A DNA stretch of 64,000 nt from Acidihalobacter aeolianus (GTDB lineage: Bacteria > Pseudomonadota > Gammaproteobacteria > DSM-5130 > Acidihalobacteraceae): positions 3,289,183-3,353,182 of the forward strand of contig NZ_CP017448.1 of the NCBI RefSeq assembly GCF_001753165.1, given 5' to 3'. Shown here one piece after another: positions 1 to 64,000 of the stretch. Within the stretch, counting starts at the first letter, position 1; the number at the start of each line of letters is the position of its first letter. Position numbers and translations under genes: made by a program. The notes beneath the pieces are model-generated. The model saw only the letters and a list, made by a program, of their open reading frames with translations. It did not search any database and was not told the origin of the DNA.

Positions 1-1134
1 GTGGTTGGGGCGCTCATCGAGCACACTGCGGATGTGCGCCGCCAGTGGGACGTACTTGAGCAACTGCCGTGCGAACGCCGATTTGCGTTCCTGGGTGTCC
101 CCGTTCACATAACGCCGGCCCACCGCGGTCAGCGCGATCTGGCCCTGCACGACCATCGCGAGATCCAGGATCTCCAGTGACTCGACCAGCGGGAACAGGT
201 CGTCTACCGACAGCTGCATGTCGTCGGCCAGTTCCGGCAGACTGATGAAACGCTGACCCGAGGTTTCGCTCTCCGCGTCGATGGCCTCGATCAGGCCAGC
301 GAGACGGTTGATCGCCGCAGTGGGCAGACGATAGCTGACGCCCTCCGCACGCCGCGGCGCCTGCGGTCCGCGGCGGGTCATGATCGCGTAGATCTCCTCG
401 ACCAGACGGCGGAATTCGGGGGCCTGGCGATTGCGCGGCTGCGGCAGGCGCACGGGAATCTCGGCCGCCACCCGCCCGGGGTTGGAGGCGAAGATCACGA
501 TGCGGTCGGCCATCAGTACCGCTTCCTCGATGTTGTGCGAGACCAGCAGGATGCCGCGCAGCGGAATCTGGCGCTCCTCCCACAGGTCAAGCAGATCGGT
601 GCGCAGGTTCTCTGCGGTAAGCACGTCGAGCGCGGAAAACGCCTCGTCCATCAGCAGCACATCGGGGTCGACCACCAGTGCGCGGGCGAAGCCGACGCGC
701 TGGCGCATACCGCCGGACAGCTCGCGTGGATAGGCCGACTCGAAGCCGTCGAGTCCGATCAGATCGATCGCCGCCAGTGCACGCCGCAGGCGTTCCGCAC
801 GCGGCACCCCGCGCGCCTCAAGGCCGAGTTCCACGTTCTCCAGCACGGTCAGCCAGGGAAACAGCGCGAAACTCTGGAACACCATCGAGAGACCCGGCAC
901 CGGCCCGGTCACTGGGCTGTCGCGGTACATCACCTCGCCGCCGGTCGGCGGCACCAGTCCGGACATGATGCGCAGCAAGGTCGACTTGCCCGAACCCGAG
1001 CGGCCCAGCAGCACCAGGATCTCGTCCTCGCGCAGACTCAGGTCCACACCGTCGAGAATCTTGAGATCCTCGCCGTCCGGCGTCTTGAAAGCCTTTTCCA
1101 CGCCGCTCAGACGCAGGATGTCCTTGGCTGCCAT
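1..1134 (-). CDS. ABC transporter ATPase, NitT/TauT type (partial at window edge)
   Basis: Cytoplasmic ATPase of a nitrate/sulfonate/taurine/bicarbonate-type importer. The ATG at 1134 gives a Walker A GRSGSGKST around 1000, a Q-loop (VFQSF), the signature LSGGMRQR and Walker B VLLMDEAFSALD. After about residue 260 the frame continues into a second region ending in KYVPLAAHIRSVLDERPNH at the window edge. That is the AAA-associated C-terminal domain seen on some members of this family. No stop occurs inside the window, so the C-terminus lies to the left. The start is 12 bp after the permease stop, so the two are co-transcribed. The substrate cannot be read from the ATPase; no periplasmic binding protein gene is present here. 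Confidence 0.9.
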   Translation of the reverse strand, partial: MAAKDILRLSGVEKAFKTPDGEDLKILDGVDLSLREDEILVLLGRSGSGKSTLLRIMSGLVPPTGGEVMYRDSPVTGPVPGLSMVFQSFALFPWLTVLENVELGLEARGVPRAERLRRALAAIDLIGLDGFESAYPRELSGGMRQRVGFARALVVDPDVLLMDEAFSALDVLTAENLRTDLLDLWEERQIPLRGILLVSHNIEEAVLMADRIVIFASNPGRVAAEIPVRLPQPRNRQAPEFRRLVEEIYAIMTRRGPQAPRRAEGVSYRLPTAAINRLAGLIEAIDAESETSGQRFISLPELADDMQLSVDDLFPLVESLEILDLAMVVQGQIALTAVGRRYVNGDTQERKSAFARQLLKYVPLAAHIRSVLDERPNH

Positions 1135-1146
1135 GCGGATGCTCTC

Positions 1147-2865
1147 CTAGTCGAGACGCCAGTGCGTCTCGGCGAACTGATACAGTCGGTGCCAGACGAA
1201 CCGGTTGATGGTGATGACGAACAGGGCCATCACTCCGGTGCCAAGCACGACATGATGCACATCGCCGCGCGCGGTCGCCTGGGCAATGTAGGCGCCTAGG
1301 CCTGTGGCGACTAGGGTGTGATTGCCCCAGCTCACCACCTCAGCCACGATGCTCGCGTTCCAGGCCCCGCCCGAGGCGGTGATCGCACCGGTGACATAGG
1401 ACTGGAACACGCCGGGGAACAGCAACCGCCTGAAACGCAGCCAGCCGCGCAGCCCCAGGTTGTGCGAGGCCTCCTTGAGGTCCGAGGGTAGGGCTGCGGC
1501 GCCTCCGATGACGTTGAACAGGATGTACCACTGACTGCCCAGAATCATCAACGGGCTGACCCAGACGTTGACGTTGAGATGGAAACCGACGATGACCACG
1601 ACCACCAGTGGAAACAAGAGGTTGGCGGGGAAAGCGGCGAGGAACTGGGCCAGCGGCTGGATCCGCTGCGCGAGACGTGGGCGCAGCCCGATCCAGATGC
1701 CGATCGGCACCCATACCACGCTGGCGAGCACCACCAGCACGAACACGCGCAGTGCGGTGGCACCGCCGAGCAGGAACACGTGCCAGACCTCGCCCCAGCC
1801 GAAGTCGCGCGGGATGATGCGCCACATTTCGATCAGGGTGCCGACCACGAGCAGTGCCAGCGCCAGATTGAAAATCAGATCGAGCCAGCGCATACGCCGC
1901 GAGTCATCCTCGCCGGGAAACGCCTTTGGGCTGGAGCCTAGGCGCAGGCTGGCCTGCCAGAATACCCCCGGCACCACCGCCAGCAGGCGCATGATCCGTG
2001 TCCGCTTGATGAAGTCGAGCACCATCGATTCCGGCGCGGTGCCGGAGGCACTGCTTTCGAACTTGAACTTGTCGGCCCAGGCCACCACCGGGCGGAAGAA
2101 CAACCAGTCGTAGAGCAGGATCACGCCGAGCATGGTCACGATTGCCCAGCCGATCGCCCCGAGGTCGCGCTGCTGGATGGCCAGCGCGATGTAGGAACCG
2201 ACGCCGGGCACCATGACCTGATGGCCGCCCACCGTGATCGCCTCCGCGGCGACCACGAAGAACCAGCCGCCCGATACCGACATCATGGTGTTCCATACCA
2301 GCCCCGGCATAGCGTAAGGCAGTTCGAGGCGCCAGAAACGCAGCCACGGCGAAAGCTGGTAGGTCGAGGCCGCCTCGCTCAGGTCGCGCGGCACCGTCTT
2401 GAGCGAGTGGTACAGGCTGAAGGCCATGTTCCAGGCCTGCGAGGTGAACACCGCGAAGATCACAGCCATCTGCACACCCCACAGACTGCCTGGAAACAGC
2501 GCGACGAAACCGGCCACGGTGATCGACAGGTAGCCGAGGATGGGCACCGACTGCAGCACGTCGAGCGCGGGCACCAGGATGCGTTCGGCATAGCGGTTCT
2601 TCGCCGCCAGCGTGGCGTAGACGAGTGCGAACACCAGCGAGACACCCAGTGCGGCGACCATGCGCAGCACCGTGTAGAGCGCGTACCCGGGCAAGTCCAT
2701 TGGGTCCAGGGAGATCGGCAACGGCTGCCCAATCACATAGGGTGCGCTCATGCGCCCGCCCGCCCAGGCCACCAGATAGATCAGCCCGAACACCAGCGGC
2801 AGCGCGATCAAGTCGCGCCTGTTGGGCAACGGCAGCCGGGCTGGCAACGATGGAAGCTGGGCCAC
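1147..2865 (-). CDS. ABC transporter permease with two fused membrane domains
   Basis: A 572-residue inner-membrane permease. Two BPD_transp_1 domains lie in one chain, roughly residues 60-270 and 340-560, each with several hydrophobic segments and an EAA-type loop (EAASTYQLSPWLRFWRLELP in the first, EASHNLGLRGWLRFRRLLFP in the second). Most relatives encode one such domain and dimerise; the tandem form is known in autotrophs and sulfur oxidisers. It pairs with the ATPase downstream to form an importer of the nitrate/sulfonate/bicarbonate class. In an autotroph, bicarbonate or a sulfur anion are reasonable guesses, but the sequence does not decide. The start is the first ATG of the frame. Confidence 0.88.
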   Translation of the reverse strand: MAQLPSLPARLPLPNRRDLIALPLVFGLIYLVAWAGGRMSAPYVIGQPLPISLDPMDLPGYALYTVLRMVAALGVSLVFALVYATLAAKNRYAERILVPALDVLQSVPILGYLSITVAGFVALFPGSLWGVQMAVIFAVFTSQAWNMAFSLYHSLKTVPRDLSEAASTYQLSPWLRFWRLELPYAMPGLVWNTMMSVSGGWFFVVAAEAITVGGHQVMVPGVGSYIALAIQQRDLGAIGWAIVTMLGVILLYDWLFFRPVVAWADKFKFESSASGTAPESMVLDFIKRTRIMRLLAVVPGVFWQASLRLGSSPKAFPGEDDSRRMRWLDLIFNLALALLVVGTLIEMWRIIPRDFGWGEVWHVFLLGGATALRVFVLVVLASVVWVPIGIWIGLRPRLAQRIQPLAQFLAAFPANLLFPLVVVVIVGFHLNVNVWVSPLMILGSQWYILFNVIGGAAALPSDLKEASHNLGLRGWLRFRRLLFPGVFQSYVTGAITASGGAWNASIVAEVVSWGNHTLVATGLGAYIAQATARGDVHHVVLGTGVMALFVITINRFVWHRLYQFAETHWRLD

Positions 2866-3022
2866 AAAAGATCTCCAGTGGGGGCGTATTGCCCGGGCGG
2901 GGCAGTGCGGCCCGTCCCCGATACATGTTCTGATCGGTATCGCACGCCGCTACCCGCATCGCAGGACCGCGCACGGCGGGGGCCTTTATAGCTGCAGGTT
3001 CAGGCGGATACAAGCCCCCCTG

Positions 3023-3361
3023 TCAACCATAGGGTTCTTCCTCTCGTGGTTCGACCAATTGCAGGCCGGGATGACTCAATGCACCCACCCGGTACAGCGA
3101 GTGGGCAAGGTTTTGCGGTGCATGGCGCACGACCACCGTGCGGCCCGAATCGGCCAGGCCGCGAAGCCGCTCGAGCAGTCCGATGACGGCGGTTGCATCG
3201 AGCAGATCCAGCTCGGCCAGATCCAGCGTGATATTCCCCATCACGTCCGCCTGAAGCTCTGCCGCAAGACATTCGAGGAACCCCGGCAGGTCGCGCGCGA
3301 CCAGTTCGCCCTGCAGATGCAGGATACCGTCTGCGTCGCGCCGAACCAGGAACGCCGACAC
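3023..3361 (-). CDS. STAS-domain protein
   Basis: A 112-residue single-domain protein. The pattern GNITLDLAELDLLDATAVIGLL fits the STAS fold of anti-sigma-factor antagonists and MlaB-like proteins: a beta strand, then the loop before helix 1 where SpoIIAA carries its phospho-serine. Here that spot reads DLLDATAV, with Thr as the possible acceptor. It starts 4 bp after the acuI-like stop, so the two are probably co-transcribed. No anti-sigma kinase gene is adjacent, so the partner is unknown. An MlaB-like role with a lipid transporter is possible but no mla genes are visible. Confidence 0.7.
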   Translation of the reverse strand: MSAFLVRRDADGILHLQGELVARDLPGFLECLAAELQADVMGNITLDLAELDLLDATAVIGLLERLRGLADSGRTVVVRHAPQNLAHSLYRVGALSHPGLQLVEPREEEPYG

Positions 3362-3365
3362 CGGC

Positions 3366-4361
3366 TCAGCGTGCCAGATCGACCACCACGCGCCCTTGCT
3401 GCACGCCCTGCATCACCCGCTCGAACACCGCGGGCAGACCCTCGAGACCGACCGTGTCGGCGATACTGTCGATCAATTTGGGGGGACGCAAGTCGCCGGC
3501 CATGCGTGCCCACACGGCGCGCCGCAAGGCGGGTGGGCAGTCGACGGAATGGATGCCGAGCAGGCTCACGCCGCGCAGGATGAAGGGCAGGACCGTGGTG
3601 TTGAGTTCGGTACCCGCGGCCAGTCCCACGGCGGCGATGTTGCCGTAGGGGCGCACGCTGCGCGTCAGCCAGGCAAGCACCGCCCCGCCGAGGGTGTCGA
3701 CCGCGCCGCCCCATTGGGCCGATTCCAGCGGCCGCTCGCCCAGCGCAAGGGTGTGCCGATCGAGCACGGCTGCGGCACCCAGCTCGCGCAGGTAGGGTGC
3801 GGATTCCGGCTTGCCGGTGAGCGCGTGCACCTCGTAGCCACGCGCGGCCAGCATGGCCACGGCAAAGCCGCCGACGCCGCCGGTGGCGCCGGTGACGAGG
3901 ATCGGCCCCAGTTCGGGGGTCTGGTGGTTTTCCTCCAGGCGCATCACCGCGAGCGCGGCACTGAAACCCGCGGTGCCGAGCGCCATCGCCGCATAGGCAT
4001 CGAGCCCGTCCGGCAGCGGGACGACGCACTCGGCCGGCACCCTCACGAGCTCGGCGTAGCCGCCGTCGCGCGTCTCGGACAACCCGCAGCCGGTCACCAC
4101 CACGGCGTCGCCGGGCGCGAAGCCGGCGTCGTCGGACGAAACGACTTCGCCGGCCACGTCGATGCCGCCGATCAGCGGGAAGCGGCGCAGGATGCGCCCG
4201 CGTCCAGTGCCGGCGAGCGCATCCTTGTAGTTGACCCCGGAATAGCGGCCGCGGATCACCACGTCGCCAGGGCTCAACTCGTCGAGCGTCGCCGTTTCGA
4301 TGCCCGCGCGGATCGTACCCGCCTCGTCACGATGGATGCGAAAGGCTCTGAAACCTGTCAT
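3366..4361 (-). CDS. acuI: Acryloyl-CoA reductase / YhdH-type quinone oxidoreductase
   Basis: A 331-residue medium-chain dehydrogenase/reductase of the AcuI/YhdH family, close to the usual length of 325-330. The N-terminus carries the YSGVNYKDALAGTG motif typical of the group. The NADPH-binding Rossmann motif is GATGGVGGFA near residue 155. Family members reduce acryloyl-CoA to propionyl-CoA with NADPH and lack the zinc ligands of alcohol dehydrogenases; none are seen here. It lies between a FadL-like channel and a STAS gene, in a run of acyl-CoA genes, so a role in removing a reactive enoyl-CoA is plausible. Confidence 0.88.
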   Translation of the reverse strand: MTGFRAFRIHRDEAGTIRAGIETATLDELSPGDVVIRGRYSGVNYKDALAGTGRGRILRRFPLIGGIDVAGEVVSSDDAGFAPGDAVVVTGCGLSETRDGGYAELVRVPAECVVPLPDGLDAYAAMALGTAGFSAALAVMRLEENHQTPELGPILVTGATGGVGGFAVAMLAARGYEVHALTGKPESAPYLRELGAAAVLDRHTLALGERPLESAQWGGAVDTLGGAVLAWLTRSVRPYGNIAAVGLAAGTELNTTVLPFILRGVSLLGIHSVDCPPALRRAVWARMAGDLRPPKLIDSIADTVGLEGLPAVFERVMQGVQQGRVVVDLAR

Positions 4362-4394
4362 GCAACCTCCCTGCTAATGCTGGGAACGCCGGCC

Positions 4395-5765
4395 TCAAAA
4401 GCGGTAATTGGCCTGTGCCCCGAGCATGTTCACGTTGCCCCGATACTGCCCTGTCAGCGTATTCTGGTATGCACCTTCCGTGGTGTTGTCGATACGGACG
4501 TTGCGGAACAGCACATAGGTGTAGCCGACGTCCCAGCTCAGCTGCTTGCTGGCGCGGTAGCCCATGCCGAGCGAGATCCAGGTGCGGTCGCTGCCGGGCA
4601 GGCGCGCGGTGCGGTGCTGCGCGTCCGGCACCGGCGTCTGATCGAAGGCCAGGCCCCCGCGCCAGGTCAGGCGTGCATCCTGGCGGAAGGTCAGGCCGAC
4701 GGCATAGCGCAGGGTATCGCGCCAGCTCTCGGTGGTCAGCAGATCGGGCTGCCCGTTGTCCTTGGTCACCTGCAAGCTGGAAAAGCGGCTCCACTGCGTC
4801 CAGGTCAGGTCGCCGCTGAGCGTCCAGCGCCGATCGAGCCGCTGCGACAGGCCGAGCGAAGCGGTGGCGGGCAAATCCAGCGCCGCAGTGGCGCCGGTAT
4901 CCGCCAGCTGCGGGTTGCCGGCCAGCAGCGCCGGGATATTGCCGTAGGTCACCTGCCCCTTGAGCGTGTGATCCACGGCTGCACGGTAGGCGAAGCCGAG
5001 TCGGGTGTCCGCAGACAGGTCGAACACCAGTCCGAGGTTCCAGCCCAGCGCCCAGTCGTGCCCCTTCACCCGTGCGAGACCGTCGACCTGCGGGTTGCCG
5101 GGCGTCAGTCCGTAGGCATTGCAGGTGGCCAGGCCGCCAGGCACCTGTCCCTGGGCGGCGGCGCCGTAGCACAGCGAACCGCTATCGACCGCGGAGGTCA
5201 GATTGGCGCTCGCGTATTGCGCATCCAGGCCGAAACCGAGGCTGAGCCTGGGATTCACGCGGTAGGACACGGCCGGGTTGAGGTTGATGACCTGCAGCTC
5301 GCTGGTGAGGGCATGGTAGCGTCCGAGCCACCCGTCGCGATACTGCGTGGCGAGTCCGTACGGTACGCTGAGACCGAAACCGACGTGCGTGCGCGCGTCC
5401 ACGGCATGGGTCAGATACAGGTTCGGCACCCAGGCGGACTCGCCGGCGTTGCCGCCCTCGTTGCCGTGGGTGATATTGCCGATGCCCGCGACGCTCGACT
5501 GGCCCCCGCTCAGGGTGAAGGTCGGCGCGATGTAGATCACGCCGGTGCTCAACCGGGTGCCAGAAAGATCGCTCATCGCCGCCGGATTGAAGTACAGGGC
5601 GCTGGCCTCGCCGTTGCCCGTGGTCGCGCCCGCATAGGCATCGCCAAGACCGGTTGCGTTCTGCTCCGTGATGGCGAAGCCGGCCGCGTCGGCACTCGGC
5701 GGCAGCACGCAGACTGCCAGCATGGCCATGGCGCCCACCGACGCCGTGAATGGATGTCGCATCAT
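4395..5765 (-). CDS. fadL: FadL-family outer membrane channel for hydrophobic compounds
   Basis: A 456-residue outer membrane beta-barrel. The signal peptide ends near PPSADA, and the mature protein begins AGFAITEQNATGLGDAYAG, the N-terminal hatch of FadL-type transporters, followed by the conserved FNPAAM. The protein ends in NYRF, giving the C-terminal aromatic residue expected for BAM insertion. FadL proteins let long-chain fatty acids or other hydrophobic compounds diffuse across the outer membrane. An acyl-CoA synthetase and a thioesterase lie just upstream on the same strand, so uptake followed by CoA activation is the likely pathway. The start gives a clean signal peptide. Confidence 0.9.
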   Translation of the reverse strand: MMRHPFTASVGAMAMLAVCVLPPSADAAGFAITEQNATGLGDAYAGATTGNGEASALYFNPAAMSDLSGTRLSTGVIYIAPTFTLSGGQSSVAGIGNITHGNEGGNAGESAWVPNLYLTHAVDARTHVGFGLSVPYGLATQYRDGWLGRYHALTSELQVINLNPAVSYRVNPRLSLGFGLDAQYASANLTSAVDSGSLCYGAAAQGQVPGGLATCNAYGLTPGNPQVDGLARVKGHDWALGWNLGLVFDLSADTRLGFAYRAAVDHTLKGQVTYGNIPALLAGNPQLADTGATAALDLPATASLGLSQRLDRRWTLSGDLTWTQWSRFSSLQVTKDNGQPDLLTTESWRDTLRYAVGLTFRQDARLTWRGGLAFDQTPVPDAQHRTARLPGSDRTWISLGMGYRASKQLSWDVGYTYVLFRNVRIDNTTEGAYQNTLTGQYRGNVNMLGAQANYRF

Positions 5766-5844
5766 CGATTTCCCCCTACTTTATTTGTTCAGTTATTACG
5801 TCGATTGTTATTCGTTCGCGCGGTGCCGTCGCGGCATACGGCGT

Positions 5845-6243
5845 TCAGGTCCCGGTGGGAACCGGACGCGGCTTGCCGTGTTCGTCGATCGCCACGTAGG
5901 TCAGTTCGGCCGAGCACACATGGATGAACTCCGGCGGTGTGAGGTGGCGATGCACATAGACCTCCACACCGACCCGGATCGAACTCCTGCCGACCTCCTC
6001 CACCCGGGCATAGAGACTCACCAGATCGCCGACCTTCACCGGTTTGAGGAATACCAGCCGCTGCACCGCCACCGTCACCACGCGCCCCTGGGCGCGGGCT
6101 ACCGCGGGAATGCTGCCGGCGATGTCGACCTGGGACATGATCCAGCCACCGAAGATGTCGCCCCCGGCATTGATGTCGGCTGGCCTAGCCGGTACGCGCA
6201 GTACGGGTTCCTCTCCTGCCAACAGTTCCTTGCCGTCAGGCAT
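5845..6243 (-). CDS. YciA-like acyl-CoA thioesterase
   Basis: A 132-residue single hot-dog-fold protein, the usual YciA length. It has the family motif region PADINAGGDIFGGWIMSQVD, where the Asp and the Gly-rich turn lie at the active site between subunits. YciA-type enzymes hydrolyse short- to long-chain acyl-CoAs. The start overlaps the end of the acyl-CoA synthetase gene by 8 bp, indicating translational coupling: activation and hydrolysis of the same acyl-CoA pool sit in one transcript. Confidence 0.88.
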   Translation of the reverse strand: MPDGKELLAGEEPVLRVPARPADINAGGDIFGGWIMSQVDIAGSIPAVARAQGRVVTVAVQRLVFLKPVKVGDLVSLYARVEEVGRSSIRVGVEVYVHRHLTPPEFIHVCSAELTYVAIDEHGKPRPVPTGT

Positions 6244-8056
6244 CGCAGTTGCCCTCGTAGAGTCGGTCCAGATCCGCCGCGTGCAGCTTGAGGATACGCA
6301 CGCGCTTGAGTTTTTGCGTCGGTGTCATCAGACCCGCCTCGACCGTCCAAGGTTCAAGCTGCGCCGCTACCCGGCGGATCTGGGCGTATCCCGGAAAATC
6401 GTGCAGGGCCCGGCCGATCCGCTCCTGCAGGCGCCGCTCGACGAAGCGGTCGCGCAGCGATGCCGGGTCGGCGGGATCGACGTCCCAGGCCGCTGCGTAG
6501 GCCGGCCAGGCCTCGGCATTGAGCACGACCAGGGCACAGAGATAGGGCCGCCCCTCACCGGCTACCACCACCTGATCGAACAACTCGTCCAGTCCGATCG
6601 CCGTTTCCATTTCAGAAGGTGGCACTTTTTCACCGTTGTTGAGCACGATGATGTCCTTGATCCGGCCCGTGATGTACAAGCGGTTCGCCTCGTCCTGGCG
6701 CACCTGGTCGCCGGTGCGCAACCATCCGTCCTCACTCAACGTGGCACGCGTCGCCGCTTCGTCGCGCCAGTACCCCTGCATCACGTTCGGCCCGCGCACC
6801 TCAAGCTCGCTGTCCGCACCGATGCGCACCTCCACGCCGTCGAGCGGTGCGCCGATGCTGTCGAAACGGTTGTCCGCGGGGCGATTCACGCTGACCACCG
6901 GGCTGGCCTCGGTCAGCCCGTAGCCCTGCAGGACCGGGATGCCCAGGGCCGAGAATTCGCGCGCCAGTTTCGGCGACAGCGCGGCACCGCCGCACACCGC
7001 AAAACGCAGTCGCCCGCCGAGTTGCGTGCGGATTTTCGCGGCGACCAGACGATCGAGCAGCGGCCAGGACCAAAGCGACGGACGCCAGCCGGCCTGCCCG
7101 AGGCTGCGCGTGTAACGCCGCGCACCGACCTCGAGCGTCAGCTCGTACAACCTGCGCGTGAGCGCGGATTTGCGCGCAAGCCCCTTGGCGATGCGCGCAT
7201 GCAGGCGCTCGTACACCCGAGGGACAGAGATCAGCACGGTGGGCTGTACCGAACGCAAGTCCTCGCCCAGCTGCTGCACCGAACGCGCATAGGCGACGCG
7301 GGCGCCATAGAACATCGGGAAGTAATAGCCGCCGGTACGCTCCAGGGTATGCGACAGCGGCAGAAAGGACAGGAACACGTCGTCCTCATACAACGGCTCG
7401 ACCGCACAGACGGCCCAAGCATTGGCGAGCAGGTTGCCGTGGGTGAGCATCACGCCCTTGGGCCGCCCAGCGGTGCCCGAGGTGTAGACGATGCTGGCCA
7501 GGGTATCGGGTCCGGCGCCCGCGCGCTGCGGCTCGCCGTGGCAACCGAAGCTCCATTCGGCGAAGGACTCGAGATGCCGGTCGCGCGCGCCGTCCTCGAT
7601 TTCGATGTTGGCCAGGCTGACGATGCGCTTGAGCGAGTCGAAACCGGTCTCGACCTCCTGCAGGCGCCGCCATTGCCGACGCCCGTTGACCACCAGCAAA
7701 CGGGCCTGCGTTTCCTTGACGATATGCGCGACGTTGTCCGGCCGGTCGTCGGTGTACAGCGGCACGGTGACCAGACCGAGCCCCAGTGCCGCCTGATCGA
7801 GTACGACCCATTCGCGGGAATTGCGCAGCATCACGGCGACTCTGTCGCCCGGCTGCAGTCCCTCGCGACGCATCGCCGCCTGCCATCGGCCGACTTCCAA
7901 CGCCATTTCGCGCCAGGTGGTGTCGACCCAGCGCTGACTGCCGGCATCGTAATGGGTGTAGGCCACGCGGTCCGGGGTGCGGCGCACGCGCTCCTGGAAC
8001 AAGCCGCTGAGATTGCCGGCCTCCTCGGGCCGTATCAGGTCGCTCTGCCGGACCAT
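6236..8056 (-). CDS. AMP-forming long-chain acyl-CoA synthetase
   Basis: A 606-residue ANL-superfamily enzyme that activates fatty acids to acyl-CoA through an acyl-AMP intermediate. The AMP-binding P-loop-like motif is YTSGTAGRPKGV near residue 190, the A5 motif is QGYGLTEASPVVS near 380, the A7-A8 region includes WLRTGD, and TPTQKLKRVRI provides the catalytic Lys near the C-terminus. The layout matches FadD15/Faa-type synthetases that act on free long-chain acids. It is the first gene of a minus-strand cluster with thioesterase, FadL and AcuI-like genes and is divergent from the ParA-like gene. Confidence 0.92.
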   Translation of the reverse strand: MVRQSDLIRPEEAGNLSGLFQERVRRTPDRVAYTHYDAGSQRWVDTTWREMALEVGRWQAAMRREGLQPGDRVAVMLRNSREWVVLDQAALGLGLVTVPLYTDDRPDNVAHIVKETQARLLVVNGRRQWRRLQEVETGFDSLKRIVSLANIEIEDGARDRHLESFAEWSFGCHGEPQRAGAGPDTLASIVYTSGTAGRPKGVMLTHGNLLANAWAVCAVEPLYEDDVFLSFLPLSHTLERTGGYYFPMFYGARVAYARSVQQLGEDLRSVQPTVLISVPRVYERLHARIAKGLARKSALTRRLYELTLEVGARRYTRSLGQAGWRPSLWSWPLLDRLVAAKIRTQLGGRLRFAVCGGAALSPKLAREFSALGIPVLQGYGLTEASPVVSVNRPADNRFDSIGAPLDGVEVRIGADSELEVRGPNVMQGYWRDEAATRATLSEDGWLRTGDQVRQDEANRLYITGRIKDIIVLNNGEKVPPSEMETAIGLDELFDQVVVAGEGRPYLCALVVLNAEAWPAYAAAWDVDPADPASLRDRFVERRLQERIGRALHDFPGYAQIRRVAAQLEPWTVEAGLMTPTQKLKRVRILKLHAADLDRLYEGNCDA

Positions 8057-8187
8057 TGCGCATCCTTGTAATCGTCCCGCCTCTGGCCGGACGGGCAGTC
8101 CGCCGGACGGTGTTAGAGTATCGGTCGCCCCGGCCGCTCGAGGCGGCCGGTATAGTGTAACAGTCCCTTCATGCGGTGCTGATCTTC

Positions 8188-8949
8188 ATGCGTACCCTGG
8201 CCCTCTACAACCTCAAGGGCGGCGTCGGCAAGACCGTCTCGGCGGTCAACCTTGCCGCGCTCGCAGCCCGCGCGGGATTCAAGACCCTGCTCTGGGACCT
8301 CGATCCGCAAGGCTCGGCGGCCTGGTACCTCGGCCTCGACCGCGAGGCGACCGGGGGCATGAAGCGCCTCGCCCGTGGCAGGACGCCGATCGGCGAACTG
8401 ATCCGGCACAGCCCGGTGCCGGGACTGGACGTGCTGGCGGGCGGACTTTCCAGCCTGCACCTGGAGACGGCCCAGGCCGGACAGCATGCCCTGCTGACGC
8501 AGCTTGCGGATCCGCTCGCCGAGGACTACCACCTGCTCGTCTACGACTGCCCCGCCGGGCTTCAGGCGGTCAACGAGGCCGTGCTCGAAAGAGCCGACGT
8601 GGTCGCCGTACCGATGATTCCCACCAGTCTGTCGCTCAACACCTACGAGCTGCTCGTGCATTACCTCGCCAAACACAAACTCACGCGCGTCAAGCTCTAT
8701 CCGTTTCTTTCCCAGGTGGACCGCCGCCGCGGATTGCACCGCACGCTGTGCGAAACCCTGCCTTCACGCATGCACACGCTGCTTCGCGCCAGGATCCCCT
8801 ACGCCTCGGTGGTCGAACAGATGGGTCCGAAACGCCTACCACTAGCGCTGTTCGCTCCGCACAGTCCCGCCGCGCTGGCCTACGCCGAGATGTGGGCGGA
8901 ACTGAGCACGCGTCTAAAGCTGGAAGCGCCGATCGCACCACCGACTTAG
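8188..8949 (+). CDS. ParA/MinD-family ATPase
   Basis: A P-loop ATPase of about 253 residues with the deviant Walker A KGGVGKTVSAVNLAAL directly after the N-terminus. The pattern LLWDLDPQGSAAWYLG (A') and LVYDCPAGL (Walker B) confirm a ParA/Soj-type protein. The frame is open from a GTG at 8176, but the ATG at 8188 puts the P-loop at the usual distance from the start. No parB or centromere-like repeat adjoins it, so it is an orphan ParA. Such orphans position large cargoes (chemoreceptors, carboxysomes, pili) or act in unrelated signalling; the cargo is not evident here. Confidence 0.85.
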   Translation: MRTLALYNLKGGVGKTVSAVNLAALAARAGFKTLLWDLDPQGSAAWYLGLDREATGGMKRLARGRTPIGELIRHSPVPGLDVLAGGLSSLHLETAQAGQHALLTQLADPLAEDYHLLVYDCPAGLQAVNEAVLERADVVAVPMIPTSLSLNTYELLVHYLAKHKLTRVKLYPFLSQVDRRRGLHRTLCETLPSRMHTLLRARIPYASVVEQMGPKRLPLALFAPHSPAALAYAEMWAELSTRLKLEAPIAPPT

Positions 8950-8957
8950 TCCACCCG

Positions 8958-9467
8958 CTAGAATCCGGCACGCGCCAGCCAGAGGCGCGCACGCAGACCC
9001 CAGCTCGAGGTCAGCCCGACCAAGCGGAAGGCTATCCGCCCGGACGGGCCCAGCACGAAACCTGCCGGTACAGCAACCACACCCCAGCGCCTGAACAGTT
9101 CTCCGGTTGGATCCACGATCACCTTGAAATTCAGCCCATGCTGGCGCATGAAGGCGCGCAGTTTCGCTGCGTCGCCGGAATCCAGGGCAATGGTAACCAC
9201 GGACCAATCGCGCGACACCGACTGCAGGGTACCCAGCTCAGTACGGCAGATCGGGCACCAGGTCGCCCAGAACATCACCAGCACCGGTCGGCCGTGCAGG
9301 GCGTCGAGGCTGACGGCGGCACCGTCGGTCGCAACCGCGGCCAGCGCCGGTGCCGCTCCGCTGGCGAGATGGCGCGTCTGCCACAGCGACACGCCGGCAT
9401 ATACCGCAAGCAAGATCGCCGCGTCACGTGCGAGGCGCAGCAGCGTACGCCGCCCAGGACGCTTCAA
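8958..9467 (-). CDS. TlpA/ResA-like membrane-anchored thioredoxin
   Basis: Periplasmic thiol-disulfide oxidoreductase. An N-terminal membrane anchor (LLRLARDAAILLAVYAGVSL) precedes a thioredoxin fold with the active site WATWCPICRTE and the cis-Pro region VVAVPAGFVL (Ala-Val-Pro). The frame is open back to a TTG at 9575, but that start would overlap the neighbouring gene by about 100 bp, so I place the start at the TTG at 9467, directly before the anchor. The start is uncertain; no good ribosome-binding site is visible. Family members reduce apocytochrome c or other exported proteins. It follows the HEAT-repeat gene on the same strand. Confidence 0.78.
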   Translation of the reverse strand: MKRPGRRTLLRLARDAAILLAVYAGVSLWQTRHLASGAAPALAAVATDGAAVSLDALHGRPVLVMFWATWCPICRTELGTLQSVSRDWSVVTIALDSGDAAKLRAFMRQHGLNFKVIVDPTGELFRRWGVVAVPAGFVLGPSGRIAFRLVGLTSSWGLRARLWLARAGF

Positions 9468-9477
9468 CGCCGCGACA

Positions 9478-9906
9478 TCATCGAATGACCTCGGCCTGTC
9501 CCGGACGCGCCTCGAGCCGGCGTCGTTTCGGTCCCTTGCGCGCCGCCTTGCGCACCAGAGGGTCCTCGTCGGCAAGCAGAAGCTGGCGCTGCTCCTCGGT
9601 CAGCAGCACGTTACGGGCGATGAAATAGCGCAGGTTGGGATCGCGGTCGGCTACGCACCGGGCCACCTGTTCGGCACTGAGATCCTCACGCCGCGCGCAG
9701 GTTATGCGCACCGTCTGATCCGGGTCTTCGATAAGCTGCGCCACCTCGTCGGGACCAAGATCCGCCCGGCGGCCAAAGTAGATTTTTACCAGGCTCCACT
9801 GATCGCGGACGAGATGTGGGCGGAAACCGGGGTCAAGATCCGCTGCCAACGCCAGCGTTTTGCGCTCCTCGGTCGAAAGTGCGCGGTAAGCCTGCGCGTA
9901 ATCCAT
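9478..9906 (-). CDS. HEAT/leucine-rich-variant repeat protein
   Basis: A 142-residue soluble protein built of short alpha-helical repeats of about 24 residues with the pattern L-x-x-D-x-D-x-x-V/L-R-x-x-A-R, seen at about residues 60, 84 and 108 (EDPDQTVRITCARR, ADRDPNLRYFIARN, ADEDPLVRKAARKG). This matches the LRV/HEAT-like repeats found in some iron-sulfur-associated proteins, but no Cys cluster is present here. It is likely a protein-protein adaptor. It is upstream of and nearly abuts the TlpA-like gene, and is divergent from nadA. Confidence 0.65.
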   Translation of the reverse strand: MDYAQAYRALSTEERKTLALAADLDPGFRPHLVRDQWSLVKIYFGRRADLGPDEVAQLIEDPDQTVRITCARREDLSAEQVARCVADRDPNLRYFIARNVLLTEEQRQLLLADEDPLVRKAARKGPKRRRLEARPGQAEVIR

Positions 9907-10013
9907 AAATCCAATCCTTTCCGACGAAAGGCGTCAAATTAGCGCCTGAGCCGCTTTGGGCCAAGCCCCACCATACGGACGCACCAACCCCCATCGGTTA
10001 CACTTGTTACTGT

Positions 10014-11123
10014 ATGCCCTTACGCGAGGTCGTCCCGCGCATGAGCTTGGCCGAAGCGATACCAGAGATTCCCAACATCATCGTGCCCAGGACCGCCGGC
10101 GTCATCGCGCTGGATCCCCCCCCGGCCGGCGCAGAGGCCGCACGCATCACTGCTCGCATCAAGGCGTTGCTGCGCGAACGTGACGCGGTCCTCGTAGCCC
10201 ACTATTACGTGGACGAGGCCCTGCAGCGCATCGCCGAAGAAACTGGCGGCACGGTTTCAGACTCGCTCGACATGGCGCGGTTCGGACACGAACACCCGGC
10301 ACGCACCATCGTGGTTGCAGGCGTGCGCTTCATGGGCGAGACGGCCAAGATTCTCAACCCTGAAAAGCGCGTGCTGATGCCTTCGCTGGACGCCGAATGC
10401 TCGCTCGATCTGGAATGCCCTGCGGAACGTTTCATCCCGTTTTGCGACGCCCATCCCGATCGCACCGTGGTTGTATACTCCAATACCAGCGCAGCGGTGA
10501 AGGCTCGCGCCGACTATGTGGTTACCTCCAGCATCGCCGTCAAGCTGGTGGCCCATTTGCATCGCCAGGGGAAAAAGATCATCTGGGCTCCAGACAAGCA
10601 CCTCGGGGCTTACGTTCAGGAGCAGACCGGCGCCGACATGCTGATGTGGAATGGCGCCTGCGTGGTACACGACGAATTCCGCGCCCAGGCGCTCGAGCTA
10701 CTCAAGACACAGCATCCAACCGCCGCCGTGCTGGTCCACCCGGAATCCCCGGCGGCGGTCATCGCGCTGGCCGACGCGGTCGGCTCCACCACTCAGTTGA
10801 TCGAGGCCGCGCGCACGCTGCCCCAACGCGAGCTCATCGTCGCCACGGATAACCGTATCTTCCACAAGATGCGCGCGGCAGCGCCGGGCAAGACCCTCAT
10901 AGAGGCACCCACCGGCGGGCACGGGGCTACCTGCCGCAGCTGTGCACACTGTCCCTGGATGGCGATGAATTCCCTGCGCGCTTTGCTGCAGGTTCTGGAA
11001 ACGGGAGAAAGGGAGATCCACGTGGATGAGACTATTCGCGCCAGGGCGCAACTGGCCACCCAGCGCATGCTGGATTTCGCCCACGACCTCAAGCGCGAGG
11101 TCATGGGCCATGGCGACGCCTAA
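10014..11123 (+). CDS. nadA: Quinolinate synthase
   Basis: A 369-residue cytoplasmic [4Fe-4S] enzyme that condenses iminoaspartate with dihydroxyacetone phosphate to quinolinate in de novo NAD synthesis. The three cluster cysteines are visible: in [11 protein letters not shown], in [11 protein letters not shown], and in the C-terminal [13 protein letters not shown]. The substrate region HYYVDEALQ lies near residue 65. Length fits the bacterial NadA of about 350-370 residues. An alternative ATG at 10041 would shorten it by 9 residues. nadB and nadC are not adjacent. The next gene begins immediately after the stop. Confidence 0.95.
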
Positions 11124-11132
11124 GTGGACACC

Positions 11133-12320
11133 ATGAGCACCGCCCCGGAACAAAACTCTCCGCAGATCACCATCGAGATGCTGCGCAAGCTGGTCCAGGA
11201 TCTGCCACCAATCGAGCTTGCACGCCTGCCCGTCGACAAGCTGCCGGACCACATCCCTGAAGATATCGTCGAGGAAGCGCCGTATTATTCGCGGAACGCC
11301 CTCGAAGGGCTGATCATGGAGGCGAACGCCTACCACCTCTCGCTGCGCGTGCGCCTGCAGGAGTCCATCGGCGACGCCGCCATTACCGCGTTAGACAAAG
11401 CGCGATACGCGGGTGCCACGGCGAACATCCGGGTCTTTCGGAATAAGCTGCTCGAACTGATTTCACTGCGACAGGACATCGCGCGCGGGGAACGTCGTGC
11501 GGACTTCACTCTGCTCGGCAACAACATCAAGCGCATGAACGATCTGCTGATCGATGTCCGCGCCGAACTGATCGACAGCCACCGCGCACGAGAACTGTTG
11601 CGCGAACGCATGCCGCGCGACGAACAGCTACAACCAGCCGTGCGTAAGGCCATCGCCAGACTGGACCAGGCCATCAACGGCATCAACCAGTTACTCGGTC
11701 AGTTCTTCACCCTGCGCCTACAGCTTGCACGCCTAGAAATGTCCCGCAAGCGTTCGCTGGTCGAGTCCTTGCAGGAAAAGCGCGAGACCATTCGTCTCGA
11801 GCTACAGCAGCTTTCCAAGGAACTCCAGTCCACCGGTGGCCTGCTGCAACGCACCCTGCAGCGCCGCAAGACCCAGGAACAACAGAGCGAGCTGCAGGGG
11901 CGAATCATCCAACTGGCGGCGGAACTCAAGAGTGCGGATGTGCCGATCTCGGAAACCGACCTGACTAACTGGCTCGATACCATCGTCGACGCGAGCCTGC
12001 ACCCCCAAGCCCGCGAATTCGTGCGCGAGCTGCTCAGCCAGGCGCGCACCTCACTCTATTACCTGCTCAATCAGTACTGCATGATGCAGGAGCATTCCGC
12101 TCGCCAGATTGCCAGCAATCCCTTTCTTCAAGTGGACCCGCAGAGCGCGATTCGCTACGTGCTCAAGTCCGAGGAGTTCATCCTCATGTATTTCGCGCGC
12201 AAACGCGAACAGGCCACCGCCTGGCTGAGCAATGCGGCATTGATCCGCATGGAGGATCTCGACGAGCTGGAAAAGGACCTGGTGCAGGCACTACGCAAGA
12301 GCGCACGGTTGCTTGGTTGA
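11133..12320 (+). CDS. Coiled-coil protein of unknown function downstream of nadA
   Basis: About 395 residues, not recognised. The ATG at 11133 is preferred; a GTG at 11124 directly abuts the nadA stop. No signal peptide or membrane segment. Residues about 90-280 are strongly helical, rich in Leu, Arg, Glu and Gln with heptad-like spacing (for example RLELQQLSKELQSTGG and QSELQGRIIQLAAELKS), so a long coiled coil is likely. The N-terminal part (QDLPPIELARLPVDKLPDHI) is Pro-rich and the C-terminal 100 residues look globular and helical. Co-transcription with nadA is probable, but I see no motif linking it to NAD synthesis. Cytoskeletal, scaffolding or secretion-related roles are all possible. 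Confidence 0.7.
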   Translation: MSTAPEQNSPQITIEMLRKLVQDLPPIELARLPVDKLPDHIPEDIVEEAPYYSRNALEGLIMEANAYHLSLRVRLQESIGDAAITALDKARYAGATANIRVFRNKLLELISLRQDIARGERRADFTLLGNNIKRMNDLLIDVRAELIDSHRARELLRERMPRDEQLQPAVRKAIARLDQAINGINQLLGQFFTLRLQLARLEMSRKRSLVESLQEKRETIRLELQQLSKELQSTGGLLQRTLQRRKTQEQQSELQGRIIQLAAELKSADVPISETDLTNWLDTIVDASLHPQAREFVRELLSQARTSLYYLLNQYCMMQEHSARQIASNPFLQVDPQSAIRYVLKSEEFILMYFARKREQATAWLSNAALIRMEDLDELEKDLVQALRKSARLLG

Positions 12321-12339
12321 ACCCACCTCTGGGTTGGGT

Positions 12340-12564
12340 TCACAGTCCCCGCAAGGACGGCGCTTCCCCCAGCCAGGCGGCCCATTGTGCATGCAAGGTC
12401 ACATCCACGCCCTCGTCGCGCGCACGCGCCATCAAATGGCGTTGCAAATCATCCAGCAAGGCCGCATCCATCAACTCAGGGTTGAGTGGCAAGGCTGCAT
12501 GCAACGTGCGGTAGATCAATTTCAACTCCTGCAGGGAATATTTCTGCAAAGCATCCAAACTCAT
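12340..12564 (-). CDS. Small protein of unknown function (74 aa)
   Basis: The frame is open from 12690, but the ATG at 12564 has a clear AGGAG ribosome-binding site upstream and gives a compact helical protein starting MSLDALQKYSLQELKLIYRT. The upstream 42 codons would run through the marR promoter and are probably not translated. It has no membrane segment or known motif. The pattern L-x-E-L-K-x-I-Y-R-x-L-H looks like a short helical adaptor. It is convergent with the coiled-coil gene and divergent from marR. Confidence 0.55.
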   Translation of the reverse strand: MSLDALQKYSLQELKLIYRTLHAALPLNPELMDAALLDDLQRHLMARARDEGVDVTLHAQWAAWLGEAPSLRGL

Positions 12565-12611
12565 ATCTCCTAAGATCTCATAAGTCGTCACATTCTCTTC
12601 AACCACGGCAC

Positions 12612-12639
12612 TTGTGCCAATAGCTAGTGCAGGTATAAT
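12612..12639 (+). promoter_or_regulatory. Probable sigma-70 promoter of marR-emrAB
   Basis: A TTGTGC -35 candidate at 12612-12617 is followed after 16 bp by a perfect TATAAT -10 at 12634-12639. It is 36 bp upstream of the marR ATG at 12675. Confidence 0.6.
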
Positions 12640-12654
12640 TAGCTGCCTAATTAT
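12635..12654. promoter_or_regulatory. Probable MarR operator, palindrome over the -10 box
   Basis: ATAATTAG-CTGC-CTAATTAT is a perfect inverted repeat with 8-bp arms and a 4-bp centre. It overlaps the -10 box and lies just upstream of marR. Size and position fit an autoregulatory MarR-family site: bound repressor would block RNA polymerase until a ligand releases it and the emrAB pump is made. Confidence 0.65.
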
Positions 12655-12674
12655 TAGCTTTCTTTTACCGAAAG

Positions 12675-13109
12675 ATGAAATCCGATACACACGAACAGTT
12701 CGGCGGCCACCTCTCAGAAACGGCCCGCATCTGGCGCAACAAGCTCGACCAGCGCTTACGCCCCCTGGGTCTGAGCCAGGCCAAATGGATGGCCATCATC
12801 TATCTCTCCAAGCAGGGCGACGGCCTGATGCAGCGCGAGCTGGCGAACTTGCTCGGTATAGAAGGGGCATCCCTGGTTGGCCTGCTCGATCGCATGGCCC
12901 AGGACGGGTGGATCGAACGACGCGAAGTACCGGAGGACCGCCGCTGCAAATCCGTGCACTTGACCGAGCGCGCCCATGATCTCTCGCGCGAGATCAAATC
13001 CGTCGCTGCTACGTTACGTGGCGAGCTGCTTGAGGGACTGTCCGCTGAAGAAATTCGTTGTTGCGAGCGCGTGTTGAGTCACATCAAGCAGCGCGCAGCA
13101 CAAATCTGA
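12675..13109 (+). CDS. MarR-family transcriptional regulator
   Basis: A 144-residue winged-helix dimeric repressor. The helix-turn-helix covers about residues 45-85 (GDGLMQRELANLLGIEGASLVGLLDRM) and the wing carries the typical REVPEDRRCKSVHLTERA (D-x-R in the wing). It is the first gene of marR-emrA-emrB, so it probably senses the substrates of the pump and represses its own operon through the palindrome over the -10 box. Confidence 0.9.
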   Translation: MKSDTHEQFGGHLSETARIWRNKLDQRLRPLGLSQAKWMAIIYLSKQGDGLMQRELANLLGIEGASLVGLLDRMAQDGWIERREVPEDRRCKSVHLTERAHDLSREIKSVAATLRGELLEGLSAEEIRCCERVLSHIKQRAAQI

Positions 13110-13140
13110 TTCACGTACACACACGTTCACCGAGGAACGC

Positions 13141-14154
13141 ATGAAGCGCAGCCTGAAGATCGCCGCCGGCGTGGTGGTCGCTGCCGGACTGTTTGCAGCC
13201 GGCTATGCCTACTGGCGCCACGGCGAGTATTACCCAAGCACCGAAGACGCCTATGTCGGCGCGCATACGATCAACGTTGCGCCCAGAGTCTCCGGACGCG
13301 TGATCGCAGTGCAGGCCCACGATCACGAAAATGTTCACGCGGGACAGGTTCTCTACCGTATCGATCCGACCACCTTCAAACTTGATGTTGATGCAGCGAA
13401 GGCGCAATTGCAGCTTGCCAAACAGCAAGTCGCCGCCGAGCAGGCCTCCATCAGCGCGGCAAAGGCCAGCGTCAAGCAGGCAGAAGTCAAGCTAGCCAAT
13501 GCCGAGTCAAAGGCTAAACGCCAGTTGGCCCTCGCCAAGCGAGGCTATACCAACGCCCAGGCGGTTGAGGACGCCACGGACAACGCCCGCGCGGCCCGTG
13601 CCACGCTTGCCGTGGCGCGCGCGGATCTGCAGCAGGCACTGGCCCAGATGGGCCCAGCCGGCAGTGACAACGGACGCATTCAGGCGGCCGAGGCAGCCTT
13701 GGGAGTCGCCCAATCCAATCTCGCGGATACCCAGGTCACCGCCAGCTGTGACGGCCAGCTTTCGCAGTTGGATTTGCGTCCGGGTGATTCCGTGACGCAA
13801 GGACGCCCCAACTTCGTACTCGTGTGCACACACCGTTGGTGGGTCGACGCCAACTACAAGGAAACCGATCTCGACCGCATACATCCGGGCCAGCCGGCGA
13901 CCGTGAGTGTCGACATGTACCCAGACCACAACTTCCGCGGCCGCGTGCTGAGCATCAACCCGGCCAGCGGCGCTGCCTTCTCCCTGCTACCGCCGGAGAA
14001 TGCCACGGGCAACTGGGTGAAGGTGACCCAACGAGTGCCTGTACGCGTCGAAATCCTCGACCCCAACCCCCGCTACCCCTTGCGCGTGGGCACCTCGGCC
14101 GAGGTCACAATCAATACGACAGCTAACGACGCGGGCCCCGCCGACAAGCAATGA
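13141..14154 (+). CDS. emrA: EmrA-type membrane fusion protein of an MFS efflux pump
   Basis: A 337-residue inner-membrane-anchored periplasmic adaptor. It has one N-terminal membrane segment (residues 5-22), a lipoyl/barrel-sandwich half-motif (YPSTEDAYVGAHTINVAPRVSG), a helical hairpin region (residues 80-165) and the C-terminal family motif GNWVKVTQRVPVRVE. A GAGGAA ribosome-binding site precedes the ATG. With EmrB and an outer membrane channel encoded elsewhere it would extrude hydrophobic toxic compounds or uncouplers. Confidence 0.92.
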   Translation: MKRSLKIAAGVVVAAGLFAAGYAYWRHGEYYPSTEDAYVGAHTINVAPRVSGRVIAVQAHDHENVHAGQVLYRIDPTTFKLDVDAAKAQLQLAKQQVAAEQASISAAKASVKQAEVKLANAESKAKRQLALAKRGYTNAQAVEDATDNARAARATLAVARADLQQALAQMGPAGSDNGRIQAAEAALGVAQSNLADTQVTASCDGQLSQLDLRPGDSVTQGRPNFVLVCTHRWWVDANYKETDLDRIHPGQPATVSVDMYPDHNFRGRVLSINPASGAAFSLLPPENATGNWVKVTQRVPVRVEILDPNPRYPLRVGTSAEVTINTTANDAGPADKQ

Positions 14155-15662
14155 GTGCGGCCGAAACCAGCGCCCGGGAGCGTCTGCTCATCACCATTGC
14201 TGTGATGTCGGCAACCGTGATGCAGGTCTTGGATACGACCATTGTCAATGTGGCCCTGCCGCACATGCAGGGCCAGCTCAGCGCCACCCGCGACCAGATA
14301 TCCTGGGTGCTGACGAGCTATCTGGTAGCCTCGGGTATCTTCATGCCACTGACCGGCTACTTCACCGACCGGATGGGGCAGAAGCGTTATCTGATGCTGA
14401 GCGTCGGCGGTTTTGTACTCAGTTCCGCACTGTGCGGCATATCCACCAATATCGCCGAAATCGTGATCTTCCGCCTCGCCCAGGGCGTTTTCGGCGCTGC
14501 TCTGGTGCCTCTGTCGCAATCGTTGATGGTCAACACCTATCCGCTTGAGCAACGCGGACGTGCGATGGCCATCTGGGGCATGGGCGTCATGATCGGCCCG
14601 ATCCTGGGACCGACTCTGGGCGGTTACCTTACCGAAGTGCTGAGCTGGCGCTGGACCTTCTACATCAATGTACCAGTCGGACTGTTGTCGTTACTGCTCG
14701 CCTGGCGCGTCGTACCCGATACCGAGCGTCGAGAACGTCGCATGGATTGGACCGGTTTCCTCCTCATGGGTGTCGCCATCGGTGCCATCCAATACGTGCT
14801 AGATCGCGGTAACCAGGATGCCTGGTTCTCATCCAACACCATCGTGCTGCTCTCGGCCATCGCCGCCTGCAGCTTGGTGGCCTTCATCTGGCATGCGATT
14901 CGTGCCGGCGAACATGCCATATTCCGCCTCGGCATCTTTCGGGACCGCAACTTCACCACAGCGAGCCTGCTGATCGCGGTATTCGGTCTAGGGCTCTACG
15001 GAACGGCCCTGGTCCAGCCGCTCATGCTCGAAGGCCTGCTCAGTTACCCGGCCCTTACCACGGGACTCGTGATGGCTCCGCGAGGCATCGCCAGCATGTT
15101 CAGCATGATGCTCGTGGGACGCTTGATCGGACGTGTCGAACCGCGTCTGCTGATAGCTGTCGGCATCGTGCTCGCCAGTGCCGGCGCCTGGGCCATGACA
15201 CTGTACAATCTCGACATCGACACCTTCTGGTCGGTCTGGCCCATCGTTCTGCAGGGGCTAGGCATGGGACTGATTTTCGTACCGATGTCCACGGTGGCAT
15301 TCTCCTCGCTGCCTCCGCGCGATTCAGCCGAAGCCGCCGGCCTGTTCAGCCTGTTACGCACCATCGGTTCGGCGATCGGCATTTCCATCGTTTCCACTGT
15401 TCTGACCCAGCACACCCAGATCGCGTGGAATCAACTCGGTGGGCACATCACGCCAATGAATCCTGCCGTCGACCACTATCTGCGGAGGCTGGATCTCGGC
15501 GCCGACTCTCCCGCATCTGTATCGGTGTTGGGTCAGCTTCTGCATCGGCAGGCTGACATGGTCGGTTTTCTCGATGCCTTCTTGCTGATCACCTGGAGCT
15601 TCGTCATTATGCTGCCGCTGGTGCTGCTCATGCGCCGGGTGGATCTGCGCCGCAGTGCCTGA
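14151..15662 (+). CDS. emrB: EmrB-type DHA2-family MFS exporter
   Basis: A 503-residue inner-membrane proton antiporter, expected to have 14 transmembrane segments. It has motif D1 of DHA2 transporters near the first helix (LDTTIVNVALPHMQG), motif A in the first cytoplasmic loop (GYFTDRMGQKRY) and the Gly/Pro-rich motif C in helix 5 (GMGVMIGPILGPTLGG). The start overlaps the emrA stop by 4 bp (ATGA), so synthesis is coupled. Confidence 0.93.
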   Translation: MSAAETSARERLLITIAVMSATVMQVLDTTIVNVALPHMQGQLSATRDQISWVLTSYLVASGIFMPLTGYFTDRMGQKRYLMLSVGGFVLSSALCGISTNIAEIVIFRLAQGVFGAALVPLSQSLMVNTYPLEQRGRAMAIWGMGVMIGPILGPTLGGYLTEVLSWRWTFYINVPVGLLSLLLAWRVVPDTERRERRMDWTGFLLMGVAIGAIQYVLDRGNQDAWFSSNTIVLLSAIAACSLVAFIWHAIRAGEHAIFRLGIFRDRNFTTASLLIAVFGLGLYGTALVQPLMLEGLLSYPALTTGLVMAPRGIASMFSMMLVGRLIGRVEPRLLIAVGIVLASAGAWAMTLYNLDIDTFWSVWPIVLQGLGMGLIFVPMSTVAFSSLPPRDSAEAAGLFSLLRTIGSAIGISIVSTVLTQHTQIAWNQLGGHITPMNPAVDHYLRRLDLGADSPASVSVLGQLLHRQADMVGFLDAFLLITWSFVIMLPLVLLMRRVDLRRSA

Positions 15663-15710
15663 GATGTTTACGGTCCGTACAGTCGCGTCGGCAGGTTAGT
15701 AAGGCTATCC

Positions 15711-15732
15711 TTAAATTTAGATAAATATTTAA
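15711..15732. promoter_or_regulatory. AT-rich inverted repeat upstream of the stress-protein operon
   Basis: TTAAAT and ATTTAA arms (6 bp, perfect) flank a 10-bp AT-rich centre, in a GC-rich neighbourhood, 65 bp upstream of the usp start. It could be an operator or an AT-rich UP/-10 region. No matching regulator is adjacent. Confidence 0.3.
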
Positions 15733-15797
15733 TCCTGCTCAGGCCTCGCCCGTGTCCCAATGCATGCCCGACCTGATCGCGATGGGGAGTACTTCCC

Positions 15798-16271
15798 ATG
15801 TATCACACCATACTGCTTGCCTATGACGGCTCCCGCGAGTGCCGTGTAGCGCTGCGTGAAGGCGCCGAACTGGCGGTGGCCTGCAGCGCCAGCGTGATAT
15901 TGCTTTCCGTCATGCCCATTTCGCTGGGCCTGTCCATCGGCGAAGGTTTCAGCGCAGGCGACATCCTCACCGCGGATCATGAACGCCAGGTGGCCATCCT
16001 CAACGAGGGCGTCACACGCCTACACCAACTCGGTCTCAATGCACAGGGCCGCTTGGTTCTCGGCGACCCGATCGAGCAGATTGTCGCCATCGCCCATGAG
16101 ATCGAGGCTGACCTTATCGTCCTCGGTCACAGCCGGCGCAGTGGCATTTCGCGCTGGTGGCGCTCCTCGGTCGGTGCATCGCTGCTCGACGAACTCGAGT
16201 GCAGCATTCTGGTTGCGCAGGGCAAGGAACAGGATCTCGTGCAGCAGCCGTCGTCTAAGGACACAAACTGA
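15798..16271 (+). CDS. Universal stress protein (UspA family)
   Basis: A 157-residue alpha/beta protein of the adenine-nucleotide-binding Usp fold. It opens with the typical TILLAYDGSRECRVALREGAELA and has LIVLGHSRRSGISRWWRSSVGASLL, a variant of the G-x2-G-x9-G-S/T ATP-binding motif, near residue 110-135. A GGGGAG ribosome-binding site precedes the ATG. It heads an overlapping run with the phosphatase-like gene, fkpB and ispH. Confidence 0.9.
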   Translation: MYHTILLAYDGSRECRVALREGAELAVACSASVILLSVMPISLGLSIGEGFSAGDILTADHERQVAILNEGVTRLHQLGLNAQGRLVLGDPIEQIVAIAHEIEADLIVLGHSRRSGISRWWRSSVGASLLDELECSILVAQGKEQDLVQQPSSKDTN

Positions 16272-16600
16272 TGCCCTACAAACGCAAGGCCCGTGTCCTT
16301 TTCCTGTCCGTTGGCGACGAGGCTGAATATGCCTCGGCCTGCGCCAGGCGTCTGGGCGGGGACTGGGTGGACACACGCATAACACGGCCAGGCAACGGCG
16401 AGGACGCTGTCGACACAGCTTGGGCAGATTTATTCGTCACCATCGGCCAAGAGCCAGACAGGCTATCGTGCGCCTTGTCGCCTACCACGAGACATGTACA
16501 CTGGCCGGATTGCGGGCGTGACGAAATCGCGCGCCGCGTCAACGGCATGATCGGCGGCATGCGCATGCTGGCGCGACTCGATCCGGTGGACACGGCATGA
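16271..16600 (+). CDS. Degenerate low-molecular-weight phosphatase / ArsC-like protein
   Basis: A 109-residue protein resembling the low-molecular-weight tyrosine phosphatase and thioredoxin-type arsenate reductase fold: RVLFL strand at the N-terminus, ADLFVTIGQEPD (the VT-C-D strand), and RHVHWPDCGRDEIARRV near the C-terminus. The catalytic P-loop C-x5-R that should follow VLFL is absent; the sequence there is SVGDEAEYAS. It can therefore not act as a phosphatase or reductase by the known mechanism. It overlaps usp by 1 bp and fkpB by 4 bp, so it is kept in frame in a coupled operon and looks functional in another way. Confidence 0.6.
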   Translation: MPYKRKARVLFLSVGDEAEYASACARRLGGDWVDTRITRPGNGEDAVDTAWADLFVTIGQEPDRLSCALSPTTRHVHWPDCGRDEIARRVNGMIGGMRMLARLDPVDTA

Positions 16601-17085
16601 ACTACGAACCTAAATCTCTCTGTCCGCCGATCGGCCCGAGCAGCCGCGTTAGACTGCATTACGCCATCACACTGGAAAACGGCACCGTCGCCGACGCCAC
16701 CATGGGTGAGGATCCGCTCGACATCGAAATAGGTACTGGCGCATTGCACCCGAATCTCGAACGCCTGCTCATTGGGCGCAAGGCCGGAAGTACCGACGTG
16801 GTCGTGCTGCCGCCCGAACGCGCATTCGGATTGCATGACCCGTCACTGGTTCAAACGATGCCTAGAGAAGACTTTCCGCACGCCATGGCGCTGGAAGTGG
16901 GCGCGCTGGTTGCCTTCACCACACCAGGCGGTGACGAAGTCCCTGGGATCGTGCACGAACTCACCGACAATGCGGTCACTGTGGATTTCAACCACCCCTT
17001 TGCCGGCCACAGGCTGACCATCGGCCTGCAGATACTGGCCGTTGACGGCTGCCCGCCCGAGGCCTCAGAACAGACTTCAGGGTGA
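16597..17085 (+). CDS. fkpB: FKBP-type peptidyl-prolyl isomerase, FkpB/SlpA-like
   Basis: A 162-residue cytoplasmic isomerase of the SlyD/FkpB type. It has the FKBP strand [18 protein letters not shown], then [20 protein letters not shown], and the insert-in-flap region [20 protein letters not shown]. The C-terminal His-rich metal tail of SlyD is absent, which favours FkpB/SlpA. In many proteobacteria fkpB directly precedes ispH, as here. Confidence 0.9.
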
Positions 17086-17153
17086 CTGCTTGTCGAACGT
17101 GCGGTAACGTAAGCGTCCCAGCGATCACTGACAGCCTGCAGGAATACAGCACC

Positions 17154-18098
17154 ATGGACATACTGCTCGCGAACCCGCGCGGCTTCTGTGCCGGCGTAGA
17201 CCGCGCCATCGAGATCGTAGAACGTGCTCTGGAGGCCTTTGGCGCCCCCATCTACGTGCGTCACGAGGTCGTGCACAACCGCTTTGTCGTGGATGGCTTG
17301 CGCGCCAAGGGCGCCGTGTTCGTAGAGGAAATCGACGAGGTCCCCGATGGCGCAACCGTGATTTTCAGCGCTCACGGCGTCTCGCAACTCGTGCGCAAGC
17401 AGGCGGAATCGCGTGATCTGACGGTGTTCGACGCCACCTGCCCACTGGTGACCAAGGTGCACATCGAAGTGGCGCGTTTCTCCCGTGAGGGACGCGAGGT
17501 GATCCTGATCGGCCATGCAGGCCACCCCGAGGTTGAAGGCACCATGGGCCAGTTCGATGCCAGTGCCGGTGGGCACATGCACCTCGTCGAATCGCCCACG
17601 GACATTGCCGATCTGGATATCAAGGACCCCGACCGCCTTGCCTTCGTTACCCAGACAACCCTTTCCGTTGACGATGCCGCCGCCGTCATCGACGCCCTGC
17701 GCGCACGTTTCCCTGCGGTCGAAGGGCCCCGTCGCGACGATATCTGCTACGCCACGCAGAACCGCCAGGACGCCGTGCGCTCGCTGAGCGAGGCTTGCGA
17801 CCTCGTCCTCGTCGTCGGCTCACCGAACAGCTCGAATTCCAATCGCCTGCGTGAACTGGCTGCTAAAGCGGGGATACCGGCCTACTTGATCGATGGTGCC
17901 TCCGACATCCGCCGTGAGTGGCTCGGAGAAAGCAGACGAATCGGCATCACAGCAGGCGCTTCCGCGCCCGAAAAGCTCGTCCGAGATGTCATCGCACAAC
18001 TACTCGCCTGGGGCGCCACCGGCGTTACGGAACTTGCCGGACGCGAGGAGAAAATCACCTTCGGCCTGCCGTCAGCTTTGCGCGAAGCCACCGTTTAG
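17154..18098 (+). CDS. ispH: 4-hydroxy-3-methylbut-2-enyl diphosphate reductase
   Basis: A 314-residue [4Fe-4S] enzyme for the last step of the MEP isoprenoid pathway, giving IPP and DMAPP. The three cluster cysteines are in [21 protein letters not shown] and [11 protein letters not shown]; the catalytic Glu is in [10 protein letters not shown], and [12 protein letters not shown] binds the diphosphate. The frame is open from 17082, but the ATG at 17154 gives the standard [14 protein letters not shown] start and is preceded by AGGAA. It follows fkpB by 68 bp. Confidence 0.96.
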
Positions 18099-18206
18099 TT
18101 TCAGACCGGCATTACATTCGGCGAAATCTCGGTCTTCGCATTTCCATCGCTTACGATGCTCATGTGAAAACTAGTAGCAGCTTAAAATTATCAAACACGC
18201 TCAATT

Positions 18207-18674
18207 TCAGTTGCCCCAGCAATTACTCACGCTTTGGGTAGTACTACTAACGCTTTTGATGCCTAAGGAACTCAAGGAGAAACTACCGCAGGCATCCTGA
18301 GCCTGATCCCCCACCGGGTTTGCCGTTAGAGTGAAACTTGTCATCGTGGTATTCACACCATAACTAATGTCGTAATAAGGATTGCTGGCATTAGGTACAA
18401 CATACACGGTTGTTGAGTACCCCATGTAAGTCAGGCTCGCTGGATAGACGTTATTGGTGCTGTAATATTTTTCCAGTTGGCTGGACATGTTTAGCAGATT
18501 GGTGATTGCCGTGGTACGTCTCGAATCCCGCACTTGCTTTAAATAGTTGGGATAGGCGATCGCAGCAATAATAGCCACGATGGCTACTGCGACCATTAGC
18601 TCGATCAGGGTGAAACCTCGCGTATGTATCCTATGCAACTCTGCATGTCCGTTCATCATTCTTCCCTGATCCAT
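18207..18674 (-). CDS. pilE: PilE-type minor pilin
   Basis: A type IV minor pilin of about 155 residues. The class III leader ends RGFTLIELMVAVAIVAIIAAIAYPNY, with Gly at -1, Phe at +1 and Glu at +5 for PilD cleavage and methylation. A C-terminal Cys pair (QDACGSF and SNCWGN) would form the disulfide-bonded D-loop. The first ATG (18674) overlaps the pilY1 stop; ATGs at 18659 and 18656 follow an AGGGA and are equally possible. It is the last gene of the minor pilin operon. Confidence 0.9.
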   Translation of the reverse strand: MDQGRMMNGHAELHRIHTRGFTLIELMVAVAIVAIIAAIAYPNYLKQVRDSRRTTAITNLLNMSSQLEKYYSTNNVYPASLTYMGYSTTVYVVPNASNPYYDISYGVNTTMTSFTLTANPVGDQAQDACGSFSLSSLGIKSVSSTTQSVSNCWGN

Positions 18675-21600
18675 CACCGTAACTCACGCCAGCTGATTCG
18701 GACGTTGGTCCCATTCCCGCCTAGGCCAGTTTGTATGAGCTTGGTATGACCGCTATTGGTGCTGACAAGCATGTAGGTCTTGCCGCCATAAGTGACGAAT
18801 GCAGGACTACCGACTGCTCCAACCGTAATGCCAGAGAAAATACCTTGCAAAGTCGAAGCATCGAAGGCGCCAATATAGTCGGCGATATTATTGACACTGA
18901 ATGCATTGAATTCGAGCATGGCACCGTCTGATGGGTCGAGCGCCATGGACCATCCACCATTATTATTTACACCGCAGGTTAAACCTTGCTGGCCCAATAT
19001 CGTCGTATTGAAGAGGAACACGCCATTTTGAATGGTTGGATTATAAATCACCATTTCGCCTTGGTATGTACTGTTGTATACCAAGTCAAGATACCAGCCA
19101 TATTGCGTACCCGGCGTACCGTTGTATGTCAAATCAGCCCAGGAAACGGACGTATTAGACGTCTGACGTAACCCAACCTGCACCCCAACTGAGTTGGTGC
19201 TGAATGTTTGATTCGTAATGGTCTGCTGCTGCAGGCTATTGCGGTTAATCGTCGGCGGTGACGACAAGTAAGCATATAAAGTGCTTGATGCCGGAACATT
19301 TATATTGCTGCTTGTAGTGTACCCGTTGTCCCAGTTGGACATATCCCAATCCCAGATGCCGTAGATACTCTGCACACCTGTAGAGGTCGTATTGGGTACG
19401 GAATCATTGGGTACTGAGTCAAGTAGTTGACCTGTGCCGAATTCCACCATTAGACGGTTTTGCGGCTCAGGAGACGGCAGACCCGACGGTATCGAGATGA
19501 CCTGGATTTTTGTAGTAATCGGCTGAGGCGTGCCCGCCGAATTTACAGCACTGAATAGCGGCGTACCCGTGGAATTACCATAAGTAGAAACATGCCAGTC
19601 GGCTGGATTGCTGCTGGTTAGGTTAAATCGCCACACGTTGCCGAAAAGATCACCTGCATAGACGTAGTCGGTGATGTGATCACCGTCCAGATCCGCGGCG
19701 GTGACATAACCAATGCCGTCTGGACGACTTTGCGCCGTAGGGTCGTTGGATGGCCCATAGCCAGTACTGATCCAGTACACACTCATGGTGCCAGTGCTTG
19801 AGCTAGGGTCAATCAGTCCGATGAATATGCCTGCCTCGCCATTGGTGCTGTTATAACCATTGCCCCAAATAACGCCCCAATCGCCATTGTGGAATCGGCG
19901 TATCTGCGGGGTACCGAAGGTATAACCCAGGTCCTGCGCACAGTTGCTGTCGTTCACGCAGGTCAAATTTGATGTCGTCCAGTCGGCTTTTACGATGCTA
20001 GCTGCATTGGCCTCGCTGAAATTGGCTGGGTTGTTAATGTCCAGCACAAACAGCTCCTTGCCGCCTGCGCCAAGGCCGCTAGCCAACCAGGTATGCCACG
20101 AGCCTCCATAGAACACATCTCCCGTGCCCGGCGTCGCATCAACATAATAGTGATGATTGTACTGAGGATCAGTGAATTGGTTGATGTTGTCGTAAACGCT
20201 TTGCGGCACAAAAGCTAATACTTCTTTGCCATCATTGTCTGTATTGTTATAGACGTATTGGCCAGTTGACGAAACGGTATAGCTACCCGCTCGGAATCCA
20301 TGCAGCATGCCGTCATTTGCCCCGACGTAAACCACATTGGTCCGTGTCTCGTTCGCTTGCTCGAATTGATCGAAAGTTTGTGCACTGCTGCTGTTCTCAG
20401 CCTGGTTAGCTGTGGGGTAGAGATCGTCCTTCCAGGTTACTGGCTGCCCCGGGGTACTGGGATAACTTTGCAGCGGGTAGCCGACCCAGACGGGACTTGA
20501 GTGGACTATGTCGCCGAGTAACCCTGTCCTGTTGCGTAATGTGCCACCTTGGCTCTCCTCGGCACTACGCGTTCCACGCAGATAGTCCAACCTTTCCTGG
20601 CCGAGATTGTCAGCGCCATTGAGCAGTGTTTGCTCAGCACTGCTTAGATCCGACCACTCAAACGCTACACCCTGGGTGCCGCTATCGGTCAGAATCACGC
20701 GACTGGAAGGTGATTGTGCGGTTAGCGTATTCGTAGCCTGCCCTTGCGTAGTGGTACCCATGGCCGGACAGGCGCCTCCAGTCAACACGCAGCTTGCGTC
20801 CCAGTTAGCCACGGTAGATACATAAGGCTGATTACTTGTCGGGTCGATCAAGATCGGTTCCGCCAACAACTCGCCCCACCAATTCAGGGGATGGTACAGC
20901 GCCTGGTAAACCTGGGTACCGGTTTGGATCTGCCCGGCCTTCTGTGTATTCGTCGCAACCGACGAACCGGAACCGGTTCGCGCCACAATCTGATACAAGG
21001 TATTTGCGAGCGCGGTGGCGAACTGTTGCGGATTCTGCGCGCTCAGGAAGGCTCCATGTCCATCTATACCCGCATGCCATAGGTCGTCAATATTGGCATT
21101 CGCATTGGGTGAAGGCGTCGGCCAGGAAGCCGAGCCGTTCTGCAGCTCGGCATAGACGGCCGCCTGAGCCTGGGATTCAGTAAGCACAACGCCGTTTTTG
21201 TTGTAGTACTGTGTGATGTAGTTCTGTACCAATGTGGGTGTCACACCTAAACCAATCGTAAATGTGACCATGTGCTGCCAGAACGCCGGATCTTCTCCGT
21301 TGGTCGGCACATCATTGATCATCTTGGGTTGGAGATCCTGCTCCCAGTAGTACATCGCCACGTCAGCAAGCGTGTCAGATACGCTATCCTGATAGGGATT
21401 CACAGGGTTATATTGATATTGTTGTCCGTTCGAACCTGTAATCAAAGGACCCTGGGTGCCATCCGCATTACCCACGCTCGGCTTATTGCCGTTCCAAGTA
21501 CCATCAGTCACCAGCACAGTATAGTTAGCCCGGCAGGTCAGATAATTAGCGTGATTATTGGCCGCCTGCTCGGCATTGCTAGTGCCCCATGGGGCCGACG

Positions 21601-22930
21601 ATCCCGGCTGCTTGCTAATCCATTGCCCCACGCCAGCCAGCGCTTGCCTTAAAGGGGTGTAACCTTGGCCGATAGGTTGCTGAAAGAAACGTTTTAGGAA
21701 GCCGGAGCGATTGCCGTTTGAAAGCAAAAATGGCTCGGTTGTGTTGAATTCCGGGTTGCTACTGCTAGACATTTGGCTGATCGTGCCAAAATCCACGCGG
21801 AAATTGGTCGGCAACTTCATGAAGGCAATGCTGGCACCGGCGCGTGCCATCAAAATATGTGAGCGGTAGTACTGGTACCAATTGGCGAAATTCTGCATTT
21901 CTGCCGTATAACTGCGATCTACCTGCGTCCCATCGCCTTCGATGTAAACATAGTCACCGTCACTTTCTATGTAAGTGTGGTAAGGCAGGGGCGAACTGGG
22001 TAAGGCTGGCGGTGGCGTGCAGGTACCCGTATTGCTGTTTGAGTTTGGGCTCAGAGTCGGCGGACAAATTTGCACCTCCTGGAAATAAGCAATATTGTCC
22101 AGATCATTGCTGGTAGCTGGTCGCGGGCCAATATAATTCCAGTAAACAGCAGGCCAAAAACCCGTGGTTGCTACACCACCAGTAGCATTCCAGGTAGCAG
22201 GAAAGGGCCCAGAATAATAATAGTACGTTGACGACCCCTGAGGGTAGTTGATCACCCAATTCAGCCCATTAGTACCTTTGCTGTTGCCGATATAGCCATT
22301 GTTAGTGGTATCGTTGGTAGCGTCTGTGGAATCGTTCCAGACATTTAGTGCACGGATATTGGCACTCGCGTTGTTATCGTTGTAAGGGTTGAGAAAAGCA
22401 GCATTCGGCTTGGCGTCCGGCATGACCCACAGATTGACGGTGCTGTCCCAGTGGCAAGTAGGGTTGCCGAGAGTCGCCGTTTGTGTAGGTGGGGTTTGGG
22501 TACTGCTTTCCGGGTACGACGCCGGGCAAGCCCAAGGCGTGTATGTGGCAGTAGGGTTGTAGTAGTTGGCATTGACATAGCTGGAACGGAATTGTGCGCC
22601 ATAGATGTTTCTGGCACTGAACCCTGGAATGATGTCTGGGTAATCACCCGCACCGGAACCGTACACATTCGTACTACCAACCGGGTAGCCATACGTAAAA
22701 CCACCTATCGATCCCTTGTCACCCAGCCACTCCCACTGCATGGACCCGGAGTCATCGAGCAAAAACATGATATTGGGATCGATACCCTGTTGCACGATGG
22801 TCAGCGGCGCTTGTGAAAGCGTCGGATAATTGACCGTTGCATAGGCTCGACCGATGACAGCGAATGCCAAACCTAGCAGCATTGCGACTGCCGTCGGATA
22901 GCCACGCGAAATCATCCATCTGCCGTTCAT
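18674..22930 (-). CDS. pilY1: PilY1-like type IV pilus tip adhesin
   Basis: About 1418 residues, exported. A signal segment (VAMLLGLAFAVIGRAYA) leads into an N-terminal half with a von Willebrand A-like MIDAS start, NIMFLLDDSGSMQW. The C-terminal half is the seven-bladed PilY1 propeller, containing the calcium loop ADLDGDHITDYVYAGDLFG. The ATG at 22930 is chosen because GGAGGAG lies 7 bp upstream. PilY1 sits at the pilus tip with the minor pilins, primes assembly and mediates surface contact. The gene is large, Asn/Ser/Thr-rich and lower in GC than the flanking core, as often found for surface adhesins. Confidence 0.93.
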   Translation of the reverse strand: MNGRWMISRGYPTAVAMLLGLAFAVIGRAYATVNYPTLSQAPLTIVQQGIDPNIMFLLDDSGSMQWEWLGDKGSIGGFTYGYPVGSTNVYGSGAGDYPDIIPGFSARNIYGAQFRSSYVNANYYNPTATYTPWACPASYPESSTQTPPTQTATLGNPTCHWDSTVNLWVMPDAKPNAAFLNPYNDNNASANIRALNVWNDSTDATNDTTNNGYIGNSKGTNGLNWVINYPQGSSTYYYYSGPFPATWNATGGVATTGFWPAVYWNYIGPRPATSNDLDNIAYFQEVQICPPTLSPNSNSNTGTCTPPPALPSSPLPYHTYIESDGDYVYIEGDGTQVDRSYTAEMQNFANWYQYYRSHILMARAGASIAFMKLPTNFRVDFGTISQMSSSSNPEFNTTEPFLLSNGNRSGFLKRFFQQPIGQGYTPLRQALAGVGQWISKQPGSSAPWGTSNAEQAANNHANYLTCRANYTVLVTDGTWNGNKPSVGNADGTQGPLITGSNGQQYQYNPVNPYQDSVSDTLADVAMYYWEQDLQPKMINDVPTNGEDPAFWQHMVTFTIGLGVTPTLVQNYITQYYNKNGVVLTESQAQAAVYAELQNGSASWPTPSPNANANIDDLWHAGIDGHGAFLSAQNPQQFATALANTLYQIVARTGSGSSVATNTQKAGQIQTGTQVYQALYHPLNWWGELLAEPILIDPTSNQPYVSTVANWDASCVLTGGACPAMGTTTQGQATNTLTAQSPSSRVILTDSGTQGVAFEWSDLSSAEQTLLNGADNLGQERLDYLRGTRSAEESQGGTLRNRTGLLGDIVHSSPVWVGYPLQSYPSTPGQPVTWKDDLYPTANQAENSSSAQTFDQFEQANETRTNVVYVGANDGMLHGFRAGSYTVSSTGQYVYNNTDNDGKEVLAFVPQSVYDNINQFTDPQYNHHYYVDATPGTGDVFYGGSWHTWLASGLGAGGKELFVLDINNPANFSEANAASIVKADWTTSNLTCVNDSNCAQDLGYTFGTPQIRRFHNGDWGVIWGNGYNSTNGEAGIFIGLIDPSSSTGTMSVYWISTGYGPSNDPTAQSRPDGIGYVTAADLDGDHITDYVYAGDLFGNVWRFNLTSSNPADWHVSTYGNSTGTPLFSAVNSAGTPQPITTKIQVISIPSGLPSPEPQNRLMVEFGTGQLLDSVPNDSVPNTTSTGVQSIYGIWDWDMSNWDNGYTTSSNINVPASSTLYAYLSSPPTINRNSLQQQTITNQTFSTNSVGVQVGLRQTSNTSVSWADLTYNGTPGTQYGWYLDLVYNSTYQGEMVIYNPTIQNGVFLFNTTILGQQGLTCGVNNNGGWSMALDPSDGAMLEFNAFSVNNIADYIGAFDASTLQGIFSGITVGAVGSPAFVTYGGKTYMLVSTNSGHTKLIQTGLGGNGTNVRISWRELR

Positions 22931-22954
22931 GTCATTACTCCTCCAGGCCAGCAC

Positions 22955-23569
22955 TCAAGTGCCGCTCACCGATTTGGCCGGCGTGCTTCCCCCGGCACCT
23001 GCACCGACCAGAAAGACACTCTGCACGACTGCGATCGCATTCTGATTGCCGCCATACGCCCAAGCCGTTATGCGATAGAGATTCCCACCGGTTGAACTAC
23101 TGAACCCAATGTACTGAATATAAAATTGCGGATAGCTGTAATAGGAATTAGCGCCACCGCTGCTGACCCCGGAGCTGTTGAGCTGCTGCACATCAAGTTT
23201 CAGCGAGCCACCCGCGTACTGATTTGAAAATGCCCACGGCACTGTCGTCGGGTTGGATAGCGCCGTAGTACAGACAAGTGGCACGCTGCTGGGTGAGCTA
23301 GGCGGACACGTTACGCCCTGGGTCGCATTGCTACCCTGCGTCAGCCACCATTGGGCGTATTGCAGTGCCGACTGTGCGGCCTCGAAGGCACGGTTTTTCT
23401 CGCGGGTGTTGCTCGCCATCCGTTGTTGCAACCCCACGTTGCCGAACATGCTCACTCCAAGCAGGGTGAGAATCACCAGAATCAGCAGACTAACCACCAG
23501 GACGAACCCTTCCTGGCGTCTGTGAGTGGATCGCTCTAGCGTTTTATGCATGCGCGCTGTCCGGTTCAT
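22955..23569 (-). CDS. pilX: PilX-like minor pilin
   Basis: A 204-residue minor pilin. The leader ends RRQEGFVLVVSLLILVILTLLGVSMFG. Gly is at -1, but Val replaces the Glu at +5, which is usual for PilX/GspK-like pilins that cap the pilus. The conserved RAFEAAQSALQYAQWWL follows. Its start overlaps the pilW stop by 4 bp and it lies 24 bp before pilY1. Confidence 0.88.
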   Translation of the reverse strand: MNRTARMHKTLERSTHRRQEGFVLVVSLLILVILTLLGVSMFGNVGLQQRMASNTREKNRAFEAAQSALQYAQWWLTQGSNATQGVTCPPSSPSSVPLVCTTALSNPTTVPWAFSNQYAGGSLKLDVQQLNSSGVSSGGANSYYSYPQFYIQYIGFSSSTGGNLYRITAWAYGGNQNAIAVVQSVFLVGAGAGGSTPAKSVSGT

Positions 23570-24324
23570 TGTTGCAAGTTCTCCAATCCGATTACGCGCG
23601 TCATCGTCAGAGTCTGCGGTTGTCCCGCAGGTTGATTGGGGTTGTAGAGCGGGTTTACGAAATTGAGCGTGATCACGACGCTGCGCACCTGCATCCAGGC
23701 ATTCTGCGCAGTTACCTGGCTGGCCGTCAGATATTGCTCGACAGAATTGCCGCTCTGGGTTGCGATGCCATACTCCACCTGCCAGCCACTGATACCTCCG
23801 CCTGTTGGGTTTAATGCCTGACTGCTCAGCGGTGAGACGATCGGCTGCGCGGACCCACTGTTAACTGCGCACTGCAACTCCGCCTTGCCCATATCAAGAT
23901 CGAAGGCATTGACGTAGGTAACCTGCTGACTGCTAGCATTGGTGCCGCCATTACAGTTGATGATCGCGTCGTTGGACCCGGCAACATAGGGCCCAGCCAC
24001 ATAACGAACCATGATGGTGTTATTCGTCCCGTAGATCACCTGCCCTGCCGTTTTGAAGGAGCCAGCGGCCGGGAACGCCGCGAGATTCGTCTGTGTGGTC
24101 TGCCCGTAAGGGAAATAACCCGCTTGCTGAATGGTGTCCGCTAACACGGAAGCTGCCAGCCGCTCGTTTTCCTGCAGAGCGGCCATCGCCTGCTGTGCGT
24201 TGTAGCTTTCCTTGGTACCGACAAACACCGTTATCACGCCTGCCACTAGAAATAGGCTGAGAACCATGGCAACCATGAGTTCGACAAGACCCAAACCTCG
24301 CTGTGTTTGCCCGGGCATTCTCAT
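23566..24324 (-). CDS. pilW: PilW-like minor pilin
   Basis: A 252-residue minor pilin. The leader ends QRGLGLVELMVAMVLSLFLVAGV (Gly at -1, Glu at +5) and is followed by FVGTKESYNAQQAMAALQEN, typical of PilW. The C-terminal half contains Cys residues (NCNGG, LQCAVN) that could pair. The start overlaps the pilV stop by 4 bp. Confidence 0.9.
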   Translation of the reverse strand: MRMPGQTQRGLGLVELMVAMVLSLFLVAGVITVFVGTKESYNAQQAMAALQENERLAASVLADTIQQAGYFPYGQTTQTNLAAFPAAGSFKTAGQVIYGTNNTIMVRYVAGPYVAGSNDAIINCNGGTNASSQQVTYVNAFDLDMGKAELQCAVNSGSAQPIVSPLSSQALNPTGGGISGWQVEYGIATQSGNSVEQYLTASQVTAQNAWMQVRSVVITLNFVNPLYNPNQPAGQPQTLTMTRVIGLENLQQ

Positions 24325-24896
24325 GGCTGTGTCACCATCGAATAGGTTTGTGTACTCGTGGTCGGTGCCGGTGCGGTACTCGCCGTTGTGCTACTGGTGG
24401 CGTTCAGGCCCAAGGATTTCTCCTGCCACTGCACGGTTACGACGCAGGTATAGGGGTTGGATGTGGCAGCGGTCGCACCCTTGCACTGCACGCCTCCCTG
24501 ACCGGAAGGCAGTTGTTGAGCCAGATCCTTGCCCCAGTTATACATATCCCAAGCCGCCATCTGATAGTTCGTGCACAATGTTGCTGTGCAACTTGACGGC
24601 AGTTGGCCATTGAGCGTGCTTGCACCGGCACCGGAAAAGGGCGTGGCACCTCCATATACAACCGTCACGCTGCTCGGCGCCACCTGTGCCCAGAAGGCCG
24701 GATTCGCGCCCATGTAAGCGGCCATGTTGGCCGCCTCGATCGCCGCGATGCTGCGCAGACTCGCCGTGTGCGTATTGTTCACCGCCAGCGCCTGCAGTCC
24801 GGCCACGCCGAGGAGGCCGATGCTGATCACGAGGAGCGCAACCAACGCCTCGATCAGACTGAATCCTCTCTGTGTAGCGTGGCTTATCATGGGCAA
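24321..24896 (-). CDS. pilV: PilV-like minor pilin
   Basis: A 191-residue minor pilin. The leader is short: ATQRGFSLIEALVALLVISIGLLGVAGLQ, with Gly at -1 and Glu at +5, and ends in the GVAGLQ motif typical of PilV. The start lies inside the last 10 bp of fimT, so translation is coupled. Confidence 0.9.
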   Translation of the reverse strand: MPMISHATQRGFSLIEALVALLVISIGLLGVAGLQALAVNNTHTASLRSIAAIEAANMAAYMGANPAFWAQVAPSSVTVVYGGATPFSGAGASTLNGQLPSSCTATLCTNYQMAAWDMYNWGKDLAQQLPSGQGGVQCKGATAATSNPYTCVVTVQWQEKSLGLNATSSTTASTAPAPTTSTQTYSMVTQP

Positions 24897-25426
24897 CTGT
24901 TTCCCTTAAGCAGTGCAACACGTCCAACCATCGAGATTTTCAAGCAACGACGGTAACTTACATTGTTCGACTGGTCGTTGAGTTCAATCGTGCCGGCATT
25001 ATTAGTGAATCCGTTTCTATCGAAGGTAATCCTGACCAACTGAGCACCGCTCCCGGTTATCGTTGAACTAAATTGGTCATTAGGTGAGATGGCTTCATGC
25101 ACGCGGATCACCCCCGCCGACGAACTTGGTGAACTGGTCACGATCCATCCGCTATTCCATGTCGACTGATTGCAGGTCAGTGCCGGACCGCTACCCGTGG
25201 TGGAATTGCTCCCGCCGCAGACGGTGACATTGACGCCACGCATGATCGCCTCGCTGCGTGCATATTGGATGTCGGCCAGCAATCCGTTCAGCTCCGTCGC
25301 CATACGGTTCGTCGTCGTCAGGCTTTCATAACTCGGGATACCGACGAGTGCAAAAATCGCGACTAAGGCCACGACCACCATCAACTCGATCAACGTGAAT
25401 GCCGCTTGTGTCGTTTTTATCCCCAT
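24887..25426 (-). CDS. fimT: FimT/FimU-type minor pseudopilin
   Basis: First gene of the minor pilin operon, 179 residues from the ATG at 25426 (a TTG at 25453 would add 9). The N-terminal segment TQAAFTLIELMVVVALVAIF has Glu at +5, but the residue at -1 is Ala, not the Gly that prepilin peptidase normally needs. The rest matches the GspH/FimT domain: GIPSYESLTTTNRMATELNG and DIQYARSEAIMRGVNVTVCGG, with a distal Cys near the C-terminus (RRCLKIS) for a disulfide. It helps prime pilus assembly with PilVWXE and PilY1. Confidence 0.86.
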   Translation of the reverse strand: MGIKTTQAAFTLIELMVVVALVAIFALVGIPSYESLTTTNRMATELNGLLADIQYARSEAIMRGVNVTVCGGSNSTTGSGPALTCNQSTWNSGWIVTSSPSSSAGVIRVHEAISPNDQFSSTITGSGAQLVRITFDRNGFTNNAGTIELNDQSNNVSYRRCLKISMVGRVALLKGNSCP

Positions 25427-25608
25427 GCGGCTTATGTAAAGGTGTGTACTCAAAGAGTAAAGTGCCTACGCAACTGCAACGGATGAAATACCGTCAATGG
25501 CTGACGAGCGGGATGCACTCAGATACAGGCGCGCGCACACGAACTCCGTTAACATGTCCACATCCCGTGCAACGGGTACATACACTGCAGACTTAAGATG
25601 GAGGACTT

Positions 25609-26004
25609 ATGGCTTACGGTTTCTCGATCAGCCTGGATTCCGGTTTCGACGAGGCCATCGGCCGCGTGACCGAGGCGCTCAAGACCCAGGGGTTCGGCGT
25701 ACTCGCGGATATCGACGTATCCGGCACGCTCAAGGCTAAGATCGGCGTCGACAAGCGCCCATACCGAATTTTAGGGGCGTGCAACCCTCAGTTGGCCAAT
25801 CGCGCACTCGATGCGGACGCAGACATTGGGCTGTTGCTGCCCTGTAACGTCGTGGTACGTGACGAAGGCGAAGGCAAGGTTACGGTCGCCTTTATGGATC
25901 CGCAATCCGTGCTCGCCCTGGTGGATCGGGACGGGATCGCCGAACTGGCAGGGGAAGTACGCGCACGCCTGGAAACCGTACGCGACTCGCTGGCCGCCGG
26001 CTGA
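25609..26004 (+). CDS. DUF302 protein
   Basis: A 131-residue single-domain protein with the DUF302 layout: GFDEAIGRVTEALKTQGFGVLADIDV, RPYRILGACNPQLANRAL, GLLLPCNVVV and VAFMDPQSVLALV. A GGAGG ribosome-binding site is 7 bp before the ATG. DUF302 proteins are common in sulfur oxidisers and often stand near redox genes, but their function is not established. The conserved Cys in LGACNP and LPCNVV are present. It is divergent from the pilin operon. Confidence 0.85.
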   Translation: MAYGFSISLDSGFDEAIGRVTEALKTQGFGVLADIDVSGTLKAKIGVDKRPYRILGACNPQLANRALDADADIGLLLPCNVVVRDEGEGKVTVAFMDPQSVLALVDRDGIAELAGEVRARLETVRDSLAAG

Positions 26005-26046
26005 TGTATCGACCGCCCGGTTGCTGCCGCAGCCGGGCATCTCTCC

Positions 26047-26433
26047 TCAAACAATCGCAAGCGCTGAACGCAGTCGCGCCGCGACACCGCCGGCCATGAT
26101 CATCCAGGCCTTCGCCAGCGGCGGGTCCAATGAGCTATCCAATGTCTTGCGAAACAGCTCCAGCCAGCGCTCAAAATGTGCGGCCGTCAGCCCCAGCCCG
26201 GCATGTACCGAGACCATACCAGTTTCCACTGGCGCGCCGAGCGGCTTGCCGCCCATCGCGATCCACCAGTATTCCACGATCCGACGTTCATGCTCCGCAG
26301 GGTTTTTCAGGTCGACGAAAAAAGGGGACAGCAAGTCGTCAGAGCGCAGCAGCAAGTAGAATTCCGCGATCACGCGCTCGACGTTTTCACGCCCTATACG
26401 ATCGCACAAGGGATTCAGACGTCGCGTTGGCAT
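26047..26433 (-). CDS. Group III truncated haemoglobin
   Basis: A 128-residue 2-on-2 globin. EFYLLLRSDDLLSPFFVD gives the B-C region with the B10-type Tyr. YWWIAMGGKP lies in the E helix region. The segment VHAGLGLTAAHFERWLELF carries the proximal His and the H-F-x-R-W-L motif of the group III family. Such globins bind O2 or NO, or handle other small ligands in the cytoplasm. It is divergent, 39 bp away, from the fructosamine-kinase-family gene. Confidence 0.85.
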   Translation of the reverse strand: MPTRRLNPLCDRIGRENVERVIAEFYLLLRSDDLLSPFFVDLKNPAEHERRIVEYWWIAMGGKPLGAPVETGMVSVHAGLGLTAAHFERWLELFRKTLDSSLDPPLAKAWMIMAGGVAARLRSALAIV

Positions 26434-26472
26434 GGTGATTTCCTAACGGTCTTGGGCGATGGAGTTTTTTCG

Positions 26473-27357
26473 ATGAAGCCAGATATTTGGGCTGACATAA
26501 CGGCCCGAATTAATTCCGTTCTCGATAGACCGGAAATCTTCGTTGCATCGCATCCGCTCGCCGGCGGCGACACCTGCCAGGCCTATCGGTTGGAAACCCG
26601 AAACAGTGTCTTTTTCGTCAAACTGTCGTCTTCCTTGAAGGAAGAATCGTTTGCTGCCGAGGCGGCGGGACTCGATGAACTCGCAGCGGTGGGTGCGGCC
26701 CGCTGCCCACGGCCACTGCTGCATGGGCACATAGCGGATATCACATTCCTCGTACTCGAACATATTCGGATCTCTCGACAAGGCAATGACGCGGTTCTTG
26801 GGTCCGCTCTAGCGCAGATCCACCGACATACAGCGCATGAATACGGTTGGGATCGCGGCAACACCATTGGACGTACCCCGCAGGACAATCGCCGCACCTC
26901 CGACTGGGCCACATTCTGGCGCGATCGCAGGCTTTTGCCGCAGCTAAAGCTCGCTGCGCAATCCGCTGCGCCAAAGTCACTGCTCGATCTAGGCGAGCGG
27001 CTTTTGGCTGAGATACCCGCATTACTGCGCGGACACCGGCCTGAGCCCTCACTGCTGCATGGCGATCTGTGGGGCGGTAACCACGGATATGACGACACGG
27101 GTCGCCCCGTGCTTTTCGATCCCGCGGTTTACTACGGTGACCGCGAAACCGACATCGCCATGACCCAGCTCTTCGGTGGATTCGGTGCGGATTTCCTAGA
27201 TGCCTACCACGAAGCCTGGCCATTGCCGTGTGGGCATGAGCAGAGACGCGATCTATACAACCTCTACCACGTTCTCAATCATTACAACCTGTTCGGCGCG
27301 AGCTATGCCGGGCAGGCGTCGCGCATGATCGACCGCCTGCTAGCTTCTGCAAGCTGA
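26473..27357 (+). CDS. Fructosamine kinase family protein
   Basis: A 294-residue kinase-fold protein of the FN3K/aminoglycoside-phosphotransferase group. It has GGDTCQAYRLET (nucleotide loop), FFVKLSS (ATP-binding Lys), LLHGDLWGGNHGYD (catalytic loop with Asp) and LFDPAVYYGDRETDIAMTQLF (the D-P-A-x-x-Y-G-D-R-E metal-binding signature of FN3K). Family members phosphorylate ketoamines on glycated proteins so they fall off. The open frame extends to 26176, antisense to the globin gene; the ATG at 26473 gives the standard N-terminus. Confidence 0.9.
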   Translation: MKPDIWADITARINSVLDRPEIFVASHPLAGGDTCQAYRLETRNSVFFVKLSSSLKEESFAAEAAGLDELAAVGAARCPRPLLHGHIADITFLVLEHIRISRQGNDAVLGSALAQIHRHTAHEYGWDRGNTIGRTPQDNRRTSDWATFWRDRRLLPQLKLAAQSAAPKSLLDLGERLLAEIPALLRGHRPEPSLLHGDLWGGNHGYDDTGRPVLFDPAVYYGDRETDIAMTQLFGGFGADFLDAYHEAWPLPCGHEQRRDLYNLYHVLNHYNLFGASYAGQASRMIDRLLASAS

Positions 27358-27360
27358 TAT

Positions 27361-28041
27361 TCACCATGGTAACTCGTGGCCGTCGACGTCGAGAAATTTC
27401 CCGTTATCGCGTTGGCTGGCACGATCAACCAACCTTCTCAGACCTGCAGCACTCTCATCCACACTCAATTGACCGTGTGGTCCGCCCATGTCGGTCCTTA
27501 CCCAGCCCGGGTGCAGAACCAACACCGTGAAGCCGCGAGGACCCAGATCGATCGCCAGGCTCTTCAAGGCGGCGTTCAGCCCGGCCTTGGATGCGCGATA
27601 GGGGTAGTGCCCCCCGGAACCGTTGTCAGCGATGCTGCCCATCCTGCTGCTCAAGGTCGCTATGACCTTACGTGAACCGGCCAGCAGATTCGGCAATAGC
27701 GCCTGGGCCAACAGCAACGGCGCAACCGTATTGACGTGCAGCGTTGCAAGCAGCCCGGCTGCATCCAACTCACCGAAGGCATCAGCATCCGGTCCGTAGA
27801 CGCCCGCGTTATTGAACAGCACATCCAATGGCTTACCTGCGAGGCTGGCGGTGAGTTCCCCGATCTGTGCGTCGTCGACCACATCCAGGCTATGCAGGCT
27901 GACGCCTCTCTCACCCAAGGCAGACAGCGCAGGTGATCGGCTGCGATGGCACGCAATGACTTGCCATCCGGCTTCGCAGTACTGCTGCGCCAATGCCAGA
28001 CCGATTCCTCTGCCTGCTCCCGTAATCAGAATACTAGGCAT
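27361..28041 (-). CDS. Short-chain dehydrogenase/reductase
   Basis: A 226-residue classical SDR. It shows the NAD(P)-binding motif TGAGRGIGLALA at residues 7-18, NNAG (LFNNAGVYG), the catalytic Ser in LSSRMGSI and the catalytic YPYRASKAGLN (Y-x3-K). This is a cytoplasmic oxidoreductase of the CsgA/carbonyl-reductase type; the substrate is not evident. It is convergent with the fructosamine-kinase-family gene, with only 3 bp between stops. Confidence 0.9.
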   Translation of the reverse strand: MPSILITGAGRGIGLALAQQYCEAGWQVIACHRSRSPALSALGERGVSLHSLDVVDDAQIGELTASLAGKPLDVLFNNAGVYGPDADAFGELDAAGLLATLHVNTVAPLLLAQALLPNLLAGSRKVIATLSSRMGSIADNGSGGHYPYRASKAGLNAALKSLAIDLGPRGFTVLVLHPGWVRTDMGGPHGQLSVDESAAGLRRLVDRASQRDNGKFLDVDGHELPW

Positions 28042-28297
28042 GTGTCGGAACTCCTAGATAGTTCATAAAGGCAGCTTCGGAAAAGGCGCAACATTGTTTA
28101 CACGATATCCGAAGCAATACGGTTTCATTTTTATTTTAAGATCGTTCTGAAGATGAAAAAATTCGATTTTTTTCACAAAAAATCATTTTTTCTGGAACTT
28201 TTTTGGAGGCGGCCACGTGCTTGTCCCTGACGAGGCAGACACCTGCCCGTTACTTAACATACCGACGGGCTATACCGACTGAATTGGGAGAAAATCC
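28042..28297. promoter_or_regulatory. Divergent upstream region with A-tract/T-tract hairpins
   Basis: The 256-bp gap between the SDR gene and the exported 231-residue protein includes GAAAAAATTCGATTTTTTTC (28155-28174) and then AAAAAATCATTTTTT. Both are self-complementary and unusually AT-rich for this genome. They could curve the promoter DNA or act as terminators. No consensus promoter is clear. Confidence 0.35.
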
Positions 28298-28993
28298 ATG
28301 AAACGCTACGTCTATCTTTCCTCCGCTGTCCTGGGCTTGGCCGTTGCGGGCATTACTGTAGCCGCCAGCCCACTGAGCGCCCCGACACACCACAACGGTG
28401 TGCTCAAGGCTGAGTATTCACTCGCCGACCATACCCAACTAACCATGGGCATCGATTCATCGCGAGTCACGAGCGCAAGCATTTCCTATGGCAAAGCGAA
28501 CCTATTCGGTCAGAGGAACGTCAGCTACTGGATCGACCATGGCAAGCTGATCAGCCTGTTCAGCGCACCGGGTGACACTGAAACCAAGGGCCAGACCGTG
28601 ACTGCGCAGCGCATGCCTGGACTCTCAGTCGATGCCAGCAGCATTCGCATGGTGCCTACAGGTCAGAAAATTGAGATTGCAGGGCGTACCGGCCTCGTTT
28701 ATCACGTCAGCGCACGGATCGGTGGGCAATACCAGACCTGGGATGCCGTCCTTGCTAGCGGACAGGGCATGCACCGCCTGAATCACGCCTGGAACAACTT
28801 GATTCGCCAGTTCGGCCCGATCCAATCTTCTGAGCGCATTGCAACCACCATGCTCGCCATCAACCTGCATCCTGAACTGTACGGTTCTGCGCCACTCAAG
28901 ATTGGCCAGTCGGTCGAACTCAAGCAGTTACGCACAGATCTCTCCGTTGCGCGTATCTATCCGCCTACCACTGAACCGAGCCTCAACGGCTAA
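28298..28993 (+). CDS. Exported protein of unknown function (231 aa)
   Basis: It begins with a signal peptide (KRYVYLSSAVLGLAVAGITVAASPLSA). The mature part of about 205 residues is mostly beta with no Cys and no motif I recognise. TGQKIEIAGRTGLVYHVSARIGG suggests a DUF4412-like or lipocalin-like periplasmic protein, but I cannot support a family. AGAAAAT-type spacing before the ATG (TGGGAGAAAATCC) provides a ribosome-binding site. A strong terminator follows 39 bp after the stop, so it is probably a single-gene transcript. Confidence 0.6.
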   Translation: MKRYVYLSSAVLGLAVAGITVAASPLSAPTHHNGVLKAEYSLADHTQLTMGIDSSRVTSASISYGKANLFGQRNVSYWIDHGKLISLFSAPGDTETKGQTVTAQRMPGLSVDASSIRMVPTGQKIEIAGRTGLVYHVSARIGGQYQTWDAVLASGQGMHRLNHAWNNLIRQFGPIQSSERIATTMLAINLHPELYGSAPLKIGQSVELKQLRTDLSVARIYPPTTEPSLNG

Positions 28994-29031
28994 GGTATCT
29001 CCGCACTACTGTACACTACCCCCCATCTTGT

Positions 29032-29066
29032 GGCGCGATATCCTGTTGGTATCGCGCCATTTTTTG
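29032..29066 (+). terminator. Rho-independent terminator
   Basis: A perfect 9-bp stem (GGCGCGATA / TATCGCGCC) with a 9-nt loop is followed by ATTTTTTGG. It ends the transcript of the exported 231-residue protein. The rest of the 29.0-29.34 kb stretch shows no gene. Confidence 0.9.
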
Positions 29067-29343
29067 GTTCTTTACCTCTATTCATGTGCATAGCGATTTA
29101 CATAGATTGCCCGTTTAGATTGGCACCCCGTGTAAAACTTGTCTCATTCTGGCTATAGAGTCATGATTCCTAGCTGCCCATGGAACGTTTTCCCGCATAT
29201 CAACGTGTTACTCAACAAGCAGGTTGGAAGATAACGACCGGGAAACAAACCGCCAATCGACCGCTAAGACTGAGCGATTGCAAGGCAGAGAATTAAGCGT
29301 CCTATCGCATGTTGCGGTTGGAGACGCGAATGAGGAAACCACG

Positions 29344-29751
29344 ATGCGACGCTACACATTGGCGACATGGATAATGCTGGCAGGCTTGGCGGTAATGAGC
29401 CCGTCTGCCTTCGCCGCCGGTAACGACCTTGACATCACCATCAACGTCGTAGGCCCGAACCAGGACGTTCAGGGCGCTATCGAAAACCATATCGCCATTC
29501 CTGAGGGCGACCGTAAACTTGCGCCACACCGTTCTGCTCCGGAAGGAATTGGCGCACAACCGGGTTCCTCAACCGATACCGCTTCTCAACTGGGTGAAAC
29601 CGGACAGAAAGCACAAGACTCTGTTCAACAGAGTACGCAGCAAGCACAAGATTCTGCTCAGCAAAGTGCGCAACAAGCGCAAGACTCTGCTCAACAGTCC
29701 ACACAACAGGCGCAACAAGCTGCTCAGGATGCGACTCAAGGGGATCAGTAG
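29344..29751 (+). CDS. Exported small protein with LEA-like 11-residue repeats
   Basis: 135 residues from the ATG at 29344, preceded by GAGGAAA; the frame is open from 29224 but the upstream part is unlikely to be translated. The signal peptide ends SPSAFAA. The mature N-terminal part (NDLDITINVVGPNQDVQGAIENHI) is followed, from 29608, by four consecutive 11-residue repeats of the form QAQDSAQQSTQ. Hendecad repeats rich in Gln, Ala, Asp and Ser form amphipathic helices, as in group 3 LEA proteins. The protein is very hydrophilic with no Cys. A role in osmotic, salt or acid stress in the periplasm is inference. Confidence 0.6.
   Translation: MRRYTLATWIMLAGLAVMSPSAFAAGNDLDITINVVGPNQDVQGAIENHIAIPEGDRKLAPHRSAPEGIGAQPGSSTDTASQLGETGQKAQDSVQQSTQQAQDSAQQSAQQAQDSAQQSTQQAQQAAQDATQGDQ
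29608..29739 (+). repeat. Four tandem 33-bp repeats encoding an 11-residue unit
   Basis: Four in-frame 33-bp units at 29608, 29641, 29674 and 29707. The codons vary (CAA/CAG, GCA/GCG/GCT), so the repeat is kept at the protein level and is not a very recent DNA expansion. Confidence 0.8.
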
Positions 29752-29944
29752 TTCAGAGATTTTTAGACCCGTTATTGGAACCGTTAGCAGAGCAATACAC
29801 TCATTCCAGGTCATCAGCCCTAACGAGTTTACGAAAGGTACAATCAGCGGCTTAGATTATCTCTGTATTCGTCAAAGAGCCATCCGAGCGATTTTATCGC
29901 CCTGCTTAGCGGCCTTTTTGTGGCTCTTTTGAAAAAAGAGTAGG

Positions 29945-30120
29945 TTAGTGTGCATATTGGTTGATTATCCGGAAGTCGAGTTTGCCGGCAATGAGGAAGA
30001 TGACGGTGCGCATGGTTGCGAAGCGAGTATAGCCGCGCGCCTTGCGCTTGGCGGCCTGGAACAGGCCGTTGAGCGCCTCGATGAAGCCGTTGGTTTGCCG
30101 TGTCTGGGCCCAGGCGACGA
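29945..30120 (-). pseudogene. ISL3-family transposase, C-terminal remnant
   Basis: Reading the minus strand from about 30120 gives TNGFIEALNGLFQAAKRKARGY and then RFATMRTVIFLIAGKLDF, ending in a stop at 29945. This is the typical C-terminus of ISL3-family DDE transposases. The N-terminal 350 or so residues are missing and no ISL3 ends are visible, so it is a dead fragment. Confidence 0.8.
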
Positions 30121-30123
30121 TGT

Positions 30124-30354
30124 GCCATGGACGTGTCTGCGTATCATTTTGGCGACCTCTTTCATGGGCTGGACCTTGGATCGCATGACGATCTTGAACT
30201 TTACAAGAAGCGCAATGAAGTCGAGCGACTATTCCGAAGACTCAAAGGATTTCGACGAATCTTCTCGCGCTTCGACAAGCTCGATGTCGTCTTCACCTTC
30301 TTCATCCACTTCGCTCTCATCGTCGATACACTTATTAGTGTGAACAGGCCCTAA
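30124..30354 (+). pseudogene. IS5-family transposase, C-terminal remnant
   Basis: On the plus strand the frame ending at 30354 reads YHFGDLFHGLDLGSHDDLEL, then YKKRNEVERLFRRLKGFRRI and FSRFDKLDVVFTFFIHFALI. This is the C-terminal E-containing part of IS5 (IS1106-like) transposases. The N-terminal and DD parts are absent. It directly abuts the ISL3 fragment in opposite orientation. Confidence 0.78.
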
Positions 30355-30451
30355 GAACCATGGTCTCCTCTCCTCAGAATGATTTCAGCAGATGTCTCAC
30401 CCATGGCCGCGGTCGGGTCGGGTCGGGAGTGTGGATTCATTCTACGTTTGA

Positions 30452-31303
30452 TTATGAAGATTTCCGGGTACTTCCTGGTTGATCGATAGTTCTTAGAACG
30501 CGATACATAATCGCGACTGCATATCGCAATACAAAAAGCGTCCTTCCAGAGAACAAGAAGGAAAGAAAGGCCAATATCCCGCCGCGGCGGCCGCTTTGCC
30601 CTTTCATATCGAGCTGGGCTTCACGAATCGCTCCGATGATCTCGTGCGCGGCGAGGGCACCATTTCCGCCACCACAATCACCCAGCAACGAACGTGCCTC
30701 CCGGGCCACAGAAGACCATGCAAGCAGCGTTTCACCGAGTCGGTTGACGCTAGCTTGGACTGCGCCTCTGTCCAGGACCTCAGGCAGTGTCTCGGATACC
30801 GTCTCCCAGGCCACTTTGAGTTGTGCGGACCATTGCTCGAGTGACGTCAATACAGACCGTATACTGGCTGCGGCTGATGGGTTGCCGCCCTGGATCAACG
30901 CTCTTGCCTGATTGAGTACTTCCACCCATTCCTGGATGGCTATGGCAAATTGCTGCAGCGTGCCTGAGCGACTCAGATCCGCCATGATCTCCGGCGCGGT
31001 TTCTCGGAGCGTTTCTAACCCGACCAATACCGGCTCCAATGCATGAACCGCCGCATTGATTCGAGTTTCGATGTCCACCACTGATTCAACGCCCATGGAG
31101 CCAGCCAGACGACTGACTGCGGACCATAGTTGACCTGCGTTTGATGCGATCCGAAGCGCTGCCTGCCGCACATCCTGATCCTGAGCAGACTCGTACAGGA
31201 TGGTGGTAATCAACTCAATCTGAACTTTCAGATCGTCAGCCAAGCGGATAACGGCATCGTAGTTGCTCGTTCCCTGATCTGCCGTTTGTTCAATCGCGCT
31301 CAT
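30452..31303 (-). CDS. Helical protein with C-terminal membrane segment, downstream of sqr
   Basis: A 283-residue protein of unknown function. It is helical and acidic for the first 240 residues (ADDLKVQIELITTILYESAQDQDVRQAALRI), then has a Gly/Arg-rich linker (KGQSGRRGG) and a membrane segment (ILAFLSFLFSGRTLFVLRYAVAIMYRVL). AAGGAG precedes the ATG. It lies 89 bp after sqr on the same strand. The N-terminal part slightly resembles DUF1641 proteins found next to SQR-type flavoproteins, but I cannot confirm that. It could dock SQR or a partner to the membrane. Confidence 0.55.
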   Translation of the reverse strand: MSAIEQTADQGTSNYDAVIRLADDLKVQIELITTILYESAQDQDVRQAALRIASNAGQLWSAVSRLAGSMGVESVVDIETRINAAVHALEPVLVGLETLRETAPEIMADLSRSGTLQQFAIAIQEWVEVLNQARALIQGGNPSAAASIRSVLTSLEQWSAQLKVAWETVSETLPEVLDRGAVQASVNRLGETLLAWSSVAREARSLLGDCGGGNGALAAHEIIGAIREAQLDMKGQSGRRGGILAFLSFLFSGRTLFVLRYAVAIMYRVLRTIDQPGSTRKSS

Positions 31304-31334
31304 AGCGTGCTCCTTCCATTCGTAAAGAAGGCAA

Positions 31335-31355
31335 TCTACTCGTGCACAGAGTAGA
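31335..31355. promoter_or_regulatory. Stem-loop between sqr and the downstream gene
   Basis: TCTACTC and GAGTAGA form a perfect 7-bp stem with a 7-nt loop in the 89-bp gap. It has no T-tract on the minus strand, so it is more likely an mRNA processing or stability element than a terminator. Confidence 0.35.
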
Positions 31356-31392
31356 CATTTATTAGGATCACATTCCTTAGAGTGGTCGTTGC

Positions 31393-32760
<1,368 letters not shown>

Positions 32761-32796
32761 CTAAACACCAGCCCCAGACCTTCGCATCCCTATTAG

Positions 32797-32824
32797 TTAG
32801 GAGATTGATATTAGGAGATTGATC
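32797..32824. repeat. Tandem 14-bp direct repeat upstream of sqr
   Basis: TTAGGAGATTGAT is repeated with a period of 14 bp (32797 and 32811). It lies in the 174-bp gap between the SQR-like flavoprotein gene and sqr, about 80-105 bp upstream of the sqr start. It could be a pair of regulator half-sites. Confidence 0.4.
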
Positions 32825-32892
32825 TCTCCCCACAACGATCCTGCGAAATGCCCTATCGATGGCTGGTATTCACATCGTTATTTTCATCCCTC

Positions 32893-34077
32893 TCAATGAG
32901 CACGCTGAGGTAGCGGCTTAGGGTTGCGGTATCGAGAGAGGTATTGTTTTTCGAACAAGCGTTTGGCGGCGTGAAGCAAGCGGCTCGGGGGTGTCACGAG
33001 TGTGCGAGTAGGGCTTCGATAGACGAGCACCCCCTTCCCGAGCATGTCCACAATGCATATAAGCTCTGTCTTGAATGTTGCCGACGCCGGTTTGCCGGCA
33101 AAGTCATTCAGAAGATTTTGGGCGGCTGCGGCCGCTTGAAGGTCGGCCATGTGTGCCTGCTTGGGCATCCAGTCGGGGCCTGGGAAGCTTCCTGAATCTC
33201 CTACAACATAGACCCGCTCAGTCCCTTCCACCAACGTATGCTGATCTGCCTTGATCATCCCTCCAGGGGAAAGGGTCAATCCTGAATTTTCGGCCCACTC
33301 AGGCCCTGTCATGCCCGGCATGAACAGGATGAGATCGGCATCAATCTCTTCACGTTCGGTCACGACCTTACCAGGCTCGAATCGCACCGGCTTGTGTCCA
33401 AGATACGTTTTGATCTCGCGTCGATGCATCGCGTCCAGCAGTTTCTTGACGGCTCTCTCACCCAACCGGGCGCCTGGCTGCTCCGAGCCATTAAAGAAGA
33501 CCAGCGTGAATTGATTGCGTCGCCCCTGCTGACGCAGGTAAGCGTCAATACCGAACAGGAGCTCAAAGACAGGGCCTCCGCGTACGGCCTGTGGCTCATG
33601 AGGATTCGGGCCAAACCCGAAGGCAAGGGTGCCCCCTTGCATAGTATTCAATCGAACGTGGATTCTCTCTGCCGCATCGATTCCTTCGCAGAGTGCGATG
33701 GTGTGTTCAATGCCGGGCAGCCGTTTGATGAAGCGTCCACCACTGGCGATGACGAGACCATCGTTCTCCATGGAATCGCCATTATCGATACGCACAAGCC
33801 TTCCACCGGATTCTAGTCCGGTCACTCGAGCTGCGACGTGCTTGACTCGATTCGCTAATAGAAATCTGGATAGATCAACACGGAGATCTTCGGGTTTTCG
33901 GAGTCCGGTTGGAATCCAGATCAGACTGGGTAAGTAGATAAGCTCTGCGCGAGGGGCAATCATCGTGATCTCAACATCGCCGTCCCGCTTCCTGAGTTCT
34001 CGGATAGTGCTCAACGCTCCGAAGCCTGAACCGACCACAGCAACCCGCTTCATATCGCGCATTTGGTCCTCACTCAA
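32893..34077 (-). CDS. SQR-like FAD-dependent oxidoreductase lacking the catalytic Cys pattern
   Basis: A 394-residue flavoprotein of the SQR/flavocytochrome c sulfide dehydrogenase superfamily. It has an N-terminal FAD motif VVGSGFGALSTIREL, LIYLPSLIWIPTG, and the C-terminal FAD-binding VYVVGDSGSFPGPDWMPKQAHMAD. Where sqr has ASCFGPAYE this protein has FGFGPNPHEPQAVRGGP, so that Cys is missing; another Cys occurs in ELICIVD. The reaction is therefore probably not classical sulfide oxidation. The start overlaps the 155-residue protein by 4 bp, so the two form a coupled pair. Confidence 0.82.
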   Translation of the reverse strand: MSEDQMRDMKRVAVVGSGFGALSTIRELRKRDGDVEITMIAPRAELIYLPSLIWIPTGLRKPEDLRVDLSRFLLANRVKHVAARVTGLESGGRLVRIDNGDSMENDGLVIASGGRFIKRLPGIEHTIALCEGIDAAERIHVRLNTMQGGTLAFGFGPNPHEPQAVRGGPVFELLFGIDAYLRQQGRRNQFTLVFFNGSEQPGARLGERAVKKLLDAMHRREIKTYLGHKPVRFEPGKVVTEREEIDADLILFMPGMTGPEWAENSGLTLSPGGMIKADQHTLVEGTERVYVVGDSGSFPGPDWMPKQAHMADLQAAAAAQNLLNDFAGKPASATFKTELICIVDMLGKGVLVYRSPTRTLVTPPSRLLHAAKRLFEKQYLSRYRNPKPLPQRAH

Positions 34078-34541
34078 TCCTCGCCAGATAGCTTTCTGAA
34101 ATACCCCTCGGGCAAGGAGGTGGCACGCCGTGCAGCTATAAACCCTTCATCGACGAAACTCGATACCGCTTGAGCATGTGTATAGATTAACTTGACGACA
34201 TTAGGGTCCTCACTAGTCGAATTCGCCACCACACCATTAGGGAGCATGCCTATCTTGAAGACGATAGCATCAGCTTGTGCAAATATCTCAAGAAATGCGG
34301 GGTCCCAAAAACGCAACCCGAAGCCTTCAGACATTCTTTGATGCATTGCCTGAGCATGCTCTTGGATGAGCCTGACCAAATCAGGTTGATCCGAGGTGGT
34401 GACTGCCCGAATCCCATCAGGCAGATATGTCACCTCACGGCGCAATTCCTTGTGCCGTCTCAATAGCGTGTGAAATACCGCCTTATCATATAGGTGGCGG
34501 TCCTCCATCACTTGGGATTGCTCAAACAAATGGTCCTTCAT
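34074..34541 (-). CDS. Duplicated-domain protein coupled to an SQR-like flavoprotein
   Basis: A 155-residue cytoplasmic protein of unknown function made of two copies of a roughly 60-residue unit. LPDGIRAVTTSDQPDLVRLI (from residue 40) matches LPNGVVANSTSEDPNVVKLI (from residue 100); each is followed by a conserved His-Ala-Gln-Ala and an EGF segment. Proteins with this look occur near sulfur and redox genes. The first unit is preceded by two His residues (FHTLLRRHKEL), so metal or haem binding is possible. It overlaps the flavoprotein gene by 4 bp. Confidence 0.6.
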   Translation of the reverse strand: MKDHLFEQSQVMEDRHLYDKAVFHTLLRRHKELRREVTYLPDGIRAVTTSDQPDLVRLIQEHAQAMHQRMSEGFGLRFWDPAFLEIFAQADAIVFKIGMLPNGVVANSTSEDPNVVKLIYTHAQAVSSFVDEGFIAARRATSLPEGYFRKLSGED

Positions 34542-34751
34542 GCATGCTTACCACGCCAAGCCAATAATCGCCCTGCCATTCGGCACATCGAATCGCCTTA
34601 ACGAACTCCATTCGGCGAAAGCACCTGCATGGATAGTCGACGGGCGACGAAACGATCCCACACATCAACCATTTCGGCATCGTGCCACCGAGTTAGAATA
34701 TTAGCAAGTACTTATTTATTAGACGGCTCTCTAAGTCCCACTGCATCGAAC

Positions 34752-34807
34752 CTCTGATCATGTCATCAGAGAAAGTGCGACACAGAGTGTGTGCGCCACA
34801 AGGCGCA
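34752..34807. promoter_or_regulatory. Two stem-loops between the DUF2892 gene and the coupled pair
   Basis: CTCTGAT/ATCAGAG (7-bp stem, 6-nt loop, 34752-34771) and TGCGCC/GGCGCA (6-bp stem, ACAA loop, 34792-34807). Neither is followed by a T-tract. They lie directly downstream of the DUF2892 gene and could stabilise its mRNA end. The rest of the 34.54-34.83 kb gap shows no gene. Confidence 0.35.
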
Positions 34808-34832
34808 AAGCCCCGCCTTACATGGAACTAGC

Positions 34833-35024
34833 TCAGTGTTTCCGCGCAGGGCAGGTGCGAATTCCGAAGAGCGTGTAGGCCGGGCACCAGCCGACGATCG
34901 CTGTGACAATTGGTAGAACTCCAATCCATCCCCACGGAGACTTGGGTCCCCAAAAGACCAGAGCAATGAGGGCCAATCCGACCAAAACCCGGATCAATCG
35001 ATCAACAGAACCGACATTCATCAT
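34833..35024 (-). CDS. DUF2892 small membrane protein
   Basis: A 63-residue protein with two membrane segments (LIRVLVGLALIALVFWG and WIGVLPIVTAIVGWC), ending with the DUF2892 motif GWCPAYTLFGIRTCPA. The two Cys are conserved in the family and found in the membrane tail of some rhodanese proteins (YgaP). It is probably a sulfur-linked membrane factor. GGGAG precedes the ATGATG. It lies between the Crp/Fnr gene and the flavoprotein pair on the same strand. Confidence 0.85.
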   Translation of the reverse strand: MMNVGSVDRLIRVLVGLALIALVFWGPKSPWGWIGVLPIVTAIVGWCPAYTLFGIRTCPARKH

Positions 35025-35093
35025 TATTCTCCCAGGTAACTGGATACCTTGGAGGATGTTGATCTGTTATGTTCGGAGCCGTCAGTGACTTAG

Positions 35094-35753
35094 TCACCCG
35101 TCTTCAGCCAAAACCTCAAGCGCGCGCCAATCAATAATATCGACGGTCCTGATTCCACGTCGAATGAGACCGCGTCTTTCGAATTCAGCTAACGTACGAC
35201 TGACCACTTCTCGAACCGAACCCAATTCAGTGGCCAATTCCTGATGAGTGCCCACAATAGAGCCAGAACTAGAAGCCATAGCAAGCAGTTTACGAGCCAG
35301 CCTGACATCAAGACGCGTAAAGACAACCTCTTCAATCAGCATCAACATGTCCGTTAGCCGATCGCCATAGGCTTGCATGACGAACTTACGAAAGTCTGGC
35401 GAAAACGCTATTGCACGCTCAAATGCATGAAGTGGAAGTACTGCCACATCCGTATTGACTTCTGTAATAGCCATAGCGGGATAGGGCTTACGCGCGAATA
35501 GGCACGCGGTCGTTAAAATGCACGCCTCACCGTCATGAATATGATAGAGCGTTATTTCACGACCAAGCCGGGAAACCTGTTGGACACGTATCCTGCCTGA
35601 GCGAACCAGTAAATATCGATTGCAGTCAGACCCACTTGTGAACACGACCTGACCCTTTTCCAAATGGACAAGGCTGGTCTGATTGAGCAATAGTGTTTTA
35701 ACTTCATTGTCAATAACGTCAAGCGCAGGGAAAAGAGATAACCAATTTTCCAC
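35094..35753 (-). CDS. Crp/Fnr-family regulator of the sulfide locus
   Basis: About 219 residues: an N-terminal cyclic-nucleotide-binding-like barrel (GQVVFTSGSDCNRYLLVRSGRIRV), a dimer helix and a C-terminal HTH (THQELATELGSVREVVSRTLAEFERRGLI). There is no Fnr-type N-terminal Cys cluster. Instead GEACILTTACLF gives a Cys-x5-Cys pair in the sensor domain, suggesting thiol or persulfide sensing. GTG starts exist at 35759 and 35753; AAGGAGGAT is better spaced for the second. It probably controls sqr and its neighbours. Confidence 0.85.
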   Translation of the reverse strand: MENWLSLFPALDVIDNEVKTLLLNQTSLVHLEKGQVVFTSGSDCNRYLLVRSGRIRVQQVSRLGREITLYHIHDGEACILTTACLFARKPYPAMAITEVNTDVAVLPLHAFERAIAFSPDFRKFVMQAYGDRLTDMLMLIEEVVFTRLDVRLARKLLAMASSSGSIVGTHQELATELGSVREVVSRTLAEFERRGLIRRGIRTVDIIDWRALEVLAEDG

Positions 35754-35771
35754 TTTCACATCCTCCTTATC

Positions 35772-35791
35772 TCATAATTATGATGTGTCAA
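35772..35791 (-). promoter_or_regulatory. Palindrome and -35 box upstream of the Crp/Fnr gene
   Basis: TCATAATTATGA is a perfect 12-bp palindrome (35772-35783) directly next to TTGACA on the minus strand (35786-35791), 20-40 bp before the start. It suggests autoregulation; it is not a consensus Fnr or Crp site. Confidence 0.4.
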
Positions 35792-35841
35792 AGACTTCTT
35801 GATTACCGCTTTTTGCATGGTGGCTTGGCGTGGGACGCGCA

Positions 35842-36118
35842 TCAGCTTCGGTGATGTGCCGGCCCAAACTCAAAGGACCTTTCTCGCCGCGTCAGTTTGT
35901 CGATATCATCAGGAGTCGCGTCCGTGATTTCAATGCGAAACAGATCATTGGGCAAACACTGAAGCTCATTACAGAGCGTCTCGATCAGCGCCGGCGAGTA
36001 TGCGGGAACTTCCTGTTCAATCTGACGGGCCAGTGAGGTCAGGGTAATCGAATAGCTCTGATTGGCTTGTTAAGCGTTCCGCGAGATCCTTCCACATTGT
36101 GATGTCACGACTCGCCAT
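35842..36118 (-). pseudogene. Frameshifted XRE-type HTH regulator
   Basis: From the ATG at 36118 the minus strand reads MASRDITMWKDLAERL; one base later the frame continues as QANQSYSITLTSLARQIEQE and then VPAYSPALIETLCNELQCLP, NDLFRIEI and a stop at 35842. The second part (YSPALIE-LC-L-C-P-DL) is the recognisable C-terminal half of a Cro/CI-type HTH. One extra base near 36080 breaks the gene. It sits beside the left IS66 copy (IS end at 36147). Confidence 0.6.
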
Positions 36119-36146
36119 GGCGGTCCGCACGTTGTTTTTGAGCGAA

Positions 36147-37850
36147 GTAACTACTCAGCTAATTCTCAGAGATCGCCAGAGCAAAAGCCGGTAGCTTGCG
36201 ATCGAATACTAGGCGCAACGCCTCCGAAGCCGTGACCCCCTGCTTTCGGCAGGTCGATAGATATCCCCGTATGCGGCAAAACATCGCGGCACCCTCCAGG
36301 CTGCGGAAGCAGCCGGAGATCTTCTGCTGCACTTTGGTCATACGGATATCGTTCTCCGCCTGATTGTTCGTGAACGGCACATTGACGTCCACCATGAAAC
36401 GCAGCACATCGTCTTCATAGGCCATCAGACGCTCCAGCAGATTGCGGGCCTTGCTCCGCTTGATCCGCCCCCGAGGCTTGTTGTCGGGTGGTTTTTCCGG
36501 CTCAGGGCATTCCAGTTGCCCCGCCTCGAGCACATCTCGGTAGCGCTGCCGGTAAGCATTGGCCTCGGTCAGCGGCAGGATGCCGCCAGCGTTCTCGACG
36601 GCCTGATGAATCTCTCTGAGCAGCTTGCCCATCGCTTCCGCCCATTGTTGTCCGTCCTGCTCGAATGCTCGTTCCAGTTCGCGCAGGTGGTGGGCATTGC
36701 ACAGGGCATGGGTGCAGTCCCGATAACGGTAATAGGGTTTCCAATGGTCATGACACAGCACACCGCGGAACCGTGGCAGGATCCCGATCGCGTCCATCGC
36801 CTCCTGGCCTCGCTTACTGTGGACCTGATAATGCGTCCAATCAGCATTGGACAGACCATGCAGCCAATGGCGTTTGCCATCAATGTTGACCCCGGTCTCG
36901 TCGGCATGAGCGGACACGGCTTTGGCCAATGCCGTTTTGCTGATCGCCTCAAAGGCCGCCAGGCGGGTAAATGCCTCGCGATTGAAGTTCACCAGTGAAC
37001 CATCGCTCAAAGGGATGCCCAACTGATCGGCAAAGTAATCCTGGATCCGCTTGTAGGGCAAGAGCTGATATTGGGACAGATAGACGGCATGGGCCTTGAG
37101 GCCGGAACCATACTGCACCTTCTTATCCACCCCTTCCGGGAATGAAGCCACAAAACGTTGGCCTGATTCATTCTCCAGGATCTGCGCCCGATACTCGGTC
37201 ACGATCCGGCTGATGTCGATATCAAAAACCTGGCGAGTCTCGAAACCCGCCTCGGTATAGCAGCCTTTCGGCAAGCGACGACGATCGATCTTGAGGACCT
37301 CGATCTCATCGGGATGCTCGACCGGGCGCAAGGTCTTGCCCACGTGCCCCGGCTGGCCACCGGAAGGTCGGCTTGAGCGCACACGCTGGCTGCGTGGCCG
37401 ATTGGGATCCGATGCCGGCGGCTGACTGCTGTTGCGGCTATTGAGCCCGAGACGGTTGAGTAACACGACGAACAACATGAGCATCATCTCGATACTGGCG
37501 CGGAGTGCCGGAGATAGGTCTTTCTCCTGCTCCAGTTGCGCCCTGACCTGTGCCAGGGTGATCTCGATATCGACGCCGTCGATCCGCACGCAAGACTGCT
37601 CCAAAGAAGTAATGAAGCTATTATCTCACGGGTTTTGAAGTGCCAATTTTCTCGTTTGTAAGGCGATCTGGCGGCGTAAAATAATTGACTGACGGTGGGG
37701 CAGTGCCTCGCGTGATGTCGCAAGGAAGACTACGCCTCTGTCGCTTTCGGAGACCAATAATCGCACTCGTTACAGCGCCGCCATATTTTCAAAAAAACTA
37801 CCAAAAACCCTGTCAAGTACTTTTTGTAATTATTTTCACTGAGTAGTTAC
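36147..37850 (-). mobile_element. IS66-family element, copy 1
   Basis: A 1704-bp element bounded by perfect 12-bp terminal inverted repeats GTAACTACTCAG. It carries a single tnpC-type gene and no tnpA/tnpB, as in the ISBst12-like branch. The transposase is identical to that of copy 2 at 51132-52835, so movement was recent. No direct target duplication is seen (TGAGCGAA left, GCTTATTC right), although IS66 elements normally make 8 bp. Confidence 0.9.
36159..37604 (-). CDS. tnpC: IS66-family transposase, copy 1
   Basis: A 481-residue DDE transposase. Features: an N-terminal leucine zipper-like helix, a Pro/Arg-rich linker (SSQPPASDPNRPRS), a zinc-finger-like N region, the DDE core (AHADETGVNIDGKRHWLHG, VLCHDHWKPYYRY, NNQAENDIRMTKVQQKISG) and the C-terminal extension CRIRGYLSTCRKQG. 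The first start is TTG at 37604; a GTG 15 bp inside is an alternative. The stop codon abuts the terminal repeat. Confidence 0.93.
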   Translation of the reverse strand: MEQSCVRIDGVDIEITLAQVRAQLEQEKDLSPALRASIEMMLMLFVVLLNRLGLNSRNSSQPPASDPNRPRSQRVRSSRPSGGQPGHVGKTLRPVEHPDEIEVLKIDRRRLPKGCYTEAGFETRQVFDIDISRIVTEYRAQILENESGQRFVASFPEGVDKKVQYGSGLKAHAVYLSQYQLLPYKRIQDYFADQLGIPLSDGSLVNFNREAFTRLAAFEAISKTALAKAVSAHADETGVNIDGKRHWLHGLSNADWTHYQVHSKRGQEAMDAIGILPRFRGVLCHDHWKPYYRYRDCTHALCNAHHLRELERAFEQDGQQWAEAMGKLLREIHQAVENAGGILPLTEANAYRQRYRDVLEAGQLECPEPEKPPDNKPRGRIKRSKARNLLERLMAYEDDVLRFMVDVNVPFTNNQAENDIRMTKVQQKISGCFRSLEGAAMFCRIRGYLSTCRKQGVTASEALRLVFDRKLPAFALAISEN

Positions 37851-37911
37851 GCTTATTCAAGGCACTTCTTCCCGACAAGACCAACCTGTCTGTAATCTCT
37901 GAAATCTTCAA

Positions 37912-39056
37912 TCAACAACAATCCAGCATCACGCGCAACATGCGCTTGGCTGGGTCAGGGCCGGCATAGGCGAGGCCAAGTTTGAGGCTCGCGTCAGGTT
38001 TCCAGCTGCTCTCCGCCCAGCTTTGCACGTCGAAACCTGCTACGAAACGTGCGAAACCGTCAAATACGCGCGGGCCTCGATATTCCAGGCCACTTTGAAC
38101 GAAGAGGCGTTTGAGAGTGGTGGGCACCGGCCAGAGCAGATAACCGCCTCCGCCGTAATACTGCCATTGTCCACAGCGATGAGACCAGAGTGAGCTCAGC
38201 TTTTCAAAGCTGAGTGAATAATCGCTTGGGTGCTGATTTGCGAAATATCGCGGCCCCAGATGCGAGCTTTGGTGCATCAACTCAACACGCAGCGAGTTGG
38301 CGCCCCGTCGCCAAGTGATTGGAATGCCGACGGTGAAGTCCGTGTTGACCAGTTCGGGTGAAGCAACGTCGAGATTGAATTGCGAGAATGCACCGGCCGC
38401 GAAATCGATTTGCATTTGCCCGCCGAAAGGAGCCGCTGTGTCCAGCGGTAAAGTCCCAGCGTTCCGCCATAGCCGACGGCACCTACGTGATAGATGCCAA
38501 ATGGCATCCGGTATTCACGGTAGCTGACGAAGAACTCCGGTTCTTTGGGGTCGGCGAACAACGGATGGAACAAGGACCCGCGCGGGAAATATTCACCGCC
38601 GGTCAGGATGAAGGGGCGCTCCTCCGGATTGCTCGCTGCCGAACGCGTCCGTGTCGCTTGGCCCGCGCGCCTCTGCACGCGTACCGAAACAATGCCTGGA
38701 ACATTCTGCAGCAACAGCAGAATCGTCATCCCGGAACCCTTCCAGGTCGGCGGGGGTGTTACAACCACGTAGCCGCTTCGGAAGGTCAACCGATAGTTGC
38801 CAGCAGACCAGCCGAGATTGCGCTGCAATAGCGCGTCCGTGTAGCCCTCTATATAAGTGGGTGAGATGATTGCAGTGGTCGCCGCACCATACGCCGGTAG
38901 CGCCAGAGCCAGCATTCCAAACCACAGTGCGCAGCATAATTTCACGGGCTTTATGCTTCTCCCCACAGTAGCGCTGTTCGCGAATCTCGAACCACCGCGC
39001 CCTGGTGTCACCTGATGCCTTGATTCCCGGTCAATCGCGTTAGCTATTTTTTTCAA
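37912..39056 (-). pseudogene. DUF1207 outer-membrane-type protein, broken by one frameshift
   Basis: Two overlapping minus-strand frames together make one DUF1207 protein. The first (39056 to about 38440) has a signal region (FGMLALALPAYG) and EYFPRGSLFHPLFADPKEPE, FFVSYREYRMPFGIYHVGAV, GYGGTLGLYRW. The second continues as DTAAPFGGQMQIDFAAGAFS, QFNLDVASPELVNTDFTVGI, LMHQSSHLGPR, ending at 37912. One G missing near 38442 (CGCTGGACA where CGCTGGGACA is expected) explains the break. Function of DUF1207 is unknown. Both halves are well conserved, so the mutation is recent or a sequencing error. Confidence 0.75.
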
Positions 39057-39135
39057 AATAAGCGTTTAAATTGGGTAATGATGCGGTGAGCACTCAGCAC
39101 AGAGAAATGACGAAGACCCGCCGCACTGTAGTGCC

Positions 39136-40530
39136 TCAGCGCGCCCCGAGCGCCGTCAGACCAAAGGCTTCGGTCAGGGTCGGATGGGGATGGATGGCCT
39201 CGGCCACCTGTTCCAGGGTCAGACCGTGGCGCACAATGAGCTCGGCCTCGCCCATGAGATCGGCGGCGCCTTCGACCAGGGCGTGGATGCCGACCACGCG
39301 GCGATCGTCCTTGCGATAGACCAGGCGTAGCCGGCCGAAAGCGTCGCCGCTGATCTGTGCACGCGCGTCAATCCGATAATCGTACTCGGCCACCGTCACG
39401 TCGAGCCCTGCCGCTCGGGCGGCTTCCGCGGTGAGTCCGGCCATGCCCAACTCCGGATAGGAGAAGATCACCGCGCTGTTGTACTCGGGGCGCGGATAAG
39501 CTGCCGGCGCGCCGAGCAGGTGGCGGGCGACGGCCAGCGCCTGCGCGGTGGCCCAGTGCGCGAACATCGGGTTGCCTACCAGATCGCCGGTGGCGTAGAT
39601 GCCGGGTTCGTCGGTCTGCAACGTCTCACCAACCTTGATGCCGTGGCGGTCATGCTGGACCGCGGTCGTCTCCAGACCGAGGCCATCGACATTGGGATGA
39701 CGGCCGGCGACGATGGCTACTACCTGGGCATCAACCTCATACGCTTTCCCGTCGCGCGTGTAACGGACGACATGCCGGCACTCCTCCCCCTCGATAGCTT
39801 CGACCGACACGCCAGTCTGTACGTCGATGCCGTCCACCTGGAGCCTTTCTGCGAGCAGGTTTGCAAGCACGTCGTCCACCGGTCCGAGGATGCGCGGCAT
39901 GGCTTCCAGCAGGGTCACGCGGGCGCCGAGCATGGCGAATATCTGCGCCATCTCCACTCCGATGGGGCCACCGCCGATCAGGGTCAGTGACCTCGGAACG
40001 AAACCGATCTCGATGAGACCCCGCGAGTCGAGCACGCCGGGCAGATCCGCGCCAGGAATGGGTAAGCGCGACGCGACGGAGCCGGTGGCCAAAATGACGT
40101 TATCGAAACCGACTTCACGTCTCTCCCCGGCCGCTTCGATCACAGCCGTGCGCGGCCCTGTGAGGCGGGCGCGTCCGAACACCACTTCCAGTTCGGGCAA
40201 TTCCCTGGCCTTGGCCAGAGCGCCTTGCGCGCGACTGTTGAGAATATGGTGTTTGCGGGTCTGCACCACGCTCCAGTCGACGCTGACGGTATTTGCGTCA
40301 GATCCAGGCAGACCAAATTCGGCCGCACGTCCGAGTTCGCGGCGGCGTGCTGCGGTTTCACGGAATATCTTGGACGGTATGCAACCCTCGAACAGACAGG
40401 TGCCACCCAAACCCCGACCGGCCTCAACCAGCATGACATGCTTGCCGGCCTGCGCCAGAGCCATGGCGGCAGGCGTGCCGCCCGGTCCGCCGCCGATAAT
40501 GAGTACGTCGTACCGCGTGTCTGAACTCAT
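39136..40530 (-). CDS. Dihydrolipoamide-dehydrogenase-like flavoprotein
   Basis: A 464-residue class I pyridine nucleotide-disulfide oxidoreductase. It has the FAD motif IIGGGPGGTPAAMALAQ, the redox-active disulfide GGTCLFEGCIPSK, the NAD motif TLIGGGPIGVEMAQIFA and the C-terminal catalytic HPHPTLTE (His-Glu pair). This is a complete lipoamide dehydrogenase active site. No 2-oxoacid dehydrogenase or lipoate genes are adjacent; instead it is the last gene of a CDF/RND operon, 50 bp after the CDF gene. It could serve a lipoate-binding sulfur-oxidation protein elsewhere, or act as a metal or disulfide reductase. MerA-type extra Cys are absent. Confidence 0.85.
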   Translation of the reverse strand: MSSDTRYDVLIIGGGPGGTPAAMALAQAGKHVMLVEAGRGLGGTCLFEGCIPSKIFRETAARRRELGRAAEFGLPGSDANTVSVDWSVVQTRKHHILNSRAQGALAKARELPELEVVFGRARLTGPRTAVIEAAGERREVGFDNVILATGSVASRLPIPGADLPGVLDSRGLIEIGFVPRSLTLIGGGPIGVEMAQIFAMLGARVTLLEAMPRILGPVDDVLANLLAERLQVDGIDVQTGVSVEAIEGEECRHVVRYTRDGKAYEVDAQVVAIVAGRHPNVDGLGLETTAVQHDRHGIKVGETLQTDEPGIYATGDLVGNPMFAHWATAQALAVARHLLGAPAAYPRPEYNSAVIFSYPELGMAGLTAEAARAAGLDVTVAEYDYRIDARAQISGDAFGRLRLVYRKDDRRVVGIHALVEGAADLMGEAELIVRHGLTLEQVAEAIHPHPTLTEAFGLTALGAR

Positions 40531-40580
40531 GGTGTTCTCCTCCTATGCACGTGAATCAAATACGGTGTGTCCAAGCGGAT

Positions 40581-41840
40581 TCAGGCGCCGTCCTGGCCGT
40601 GTTCATGCCGGTTTGGAGCGTGCGTGTCGACGTCCACTGGGGCGGCATCAAGCGTGATGCCCGCACTTTCGAGCAGTTCGGCCAGGGCCGTTTCCAACGG
40701 CGTATCGGGTGCGAAACGCACCCGTTCGGCGTTCTGACGGATCAGCCAGGCCGCCAGCTTGATGCCCTTGCCGCGCGTCGTGCCGCGGTAGGGATTGGCG
40801 ATCCAGACGCTTTGCACCTGATCGGCGTCGGGGCCGGCCTCTTCCACGCGCAGCCAGGCCGCCTGACCGAAACGGTTGGCCAGCGTTTGACGGTCGTCCT
40901 CGAACAGGGTGATATTCCGGCGGTGGGCGCTTGCCGCGGGTTCGAAGTGCAGCGCGACGGTTTCCAGCCGCGGCAGTTTCGCCCGCAGCGTCGCCTCCAG
41001 TTGATCGACCACTTCGTGGGCGGCTCTCAGGCCGGACGGCACGACCTCGACCGTGGCCGCCAGGAACAGCGCGCTGCCGGCTCGACGCAGAATCACGTCA
41101 CGCGCGGTCTGTACGCCTGGATGATGCACCAGCGTTTCCAGGACCAGCTTGCGCTCATCGCCCACCGCCGCGGCATCGAGCAGGGACAGTATGCCGTCGT
41201 GGAGCACTTCCCAGGCACCGTGCAGGATCAGCAGCAGGATGATCGCCACGGCGATCTGCTCGGCATAGGGCAAGCCCAGCGCATGTGCGACGACGCCGAT
41301 GATGACGACGAAGCCCGCCCCGATGTCGCCCAGCCAGTTGGCCGCGTCGCTGCGCAAACCGGGCGAGCTGAGGCGGATCGCGGCGCGCCGCTCGGCGTAG
41401 AAAAACACCCCCTGCAGGACGAGCAGGACGGCGATGAACGCGCCGGTCAGACCCGGCATGGCCGCCGGCGCATCGCGCACGTCGAGCACACTGCGCAGAA
41501 TCTCGTAGCCGGCGGCCAGGACGGCGAACCCGCTGAGTACGGCTGCCAGATCCTCCAGTTTGTGCAACCCGAGCGGAAAGCGCGCGGAGCGATGGGTGGA
41601 GAAGCGCACCGCGGCATAGATCAGCAGCGCGCCGACGACGTCGGACAGGCTGTGCACCGCGTCGGCCATCACGATGAGGCTGCCGCTCCACCAGGCCCAG
41701 CCAAGTTTGGCCAGCCCCAGAACGCTGTTGAAGGCGGTGGAAGCCAGCATCCAGCGGCGCTTTTCAATCTCGGCGGTGCTGAGTCCCAAATTTGTTTCCG
41801 CGGATGAATTGAGCTGATCCGCAAGAGACTGTTGAGTCAT
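40581..41840 (-). CDS. Cation diffusion facilitator metal exporter
   Basis: A 419-residue inner-membrane CDF protein. The membrane part has LIVMADAVHSLSDVVGALLI (the H-x3-D metal site) and a second HxxxD-like site at WLGDIGAGF (Asp-based). A CDF C-terminal cytoplasmic domain (VHHPGVQTARDVILRRAG and VALHFEPA) follows. The extra 80 C-terminal residues are not typical. The frame is open to 42005 but the ATG at 41840 avoids overlapping the RND gene and starts MTQQSLADQL. It is 11 bp after the RND gene. Family substrates are Zn, Fe, Co or Mn. Confidence 0.88.
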   Translation of the reverse strand: MTQQSLADQLNSSAETNLGLSTAEIEKRRWMLASTAFNSVLGLAKLGWAWWSGSLIVMADAVHSLSDVVGALLIYAAVRFSTHRSARFPLGLHKLEDLAAVLSGFAVLAAGYEILRSVLDVRDAPAAMPGLTGAFIAVLLVLQGVFFYAERRAAIRLSSPGLRSDAANWLGDIGAGFVVIIGVVAHALGLPYAEQIAVAIILLLILHGAWEVLHDGILSLLDAAAVGDERKLVLETLVHHPGVQTARDVILRRAGSALFLAATVEVVPSGLRAAHEVVDQLEATLRAKLPRLETVALHFEPAASAHRRNITLFEDDRQTLANRFGQAAWLRVEEAGPDADQVQSVWIANPYRGTTRGKGIKLAAWLIRQNAERVRFAPDTPLETALAELLESAGITLDAAPVDVDTHAPNRHEHGQDGA

Positions 41841-41851
41841 GTTTCGAATTT

Positions 41852-44800
41852 CTAGTCGGATGCGGGAGACGAATCGGGGTAACGGTGCCGATACAGCAGA
41901 TAAAGCAGCACCGGCACGACCAGCAGCGTGAGGAACGTACCCACGATCAAGCCGCCGATGGCGACCACGGCGAGCGGCGACAATCGTTCGAGACCCACGG
42001 CCCATTCCAAGGCCACGGGCACCATGCCGACGGATGCGGCGGCCGCGGTCATCAGGATGGGCCGGGTCCGCAGGTCGACCGCCTGTAATATGGCCTGCTT
42101 GAGCGGGACTCCCTGTTTGAGCGCCTCCTGCGCGAAGTCCACCAGCAGGATGCCGTTCTTGACGATGATCCCCATCAGCAGGATCAGCCCCATGAACGAG
42201 GGCATGCAGCTGTGCTTGCCGGCAATCAGCATGGCCCAGGCCGCGCCGATCACGGCCAGTGGCAGGGTCACCAGAATCGCAATCGGACTGACGAACGAAC
42301 GGAAGGCGATTACCAGCACCACGGCGAGCAGTATGATGCCCAGCGCCAGTGATTGCCCCAGACGGACGAACGAGGCATTCATTTCCTTGATCTCACCCTC
42401 GTGGCTGAGCGTGTACCCACGCGGCAATGCAAACCCCTTTAGCGCCTGGTCGACATGAGTATTCAGCGCACTGACCGAGATATTGCGCCGATACCCGATC
42501 ACGTCCACGGTGCGCTGCAGGTTCTGATGCGTGTATGCGGTCGGTGCGTATACGGTCTTTACACGGGCCACCTGCGCAAGCGGCACGATACGACCGTCCG
42601 GCGTCGTGATGTTAAGCGCGGCGACGGCGGCGGCGCTCGAGCGCTGACCAGGTAGCAGTCGCACCCACACCGGGATGCTGCTCTGGTTCGGAACCAGGAT
42701 ACTTCCGGCCGGCATGCCATTGATCTGGGAGGCCACCTGCTTGGCGATGGCGGTGGGCGTCAGGCCGTAAGCGGCCGCCTGGGTCGGGTCGACATTGAGC
42801 TGCAGGCGTTGCGAATCACCCTGCCAACTGCGTTCGATGCCGGTGAAGCCACCAACCTTGCCCAAGCGTTGCTCGAGTTCGCCAGCCAGACGGTTAAGAA
42901 CCTGCCAGTCCGGTCCGCTGACCATCAGATCGACAGTACCGCGGATCGAGGACAGCGGTGTGGCGCCGTACACCACCGCGTTTGCATCGATCACGCCCGG
43001 AATGGCGCGAACGCGCCGTTGTATCTCTCGGTCGATCTGGAAGAGGGTGCGATTGCGGTGAAAGCGATCCACCAGGTTGATGGTCGCCATGCCCTGCTGA
43101 AAGGTACGCGATGCACCGAAGGATTTGTCCTCAGGCTCGGCGCCAACCACTGTCGATGTAGACAACAGCCAGGCCGGTTTGACCGAGGCGCGGATCGCGG
43201 CGTCCACCTGCTCGGCGATGCGTTTCATATCTGCGGCGTCGGTGTCAGGTTGCGCTTCGAAGCTGATTTGCGCAATGCCGGTATCCATCAAGGGCATGAG
43301 TTCGCGTCCCACCACTGGCAACTGCTTGAGTGACGCACCGGTGAGTAAAAACGCCACGATCAGCACCCGCCAGGGATGCTTGAGTGCCAGCGTAACGGCG
43401 AAGGCATAGAAGCGCTTGAGTGGATTCAAACCCCAGCGCTCAAAATACAGCAGCGGACCGCGCAGGGGATCGCGTGCGCCGGGTTTGATGATCCAGGGCG
43501 TGAGCAGCGGGATGATGGTGACGGCCACGACGAACGAGGCGACAAGCGCGACGATCAGCGTGACCGAAAGCGGACGCAACACGGTTTGCACATAACCGCC
43601 GATGAACACGATGGGCAACAGCACCACGGCGTTGCTGAGCGTGCCCGAAAGCACAGCCAGCATGACTTCCTGCGTGCCGTTGGCGGCCACGGCGAGGCCG
43701 GACTCGCCGTGCTCGCGCATGCGCCGCTCGATGTTCTCGATCACCACGATGGCGTCGTCGGCCAGCAAACCCACGGCAATGATCACGGCAGTCAAGGTGA
43801 CCATGTCGAACTCGAAGCCGATCAGTTTCATCACCAGAAAGGTGAGCAGATAGGTGAACGGCAGCGAGAGCGCGGTCACGAAAGCGGCGCGGGTGTCGGC
43901 CAGGAACAGAAGAATGACGAATACGGTCATGATGACGGCGTCGCGCAGCGCGCCAAGCATGTTGTCGACGGTCAGATTGATGAGCCGCAGCTGGCCGTCG
44001 GTGCGCTGGATGTCGAGCATCGGGAACTCGGAGCGGACCTGCGGCAGCGCGGCATCGATGGCGCGTGCCACAGTGGCGGAATAGCCGTCGTTGCCGCGCA
44101 GCATCGAAATGGCGATGGCGGGCTTGTCGTTGCCGAAATACATCGACGTCGGGTCTGCGCTACCCCACTGCACTTGTCCGAGATCGCCCAGGCGTACCAG
44201 CCCGCCGCCGGGCATCGGCACCTGGATGTTGGCGACCTGCCCCGGCGTGTGTTTCAGAGCGTTGAGGGTCAGCAGGAAACGGTAGCCCTCGCGGTGTACC
44301 AATCCCATGGGGGCGGTCACGTTGCTTGCCGCGATGGCCGATGCCACCTGCGGCACGTTCAGGCGATGGGCGGCGAGTTTGGTGCGATCCAGGCTAACCT
44401 GTAGCTGGCGCTGATGGCCGCCGAAGACTTCGACTTCGGCAACGCCGGGGATGCGCAGCAGGCGGTCGCGCAAACTGTTCTCGGCGATGCGTCGTACCTG
44501 ATCGAGGTTCAAGTCAGAATGCTTTGCCGGCGTCAGCCCCAATACGGTCACCGGCTGCGCGGCGCTGGTGATACGGAATATCGTCGGCTGTCGCACGCCT
44601 GCTGGCAGACTGGATTCCACCCGCTTGAGCTCGGTCAGCACCTTGGTGGCGTCGATGTTGATGTCGTAGCCGTAATTGAACTCCACGGTAACTGCCGATA
44701 CCTGGTCGCGGGAGACCGAGGTCACGCGGCGCACGCCGTCGATCGCCGAGAGCTGTGTCTCGATCGGATGGGTGACCTCTTGCTCCACGTCGGTGGCTTC

Positions 44801-44962
44801 CGCGCCCGGCCACTGCGTGACGACACTGATCATTGGGCGGTTGGTGTCAGGAAACAGATTCATGGGCATGGTCAGATAGGCGCCGATGCCTGCGACCACG
44901 ACCAGCACCGCCAGCGCGACAATGACATGCGAACGGTCGAGCAGCTTTTGCATGAAGTTCAT
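41852..44962 (-). CDS. RND efflux pump, inner membrane component
   Basis: A 1036-residue proton-driven transporter of the AcrB/HAE1 type with 12 expected membrane helices and two periplasmic loops. The N-terminus DRSHVIVALAVLVVVAGIGAYL is followed by TQWPGAEATDVEQEVTHPIE. The proton relay is in GLLADDAIVVIENIERRM (two Asp in TM4), with GIIVKNGILLVDFAQEALKQ in TM10. It has no metal-RND (CzcA) signature of Asp-x-Asp-Glu in TM4, so organic substrates are likelier than metals. The start shares one base with the adaptor stop. Confidence 0.92.
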   Translation of the reverse strand: MNFMQKLLDRSHVIVALAVLVVVAGIGAYLTMPMNLFPDTNRPMISVVTQWPGAEATDVEQEVTHPIETQLSAIDGVRRVTSVSRDQVSAVTVEFNYGYDINIDATKVLTELKRVESSLPAGVRQPTIFRITSAAQPVTVLGLTPAKHSDLNLDQVRRIAENSLRDRLLRIPGVAEVEVFGGHQRQLQVSLDRTKLAAHRLNVPQVASAIAASNVTAPMGLVHREGYRFLLTLNALKHTPGQVANIQVPMPGGGLVRLGDLGQVQWGSADPTSMYFGNDKPAIAISMLRGNDGYSATVARAIDAALPQVRSEFPMLDIQRTDGQLRLINLTVDNMLGALRDAVIMTVFVILLFLADTRAAFVTALSLPFTYLLTFLVMKLIGFEFDMVTLTAVIIAVGLLADDAIVVIENIERRMREHGESGLAVAANGTQEVMLAVLSGTLSNAVVLLPIVFIGGYVQTVLRPLSVTLIVALVASFVVAVTIIPLLTPWIIKPGARDPLRGPLLYFERWGLNPLKRFYAFAVTLALKHPWRVLIVAFLLTGASLKQLPVVGRELMPLMDTGIAQISFEAQPDTDAADMKRIAEQVDAAIRASVKPAWLLSTSTVVGAEPEDKSFGASRTFQQGMATINLVDRFHRNRTLFQIDREIQRRVRAIPGVIDANAVVYGATPLSSIRGTVDLMVSGPDWQVLNRLAGELEQRLGKVGGFTGIERSWQGDSQRLQLNVDPTQAAAYGLTPTAIAKQVASQINGMPAGSILVPNQSSIPVWVRLLPGQRSSAAAVAALNITTPDGRIVPLAQVARVKTVYAPTAYTHQNLQRTVDVIGYRRNISVSALNTHVDQALKGFALPRGYTLSHEGEIKEMNASFVRLGQSLALGIILLAVVLVIAFRSFVSPIAILVTLPLAVIGAAWAMLIAGKHSCMPSFMGLILLMGIIVKNGILLVDFAQEALKQGVPLKQAILQAVDLRTRPILMTAAAASVGMVPVALEWAVGLERLSPLAVVAIGGLIVGTFLTLLVVPVLLYLLYRHRYPDSSPASD

Positions 44963-46116
44963 TACCTGCTCTCCGCCAAACCCGTGACGGCAGGATCGCC
45001 GCCGCGCAGTTGCGCCAGCTGCGCGGTCTGCCCCACGACAACCTGCATGCCGGGTTCGAGCTTGCCTGCGACGGCGGCACGTTCGGCGCCGGTCCGCAGC
45101 ACCTGCACATCCACGCGGCGCAGCGTACCTGTCGCATACTTGCCGGTAGCTGCGACGAACACGAATACATGGGCGTGGGTGCCTTCGCCCACCAGCGCAT
45201 CAATCGGTACGGTCAGTGCGTTATCATGCGCCGCCGTATAAACGTTGGCGGGCAACGAACTGCCGCTCGGCAAGCCGAATGGCAACGTTTTCGCTTCCGC
45301 TTCGGCGAAACCCAGGCCTGCCTTGTCCACTGCGGGGGCGACGCGCGTGATTGGCAGCGCCAGGGTCATATCGCCGCTCGAGAGAACAAGCCGGTCGCCC
45401 AGATGCACCAGGGCCAGTTGATCGGCCGCCAGGGTGACGCGCACGACCGCGCCTTTGCCCGCCGTCAAGCGATAGACCGGATGTCCGGGGCCGACCGTGT
45501 CGCCCACCGCGACCAGCCGTTCGGCAACTACGGCGTCCTGCGGGGCGGCGATTTCCGCATAACCCAGCTTGACCTTGAGAGCTGTGATCTGGCTCGCCAG
45601 CGCCTGAGCCTTGGCCTGCGCATCGGCGGCTGCGGTGCGTGCCTGGTCAGCCTGCGAGCGGCTGACGCCGCCGTTGGCCAGCACTTTTTGAATACGCTGA
45701 TACTGACGCTCTGCGTAATCCGCCTCGGCCATTGCCGCGCGGCGCTGTTTTTCCAGAGCGGCAATATCGGCCCGGATCGTGCGCGCGTCGATACGGACCA
45801 GCAACTGCCCGCGCTTGACCGTCACGCCAGCCCGCGGGCCAACGGCGAGCACGGTCCCCTGGATTTGCGGTGACAGCGAAATCACGTCTCGGGCTTCGAC
45901 AACCGCGCTCGTCTGGATTTCTCCGGACACGCTCCCACGCGTAACCTGCGCTGTCTGAAGAGCCCAAGGCGCTGCAGGGGGCGGCGGACTGTCGTCGGCC
46001 TGATGCAGGCGGTATTCGTGCAGGCTGTAGCCTGCCGAAATCAATAAGACCGGAATGAAAACCAGCCACCAGCGGCGGCGTTTATGCGGCACTGCCGCTT
46101 GTTGTTTTTCGGTCAT
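44962..46116 (-). CDS. RND periplasmic adaptor (membrane fusion protein)
   Basis: A 384-residue HlyD/AcrA-type adaptor from the ATG at 46116. A membrane anchor (WWLVFIPVLLISAGYSLHEY) precedes half of the lipoyl domain (VVEARDVISLSPQIQGTVLAVGPR), a helical hairpin (about residues 110-190), the second lipoyl half (YAEIAAPQDAVVAERLVAVGD) and the beta-barrel and membrane-proximal domains. The start overlaps the outer membrane channel gene by 4 bp (ATGA). It links the RND pump to the TolC-type channel, which is disrupted here. Confidence 0.9.
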   Translation of the reverse strand: MTEKQQAAVPHKRRRWWLVFIPVLLISAGYSLHEYRLHQADDSPPPPAAPWALQTAQVTRGSVSGEIQTSAVVEARDVISLSPQIQGTVLAVGPRAGVTVKRGQLLVRIDARTIRADIAALEKQRRAAMAEADYAERQYQRIQKVLANGGVSRSQADQARTAAADAQAKAQALASQITALKVKLGYAEIAAPQDAVVAERLVAVGDTVGPGHPVYRLTAGKGAVVRVTLAADQLALVHLGDRLVLSSGDMTLALPITRVAPAVDKAGLGFAEAEAKTLPFGLPSGSSLPANVYTAAHDNALTVPIDALVGEGTHAHVFVFVAATGKYATGTLRRVDVQVLRTGAERAAVAGKLEPGMQVVVGQTAQLAQLRGGDPAVTGLAESR

Positions 46117-46855
46117 GGTTTGGCTGCTCCAGAGAGAGGTTCTTGAACCGGCGCGGTGCCCGTCATGGCCAACGGCGGTTCGCCGTAGGTGTAACGCAGC
46201 GCGGCATCCGCCTGCCACCAGCCGGCCAGTGTGGCTGTCAGCGCCGCCCGCGACTGTGCCAGCGCCGCTTCGGCAGCGAGCAGGTCGGTGGCCGAACTCA
46301 GGCCGGCCCGGAAGTTTCCGCGTTCGATGCGCGCGCTCTGCAGTGCAGCATCGAGACCAGCCTGCGCTGCAGCGTAGGCCTGCTGTTCTGACCGCCATTG
46401 GGCGATAGCCGCTTCACGCGCTGCTCCCAACGCAAGACGCGCGCTGCGCAGTTTTTGGCGGGCGACAATGGTCGCGGACTGTGCGGCGTCAATGGCGCTG
46501 ATCTGAGCTCCGCCCGACCACAGATTGACTTTCACGCCCAGAGCTAGCTGCCAAGTATGTACAGGATCGTGAAAACCCTGAATGGCGTTCTGATTCCAGC
46601 CGCCATCAATGAAGAACTGAGGCAGCAGACTGCGTTTTGCCGCAGCGAGCTTGTCCTGACTGGCACCGAGGGCGCTTTCTGCAGCCTGCACGCCGGGCGT
46701 CGACAAACCGAGATTTGCCGGCAACGCGCCGGGAGGCGCGGTCAGCGGGGCAATGGTGCCGTCGATCCGACTCTCGCCCATCAGTGCAGCGAGTTGCGCG
46801 CGCAATTTGCGGATACTGCCTTCGACGCCGGCACGCGTTGCGCGAACCTCGGCTA

Positions 46856-48155
46856 GCAGGCTGTTGAAAAAGTCCTGTAAACCCGGAAGATTGGTTTTGT
46901 ATTGTTGAGTGAGGGTTGTGGCCGATGCGCGGTGCCGACATACATCAGGATGGGCTGTTCAGCACGGTCAGCCCGGAGCAACGGGTGCCGAAGGACCATC
47001 CTCTGCGCCCGATCCGGCGGATGGTCGATCAAGCGCTCAAAGAACTCGACGCTGACTTCGATGCGCTGTATGCCCATATGGGCCGTGACTCGATCCCGCC
47101 GGAGAAGCTGCTGCGCGCGCAACTGTTGATGGCGTTCTACACCATCCGCAGCGAACGCCTGTTGGTCGAACAGATCGACTACAACCTGCTGTTTCGCTGG
47201 TTTGTGGGCTTTTCCATGGACGATCCGGTCTGGCACCACTCCACGTTTACCAAGAACCGTGACCGCCTGCTTGCAGGCGATGTGGCCCGCACCTTCTTCG
47301 CCCGGGTGCTGGATCAGGCCCGTGCGGCCGATCTGCTGTCTAGCGAACACTTCAGCGTCGATGGCACGTTGATCGAAGCGCTGGCCTCGCACAAGAGCTA
47401 CCGGCCCCGGGACGAGGACGCGCCGCCGAGCGGTGGCGGGCGCAATCCCACGGTGGACTTTCGCGGGCAGAAGCGGTGTCGGGAAACGCACGTCTCCAGG
47501 ACCGACCCGGATGCCTTGCTGTATCGCAAGAGCGAAGGCACGACCGCCAAGCTCAGCTACCTCGGACACCTGCTGATGGAAAACCGCCACGGCCTGATCG
47601 TCGAGTCGCAGACGAGCCAGGCCACCGGCACGGCCGAGCGCGAGGCCGGTGTCGAGCTTGTCGACGCGCTCGGCGGGAGCCACCGGATCACGCTGGGCGC
47701 GGACAAGAACTATGACACGCAAGGCTTTGTGGCGGCGATGCGTGGACGAAACGTCACGCCGCATGTGGCTCAGAACACGGCCGGGCGCCGCTCGGCCATC
47801 GACGGGCGCACCATCGGCCATCCCGGTTACCGAACCAGCCTGACGATCCGCAAGCGGATCGAAGAATGCTTCGGTTGGCTCAAGACCATTGCGGGTCTGC
47901 GCAAAAGTCGGTTTGTCGGACGCGAGAAACTGGATTTCCAGTTTGTGCTCAGCGCGGCGGCCTACAACCTGGTGCGGATGCGCAATCTGGGACTGGCAGC
48001 ATGTTGAAGGCACACATCAAGGGATCGGTGCGCCCAGAGATCGGGATTTGGGCTGTTTTCGGGAAAAATCAGGCCCCAGATCCGAAGGGGCACGTCGCCA
48101 ATGGACCCTGATCAACATGATAACCGCTAAATCGGGGGAATTTTCAACAGCCTGC
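46856..48155 (+). mobile_element. IS5-superfamily element inside the TolC-type gene
   Basis: A 1300-bp element with terminal inverted repeats GCAGGCTGTTGAAAA at both ends and a 2-bp TA target duplication (46854-46855 and 48156-48157). It carries one intact transposase. The insertion is clean and the host frame is restorable, so it is young. It lies opposite to the efflux operon and separates that operon from its own promoter. Confidence 0.88.
46925..48007 (+). CDS. IS5-superfamily transposase
   Basis: A 360-residue DDE transposase. The ATG at 46925 has GAGGG upstream and gives the standard MRGADIHQDGLFSTVSPEQR start. An N-terminal DUF772-like domain (YDALYAHM... LLRAQLLMAFYTIRSERLL) leads into the catalytic core: FSVDGTLIEALASHKS (first Asp), ADKNYDTQGF (second Asp) and IRKRIEECFGWLKTIAGLRK (Glu in the R-x-x-E-E/C-F-G-W-x-K motif). 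Complete and probably active. Confidence 0.9.
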   Translation: MRGADIHQDGLFSTVSPEQRVPKDHPLRPIRRMVDQALKELDADFDALYAHMGRDSIPPEKLLRAQLLMAFYTIRSERLLVEQIDYNLLFRWFVGFSMDDPVWHHSTFTKNRDRLLAGDVARTFFARVLDQARAADLLSSEHFSVDGTLIEALASHKSYRPRDEDAPPSGGGRNPTVDFRGQKRCRETHVSRTDPDALLYRKSEGTTAKLSYLGHLLMENRHGLIVESQTSQATGTAEREAGVELVDALGGSHRITLGADKNYDTQGFVAAMRGRNVTPHVAQNTAGRRSAIDGRTIGHPGYRTSLTIRKRIEECFGWLKTIAGLRKSRFVGREKLDFQFVLSAAAYNLVRMRNLGLAAC

Positions 48156-48829
48156 TAAAGCCGCCTCAACGCGCAGGCGCTTGAGTTTCGAAAAGGTTCC
48201 GGCACGCACACCGGCCTTTGCCACGTTGACGCTGGCCGTAAGGGCTGTCAGTTGACTGCCCAGAGCCGCAAGTCTGCCATCCAGGGCCTGCAGGTCGCGG
48301 TAGAGCGCTGCGCCGTTCAGCAACGCATGCAGCCGGGCATCGTCTGCGTTCCAGCGTGCCGCCTGCGCACCGGCTCTTGCGGCGTCCACTTCGGCCGCGA
48401 TTTTCAGGCTGAAGTCCAGCGGCAGACTCACGTTGACGCCATAACCGAATTGATCGCTGGCGAAGGGATAGTTGGCAACATTGGGCGGGTAGGTGATCGG
48501 CCGGGTCAGACGCGGATCGTTGTAATGCTGGCTCAGGGCATAGACATCTACGGAACCGAACCAGGCCGCGCGGGCTTGGCCGACACGATCCTTGGCCTGC
48601 TGCCCCTCAGCCTGAGCCGCCAGGATCTGCGGGGATTGCGCTCCAATGACCTGTAAGACTTTAGAGAGACTCAATGTGGACTGGGCCTGTGCTGCGATCA
48701 CAACAGTCGGACAGAACAGACCCCAGAGTGCCAACGGCACGAGCGATAATAGGCTGAGTCTCGCAGGGTGTCGAAGCCTTCTCAGGGATCTGGGGCACAC
48801 GGAATATATCCTCATGAAGTCGGTCAACC

Positions 48830-49584
48830 TCGTCTTGACAAATGGTATTAGGGTCACGCTAATCTGTTTACCCGGGTGCAGCGCAACGTGCCAACGCATC
48901 TGTCGGCGCGTGCGCTCAGAGCCCCTGTCTACACTCTGATAACCGGCATCGCCAAAAGCCATCGACTTTTCGTGTATGGCAGCCGATTAACCTGCGTCAC
49001 GTCATCGATCTGTGCTGAAGTTGCCACCACCGTGTGCACCAGCCCTGAGTTGGCATCAGCACCGATAGGCGCCTTCATGCCAAAGTGCCACGGGTTACTT
49101 TTCTTCGTCTGATGCATCTCGGGATCATGCTTGCCTTCTAGATTCTCGGTCGAGCTCGGCGCCTCGATGGTCGTCGCATCGACCAGCGTACCCTCCTTGA
49201 GCAGTAGGCCGCGCTCGGCCAAGGGTGGCGGAACTTAAGCAACGTTGTCACATCCGGCGCCTCCTCAAGGCTCAAAGCGATATCCACGAACCGGCGGATC
49301 ACTTGGGTGTCATACACCGCGTCCTCGGCTCCTTCGTCCGATAGTCCAAAGCACTGCTGGGCAATATAGAGTCTGAGCGTCCGCTCCAGGCCGATCGGCG
49401 GACGACCCCGCCGGCCGCTCTTCGGATAGTGCGCCTCAAGCGCCTCGACCAGCGCCGCCCAGGGCACGAGCTGTTCCAGATCACCCAGAAACCGATCCCG
49501 GCGCGTGCGTTTCTTCTCGGCTTCATACTCCAACTCCAAAGCTCGACTGCATGGTATTGAACCCTCTACTGGGCGCTGGCTCAT
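48830..49584 (-). pseudogene. Decayed IS5-family transposase gene
   Basis: Three minus-strand frames together make an IS5-type transposase lacking its C-terminus. From 49584: KRTRRDRFLGDLEQLVPWAA and SGRRGRPPIGLERTLRLYIA; then, after a frameshift near 49235, RGLLLKEGTLVDATTIEAPS and KHDPEMHQTKKSNPWHFGMK; then, after another near 48965, AFGDAGYQSVDRGSE and RRQMRWHVALHPGK. It stops just before the tolC start. At least two frameshifts and a truncated 3' end show it is dead. Confidence 0.82.
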
Positions 49585-49885
49585 TACCTCAGACTCACAA
49601 CTGTGGCGGTCAGTGGAGCGAATAAATCAGCGTGTCCTTGGTGGGTTAGGTTAACCAGCAGCTACGTGAGCGACGTGTCCGTCCAGCATCGAACTGCTTG
49701 GTTTTGTTCTTCACGTGTCTGTTTAAATATACGCATAACGCGATATAGCCGTGTGTGACCTATATCACCCAGGTAGACGAACGGAGATGGAAAGGGATGT
49801 GCGGTACGGAGAAGAACGCAAGCGTGGGATGATCACAGAGAAGCAAAACGCTAGCGCATGTGCCGATAGGCTGACTACTGGCTGC
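49585..49885. other. Intergenic stretch between two dead transposase genes
   Basis: About 300 bp between IS remnants. I see no gene, RNA or clear promoter in it. It contains TGTGGCGGTCA at 49602, which superficially resembles a Tn7-type end but lacks the matching repeats. Confidence 0.4.
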
Positions 49886-51094
49886 CTCGAAAAACCTCGC
49901 CACGCCAGCCCTCGGTAAAATTGCGTTATCCTGAACTGAACCGCGGCCTGCACCGATGAAGTCACGAAACGCCATCAAGACGGACCTGTTTTCAGACGAG
50001 CATCATCACCGGAAGATCGACTCGCTGGGCGATCCGCTGACCGAGATTGAATCTTACATCGACTTTGCGGCGTTGGCCGCTCAGGTTGATCGAGTGGCGC
50101 CATGGCCTGTGAGCACTCAGGGTGGCCGTCCCCCATACCCGTCGGAAACGATGGTTCGCATTCTGGTGTTGAAGCGCCTTTACAACTTCTCGGATGAGCA
50201 GATGGCATATCAATGGCCTGAGCGCATGAGCTACAAGCGCTTTTGTGGGCTGGCGAACGCCACGAACGTGCCTGATCGCACCACCGCGTGGACCTTTGAG
50301 CACCTGATCGGTGAAGCAGGTACGAAGGCGTCGTTCGACGGCGTCTCGGCACAGCTGCTCCAGAAGGGTTTCATCGCGGGTGGCGGTCAGATCATCGACG
50401 CGACGCTGGTGCCGGCGCCCAAGCAGCACAACAACCGGGGCGAGAAGGAACTGATCGGACAGGGCGCAATGACTCTGCCTCGTGGCGCCCGGCAAAGCGG
50501 CGCGAGAAGGACGTGGACGCCACCTGGACCAAGAAGCACAAGATCATTCGCCGGATCGAGGCCGATACGACCAGCACGTACGACAGCCAGCATTTCGACA
50601 ACGTGTTCGATACGAACAATACGTGCCGCGACTTGTATGCCGATCGGGGCTATCCGTCCGAAGAGCGCGAAGACTGGCTGAAAGCGAACGGGTACCGCAA
50701 CCAGATTCGGAGAAAGGGCAAACGCAACAAGCCGCTGTCGGAGCGCTAGCATCGGCGCATCGCCAAGACGCAGGCCACGCGTGGAGCAGGTGTTCGGCGG
50801 CATCGCTCAAATGGGCGGCAAGCTGATCCGCACCATTGGTCAGGCACGAGCGAACTTCGCCATGACCATGATGGCGGCCCGCTACAACCTTAAGCGGCTG
50901 GTCTATTTCGGAAAGTCCGCAGGAGCGCCTTTTGATGCCCGAAATGGATCGAATCGCCGGTGCCCGAGGCGATTCGAAGCAAAAAACGCGGCAGCACCGC
51001 CGAGAAAGCGGTGCTTTGCCGAAGCAGTTGAACCGAGTTCGGTCGCGTTCATCGTTGCGCGGCGGAATTCACCGAAAGCCTCGGGTTATTCGAG
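49886..51094 (+). pseudogene. Decayed IS5-family (IS1031-like) element
   Basis: The transposase starts at the ATG 49956 (MKSRNAIKTDLFSDEHHHRK) and reads SETMVRILVLKRLYNFSDEQ and IIDATLVPAPKQHNNRGEKE. A frameshift near 50485 moves it to a frame reading KKHKIIRRIEADTTSTYDSQ and DLYADRGYPSEEREDWLKAN, which ends at a TAG at 50747 where CAG is expected. A further shift leads to GGIAQMGGKLIRTIGQARAN and FAMTMMAARYNLKRL. Imperfect ends CTCGAAAAACC and CTCGAATAACC suggest the limits given. It is inactive. Confidence 0.78.
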
Positions 51095-51131
51095 ATGCCC
51101 TACTGGGAGATGCTTATGAAGATTTCGCTAC

Positions 51132-52835
51132 GTAACTACTCAGTGAAAATAATTACAAAAAGTACTTGACAGGGTTTTTGGTAGTTTTTTTGAAAATATG
51201 GCGGCGCTGTAACGAGTGCGATTATTGGTCTCCGAAAGCGACAGAGGCGTAGTCTTCCTTGCGACATCACGCGAGGCACTGCCCCACCGTCAGTCAATTA
51301 TTTTACGCCGCCAGATCGCCTTACAAACGAGAAAATTGGCACTTCAAAACCCGTGAGATAATAGCTTCATTACTTCTTTGGAGCAGTCTTGCGTGCGGAT
51401 CGACGGCGTCGATATCGAGATCACCCTGGCACAGGTCAGGGCGCAACTGGAGCAGGAGAAAGACCTATCTCCGGCACTCCGCGCCAGTATCGAGATGATG
51501 CTCATGTTGTTCGTCGTGTTACTCAACCGTCTCGGGCTCAATAGCCGCAACAGCAGTCAGCCGCCGGCATCGGATCCCAATCGGCCACGCAGCCAGCGTG
51601 TGCGCTCAAGCCGACCTTCCGGTGGCCAGCCGGGGCACGTGGGCAAGACCTTGCGCCCGGTCGAGCATCCCGATGAGATCGAGGTCCTCAAGATCGATCG
51701 TCGTCGCTTGCCGAAAGGCTGCTATACCGAGGCGGGTTTCGAGACTCGCCAGGTTTTTGATATCGACATCAGCCGGATCGTGACCGAGTATCGGGCGCAG
51801 ATCCTGGAGAATGAATCAGGCCAACGTTTTGTGGCTTCATTCCCGGAAGGGGTGGATAAGAAGGTGCAGTATGGTTCCGGCCTCAAGGCCCATGCCGTCT
51901 ATCTGTCCCAATATCAGCTCTTGCCCTACAAGCGGATCCAGGATTACTTTGCCGATCAGTTGGGCATCCCTTTGAGCGATGGTTCACTGGTGAACTTCAA
52001 TCGCGAGGCATTTACCCGCCTGGCGGCCTTTGAGGCGATCAGCAAAACGGCATTGGCCAAAGCCGTGTCCGCTCATGCCGACGAGACCGGGGTCAACATT
52101 GATGGCAAACGCCATTGGCTGCATGGTCTGTCCAATGCTGATTGGACGCATTATCAGGTCCACAGTAAGCGAGGCCAGGAGGCGATGGACGCGATCGGGA
52201 TCCTGCCACGGTTCCGCGGTGTGCTGTGTCATGACCATTGGAAACCCTATTACCGTTATCGGGACTGCACCCATGCCCTGTGCAATGCCCACCACCTGCG
52301 CGAACTGGAACGAGCATTCGAGCAGGACGGACAACAATGGGCGGAAGCGATGGGCAAGCTGCTCAGAGAGATTCATCAGGCCGTCGAGAACGCTGGCGGC
52401 ATCCTGCCGCTGACCGAGGCCAATGCTTACCGGCAGCGCTACCGAGATGTGCTCGAGGCGGGGCAACTGGAATGCCCTGAGCCGGAAAAACCACCCGACA
52501 ACAAGCCTCGGGGGCGGATCAAGCGGAGCAAGGCCCGCAATCTGCTGGAGCGTCTGATGGCCTATGAAGACGATGTGCTGCGTTTCATGGTGGACGTCAA
52601 TGTGCCGTTCACGAACAATCAGGCGGAGAACGATATCCGTATGACCAAAGTGCAGCAGAAGATCTCCGGCTGCTTCCGCAGCCTGGAGGGTGCCGCGATG
52701 TTTTGCCGCATACGGGGATATCTATCGACCTGCCGAAAGCAGGGGGTCACGGCTTCGGAGGCGTTGCGCCTAGTATTCGATCGCAAGCTACCGGCTTTTG
52801 CTCTGGCGATCTCTGAGAATTAGCTGAGTAGTTAC
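51132..52835 (+). mobile_element. IS66-family element, copy 2
   Basis: Same 1704-bp element as at 36147-37850, in the opposite orientation, with the same 12-bp ends GTAACTACTCAG. Flanks are TTCGCTAC (left) and GTAAAAGT (right), so again no direct duplication. The two copies enclose about 13.3 kb. Confidence 0.92.
51378..52823 (+). CDS. tnpC: IS66-family transposase, copy 2
   Basis: 481 residues, identical in sequence to copy 1: DETGVNIDGKRHWLHG and NNQAENDIRMTKVQQKISG mark the DDE core. It starts at TTG 51378 or GTG 51393 and its TAG stop abuts the right terminal repeat. A TTGACA at 51172 in the 246-bp leader could be the -35 of its promoter. Confidence 0.93.
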   Translation: MEQSCVRIDGVDIEITLAQVRAQLEQEKDLSPALRASIEMMLMLFVVLLNRLGLNSRNSSQPPASDPNRPRSQRVRSSRPSGGQPGHVGKTLRPVEHPDEIEVLKIDRRRLPKGCYTEAGFETRQVFDIDISRIVTEYRAQILENESGQRFVASFPEGVDKKVQYGSGLKAHAVYLSQYQLLPYKRIQDYFADQLGIPLSDGSLVNFNREAFTRLAAFEAISKTALAKAVSAHADETGVNIDGKRHWLHGLSNADWTHYQVHSKRGQEAMDAIGILPRFRGVLCHDHWKPYYRYRDCTHALCNAHHLRELERAFEQDGQQWAEAMGKLLREIHQAVENAGGILPLTEANAYRQRYRDVLEAGQLECPEPEKPPDNKPRGRIKRSKARNLLERLMAYEDDVLRFMVDVNVPFTNNQAENDIRMTKVQQKISGCFRSLEGAAMFCRIRGYLSTCRKQGVTASEALRLVFDRKLPAFALAISEN

Positions 52836-53081
52836 GTAAAAGTTAACGAGCCCGATGAAAAGGGTCTCTATATGACCGTCGTCGCTTCTCATGGTGACAA
52901 GCATTTCAGTGTTGCGTTGCTGGAAAGTTGTGCAACTGAAAATGTGATTTACAAAATGCTCGCTGAGGAATGCATGGCTATCCTTTATTGTGGACCACCG
53001 TTTGAACAGGATTCTTTTGCCTACGGCGTTTCGGTGCATGTCGGTCCTGTTTTAGGCTGGCAGCCGCCTAAAGCTGGTTGA
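52836..53081 (+). pseudogene. 3' fragment of a gene cut by the IS66 insertion
   Basis: The frame is open from the very edge of the IS: VKVNEPDEKGLYMTVVASHG, then DKHFSVALLESCATENVIYK and MLAEECMAILYCGPPFEQDS, ending VLGWQPPKAG at 53081. The first ATG is at 52872 but without a clear ribosome-binding site. The composition looks protein-coding (balanced, with Cys and aromatic residues). The family is not recognised. An intact small protein starting at 52872 (69 aa) is the alternative. Confidence 0.45.
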
Positions 53082-53443
53082 AAATGTTGTTGCCGGTTGC
53101 ACCTTGACCCCTAAGTCAATACTGACTGAACCGCTACTAGTTAGCTAGGTTGATATTGACAGCTTCGGTTCGGAAACCTGCCATCGGTACAAATTAAAGG
53201 CACCGATTGCTTGGGATCGCGAAGAGACTGTGTGTCTCGTCTCAGATCGGCCGAGAGCGGCCAGTCACTCTCATTTTTTATTAAGTGGCTATAGGTCAGC
53301 AATGCGAGCTATAACCGGTCACTTCTTACCTGTCTTATTCGCGAGTAAAACACCAGAATGCTCAAGCCGGTTTTCCGCCCGGGTTGTGAGAGGAGATGCG
53401 GAGCGACAGGTCCTGAACATACTCTTAGACCTGCCGCTATATT
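53082..53443. other. Non-coding stretch left of the glmS-side cassette
   Basis: AT-richer, 362 bp. No gene is supported. A GGCCGAGAGCGGCC hairpin at about 53250 is followed some 14 bp later by a run of T (CATTTTTTATT), and could act as a weak terminator on the plus strand. Confidence 0.35.
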
Positions 53444-53656
53444 TCAGGATGCCTTTGAACGTGTTTTAGCTTTCAATGTGGTGTGGATGTCACGTTTGAG
53501 ATTTTTCAATGCGCGATAGTCACTTGGTGAGAGGGCTACGCAAACAAAGCGGCCATTTGGGAGAAATAATCGACCATGCTTTCCTGCGTACCGAAAAATG
53601 GCACCACGACGAGTCCATTTCCTCAGATAGTTGTTGATGTCCTTGTTGTTAGTCAT
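53444..53656 (-). CDS. Small HicA-like protein, third gene of the glmS-side cassette
   Basis: 70 residues, basic. The pattern AGKHGRLFLPNGRFVCVALS then PSDYRALKNLKRDIHTTL resembles HicA-type dsRNA-binding toxins (a G-x-H-x-x-h-x-x-P-G-R strand pair, then S-D-x-R-A-x-x-N-x-x-R-D-I), with the usual His replaced in context by KHGR. The match is by eye and weak. No HicB-like antitoxin follows. The start overlaps the stop of the WHxHILDT gene by 4 bp, so it is co-translated. Confidence 0.5.
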   Translation of the reverse strand: MTNNKDINNYLRKWTRRGAIFRYAGKHGRLFLPNGRFVCVALSPSDYRALKNLKRDIHTTLKAKTRSKAS

Positions 53657-54144
53657 GCGAATGCTTCGTTCTGTGCATTACGGACGCCCTTGCATGCTCC
53701 AGGTGAGCGACAAGCACAGGATGAGGGGACATGACATGCATGGCCAGCACAACGTGCAGCCTGCGTTTCCACCTCAGGGTAAGGGCCAAAATGCCGTTCA
53801 TAGGCGATTTTGGTGAGCGAGTATGCAGTTTCAAGCTCATCCCTTGCCTCACTTGAACCCAGTCCCATGTAAGGGTAGTGATGCAGGTATTCGCCGAATA
53901 CACTCTGGCAGTCCTTTACATAAGCCTGAGTGTCCAGAATATGCGCATGCCAGAATTCGTCTACGAGCCTGCTAGGCACGAGGTCAAGATCCGGCTCATA
54001 AATGCGCATGGATAAAAATCGGCGGTATTCGCATTCGGCAAACTCGATCTGTTCCAGGCGCATCCCGTTGCCTTCCAATGGATCAAGTAATTTCATCTTG
54101 ATAGCTGCAAAGTCTAATTTTTCGACGTCAGGATGAATATTCAT
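53653..54144 (-). CDS. Glycine-rich-domain-like WHxHILDT protein with Cys-rich tail
   Basis: 163 residues. The core LVDEFWHAHILDTQAYVKDC then FGEYLHHYPYMG matches the motif of bacterial proteins labelled glycine-rich domain-containing (GRDP/DUF1399-like): F-W-H-x-H-I-L-D-T, a Cys, then H-H-x-P-Y. The His and Asp could form a metal site. The last 35 residues (AARCAGHACHVPSSCACRSP and GACKG) hold six Cys in a short span, suggesting a metal-binding or modifiable tail. Biochemistry of the family is not known to me. It overlaps both neighbours by 4 bp. Confidence 0.65.
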   Translation of the reverse strand: MNIHPDVEKLDFAAIKMKLLDPLEGNGMRLEQIEFAECEYRRFLSMRIYEPDLDLVPSRLVDEFWHAHILDTQAYVKDCQSVFGEYLHHYPYMGLGSSEARDELETAYSLTKIAYERHFGPYPEVETQAARCAGHACHVPSSCACRSPGACKGVRNAQNEAFA

Positions 54145-55475
54145 GGATGCTCTCCTTTAGATTTAATAAGCTCGTCAGTGAATTGAGACAATTGGATACG
54201 CGCCGATTTTGGAAGCTTACAAACGGCGATTTCGCCATCGTCATTTTGTTTAACCAAATCGACTCGGTAGGTGCAAAACGACCTATCTGAGGCATTCATA
54301 AGGTATAGCGCTCCTTCTATGTCCCGGTGATTCACCCACCTGCCGGGTTTTTCAAGAAGAATTGTTAGATGTTCTTTTAGGGCTTCTATCAGATTGAGTT
54401 GGATGTGCCAGGCTATTTTGTCACCTAAGCCCCCTTCTCTCCGAGGCCTAAAAGAGTCTTCTGAAATATCCGAAATTGAGTATTTACCTGTGACAAGAGT
54501 AGGTTCGGTCTGCTCATGAGTCTGCGTCATGCTTTGAATGCGAAATATAAGATCTTCAGCTAATGTGGTTTCTTCCCCCAGCATTTCGGTAGACCATGCA
54601 TACTCTTGAGAGATTTTTTCCAATTTATCGATAATCAACCAATCCTGAATAACAGTTGGACGAGCGAATTGGATGCCTCTATTGTCAGGACTGGCAGTGC
54701 AACGCGTTATTTCTATGATGAAATTTCTATATTCAAATTCGTAAAAGAACGCCAATCTAAATACGTAATCATCCATTGTTAGATGTGCTTGATTAGCAAC
54801 CCCTCTCTTTTTTTCAAGGGCATCTAGAATGGCTAGAAATACATCTTCCAAACCATGGAATATTTGCCCTGGTGGTGCATTGCCTGAGCTGTCTTTAATG
54901 AGCCAAAGACCTTTTGACATTATTGGGTCGTGCCATTTATCTTTGTCGATGCCCAAAAATTCCAAAAGGTTATCTTTATCACTTTTAATCCCAGTAAAGC
55001 TGTGTCGTTCTATGTAATCACATATCTCCAAAGTAGCCTTTGTTACAGGAGTTTCTCCAACTGAACAATTGTCTAGTTCTTCAAGTTTGTGTAAGAACCA
55101 TGAATAGTTGCTTAAACCACATTCGTCTTTCTCCTGTTCCTTTTGTAGAAGGGCTTTGTACTCTCCAGAATCGTACAAGCGTTGGCATGCATCTTTGATC
55201 TGCTTTGCAAGCGGACCTATCGGTCCAATCAAGTTGGTGTCACCACCGTCTACTAGAAGCTCTAGTGGAACGCCAAGGATCTCAGCAATACGCTTTGCAC
55301 GAATTCTTGTTGTTTTGCCCGTGCGTTCAAGGCGTTGATAGGTTGTGATATGGCTACGGTCATTTTTTGGAGTGCCAACGAGTTCTATAGCCACTGTGGT
55401 CTGTGACTTACGAGCCAATTCTCTGTAGTGACGAAGACGTTTTGGATCGAGTTGAAAGGACTTGTTTCCGGCCAT
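54141..55475 (-). CDS. Long XRE-type HTH protein, first gene of the glmS-side cassette
   Basis: 444 residues with low-GC codon use unlike the core genes. The N-terminal 75 residues form a Cro/CI-type HTH (RLRHYRELARKSQTTVAIEL then THITTYQRLERTGKTTRIRA region and RIAEILGVPLELLVDG). The remaining 370 residues are helical and acidic with no motif I recognise (for example HGLEDVFLAILDALEKKRGV and FAFFYEFEYRNFIIEITRCT-like segments). A run of G upstream serves as ribosome-binding site. It could be a regulator with a large ligand-sensing part that controls the two genes coupled to it. Confidence 0.7.
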   Translation of the reverse strand: MAGNKSFQLDPKRLRHYRELARKSQTTVAIELVGTPKNDRSHITTYQRLERTGKTTRIRAKRIAEILGVPLELLVDGGDTNLIGPIGPLAKQIKDACQRLYDSGEYKALLQKEQEKDECGLSNYSWFLHKLEELDNCSVGETPVTKATLEICDYIERHSFTGIKSDKDNLLEFLGIDKDKWHDPIMSKGLWLIKDSSGNAPPGQIFHGLEDVFLAILDALEKKRGVANQAHLTMDDYVFRLAFFYEFEYRNFIIEITRCTASPDNRGIQFARPTVIQDWLIIDKLEKISQEYAWSTEMLGEETTLAEDLIFRIQSMTQTHEQTEPTLVTGKYSISDISEDSFRPRREGGLGDKIAWHIQLNLIEALKEHLTILLEKPGRWVNHRDIEGALYLMNASDRSFCTYRVDLVKQNDDGEIAVCKLPKSARIQLSQFTDELIKSKGEHP

Positions 55476-55505
55476 GATGCCCCCCCCTGAATTAATGTTG
55501 GTGGG

Positions 55506-55533
55506 AGTATAAAGCCGTTATGAGATGCATCAA
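55506..55533 (-). promoter_or_regulatory. Probable promoter of the XRE cassette
   Basis: On the minus strand TTGATG (55528-55533) and TATACT (55506-55511) are separated by 16 bp, about 30 bp upstream of the XRE start. Confidence 0.5.
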
Positions 55534-55548
55534 TGCAGTAAATGCATC
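55524..55548. promoter_or_regulatory. Probable operator of the XRE cassette
   Basis: GATGCAT and ATGCATC (7-bp perfect arms) flank an 11-bp centre that itself contains a further ATGCA. The 25-bp site covers the -35 box, fitting autorepression by the HTH protein encoded just downstream. Confidence 0.55.
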
Positions 55549-55722
55549 TTATTAGAGGGATAGGGGATTAAGAGGTAGAAGAATGTGCAAGTTGCGTCGA
55601 AGAATGAGATTGACAGGTAAAAGTGCCGATCAACCTATATGGCAACTTTTTATATCAAGGGTTGGATAAATCATCGGCTGAATTGCTTGTGATAAGCAGT
55701 CATTAACTGAACGGGAGGGTTT

Positions 55723-55806
55723 ATGGCAGATGTGGGTCGAACTGAGACGCTGAACTTATTTGTTACTTCTACCTGGACCGCCTGTCTTACTCATTTTTTA
55801 CCCTAG
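55723..55806 (+). CDS. Possible 27-residue small protein
   Basis: ATG with a strong GGGAGG 5-6 bp upstream, encoding MADVGRTETLNLFVTSTWTA plus seven residues, then TAG. It lies in the otherwise gene-free 55.48-55.91 kb gap. Nothing else supports translation; it may be chance. Confidence 0.25.
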   Translation: MADVGRTETLNLFVTSTWTACLTHFLP

Positions 55807-55891
55807 TTGTTCAGTACAACAACTAGTACACAGTAATAATCCGGAGTTCACAGAACTAATTCGAAGTTCACACAATTAATACCCAGCCACA
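55803..55891. mobile_element. Candidate Tn7-type transposon end at attTn7 downstream of glmS
   Basis: Reading away from glmS (minus strand), the sequence TGTGGCTGGGTATTAATTG begins at 55891, 20 bp after the glmS stop. Internally there are two 20-bp units with a period of exactly 20 (55861-55880 and 55841-55860, 16 of 20 identical, core GTGAACT), then a 9-bp inverted repeat CTAGTTGTT/AACAACTAG (55803-55826). Tn7-type elements insert just downstream of glmS and end in TGTGG with tandem TnsB sites, so position and form agree. GCAAC at 55892-55896 would be the target duplication. No tns gene and no clear opposite end lie in the window. Confidence 0.5.
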
Positions 55892-55911
55892 GCAACCTAA
55901 AACTATTAGCT

Positions 55912-57747
55912 CTATTCCACGGTCACAGATTTGGCGAGGTTCCTGGGTTGGTCTACGTCCGTTCCCTTGAACACGGCTGTGTGATACGCGAGTAACTGAA
56001 GCGGGACCGTCATCAGTACCGGCGTCAGTGCACCAGCTCCTGATGGTACTCCGATAACATTCATACCGGGCCCATCGTCCAGCGAGACCCCAGCTTCAGC
56101 AAATACGAATAGCTCACCTCCTCGCGCGCGGACCTCTTCCAGATTTGATTTCAATTTTTCCAGCATCACGTTGTTCGGCGCCACTACGATCACTGGCATA
56201 TCTGCATCAACCAAGGCGAGAGGCCCATGTTTCAGCTCACCCGCGGGGTAGGCCTCGGCGTGGATATACGAAATCTCCTTCAGCTTGAGCGCGCCTTCCA
56301 TCGCGACTGGGTAGAACGCACCACGCCCCAAAAACAGTGCATGGCCTCGCTCCACGAAACGCTCAGACAAACGCATGATGACAGGATCAAGTTTAAGCGC
56401 AGCCTCGATCAGACTAGGCAGATGTAGTAACTGTTGGCGAAAGGATTGTAGTTTCTCCGAGTTCACACCGCGGTATTGTGCCAGCAGCAAGACAACCTGC
56501 ATGAGCGCAACGAGCTGGGTGGTAAATGCCTTGGTCGAGGCCACACCGATTTCCGGACCCGCGTGCGTCAATAGTACGAGTTCCGACTCACGTACCAGCG
56601 AGCTTTCCGGGACGTTACAGATCGACAGCCTTGCCAGGTAGTTTTCATCACGAGAGGCATGCACAGCAGCCAGCGTGTCGGCGGTTTCCCCGGACTGCGA
56701 TAACGTCAGGAACAGTGTATTCGGCAGCACGGCATGCTTGCGATAGCGGTATTCGCTCGCAACCTCGACCAGACAAGGAATTCCGACGATTCCCTCAAGC
56801 CAGTAACGTGCAATCAGGCCGGCATGAAAACTTGTACCGCAAGCAACGATTTGTACCGCACTCACCCTGGGAAGTATGTCTTCCGCTCGGGCGCCCAATA
56901 TACCGGGAGCAATGGGACGTTCGGAATGTACTCGCCCCTCAAGAGTTTCGCTGATAGCGTAGGGTTGCTCGAAAATCTCCTTTTGCATGAAATGCCGATA
57001 TTGGCCACGGTCGGTTGCCCCGGCGGACAACCCAGAGGTATGAATTTCACGCTCGACGCGGCGGCCATCGCGAGCATAAATGTCGATCCCATCGCGCCTG
57101 ACATCGACCACTTCGCCGTTTTCCAAAAACGTGAAACGCTGCGTCACCGGCAGCAATGCCTGAACGTCTGATGCAACAAAATGTTCGCCGATACCGAAAC
57201 CGACTACCAACGGGGGGCCATTACGGCAGGCCACGACACGTTCCGGATCAGCGAGGCTGATCACTGCCAGAGCGTACGCACCTTCCAGTTCGGCGACCGT
57301 CCGCTGTACCGCTGCCAGCAGATCCGCGCCACTGTCGAGATGAAACGCGATACGGTGTGCAGCTACTTCGGTATCAGTCTCCGACACGAACGGATAGCCC
57401 AGCTGGATAAGTTCCTCGCGCAGAACTGCGTGATTTTCGATGATGCCGTTATGGACAATGGCCACTCTATCGTTGGACACGTGCGGATGCGCGTTATGTT
57501 CGGTCGGCGCGCCATGCGTAGCCCAACGGGTATGCGCTATGCCCACCTTTCCGGCCAGTGGTTCATCCACGAGCGCCTGCGCCAACCCGGCCACCTTGCC
57601 GACACGGCGACGACGCTCGATTTTCTGTGATGCATCCAGTACCGCCATCCCTGCCGAGTCATACCCGCGATATTCCAGCCGGCGCAGACCCTCCAGCAGA
57701 ATCTCTTGGATATTCCGTTCGGCTACGCCGCCGACAATACCGCACAT
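55912..57747 (-). CDS. glmS: Glucosamine-6-phosphate synthase (isomerising)
   Basis: 611 residues, the usual length. The N-terminal glutaminase begins MCGIVGGVAERN with the catalytic Cys2. Two SIS domains follow: LSQSGETADTLAA and STKAFTTQ in the first, and the C-terminal LKHGPLALVDADMP. It ends with the conserved DQPRNLAKSVTVE, which is also the protein-coding part of the Tn7 target attTn7. It makes glucosamine-6-phosphate from fructose-6-phosphate and glutamine for cell wall and LPS. It lies 4 bp after glmU in the atp-glm transcript. Confidence 0.97.
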   Translation of the reverse strand: MCGIVGGVAERNIQEILLEGLRRLEYRGYDSAGMAVLDASQKIERRRRVGKVAGLAQALVDEPLAGKVGIAHTRWATHGAPTEHNAHPHVSNDRVAIVHNGIIENHAVLREELIQLGYPFVSETDTEVAAHRIAFHLDSGADLLAAVQRTVAELEGAYALAVISLADPERVVACRNGPPLVVGFGIGEHFVASDVQALLPVTQRFTFLENGEVVDVRRDGIDIYARDGRRVEREIHTSGLSAGATDRGQYRHFMQKEIFEQPYAISETLEGRVHSERPIAPGILGARAEDILPRVSAVQIVACGTSFHAGLIARYWLEGIVGIPCLVEVASEYRYRKHAVLPNTLFLTLSQSGETADTLAAVHASRDENYLARLSICNVPESSLVRESELVLLTHAGPEIGVASTKAFTTQLVALMQVVLLLAQYRGVNSEKLQSFRQQLLHLPSLIEAALKLDPVIMRLSERFVERGHALFLGRGAFYPVAMEGALKLKEISYIHAEAYPAGELKHGPLALVDADMPVIVVAPNNVMLEKLKSNLEEVRARGGELFVFAEAGVSLDDGPGMNVIGVPSGAGALTPVLMTVPLQLLAYHTAVFKGTDVDQPRNLAKSVTVE

Positions 57748-57751
57748 AGCT

Positions 57752-59128
57752 TCAGTCCTCTTTTTTACGCGGTCTCTGCCAGTTATCGAGCGTTGTCTGG
57801 CGACTCCGGGCTATCGTAAGTTTGCCGCCGGGTGCATCGTGCGTAATCACAGAGCCGGCACCGATCGTTGCATCTGGGCCAACTTTAACAGGCGCCACCA
57901 GCACCGTATTCGAGCCGATCGAAGCACCATCACCGATGATGGTGCGGTGCTTGTTGGCGCCATCGTAATTGGCCATGATCGTGCCAGCCCCGACATTCAC
58001 TTTTGTACCTACCTCCGCATCCCCAACATAGCTCAGATGATTGACCTTGGAGCCTTCACCGACGGCGGCATTCTTGATCTCCACATAGTTACCAACATGC
58101 GCGTGTGCCCCCAGACAAGCGCCTGGCCGGAGTCGCGCGAATGGGCCCACCCGACAGCCGTGACCTACCGCTGCATGTTCAATAACACAGTGACTCAATA
58201 TCTCTGTATCGTCGCCCACTGTCGTGTCACTGATTACCGTATGCGGACCAATGCTCACCCGATCACCCAGCTTTACCGTACCCTCCAATACCACACCAAT
58301 ATCGATGGACACATCCTTGCCCACGGATATCTTGCCGCGAATTTCGATGTGGTCAGGGTCCCGCAGCGTCACGCCGCAGCGCATCAGTTCAGATGCCCTC
58401 CGGTTTCGTAGCGCTTTCTCTGCTGCTGCCAGTTGGGCCCGATCATTGATCCCGATAGTTTCTTGCGGATCGTGACAGCGGTGTACCCCGATGGGTACGC
58501 CTTGCGATGCAGCCAGACCGACACAATCCGTCAGGTAAAACTCACCCTGTGCATTATTGCGATCGATACGACCCAGCCAATCCAGCCATTGTGCACGAGT
58601 CGCCACCATGATTCCGGTGTTGACTTCATTAATATGCTTCTGGCTCTCGTTTGCGTCTCGCTCCTCCACAATCCCGATCACTTGTCCGTCATCATTACGG
58701 AGAATACGTCCGTAACCAGATGGATCAGCCACACTTACAGTGAGCAAGCCCATGCCAGTAGCGGGTCTGGCTGCTAACAATTCTTTGAGCGTTTCAGGTC
58801 GGATCAGCGGGACATCGCCGTAAAGGACGATAATTAGAGAATCGTCATCAAGGTACGGTAGCGCACAAGATAACGCGTGGCCCGTTCCGAGCTGAGGCGC
58901 CTGGATTGCCGTACGGATTTCAGTAGCTAGCGTGGCACGGACTTGGTCGGATCCATGCCCCACGACGACGAGTGGCCTGGAGGTCGCAACTTGGCCTGCG
59001 ACCTCCAGAACATGCGCGAGTAAGGATTTTTCAGCCAGCGGCTGCAGCACCTTTGGCAGATCGGAATGCATCCGTGTACCACGGCCTGCAGCAAGTATCA
59101 CGGGTACCACGGGAGCCTGCGACGACAT
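57752..59128 (-). CDS. glmU: Bifunctional GlcNAc-1-phosphate uridylyltransferase / GlcN-1-P acetyltransferase
   Basis: 458 residues, full length. The uridylyltransferase domain starts with ILAAGRGTRMHSDLPKVLQP and holds QLGTGHALSCALPYL and LYGDVPLI. The left-handed beta-helix acetyltransferase domain (from about residue 250) has NYVEIKNAAVGEGSKVNHLS (catalytic His region is YVGDAEVG onward) and GAGTIMANYDGANKHRT. It makes UDP-GlcNAc. It is 48 bp after atpC, in the order atpC-glmU-glmS known from acidithiobacilli and other gammaproteobacteria. Confidence 0.96.
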   Translation of the reverse strand: MSSQAPVVPVILAAGRGTRMHSDLPKVLQPLAEKSLLAHVLEVAGQVATSRPLVVVGHGSDQVRATLATEIRTAIQAPQLGTGHALSCALPYLDDDSLIIVLYGDVPLIRPETLKELLAARPATGMGLLTVSVADPSGYGRILRNDDGQVIGIVEERDANESQKHINEVNTGIMVATRAQWLDWLGRIDRNNAQGEFYLTDCVGLAASQGVPIGVHRCHDPQETIGINDRAQLAAAEKALRNRRASELMRCGVTLRDPDHIEIRGKISVGKDVSIDIGVVLEGTVKLGDRVSIGPHTVISDTTVGDDTEILSHCVIEHAAVGHGCRVGPFARLRPGACLGAHAHVGNYVEIKNAAVGEGSKVNHLSYVGDAEVGTKVNVGAGTIMANYDGANKHRTIIGDGASIGSNTVLVAPVKVGPDATIGAGSVITHDAPGGKLTIARSRQTTLDNWQRPRKKED

Positions 59129-59176
59129 GGCTTAGGGATCCCATTGGGTCAGGTCCGCCCGCGGCGGAGGTTCAGA

Positions 59177-59605
59177 TCAGCCTTGACGGCCCTGCTTCAG
59201 GTTACGAATCATCCTTAGACGAGCCTCAGCCTCAGCCAGTTCGGCTTGCGCGCGGGCAAAATCAATATCCGCCTTGCGGTTAGCCATGGCCTCTTCGGCT
59301 CGTTCCTTGGCGGCCTGTGCCTCTGCCTCATCCAGGTCCTTGGCACGCACAGCACTGTCAGCCAGTACCGTGACAACGTGTGGCTGAACTTCGAGTATGC
59401 CGCCAGATACGAAAAAATGCAGCGTATCGTTGCTATCCTCCGTTTTTACCCGCACCTCGCCCGGTTTGAGCACGGATAGCAAGGGGGTGTGGCGCGGCAT
59501 GATGCCGACCTCGCCCAGTGCGGCGGGTGCAAACAACTCCTCCGCCGTGCCGGAAAAGATCGACTCTTCAGCGCTGACGATATTGACGTGCATGGTCATT
59601 GCCAT
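59177..59605 (-). CDS. atpC: ATP synthase F1 epsilon subunit
   Basis: 142 residues, the usual length. An N-terminal beta sandwich (MHVNIVSAEESIFSGTAEEL and GEVGIMPRHTPLLSVLKPGE) is followed by the C-terminal helical hairpin (DLDEAEAQAAKERAEEAMAN and AQAELAEAEARLRMI) that can inhibit ATP hydrolysis. It is 21 bp after atpD. Confidence 0.95.
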   Translation of the reverse strand: MAMTMHVNIVSAEESIFSGTAEELFAPAALGEVGIMPRHTPLLSVLKPGEVRVKTEDSNDTLHFFVSGGILEVQPHVVTVLADSAVRAKDLDEAEAQAAKERAEEAMANRKADIDFARAQAELAEAEARLRMIRNLKQGRQG

Positions 59606-59626
59606 GTTGGACCCCGCTCCGGCAGC

Positions 59627-61033
<1,407 letters not shown>

Positions 61034-61055
61034 TTAAAGCCGCTGCTGCGTCCGT

Positions 61056-61916
61056 TTACACGGCCGCCGCGCCGCCGACAATTTCCGAAATCTCTTGGGT
61101 GATCGCGGCCTGGCGGGCCTTGTTGTACGCCAGCTGCAATTCGTTGATCAGCGAGCCTGCGTTATCCGATGCGCTCTTCATGGCAACCATGCGGGAAGCC
61201 ATTTCACAAGCGACGTTCTCGACCGCACCCTGGTACACCAGCGATTCGACATAGCGCTTGAGCAGTTCTTCGAGGACGTACTTGGCCTCGGGCTCATAGA
61301 TATAGTCCCAGTGATGCGCCAGTCGCTCATCCTGCACCGGCTCAACCGGTAGCAGTTGGGTCAGCTTGGGCTTTTGAGTCATCGTATTGACGAACTCATT
61401 CTCGACCAGGAACAAGCGGTCGATCTGACCCTCTTCATACGCCTTGAGCATGACACCGACGGTCCCGATCAGGTCGCCGATCCTCGGCTTGTCGCCTAAG
61501 TGCGTCGTCTGCGCCAGAATGTTCCCGCCGAAGCGCTTGAAGAAGCTGGCGCTCTTGGCACCAATCAGGCACAGATCGATCTCGACATTCTGGTTGCGCC
61601 ATTCACGCATCGAGGTCAGCGCCCGCTTGAACAGGTTGATGTTGAGTCCGCCGCACAGTCCTCGATCTGTAGAGATCAGGATGAAACCTACGCGCTTCAC
61701 ATCACGAGTCTGCATGTAGGCATGGCGGTATTCAGGATGTGCCATGGAAAGGTGGCCGATAACCTCATGGATCTTCTCCGCGTAGGGTCGGCTGGATTCC
61801 ATGCGCTCCTGAGCCTTGCGCATCTTGCTCGCGGCCACCATTTCCATGGCCTTGGTGATCTTCTGAGTATTCTTGATACTCTTGATCTTCGAGCGGATTT
61901 CTTTAGCGGCTGCCAT
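61056..61916 (-). CDS. atpG: ATP synthase F1 gamma subunit
   Basis: 286 residues, the usual length. The N-terminal helix ([20 protein letters not shown] and [15 protein letters not shown]) and the C-terminal helix ([20 protein letters not shown] and [20 protein letters not shown]) form the rotor shaft; [11 protein letters not shown] is the conserved core strand. It lies 6 bp after atpA. Confidence 0.96.
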
Positions 61917-61922
61917 CGTGGG

Positions 61923-63464
61923 TTACCAGACGTTGTTGGCCTTGAAGTGTTCCAGAGCTTGTTTCATCCCGGCGGCGATTTCATCGTTGTAATCGCCTTT
62001 TTCATTGATCCGGGCGACCAGCTCGACCTGTGCGGACTTGAGATAGCTGTGCAGAGCCGCTTCGAAATCGACCACCTTGTTGACCTCGACGTCATCCAGG
62101 AAGCCTTCATTGGCTGCGAACAGCGAGAAACCCATTTCTGCGATAGAGAGCGGCTGATACTGCTTCTGCTTCATCAGCTCGGTAACCCGGCGGCCACGCT
62201 CAAGCTGCTTGCGTGTGAAATCGTCGAGGTCAGAGGCGAATTGCGAGAATGCCGCCAGTTCACGGTACTGAGCCAAAGCCAGACGGATACCGCCGCCCAG
62301 CTTCTTGATGATCTTGGTTTGGGCGGCACCGCCTACTCGGGACACTGACAGACCCGCGTTGATGGCTGGGCGGATACCTGAGTTGAACAGGTCCGTTTCC
62401 AGGAAGATCTGTCCGTCCGTGATCGAGATGACGTTCGTCGGCACGAACGCCGACACGTCACCGGCCTGCGTCTCGATGATCGGCAACGCGGTCAATGAAC
62501 CGGTTTTGCCGCTTACCTTGCCACCGGTGAATTTCTCGACGTAGTCGGCATTGACGCGGGAAGCACGCTCGAGCAGACGCGAATGCAGATAGAAAACGTC
62601 ACCCGGGTACGCTTCACGGCCCGGCGGACGACGCAGCAGCAACGAAACCTGACGATACGCCCAAGCCTGCTTGGTCAAGTCGTCATAGACGATCAGCGCA
62701 TCTTCGCCACGGTCGCGGAAGTACTCACCCATGGCGCAACCTGCGTAAGGGGCGATGTATTGCATTGCTGCGGAATCCGCAGCCGCCGCAGCCACGATGA
62801 TGGTGTGCTCCAGCGCACCGTGCTCCTCGAGCTTACGCACCACGTTGGCGATTGATGACGATTTCTGCCCAACCGCAACGTAGATACACTTAACCCCGGT
62901 ACCTTTTTGATTGATGATGGCATCGACAGCCACCGCGGTCTTGCCGGTCTGGCGGTCGCCAATAATCAGCTCACGCTGGCCGCGCCCGATCGGCACCATG
63001 GAGTCGATCGCCTTGATGCCGGTCTGTACGGGCTGGTCGACGGACTGGCGGTCGATCACGCCCGGTGCAATCTTTTCAATTGGCGATGTGCCATCGTTCG
63101 CGATCGGACCCTTCCCGTCGAGGGGGTTGCCCAGCGAGTCGACCACGCGGCCGAGCAGCCCCGGACCCACCGGCACCTCGAGGATACGCCCTGTGCACTT
63201 GGCCGAGTCGCCTTCACTGATGTGCTTGTAGTCGCCGAGGATCACCGCGCCGACCGAATCGCGCTCCAGGTTGAGCGCTAGGCCGTAGGTATCCCCAGGG
63301 AACTCGATCATTTCACCGGCCATCACGTCGGACAGGCCATGGATGCGCACGATACCGTCGGACAGGCTCACGACCGTGCCCTCGGTCCGAGCTTCCGCCA
63401 CGGCCTGGAAATCCTTGATGCGCTGCTTGATAAGATCGCTGATTTCAGTCGGATTGAGTTGCAT
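61923..63464 (-). CDS. atpA: ATP synthase F1 alpha subunit
   Basis: 513 residues, the usual length. It has the non-catalytic nucleotide site P-loop [15 protein letters not shown] near residue 170, [20 protein letters not shown] and the arginine-finger region [17 protein letters not shown]. It starts [20 protein letters not shown]. It lies 14 bp after atpH. Confidence 0.97.
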
Positions 63465-63478
63465 CTCTTAAATTCCTC

Positions 63479-64000
63479 TTAGCGGCTCATGGCCCGGGCC
63501 ATCTGCCCAAGGCGTCCTTTGAGTGAGCCATCGATGACCAGATCACCTGCGCGCACGACCACGCCGCCCAGCAGCTCGGGGTCTTCCCGAGTTTGCAGAT
63601 TCACATTCTTGCCCAGCCGACGCTTGAGCGCTTCGACCAACTGCTTGCGTTGTGCCTCATCAAGCGGATACGCACTGACGGCTTCGGCTTCAACCGTACC
63701 GGCCGCTGCATCGGCCATGGCCTCAAAATGCGCTGCAATCTCCGGAGCCACGTCCAGCCGGCGGTTTTCCGCCAGCACACGCACCAGATTCGACGCCTCC
63801 GTATCGAAGGCATCACCGCCTGCGTCGATCAGAATCTGCGCCTGTACCATTGGCGGGAGTCGCGGATCGCCGATTACCGCCTGCACATCAGGCATAACCG
63901 ACAACGCGGCCAGCGTTTCGACAGCACTTTTCCAGCGCTCTATGGCATTCTCTGCCTGGGCCAGCTCGAAGGCCGCTCTGGCGTAAGGCCTAGCCAGGGT
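63479..64000 (-). CDS. atpH: ATP synthase F1 delta subunit (partial at window edge)
   Basis: The frame is open to the right edge. The last codons in the window read TLARPYARAAFELAQAENAI, the conserved N-terminal helix of the delta subunit (OSCP), so only a few N-terminal residues are missing. The C-terminal domain has LVEALKRRLGKNVNLQTRED and ELLGGVVVRAGDLVIDGSLK. A start at 63904 inside the frame would be too short. The subunit joins the F1 head to the peripheral stalk. Confidence 0.95.
   Translation of the reverse strand, partial: TLARPYARAAFELAQAENAIERWKSAVETLAALSVMPDVQAVIGDPRLPPMVQAQILIDAGGDAFDTEASNLVRVLAENRRLDVAPEIAAHFEAMADAAAGTVEAEAVSAYPLDEAQRKQLVEALKRRLGKNVNLQTREDPELLGGVVVRAGDLVIDGSLKGRLGQMARAMSR

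Follow-up and report, generated by a model that had tools for sequence, protein, structure and literature searches.

We found that the 90 bp directly behind glmS in Acidihalobacter aeolianus are very probably the right end of a Tn7-like transposon, now left as an immobile fossil beside an acquired 26-kb island. All coordinates refer to the window, the whole 64,000-nt stretch of DNA that was analysed. An earlier note on this DNA had placed a Tn7-type end at attTn7 behind glmS, and this placement is supported by the tip sequence, the period and register of the repeats inside it, and an empty site in relatives. Because the site is empty in two genomes of the same genus (G001 and G002) and the right end is retained in A. 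aeolianus, we conclude that foreign DNA entered at attTn7.

Anatomy of the right end

In E. coli, TnsD recognises the final 36 bp of glmS, and Tn7 inserts ~20 bp behind the glmS stop with a 5-bp duplication (PMC2918618). The final 36 bp of the A. aeolianus gene are the counterpart of this TnsD-binding part of attTn7. Direct reading places the glmS stop codon at 55914-55912 on the minus strand, and the spacer beyond it ends 3' in GTTGC, that is, GCAAC at 55892-55896 on the plus strand, which as a target duplication is unproven. The tip that follows, read from 55891 to 55882, has the form 5'-TGT(G/A)G. It leads into three tandem 20-bp units with a period of exactly 20, the third of which is weaker and shares the core ATTA.T..TGTG.ACT with units 1 and 2 (Table 1). 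The match of 16 of 20 positions between units 1 and 2 was reached by one of 3000 simulated first-order Markov sequences with equal composition and length (110 bp, any lag from 15 to 40). When 28 relatives were compared, a repeat identity of at least 16 behind glmS was found in only two others, L027, which has a TGTGG end and a period of 20, and L024, where the lag is 24 and the repeat comes from a repetitive neighbouring gene. Just inside the units lies a perfect inverted repeat with arms at 55803-55811 and 55818-55826, and no T run follows it on either strand. The tandem repeats and the inverted repeat that the earlier note had described 20 bp behind the glmS stop were thus re-read as claimed.

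Table 1. Features of the glmS-proximal end and of the adjoining island (window coordinates)
Feature	Position	Strand	Basis or remark
glmS, 611 aa	55912..57747	-	full-length matches to glmS of relatives; conserved C-terminus RNLAKSVTVE intact
Spacer, 20 bp, from glmS stop to element tip	55892..55911	-	last 5 bp are the candidate target duplication
Right-end tip TGTGGCTGGG	55882..55891	-	read directly; comparator TGTGG/TGTAG tips stand 24-25 bp after glmS (tnsA-adjacent elements, Tn7)
TnsB-like unit 1 GTATTAATTGTGTGAACTTC	55863..55882	-	family PWM p=0.0017, register fixed by tip
TnsB-like unit 2 GAATTAGTTCTGTGAACTCC	55843..55862	-	16/20 identical to unit 1, period 20; family PWM p=0.049
Degenerate TnsB-like unit 3 GGATTATTACTGTGTACTAG	55823..55842	-	family PWM p=0.030
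Perfect 9-bp inverted repeat CTAGTTGTT/AACAACTAG, 6-nt loop	55803..55826	.	z -3.1
26.1-kb island, absent from G001 and G002	29752..55891	.	ends at Tn7-type right end; mixed GC
IS66-family element copy A	36147..37850	-	no matching flanking 8-bp duplications
IS66-family element copy B	51132..52835	+	inverted, identical to A; no matching flanking 8-bp duplications
Left-boundary debris	29812..30358	.	family names by eye
sel1-repeat gene fragment	29812-29921		left-boundary debris
ISL3-type IS fragment	29922-30190		left-boundary debris
IS5-type transposase 3' fragment	30188-30358		left-boundary debris

An empty site in relatives and a probably rearranged island

A conserved gene ends at window position 29751. 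Its homologue lies close to glmS in both same-genus genomes, at a distance of 56 bp in G001 and about 39 bp in G002 (counted by eye); in A. aeolianus the same gene pair is separated by 26,160 bp (29752-55911). Synteny with these two genomes reaches window position 29493/29512. Behind glmS, the 90 bp are missing in all four other genomes of the family, and G001 and G002, as relatives without the island, lack them at an empty site, which agrees with the transposon end proposed in the earlier note. The island itself carries genes for efflux and redox functions as well as IS copies and IS debris. Its description as AT-rich holds at 54-56 kb, the only part with a GC content of 42-44%, but not at 39-48 kb, which is mostly 61-67% GC. 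That the whole 26-kb island was Tn7 cargo is unproven.

The IS66-family element present in the island occurs at least 14 times in the genome in near-identical form, and the other copies that we looked at are flanked by exact or near-exact 8-bp duplications. The unmatched 8-bp flanks of copies A and B suggest recombination or deletion at these two copies and make it probable that the interior of the island was rearranged. We rejected a composite IS66 transposon as the carrier of the island, as A and B are two of the at least 14 copies and no Tn7-type end flanks them.

Several island genes were recorded alongside. A 444-aa protein is encoded beside the right end (54141-55475, minus strand); its N-terminus looks helix-turn-helix-like by eye, and it had no Pfam, NCBIfam or PADLOC match and no plasmid relative. 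The gene for a 163-aa partner (53653-54144, minus strand) overlaps that of the 444-aa protein, and weak relatives of the partner occur on 23 plasmids. The GC-rich block at 38277-48962 encodes an RND efflux permease, HlyD-type, OEP and cation-efflux proteins, and a dihydrolipoyl dehydrogenase/MerA-like flavoprotein.

Search for a left end and for tns genes

An opposite end carrying GCAAC, expected further left by the earlier note, was not found: the window plus 40 kb to its left holds no second copy of GCAAC joined to TGTGG. Along the island's plus strand, no left-end-like alignment or cluster of TnsB units rose above shuffled controls (best 12 versus null maxima of 10-12), and no left end was found between 53 and 55.8 kb. 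Three candidate left ends were rejected. The one at 29919 (TGTGGCTC) coincides with the junction at which sel1 homology stops (29921) and the ISL3-type IS fragment starts, and the 5 bp preceding it are CTTTT rather than GCAAC; GGCTCTTTTG at the start of this fragment is presumably the terminal repeat of that family. The candidates at 49598 (ACAAC followed by TGTGGCGGTC) and 47119 (GCAAC followed by TGTTG) have no convincing TnsB-like units after them, and their tips are at chance level, given nine TSD-like tips within 104 kb.

The earlier statement that the window contains no tns genes holds and extends further, as tnsA, tnsB and tniQ went undetected genome-wide. TniQ was found nowhere in the genome, with G340, G147 and G019 positive as controls; the Tn7 TnsB query likewise found nothing in the whole genome, with G340, G147 and G237 positive and G019 weakly so. 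TnsA gave nothing over the cut-off in the whole genome, compared with 13 positives among 369 genomes of the class, and two TnsA-like hits below the cut-off (L064 and L065) lie in frames of 907 and 1051 aa and were not taken as TnsA. By tblastn, the ~114 kb around the locus showed no similarity to tns genes, TnsC included. The Mu-transpos_C profile matched nothing in the genome, and likewise nothing in any control.

Weighing alternative origins

The earlier note had left three forms open, a non-autonomous element, a much longer element or a remnant. Of these we favour the remnant, given that no left end and no tns genes were detected and that the interior is rearranged. A non-autonomous mini-element that can still be moved in trans, and whose left end in the island has diverged beyond recognition, would account for the three units and the intact TGTGG tip at the right end, and the left and right ends of Tn7-type elements do differ in the spacing of their sites. 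We nevertheless consider it improbable: the island plus strand yielded neither a cluster of TnsB units nor an alignment that exceeded shuffled controls, a duplication with tip was not found, no tnsA, tnsB or tniQ was detected in the genome to drive its movement, and the left boundary consists of IS and sel1 debris. Still harder to credit, and in our judgement very improbable, is that the repeats and hairpin are part of the host's own glmS 3' region (an operator, terminator or RNA element) and no transposon end at all. The repeats do directly abut glmS, with the perfect 9-bp inverted repeat just inside, but the feature does not stand behind glmS in any of the family's four other genomes, the hairpin is without a T run on either strand, and the tip, register and 20-bp period coincide with those of elements adjacent to tnsA.

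The history of the island could also comprise two or more events, with an older island (~29.75-53 kb) joined by a Tn7-type insertion that was reduced to the AT-rich last 3 kb and the right end. The confinement of low GC to 54-56 kb, against the GC-rich stretch at 39-48 kb, speaks for this, as do the IS66 copies without matched duplications, which point to a rearranged interior. No left end was found between 53 and 55.8 kb, however, and composition alone dates nothing, and we regard such a history as a real possibility that falls somewhat short of probable. It concerns the island only and does not exclude a fossil Tn7-like right end behind glmS.

For this fossil right end, we infer the identity of the inserting element and its route of decay as follows. 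A Tn7-like transposon would have inserted ~20 bp behind the glmS stop with its right end towards glmS, directed, as in Tn7, by a TnsD-type TniQ protein reading the end of glmS. In the intact element, again by analogy with Tn7, the tandem 20-bp sites would have served as binding sites for TnsB, and TnsA and TnsB together would have carried out cutting and joining at the TGTGG tip. Loss of the left end and of the tns genes would have come later, probably with IS activity.

Comparison with Tn7-like ends elsewhere

Close copies of the end were absent from 144 relatives, from 399 genomes of the phylum (a set that overlaps with the 144) and from plasmids, E. coli and viral contigs, and a strict pattern of the end had no match over 85,000 genomes. 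A relaxed pattern matched at least 118 stretches. Among the 80 of these listed, the loci read by eye were those with matches below 49 bp plus L107 and L118, picked by name; none of them had the glmS tip, and among the matches listed those read looked like coding sequence or simple repeats.

Comparators were drawn from the TnsA search of the same class, in which the 13 genomes over the cut-off contributed sixteen TnsA loci. glmS adjoins tnsA in 5/16 of them, and four of these five (L187 in G340, L193 in G147, L192 in G319 and L185 in G237) carry their TGTNG tip 24-25 bp behind the glmS stop, with tandem repeats that agree at 16-19 of 20 positions at a period of 20. The best repeat lag is 20 in L185, L192 and L193, and 21 and 20 are nearly equal in L187; in the fifth locus, L184 (G102), a single site is recognisable and the TGTNG tip is absent. 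Using Tn7 and G340 queries, tblastn located TnsA, TnsB, TnsC and TnsD in G340 (L230), TnsA, TnsB and part of TnsC in G237 (L233), and TnsA and TnsB in a 3-kb piece of G147 (L231); L232 (G319) and L184 (G102) were left out of this search, and there only tnsA is shown. In G019, the genome of L027, TGTGG stands at +22 after glmS with period-20 units at a contig edge, and two TniQ genes lie on a different contig.

Checked against these known ends, the A. aeolianus end agrees in its period of 20, its register and its tip, and the similarity of its site sequence is weak. Its units begin at tip+9, an offset shared with most comparator elements, and its tip lies 20 bp from the glmS stop versus 22-25 bp in the comparators. 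An HMM of six other right ends gave it no meaningful score. The family PWM, applied with the register anchored at the tip, yielded a weak sequence match with a joint column-permutation p=0.006, a value that, like the unit p-values in Table 1, is somewhat optimistic, as the unit PWM was designed after the alignment had been viewed. In place of the AATAAAGT core typical of other ends, the units carry ATTANTT. The end could conceivably come from an undescribed Tn7-like subgroup, known only from this fossil, whose TnsB would read a ATTANTNSTGTGNACT-type rather than a AATAAAGT-type core, although we think this rather unlikely.

The locus places the use of attTn7 in a salt-tolerant, metal-leaching acidophile lineage (Acidihalobacter), where a diagnostic 70-bp scar stands beside an island of efflux genes, and a TGTNG tip with a 20-bp period behind glmS offers a simple way of finding such fossils where the tns genes are gone. 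Otherwise the findings are in line with known Tn7 biology. Tn5468 of Acidithiobacillus ferrooxidans, likewise from an acidophile, is Tn7-like and sits in the same atp-glmU-glmS context, but it has tnsABCD (PMC2621215); we liken it to the present locus by gene context. The four glmS-adjacent elements L187, L193, L192 and L185 share the TGTNG tip and the period-20 tandem sites, and differ in having tnsA and a AATAAAGT-type site core, neither of which occurs here. Tn7 itself, as found in E. coli NZ_CP033762, has its tip at +25 rather than +20 and a AATAAAGTC core in contrast to ATTANTT..TGTG.AC, and the A. aeolianus locus is without tnsABCDE and a left end; what the two have in common is the insertion site, the orientation, the TGTGG tip and tandem TnsB-type sites with a best lag of 20.
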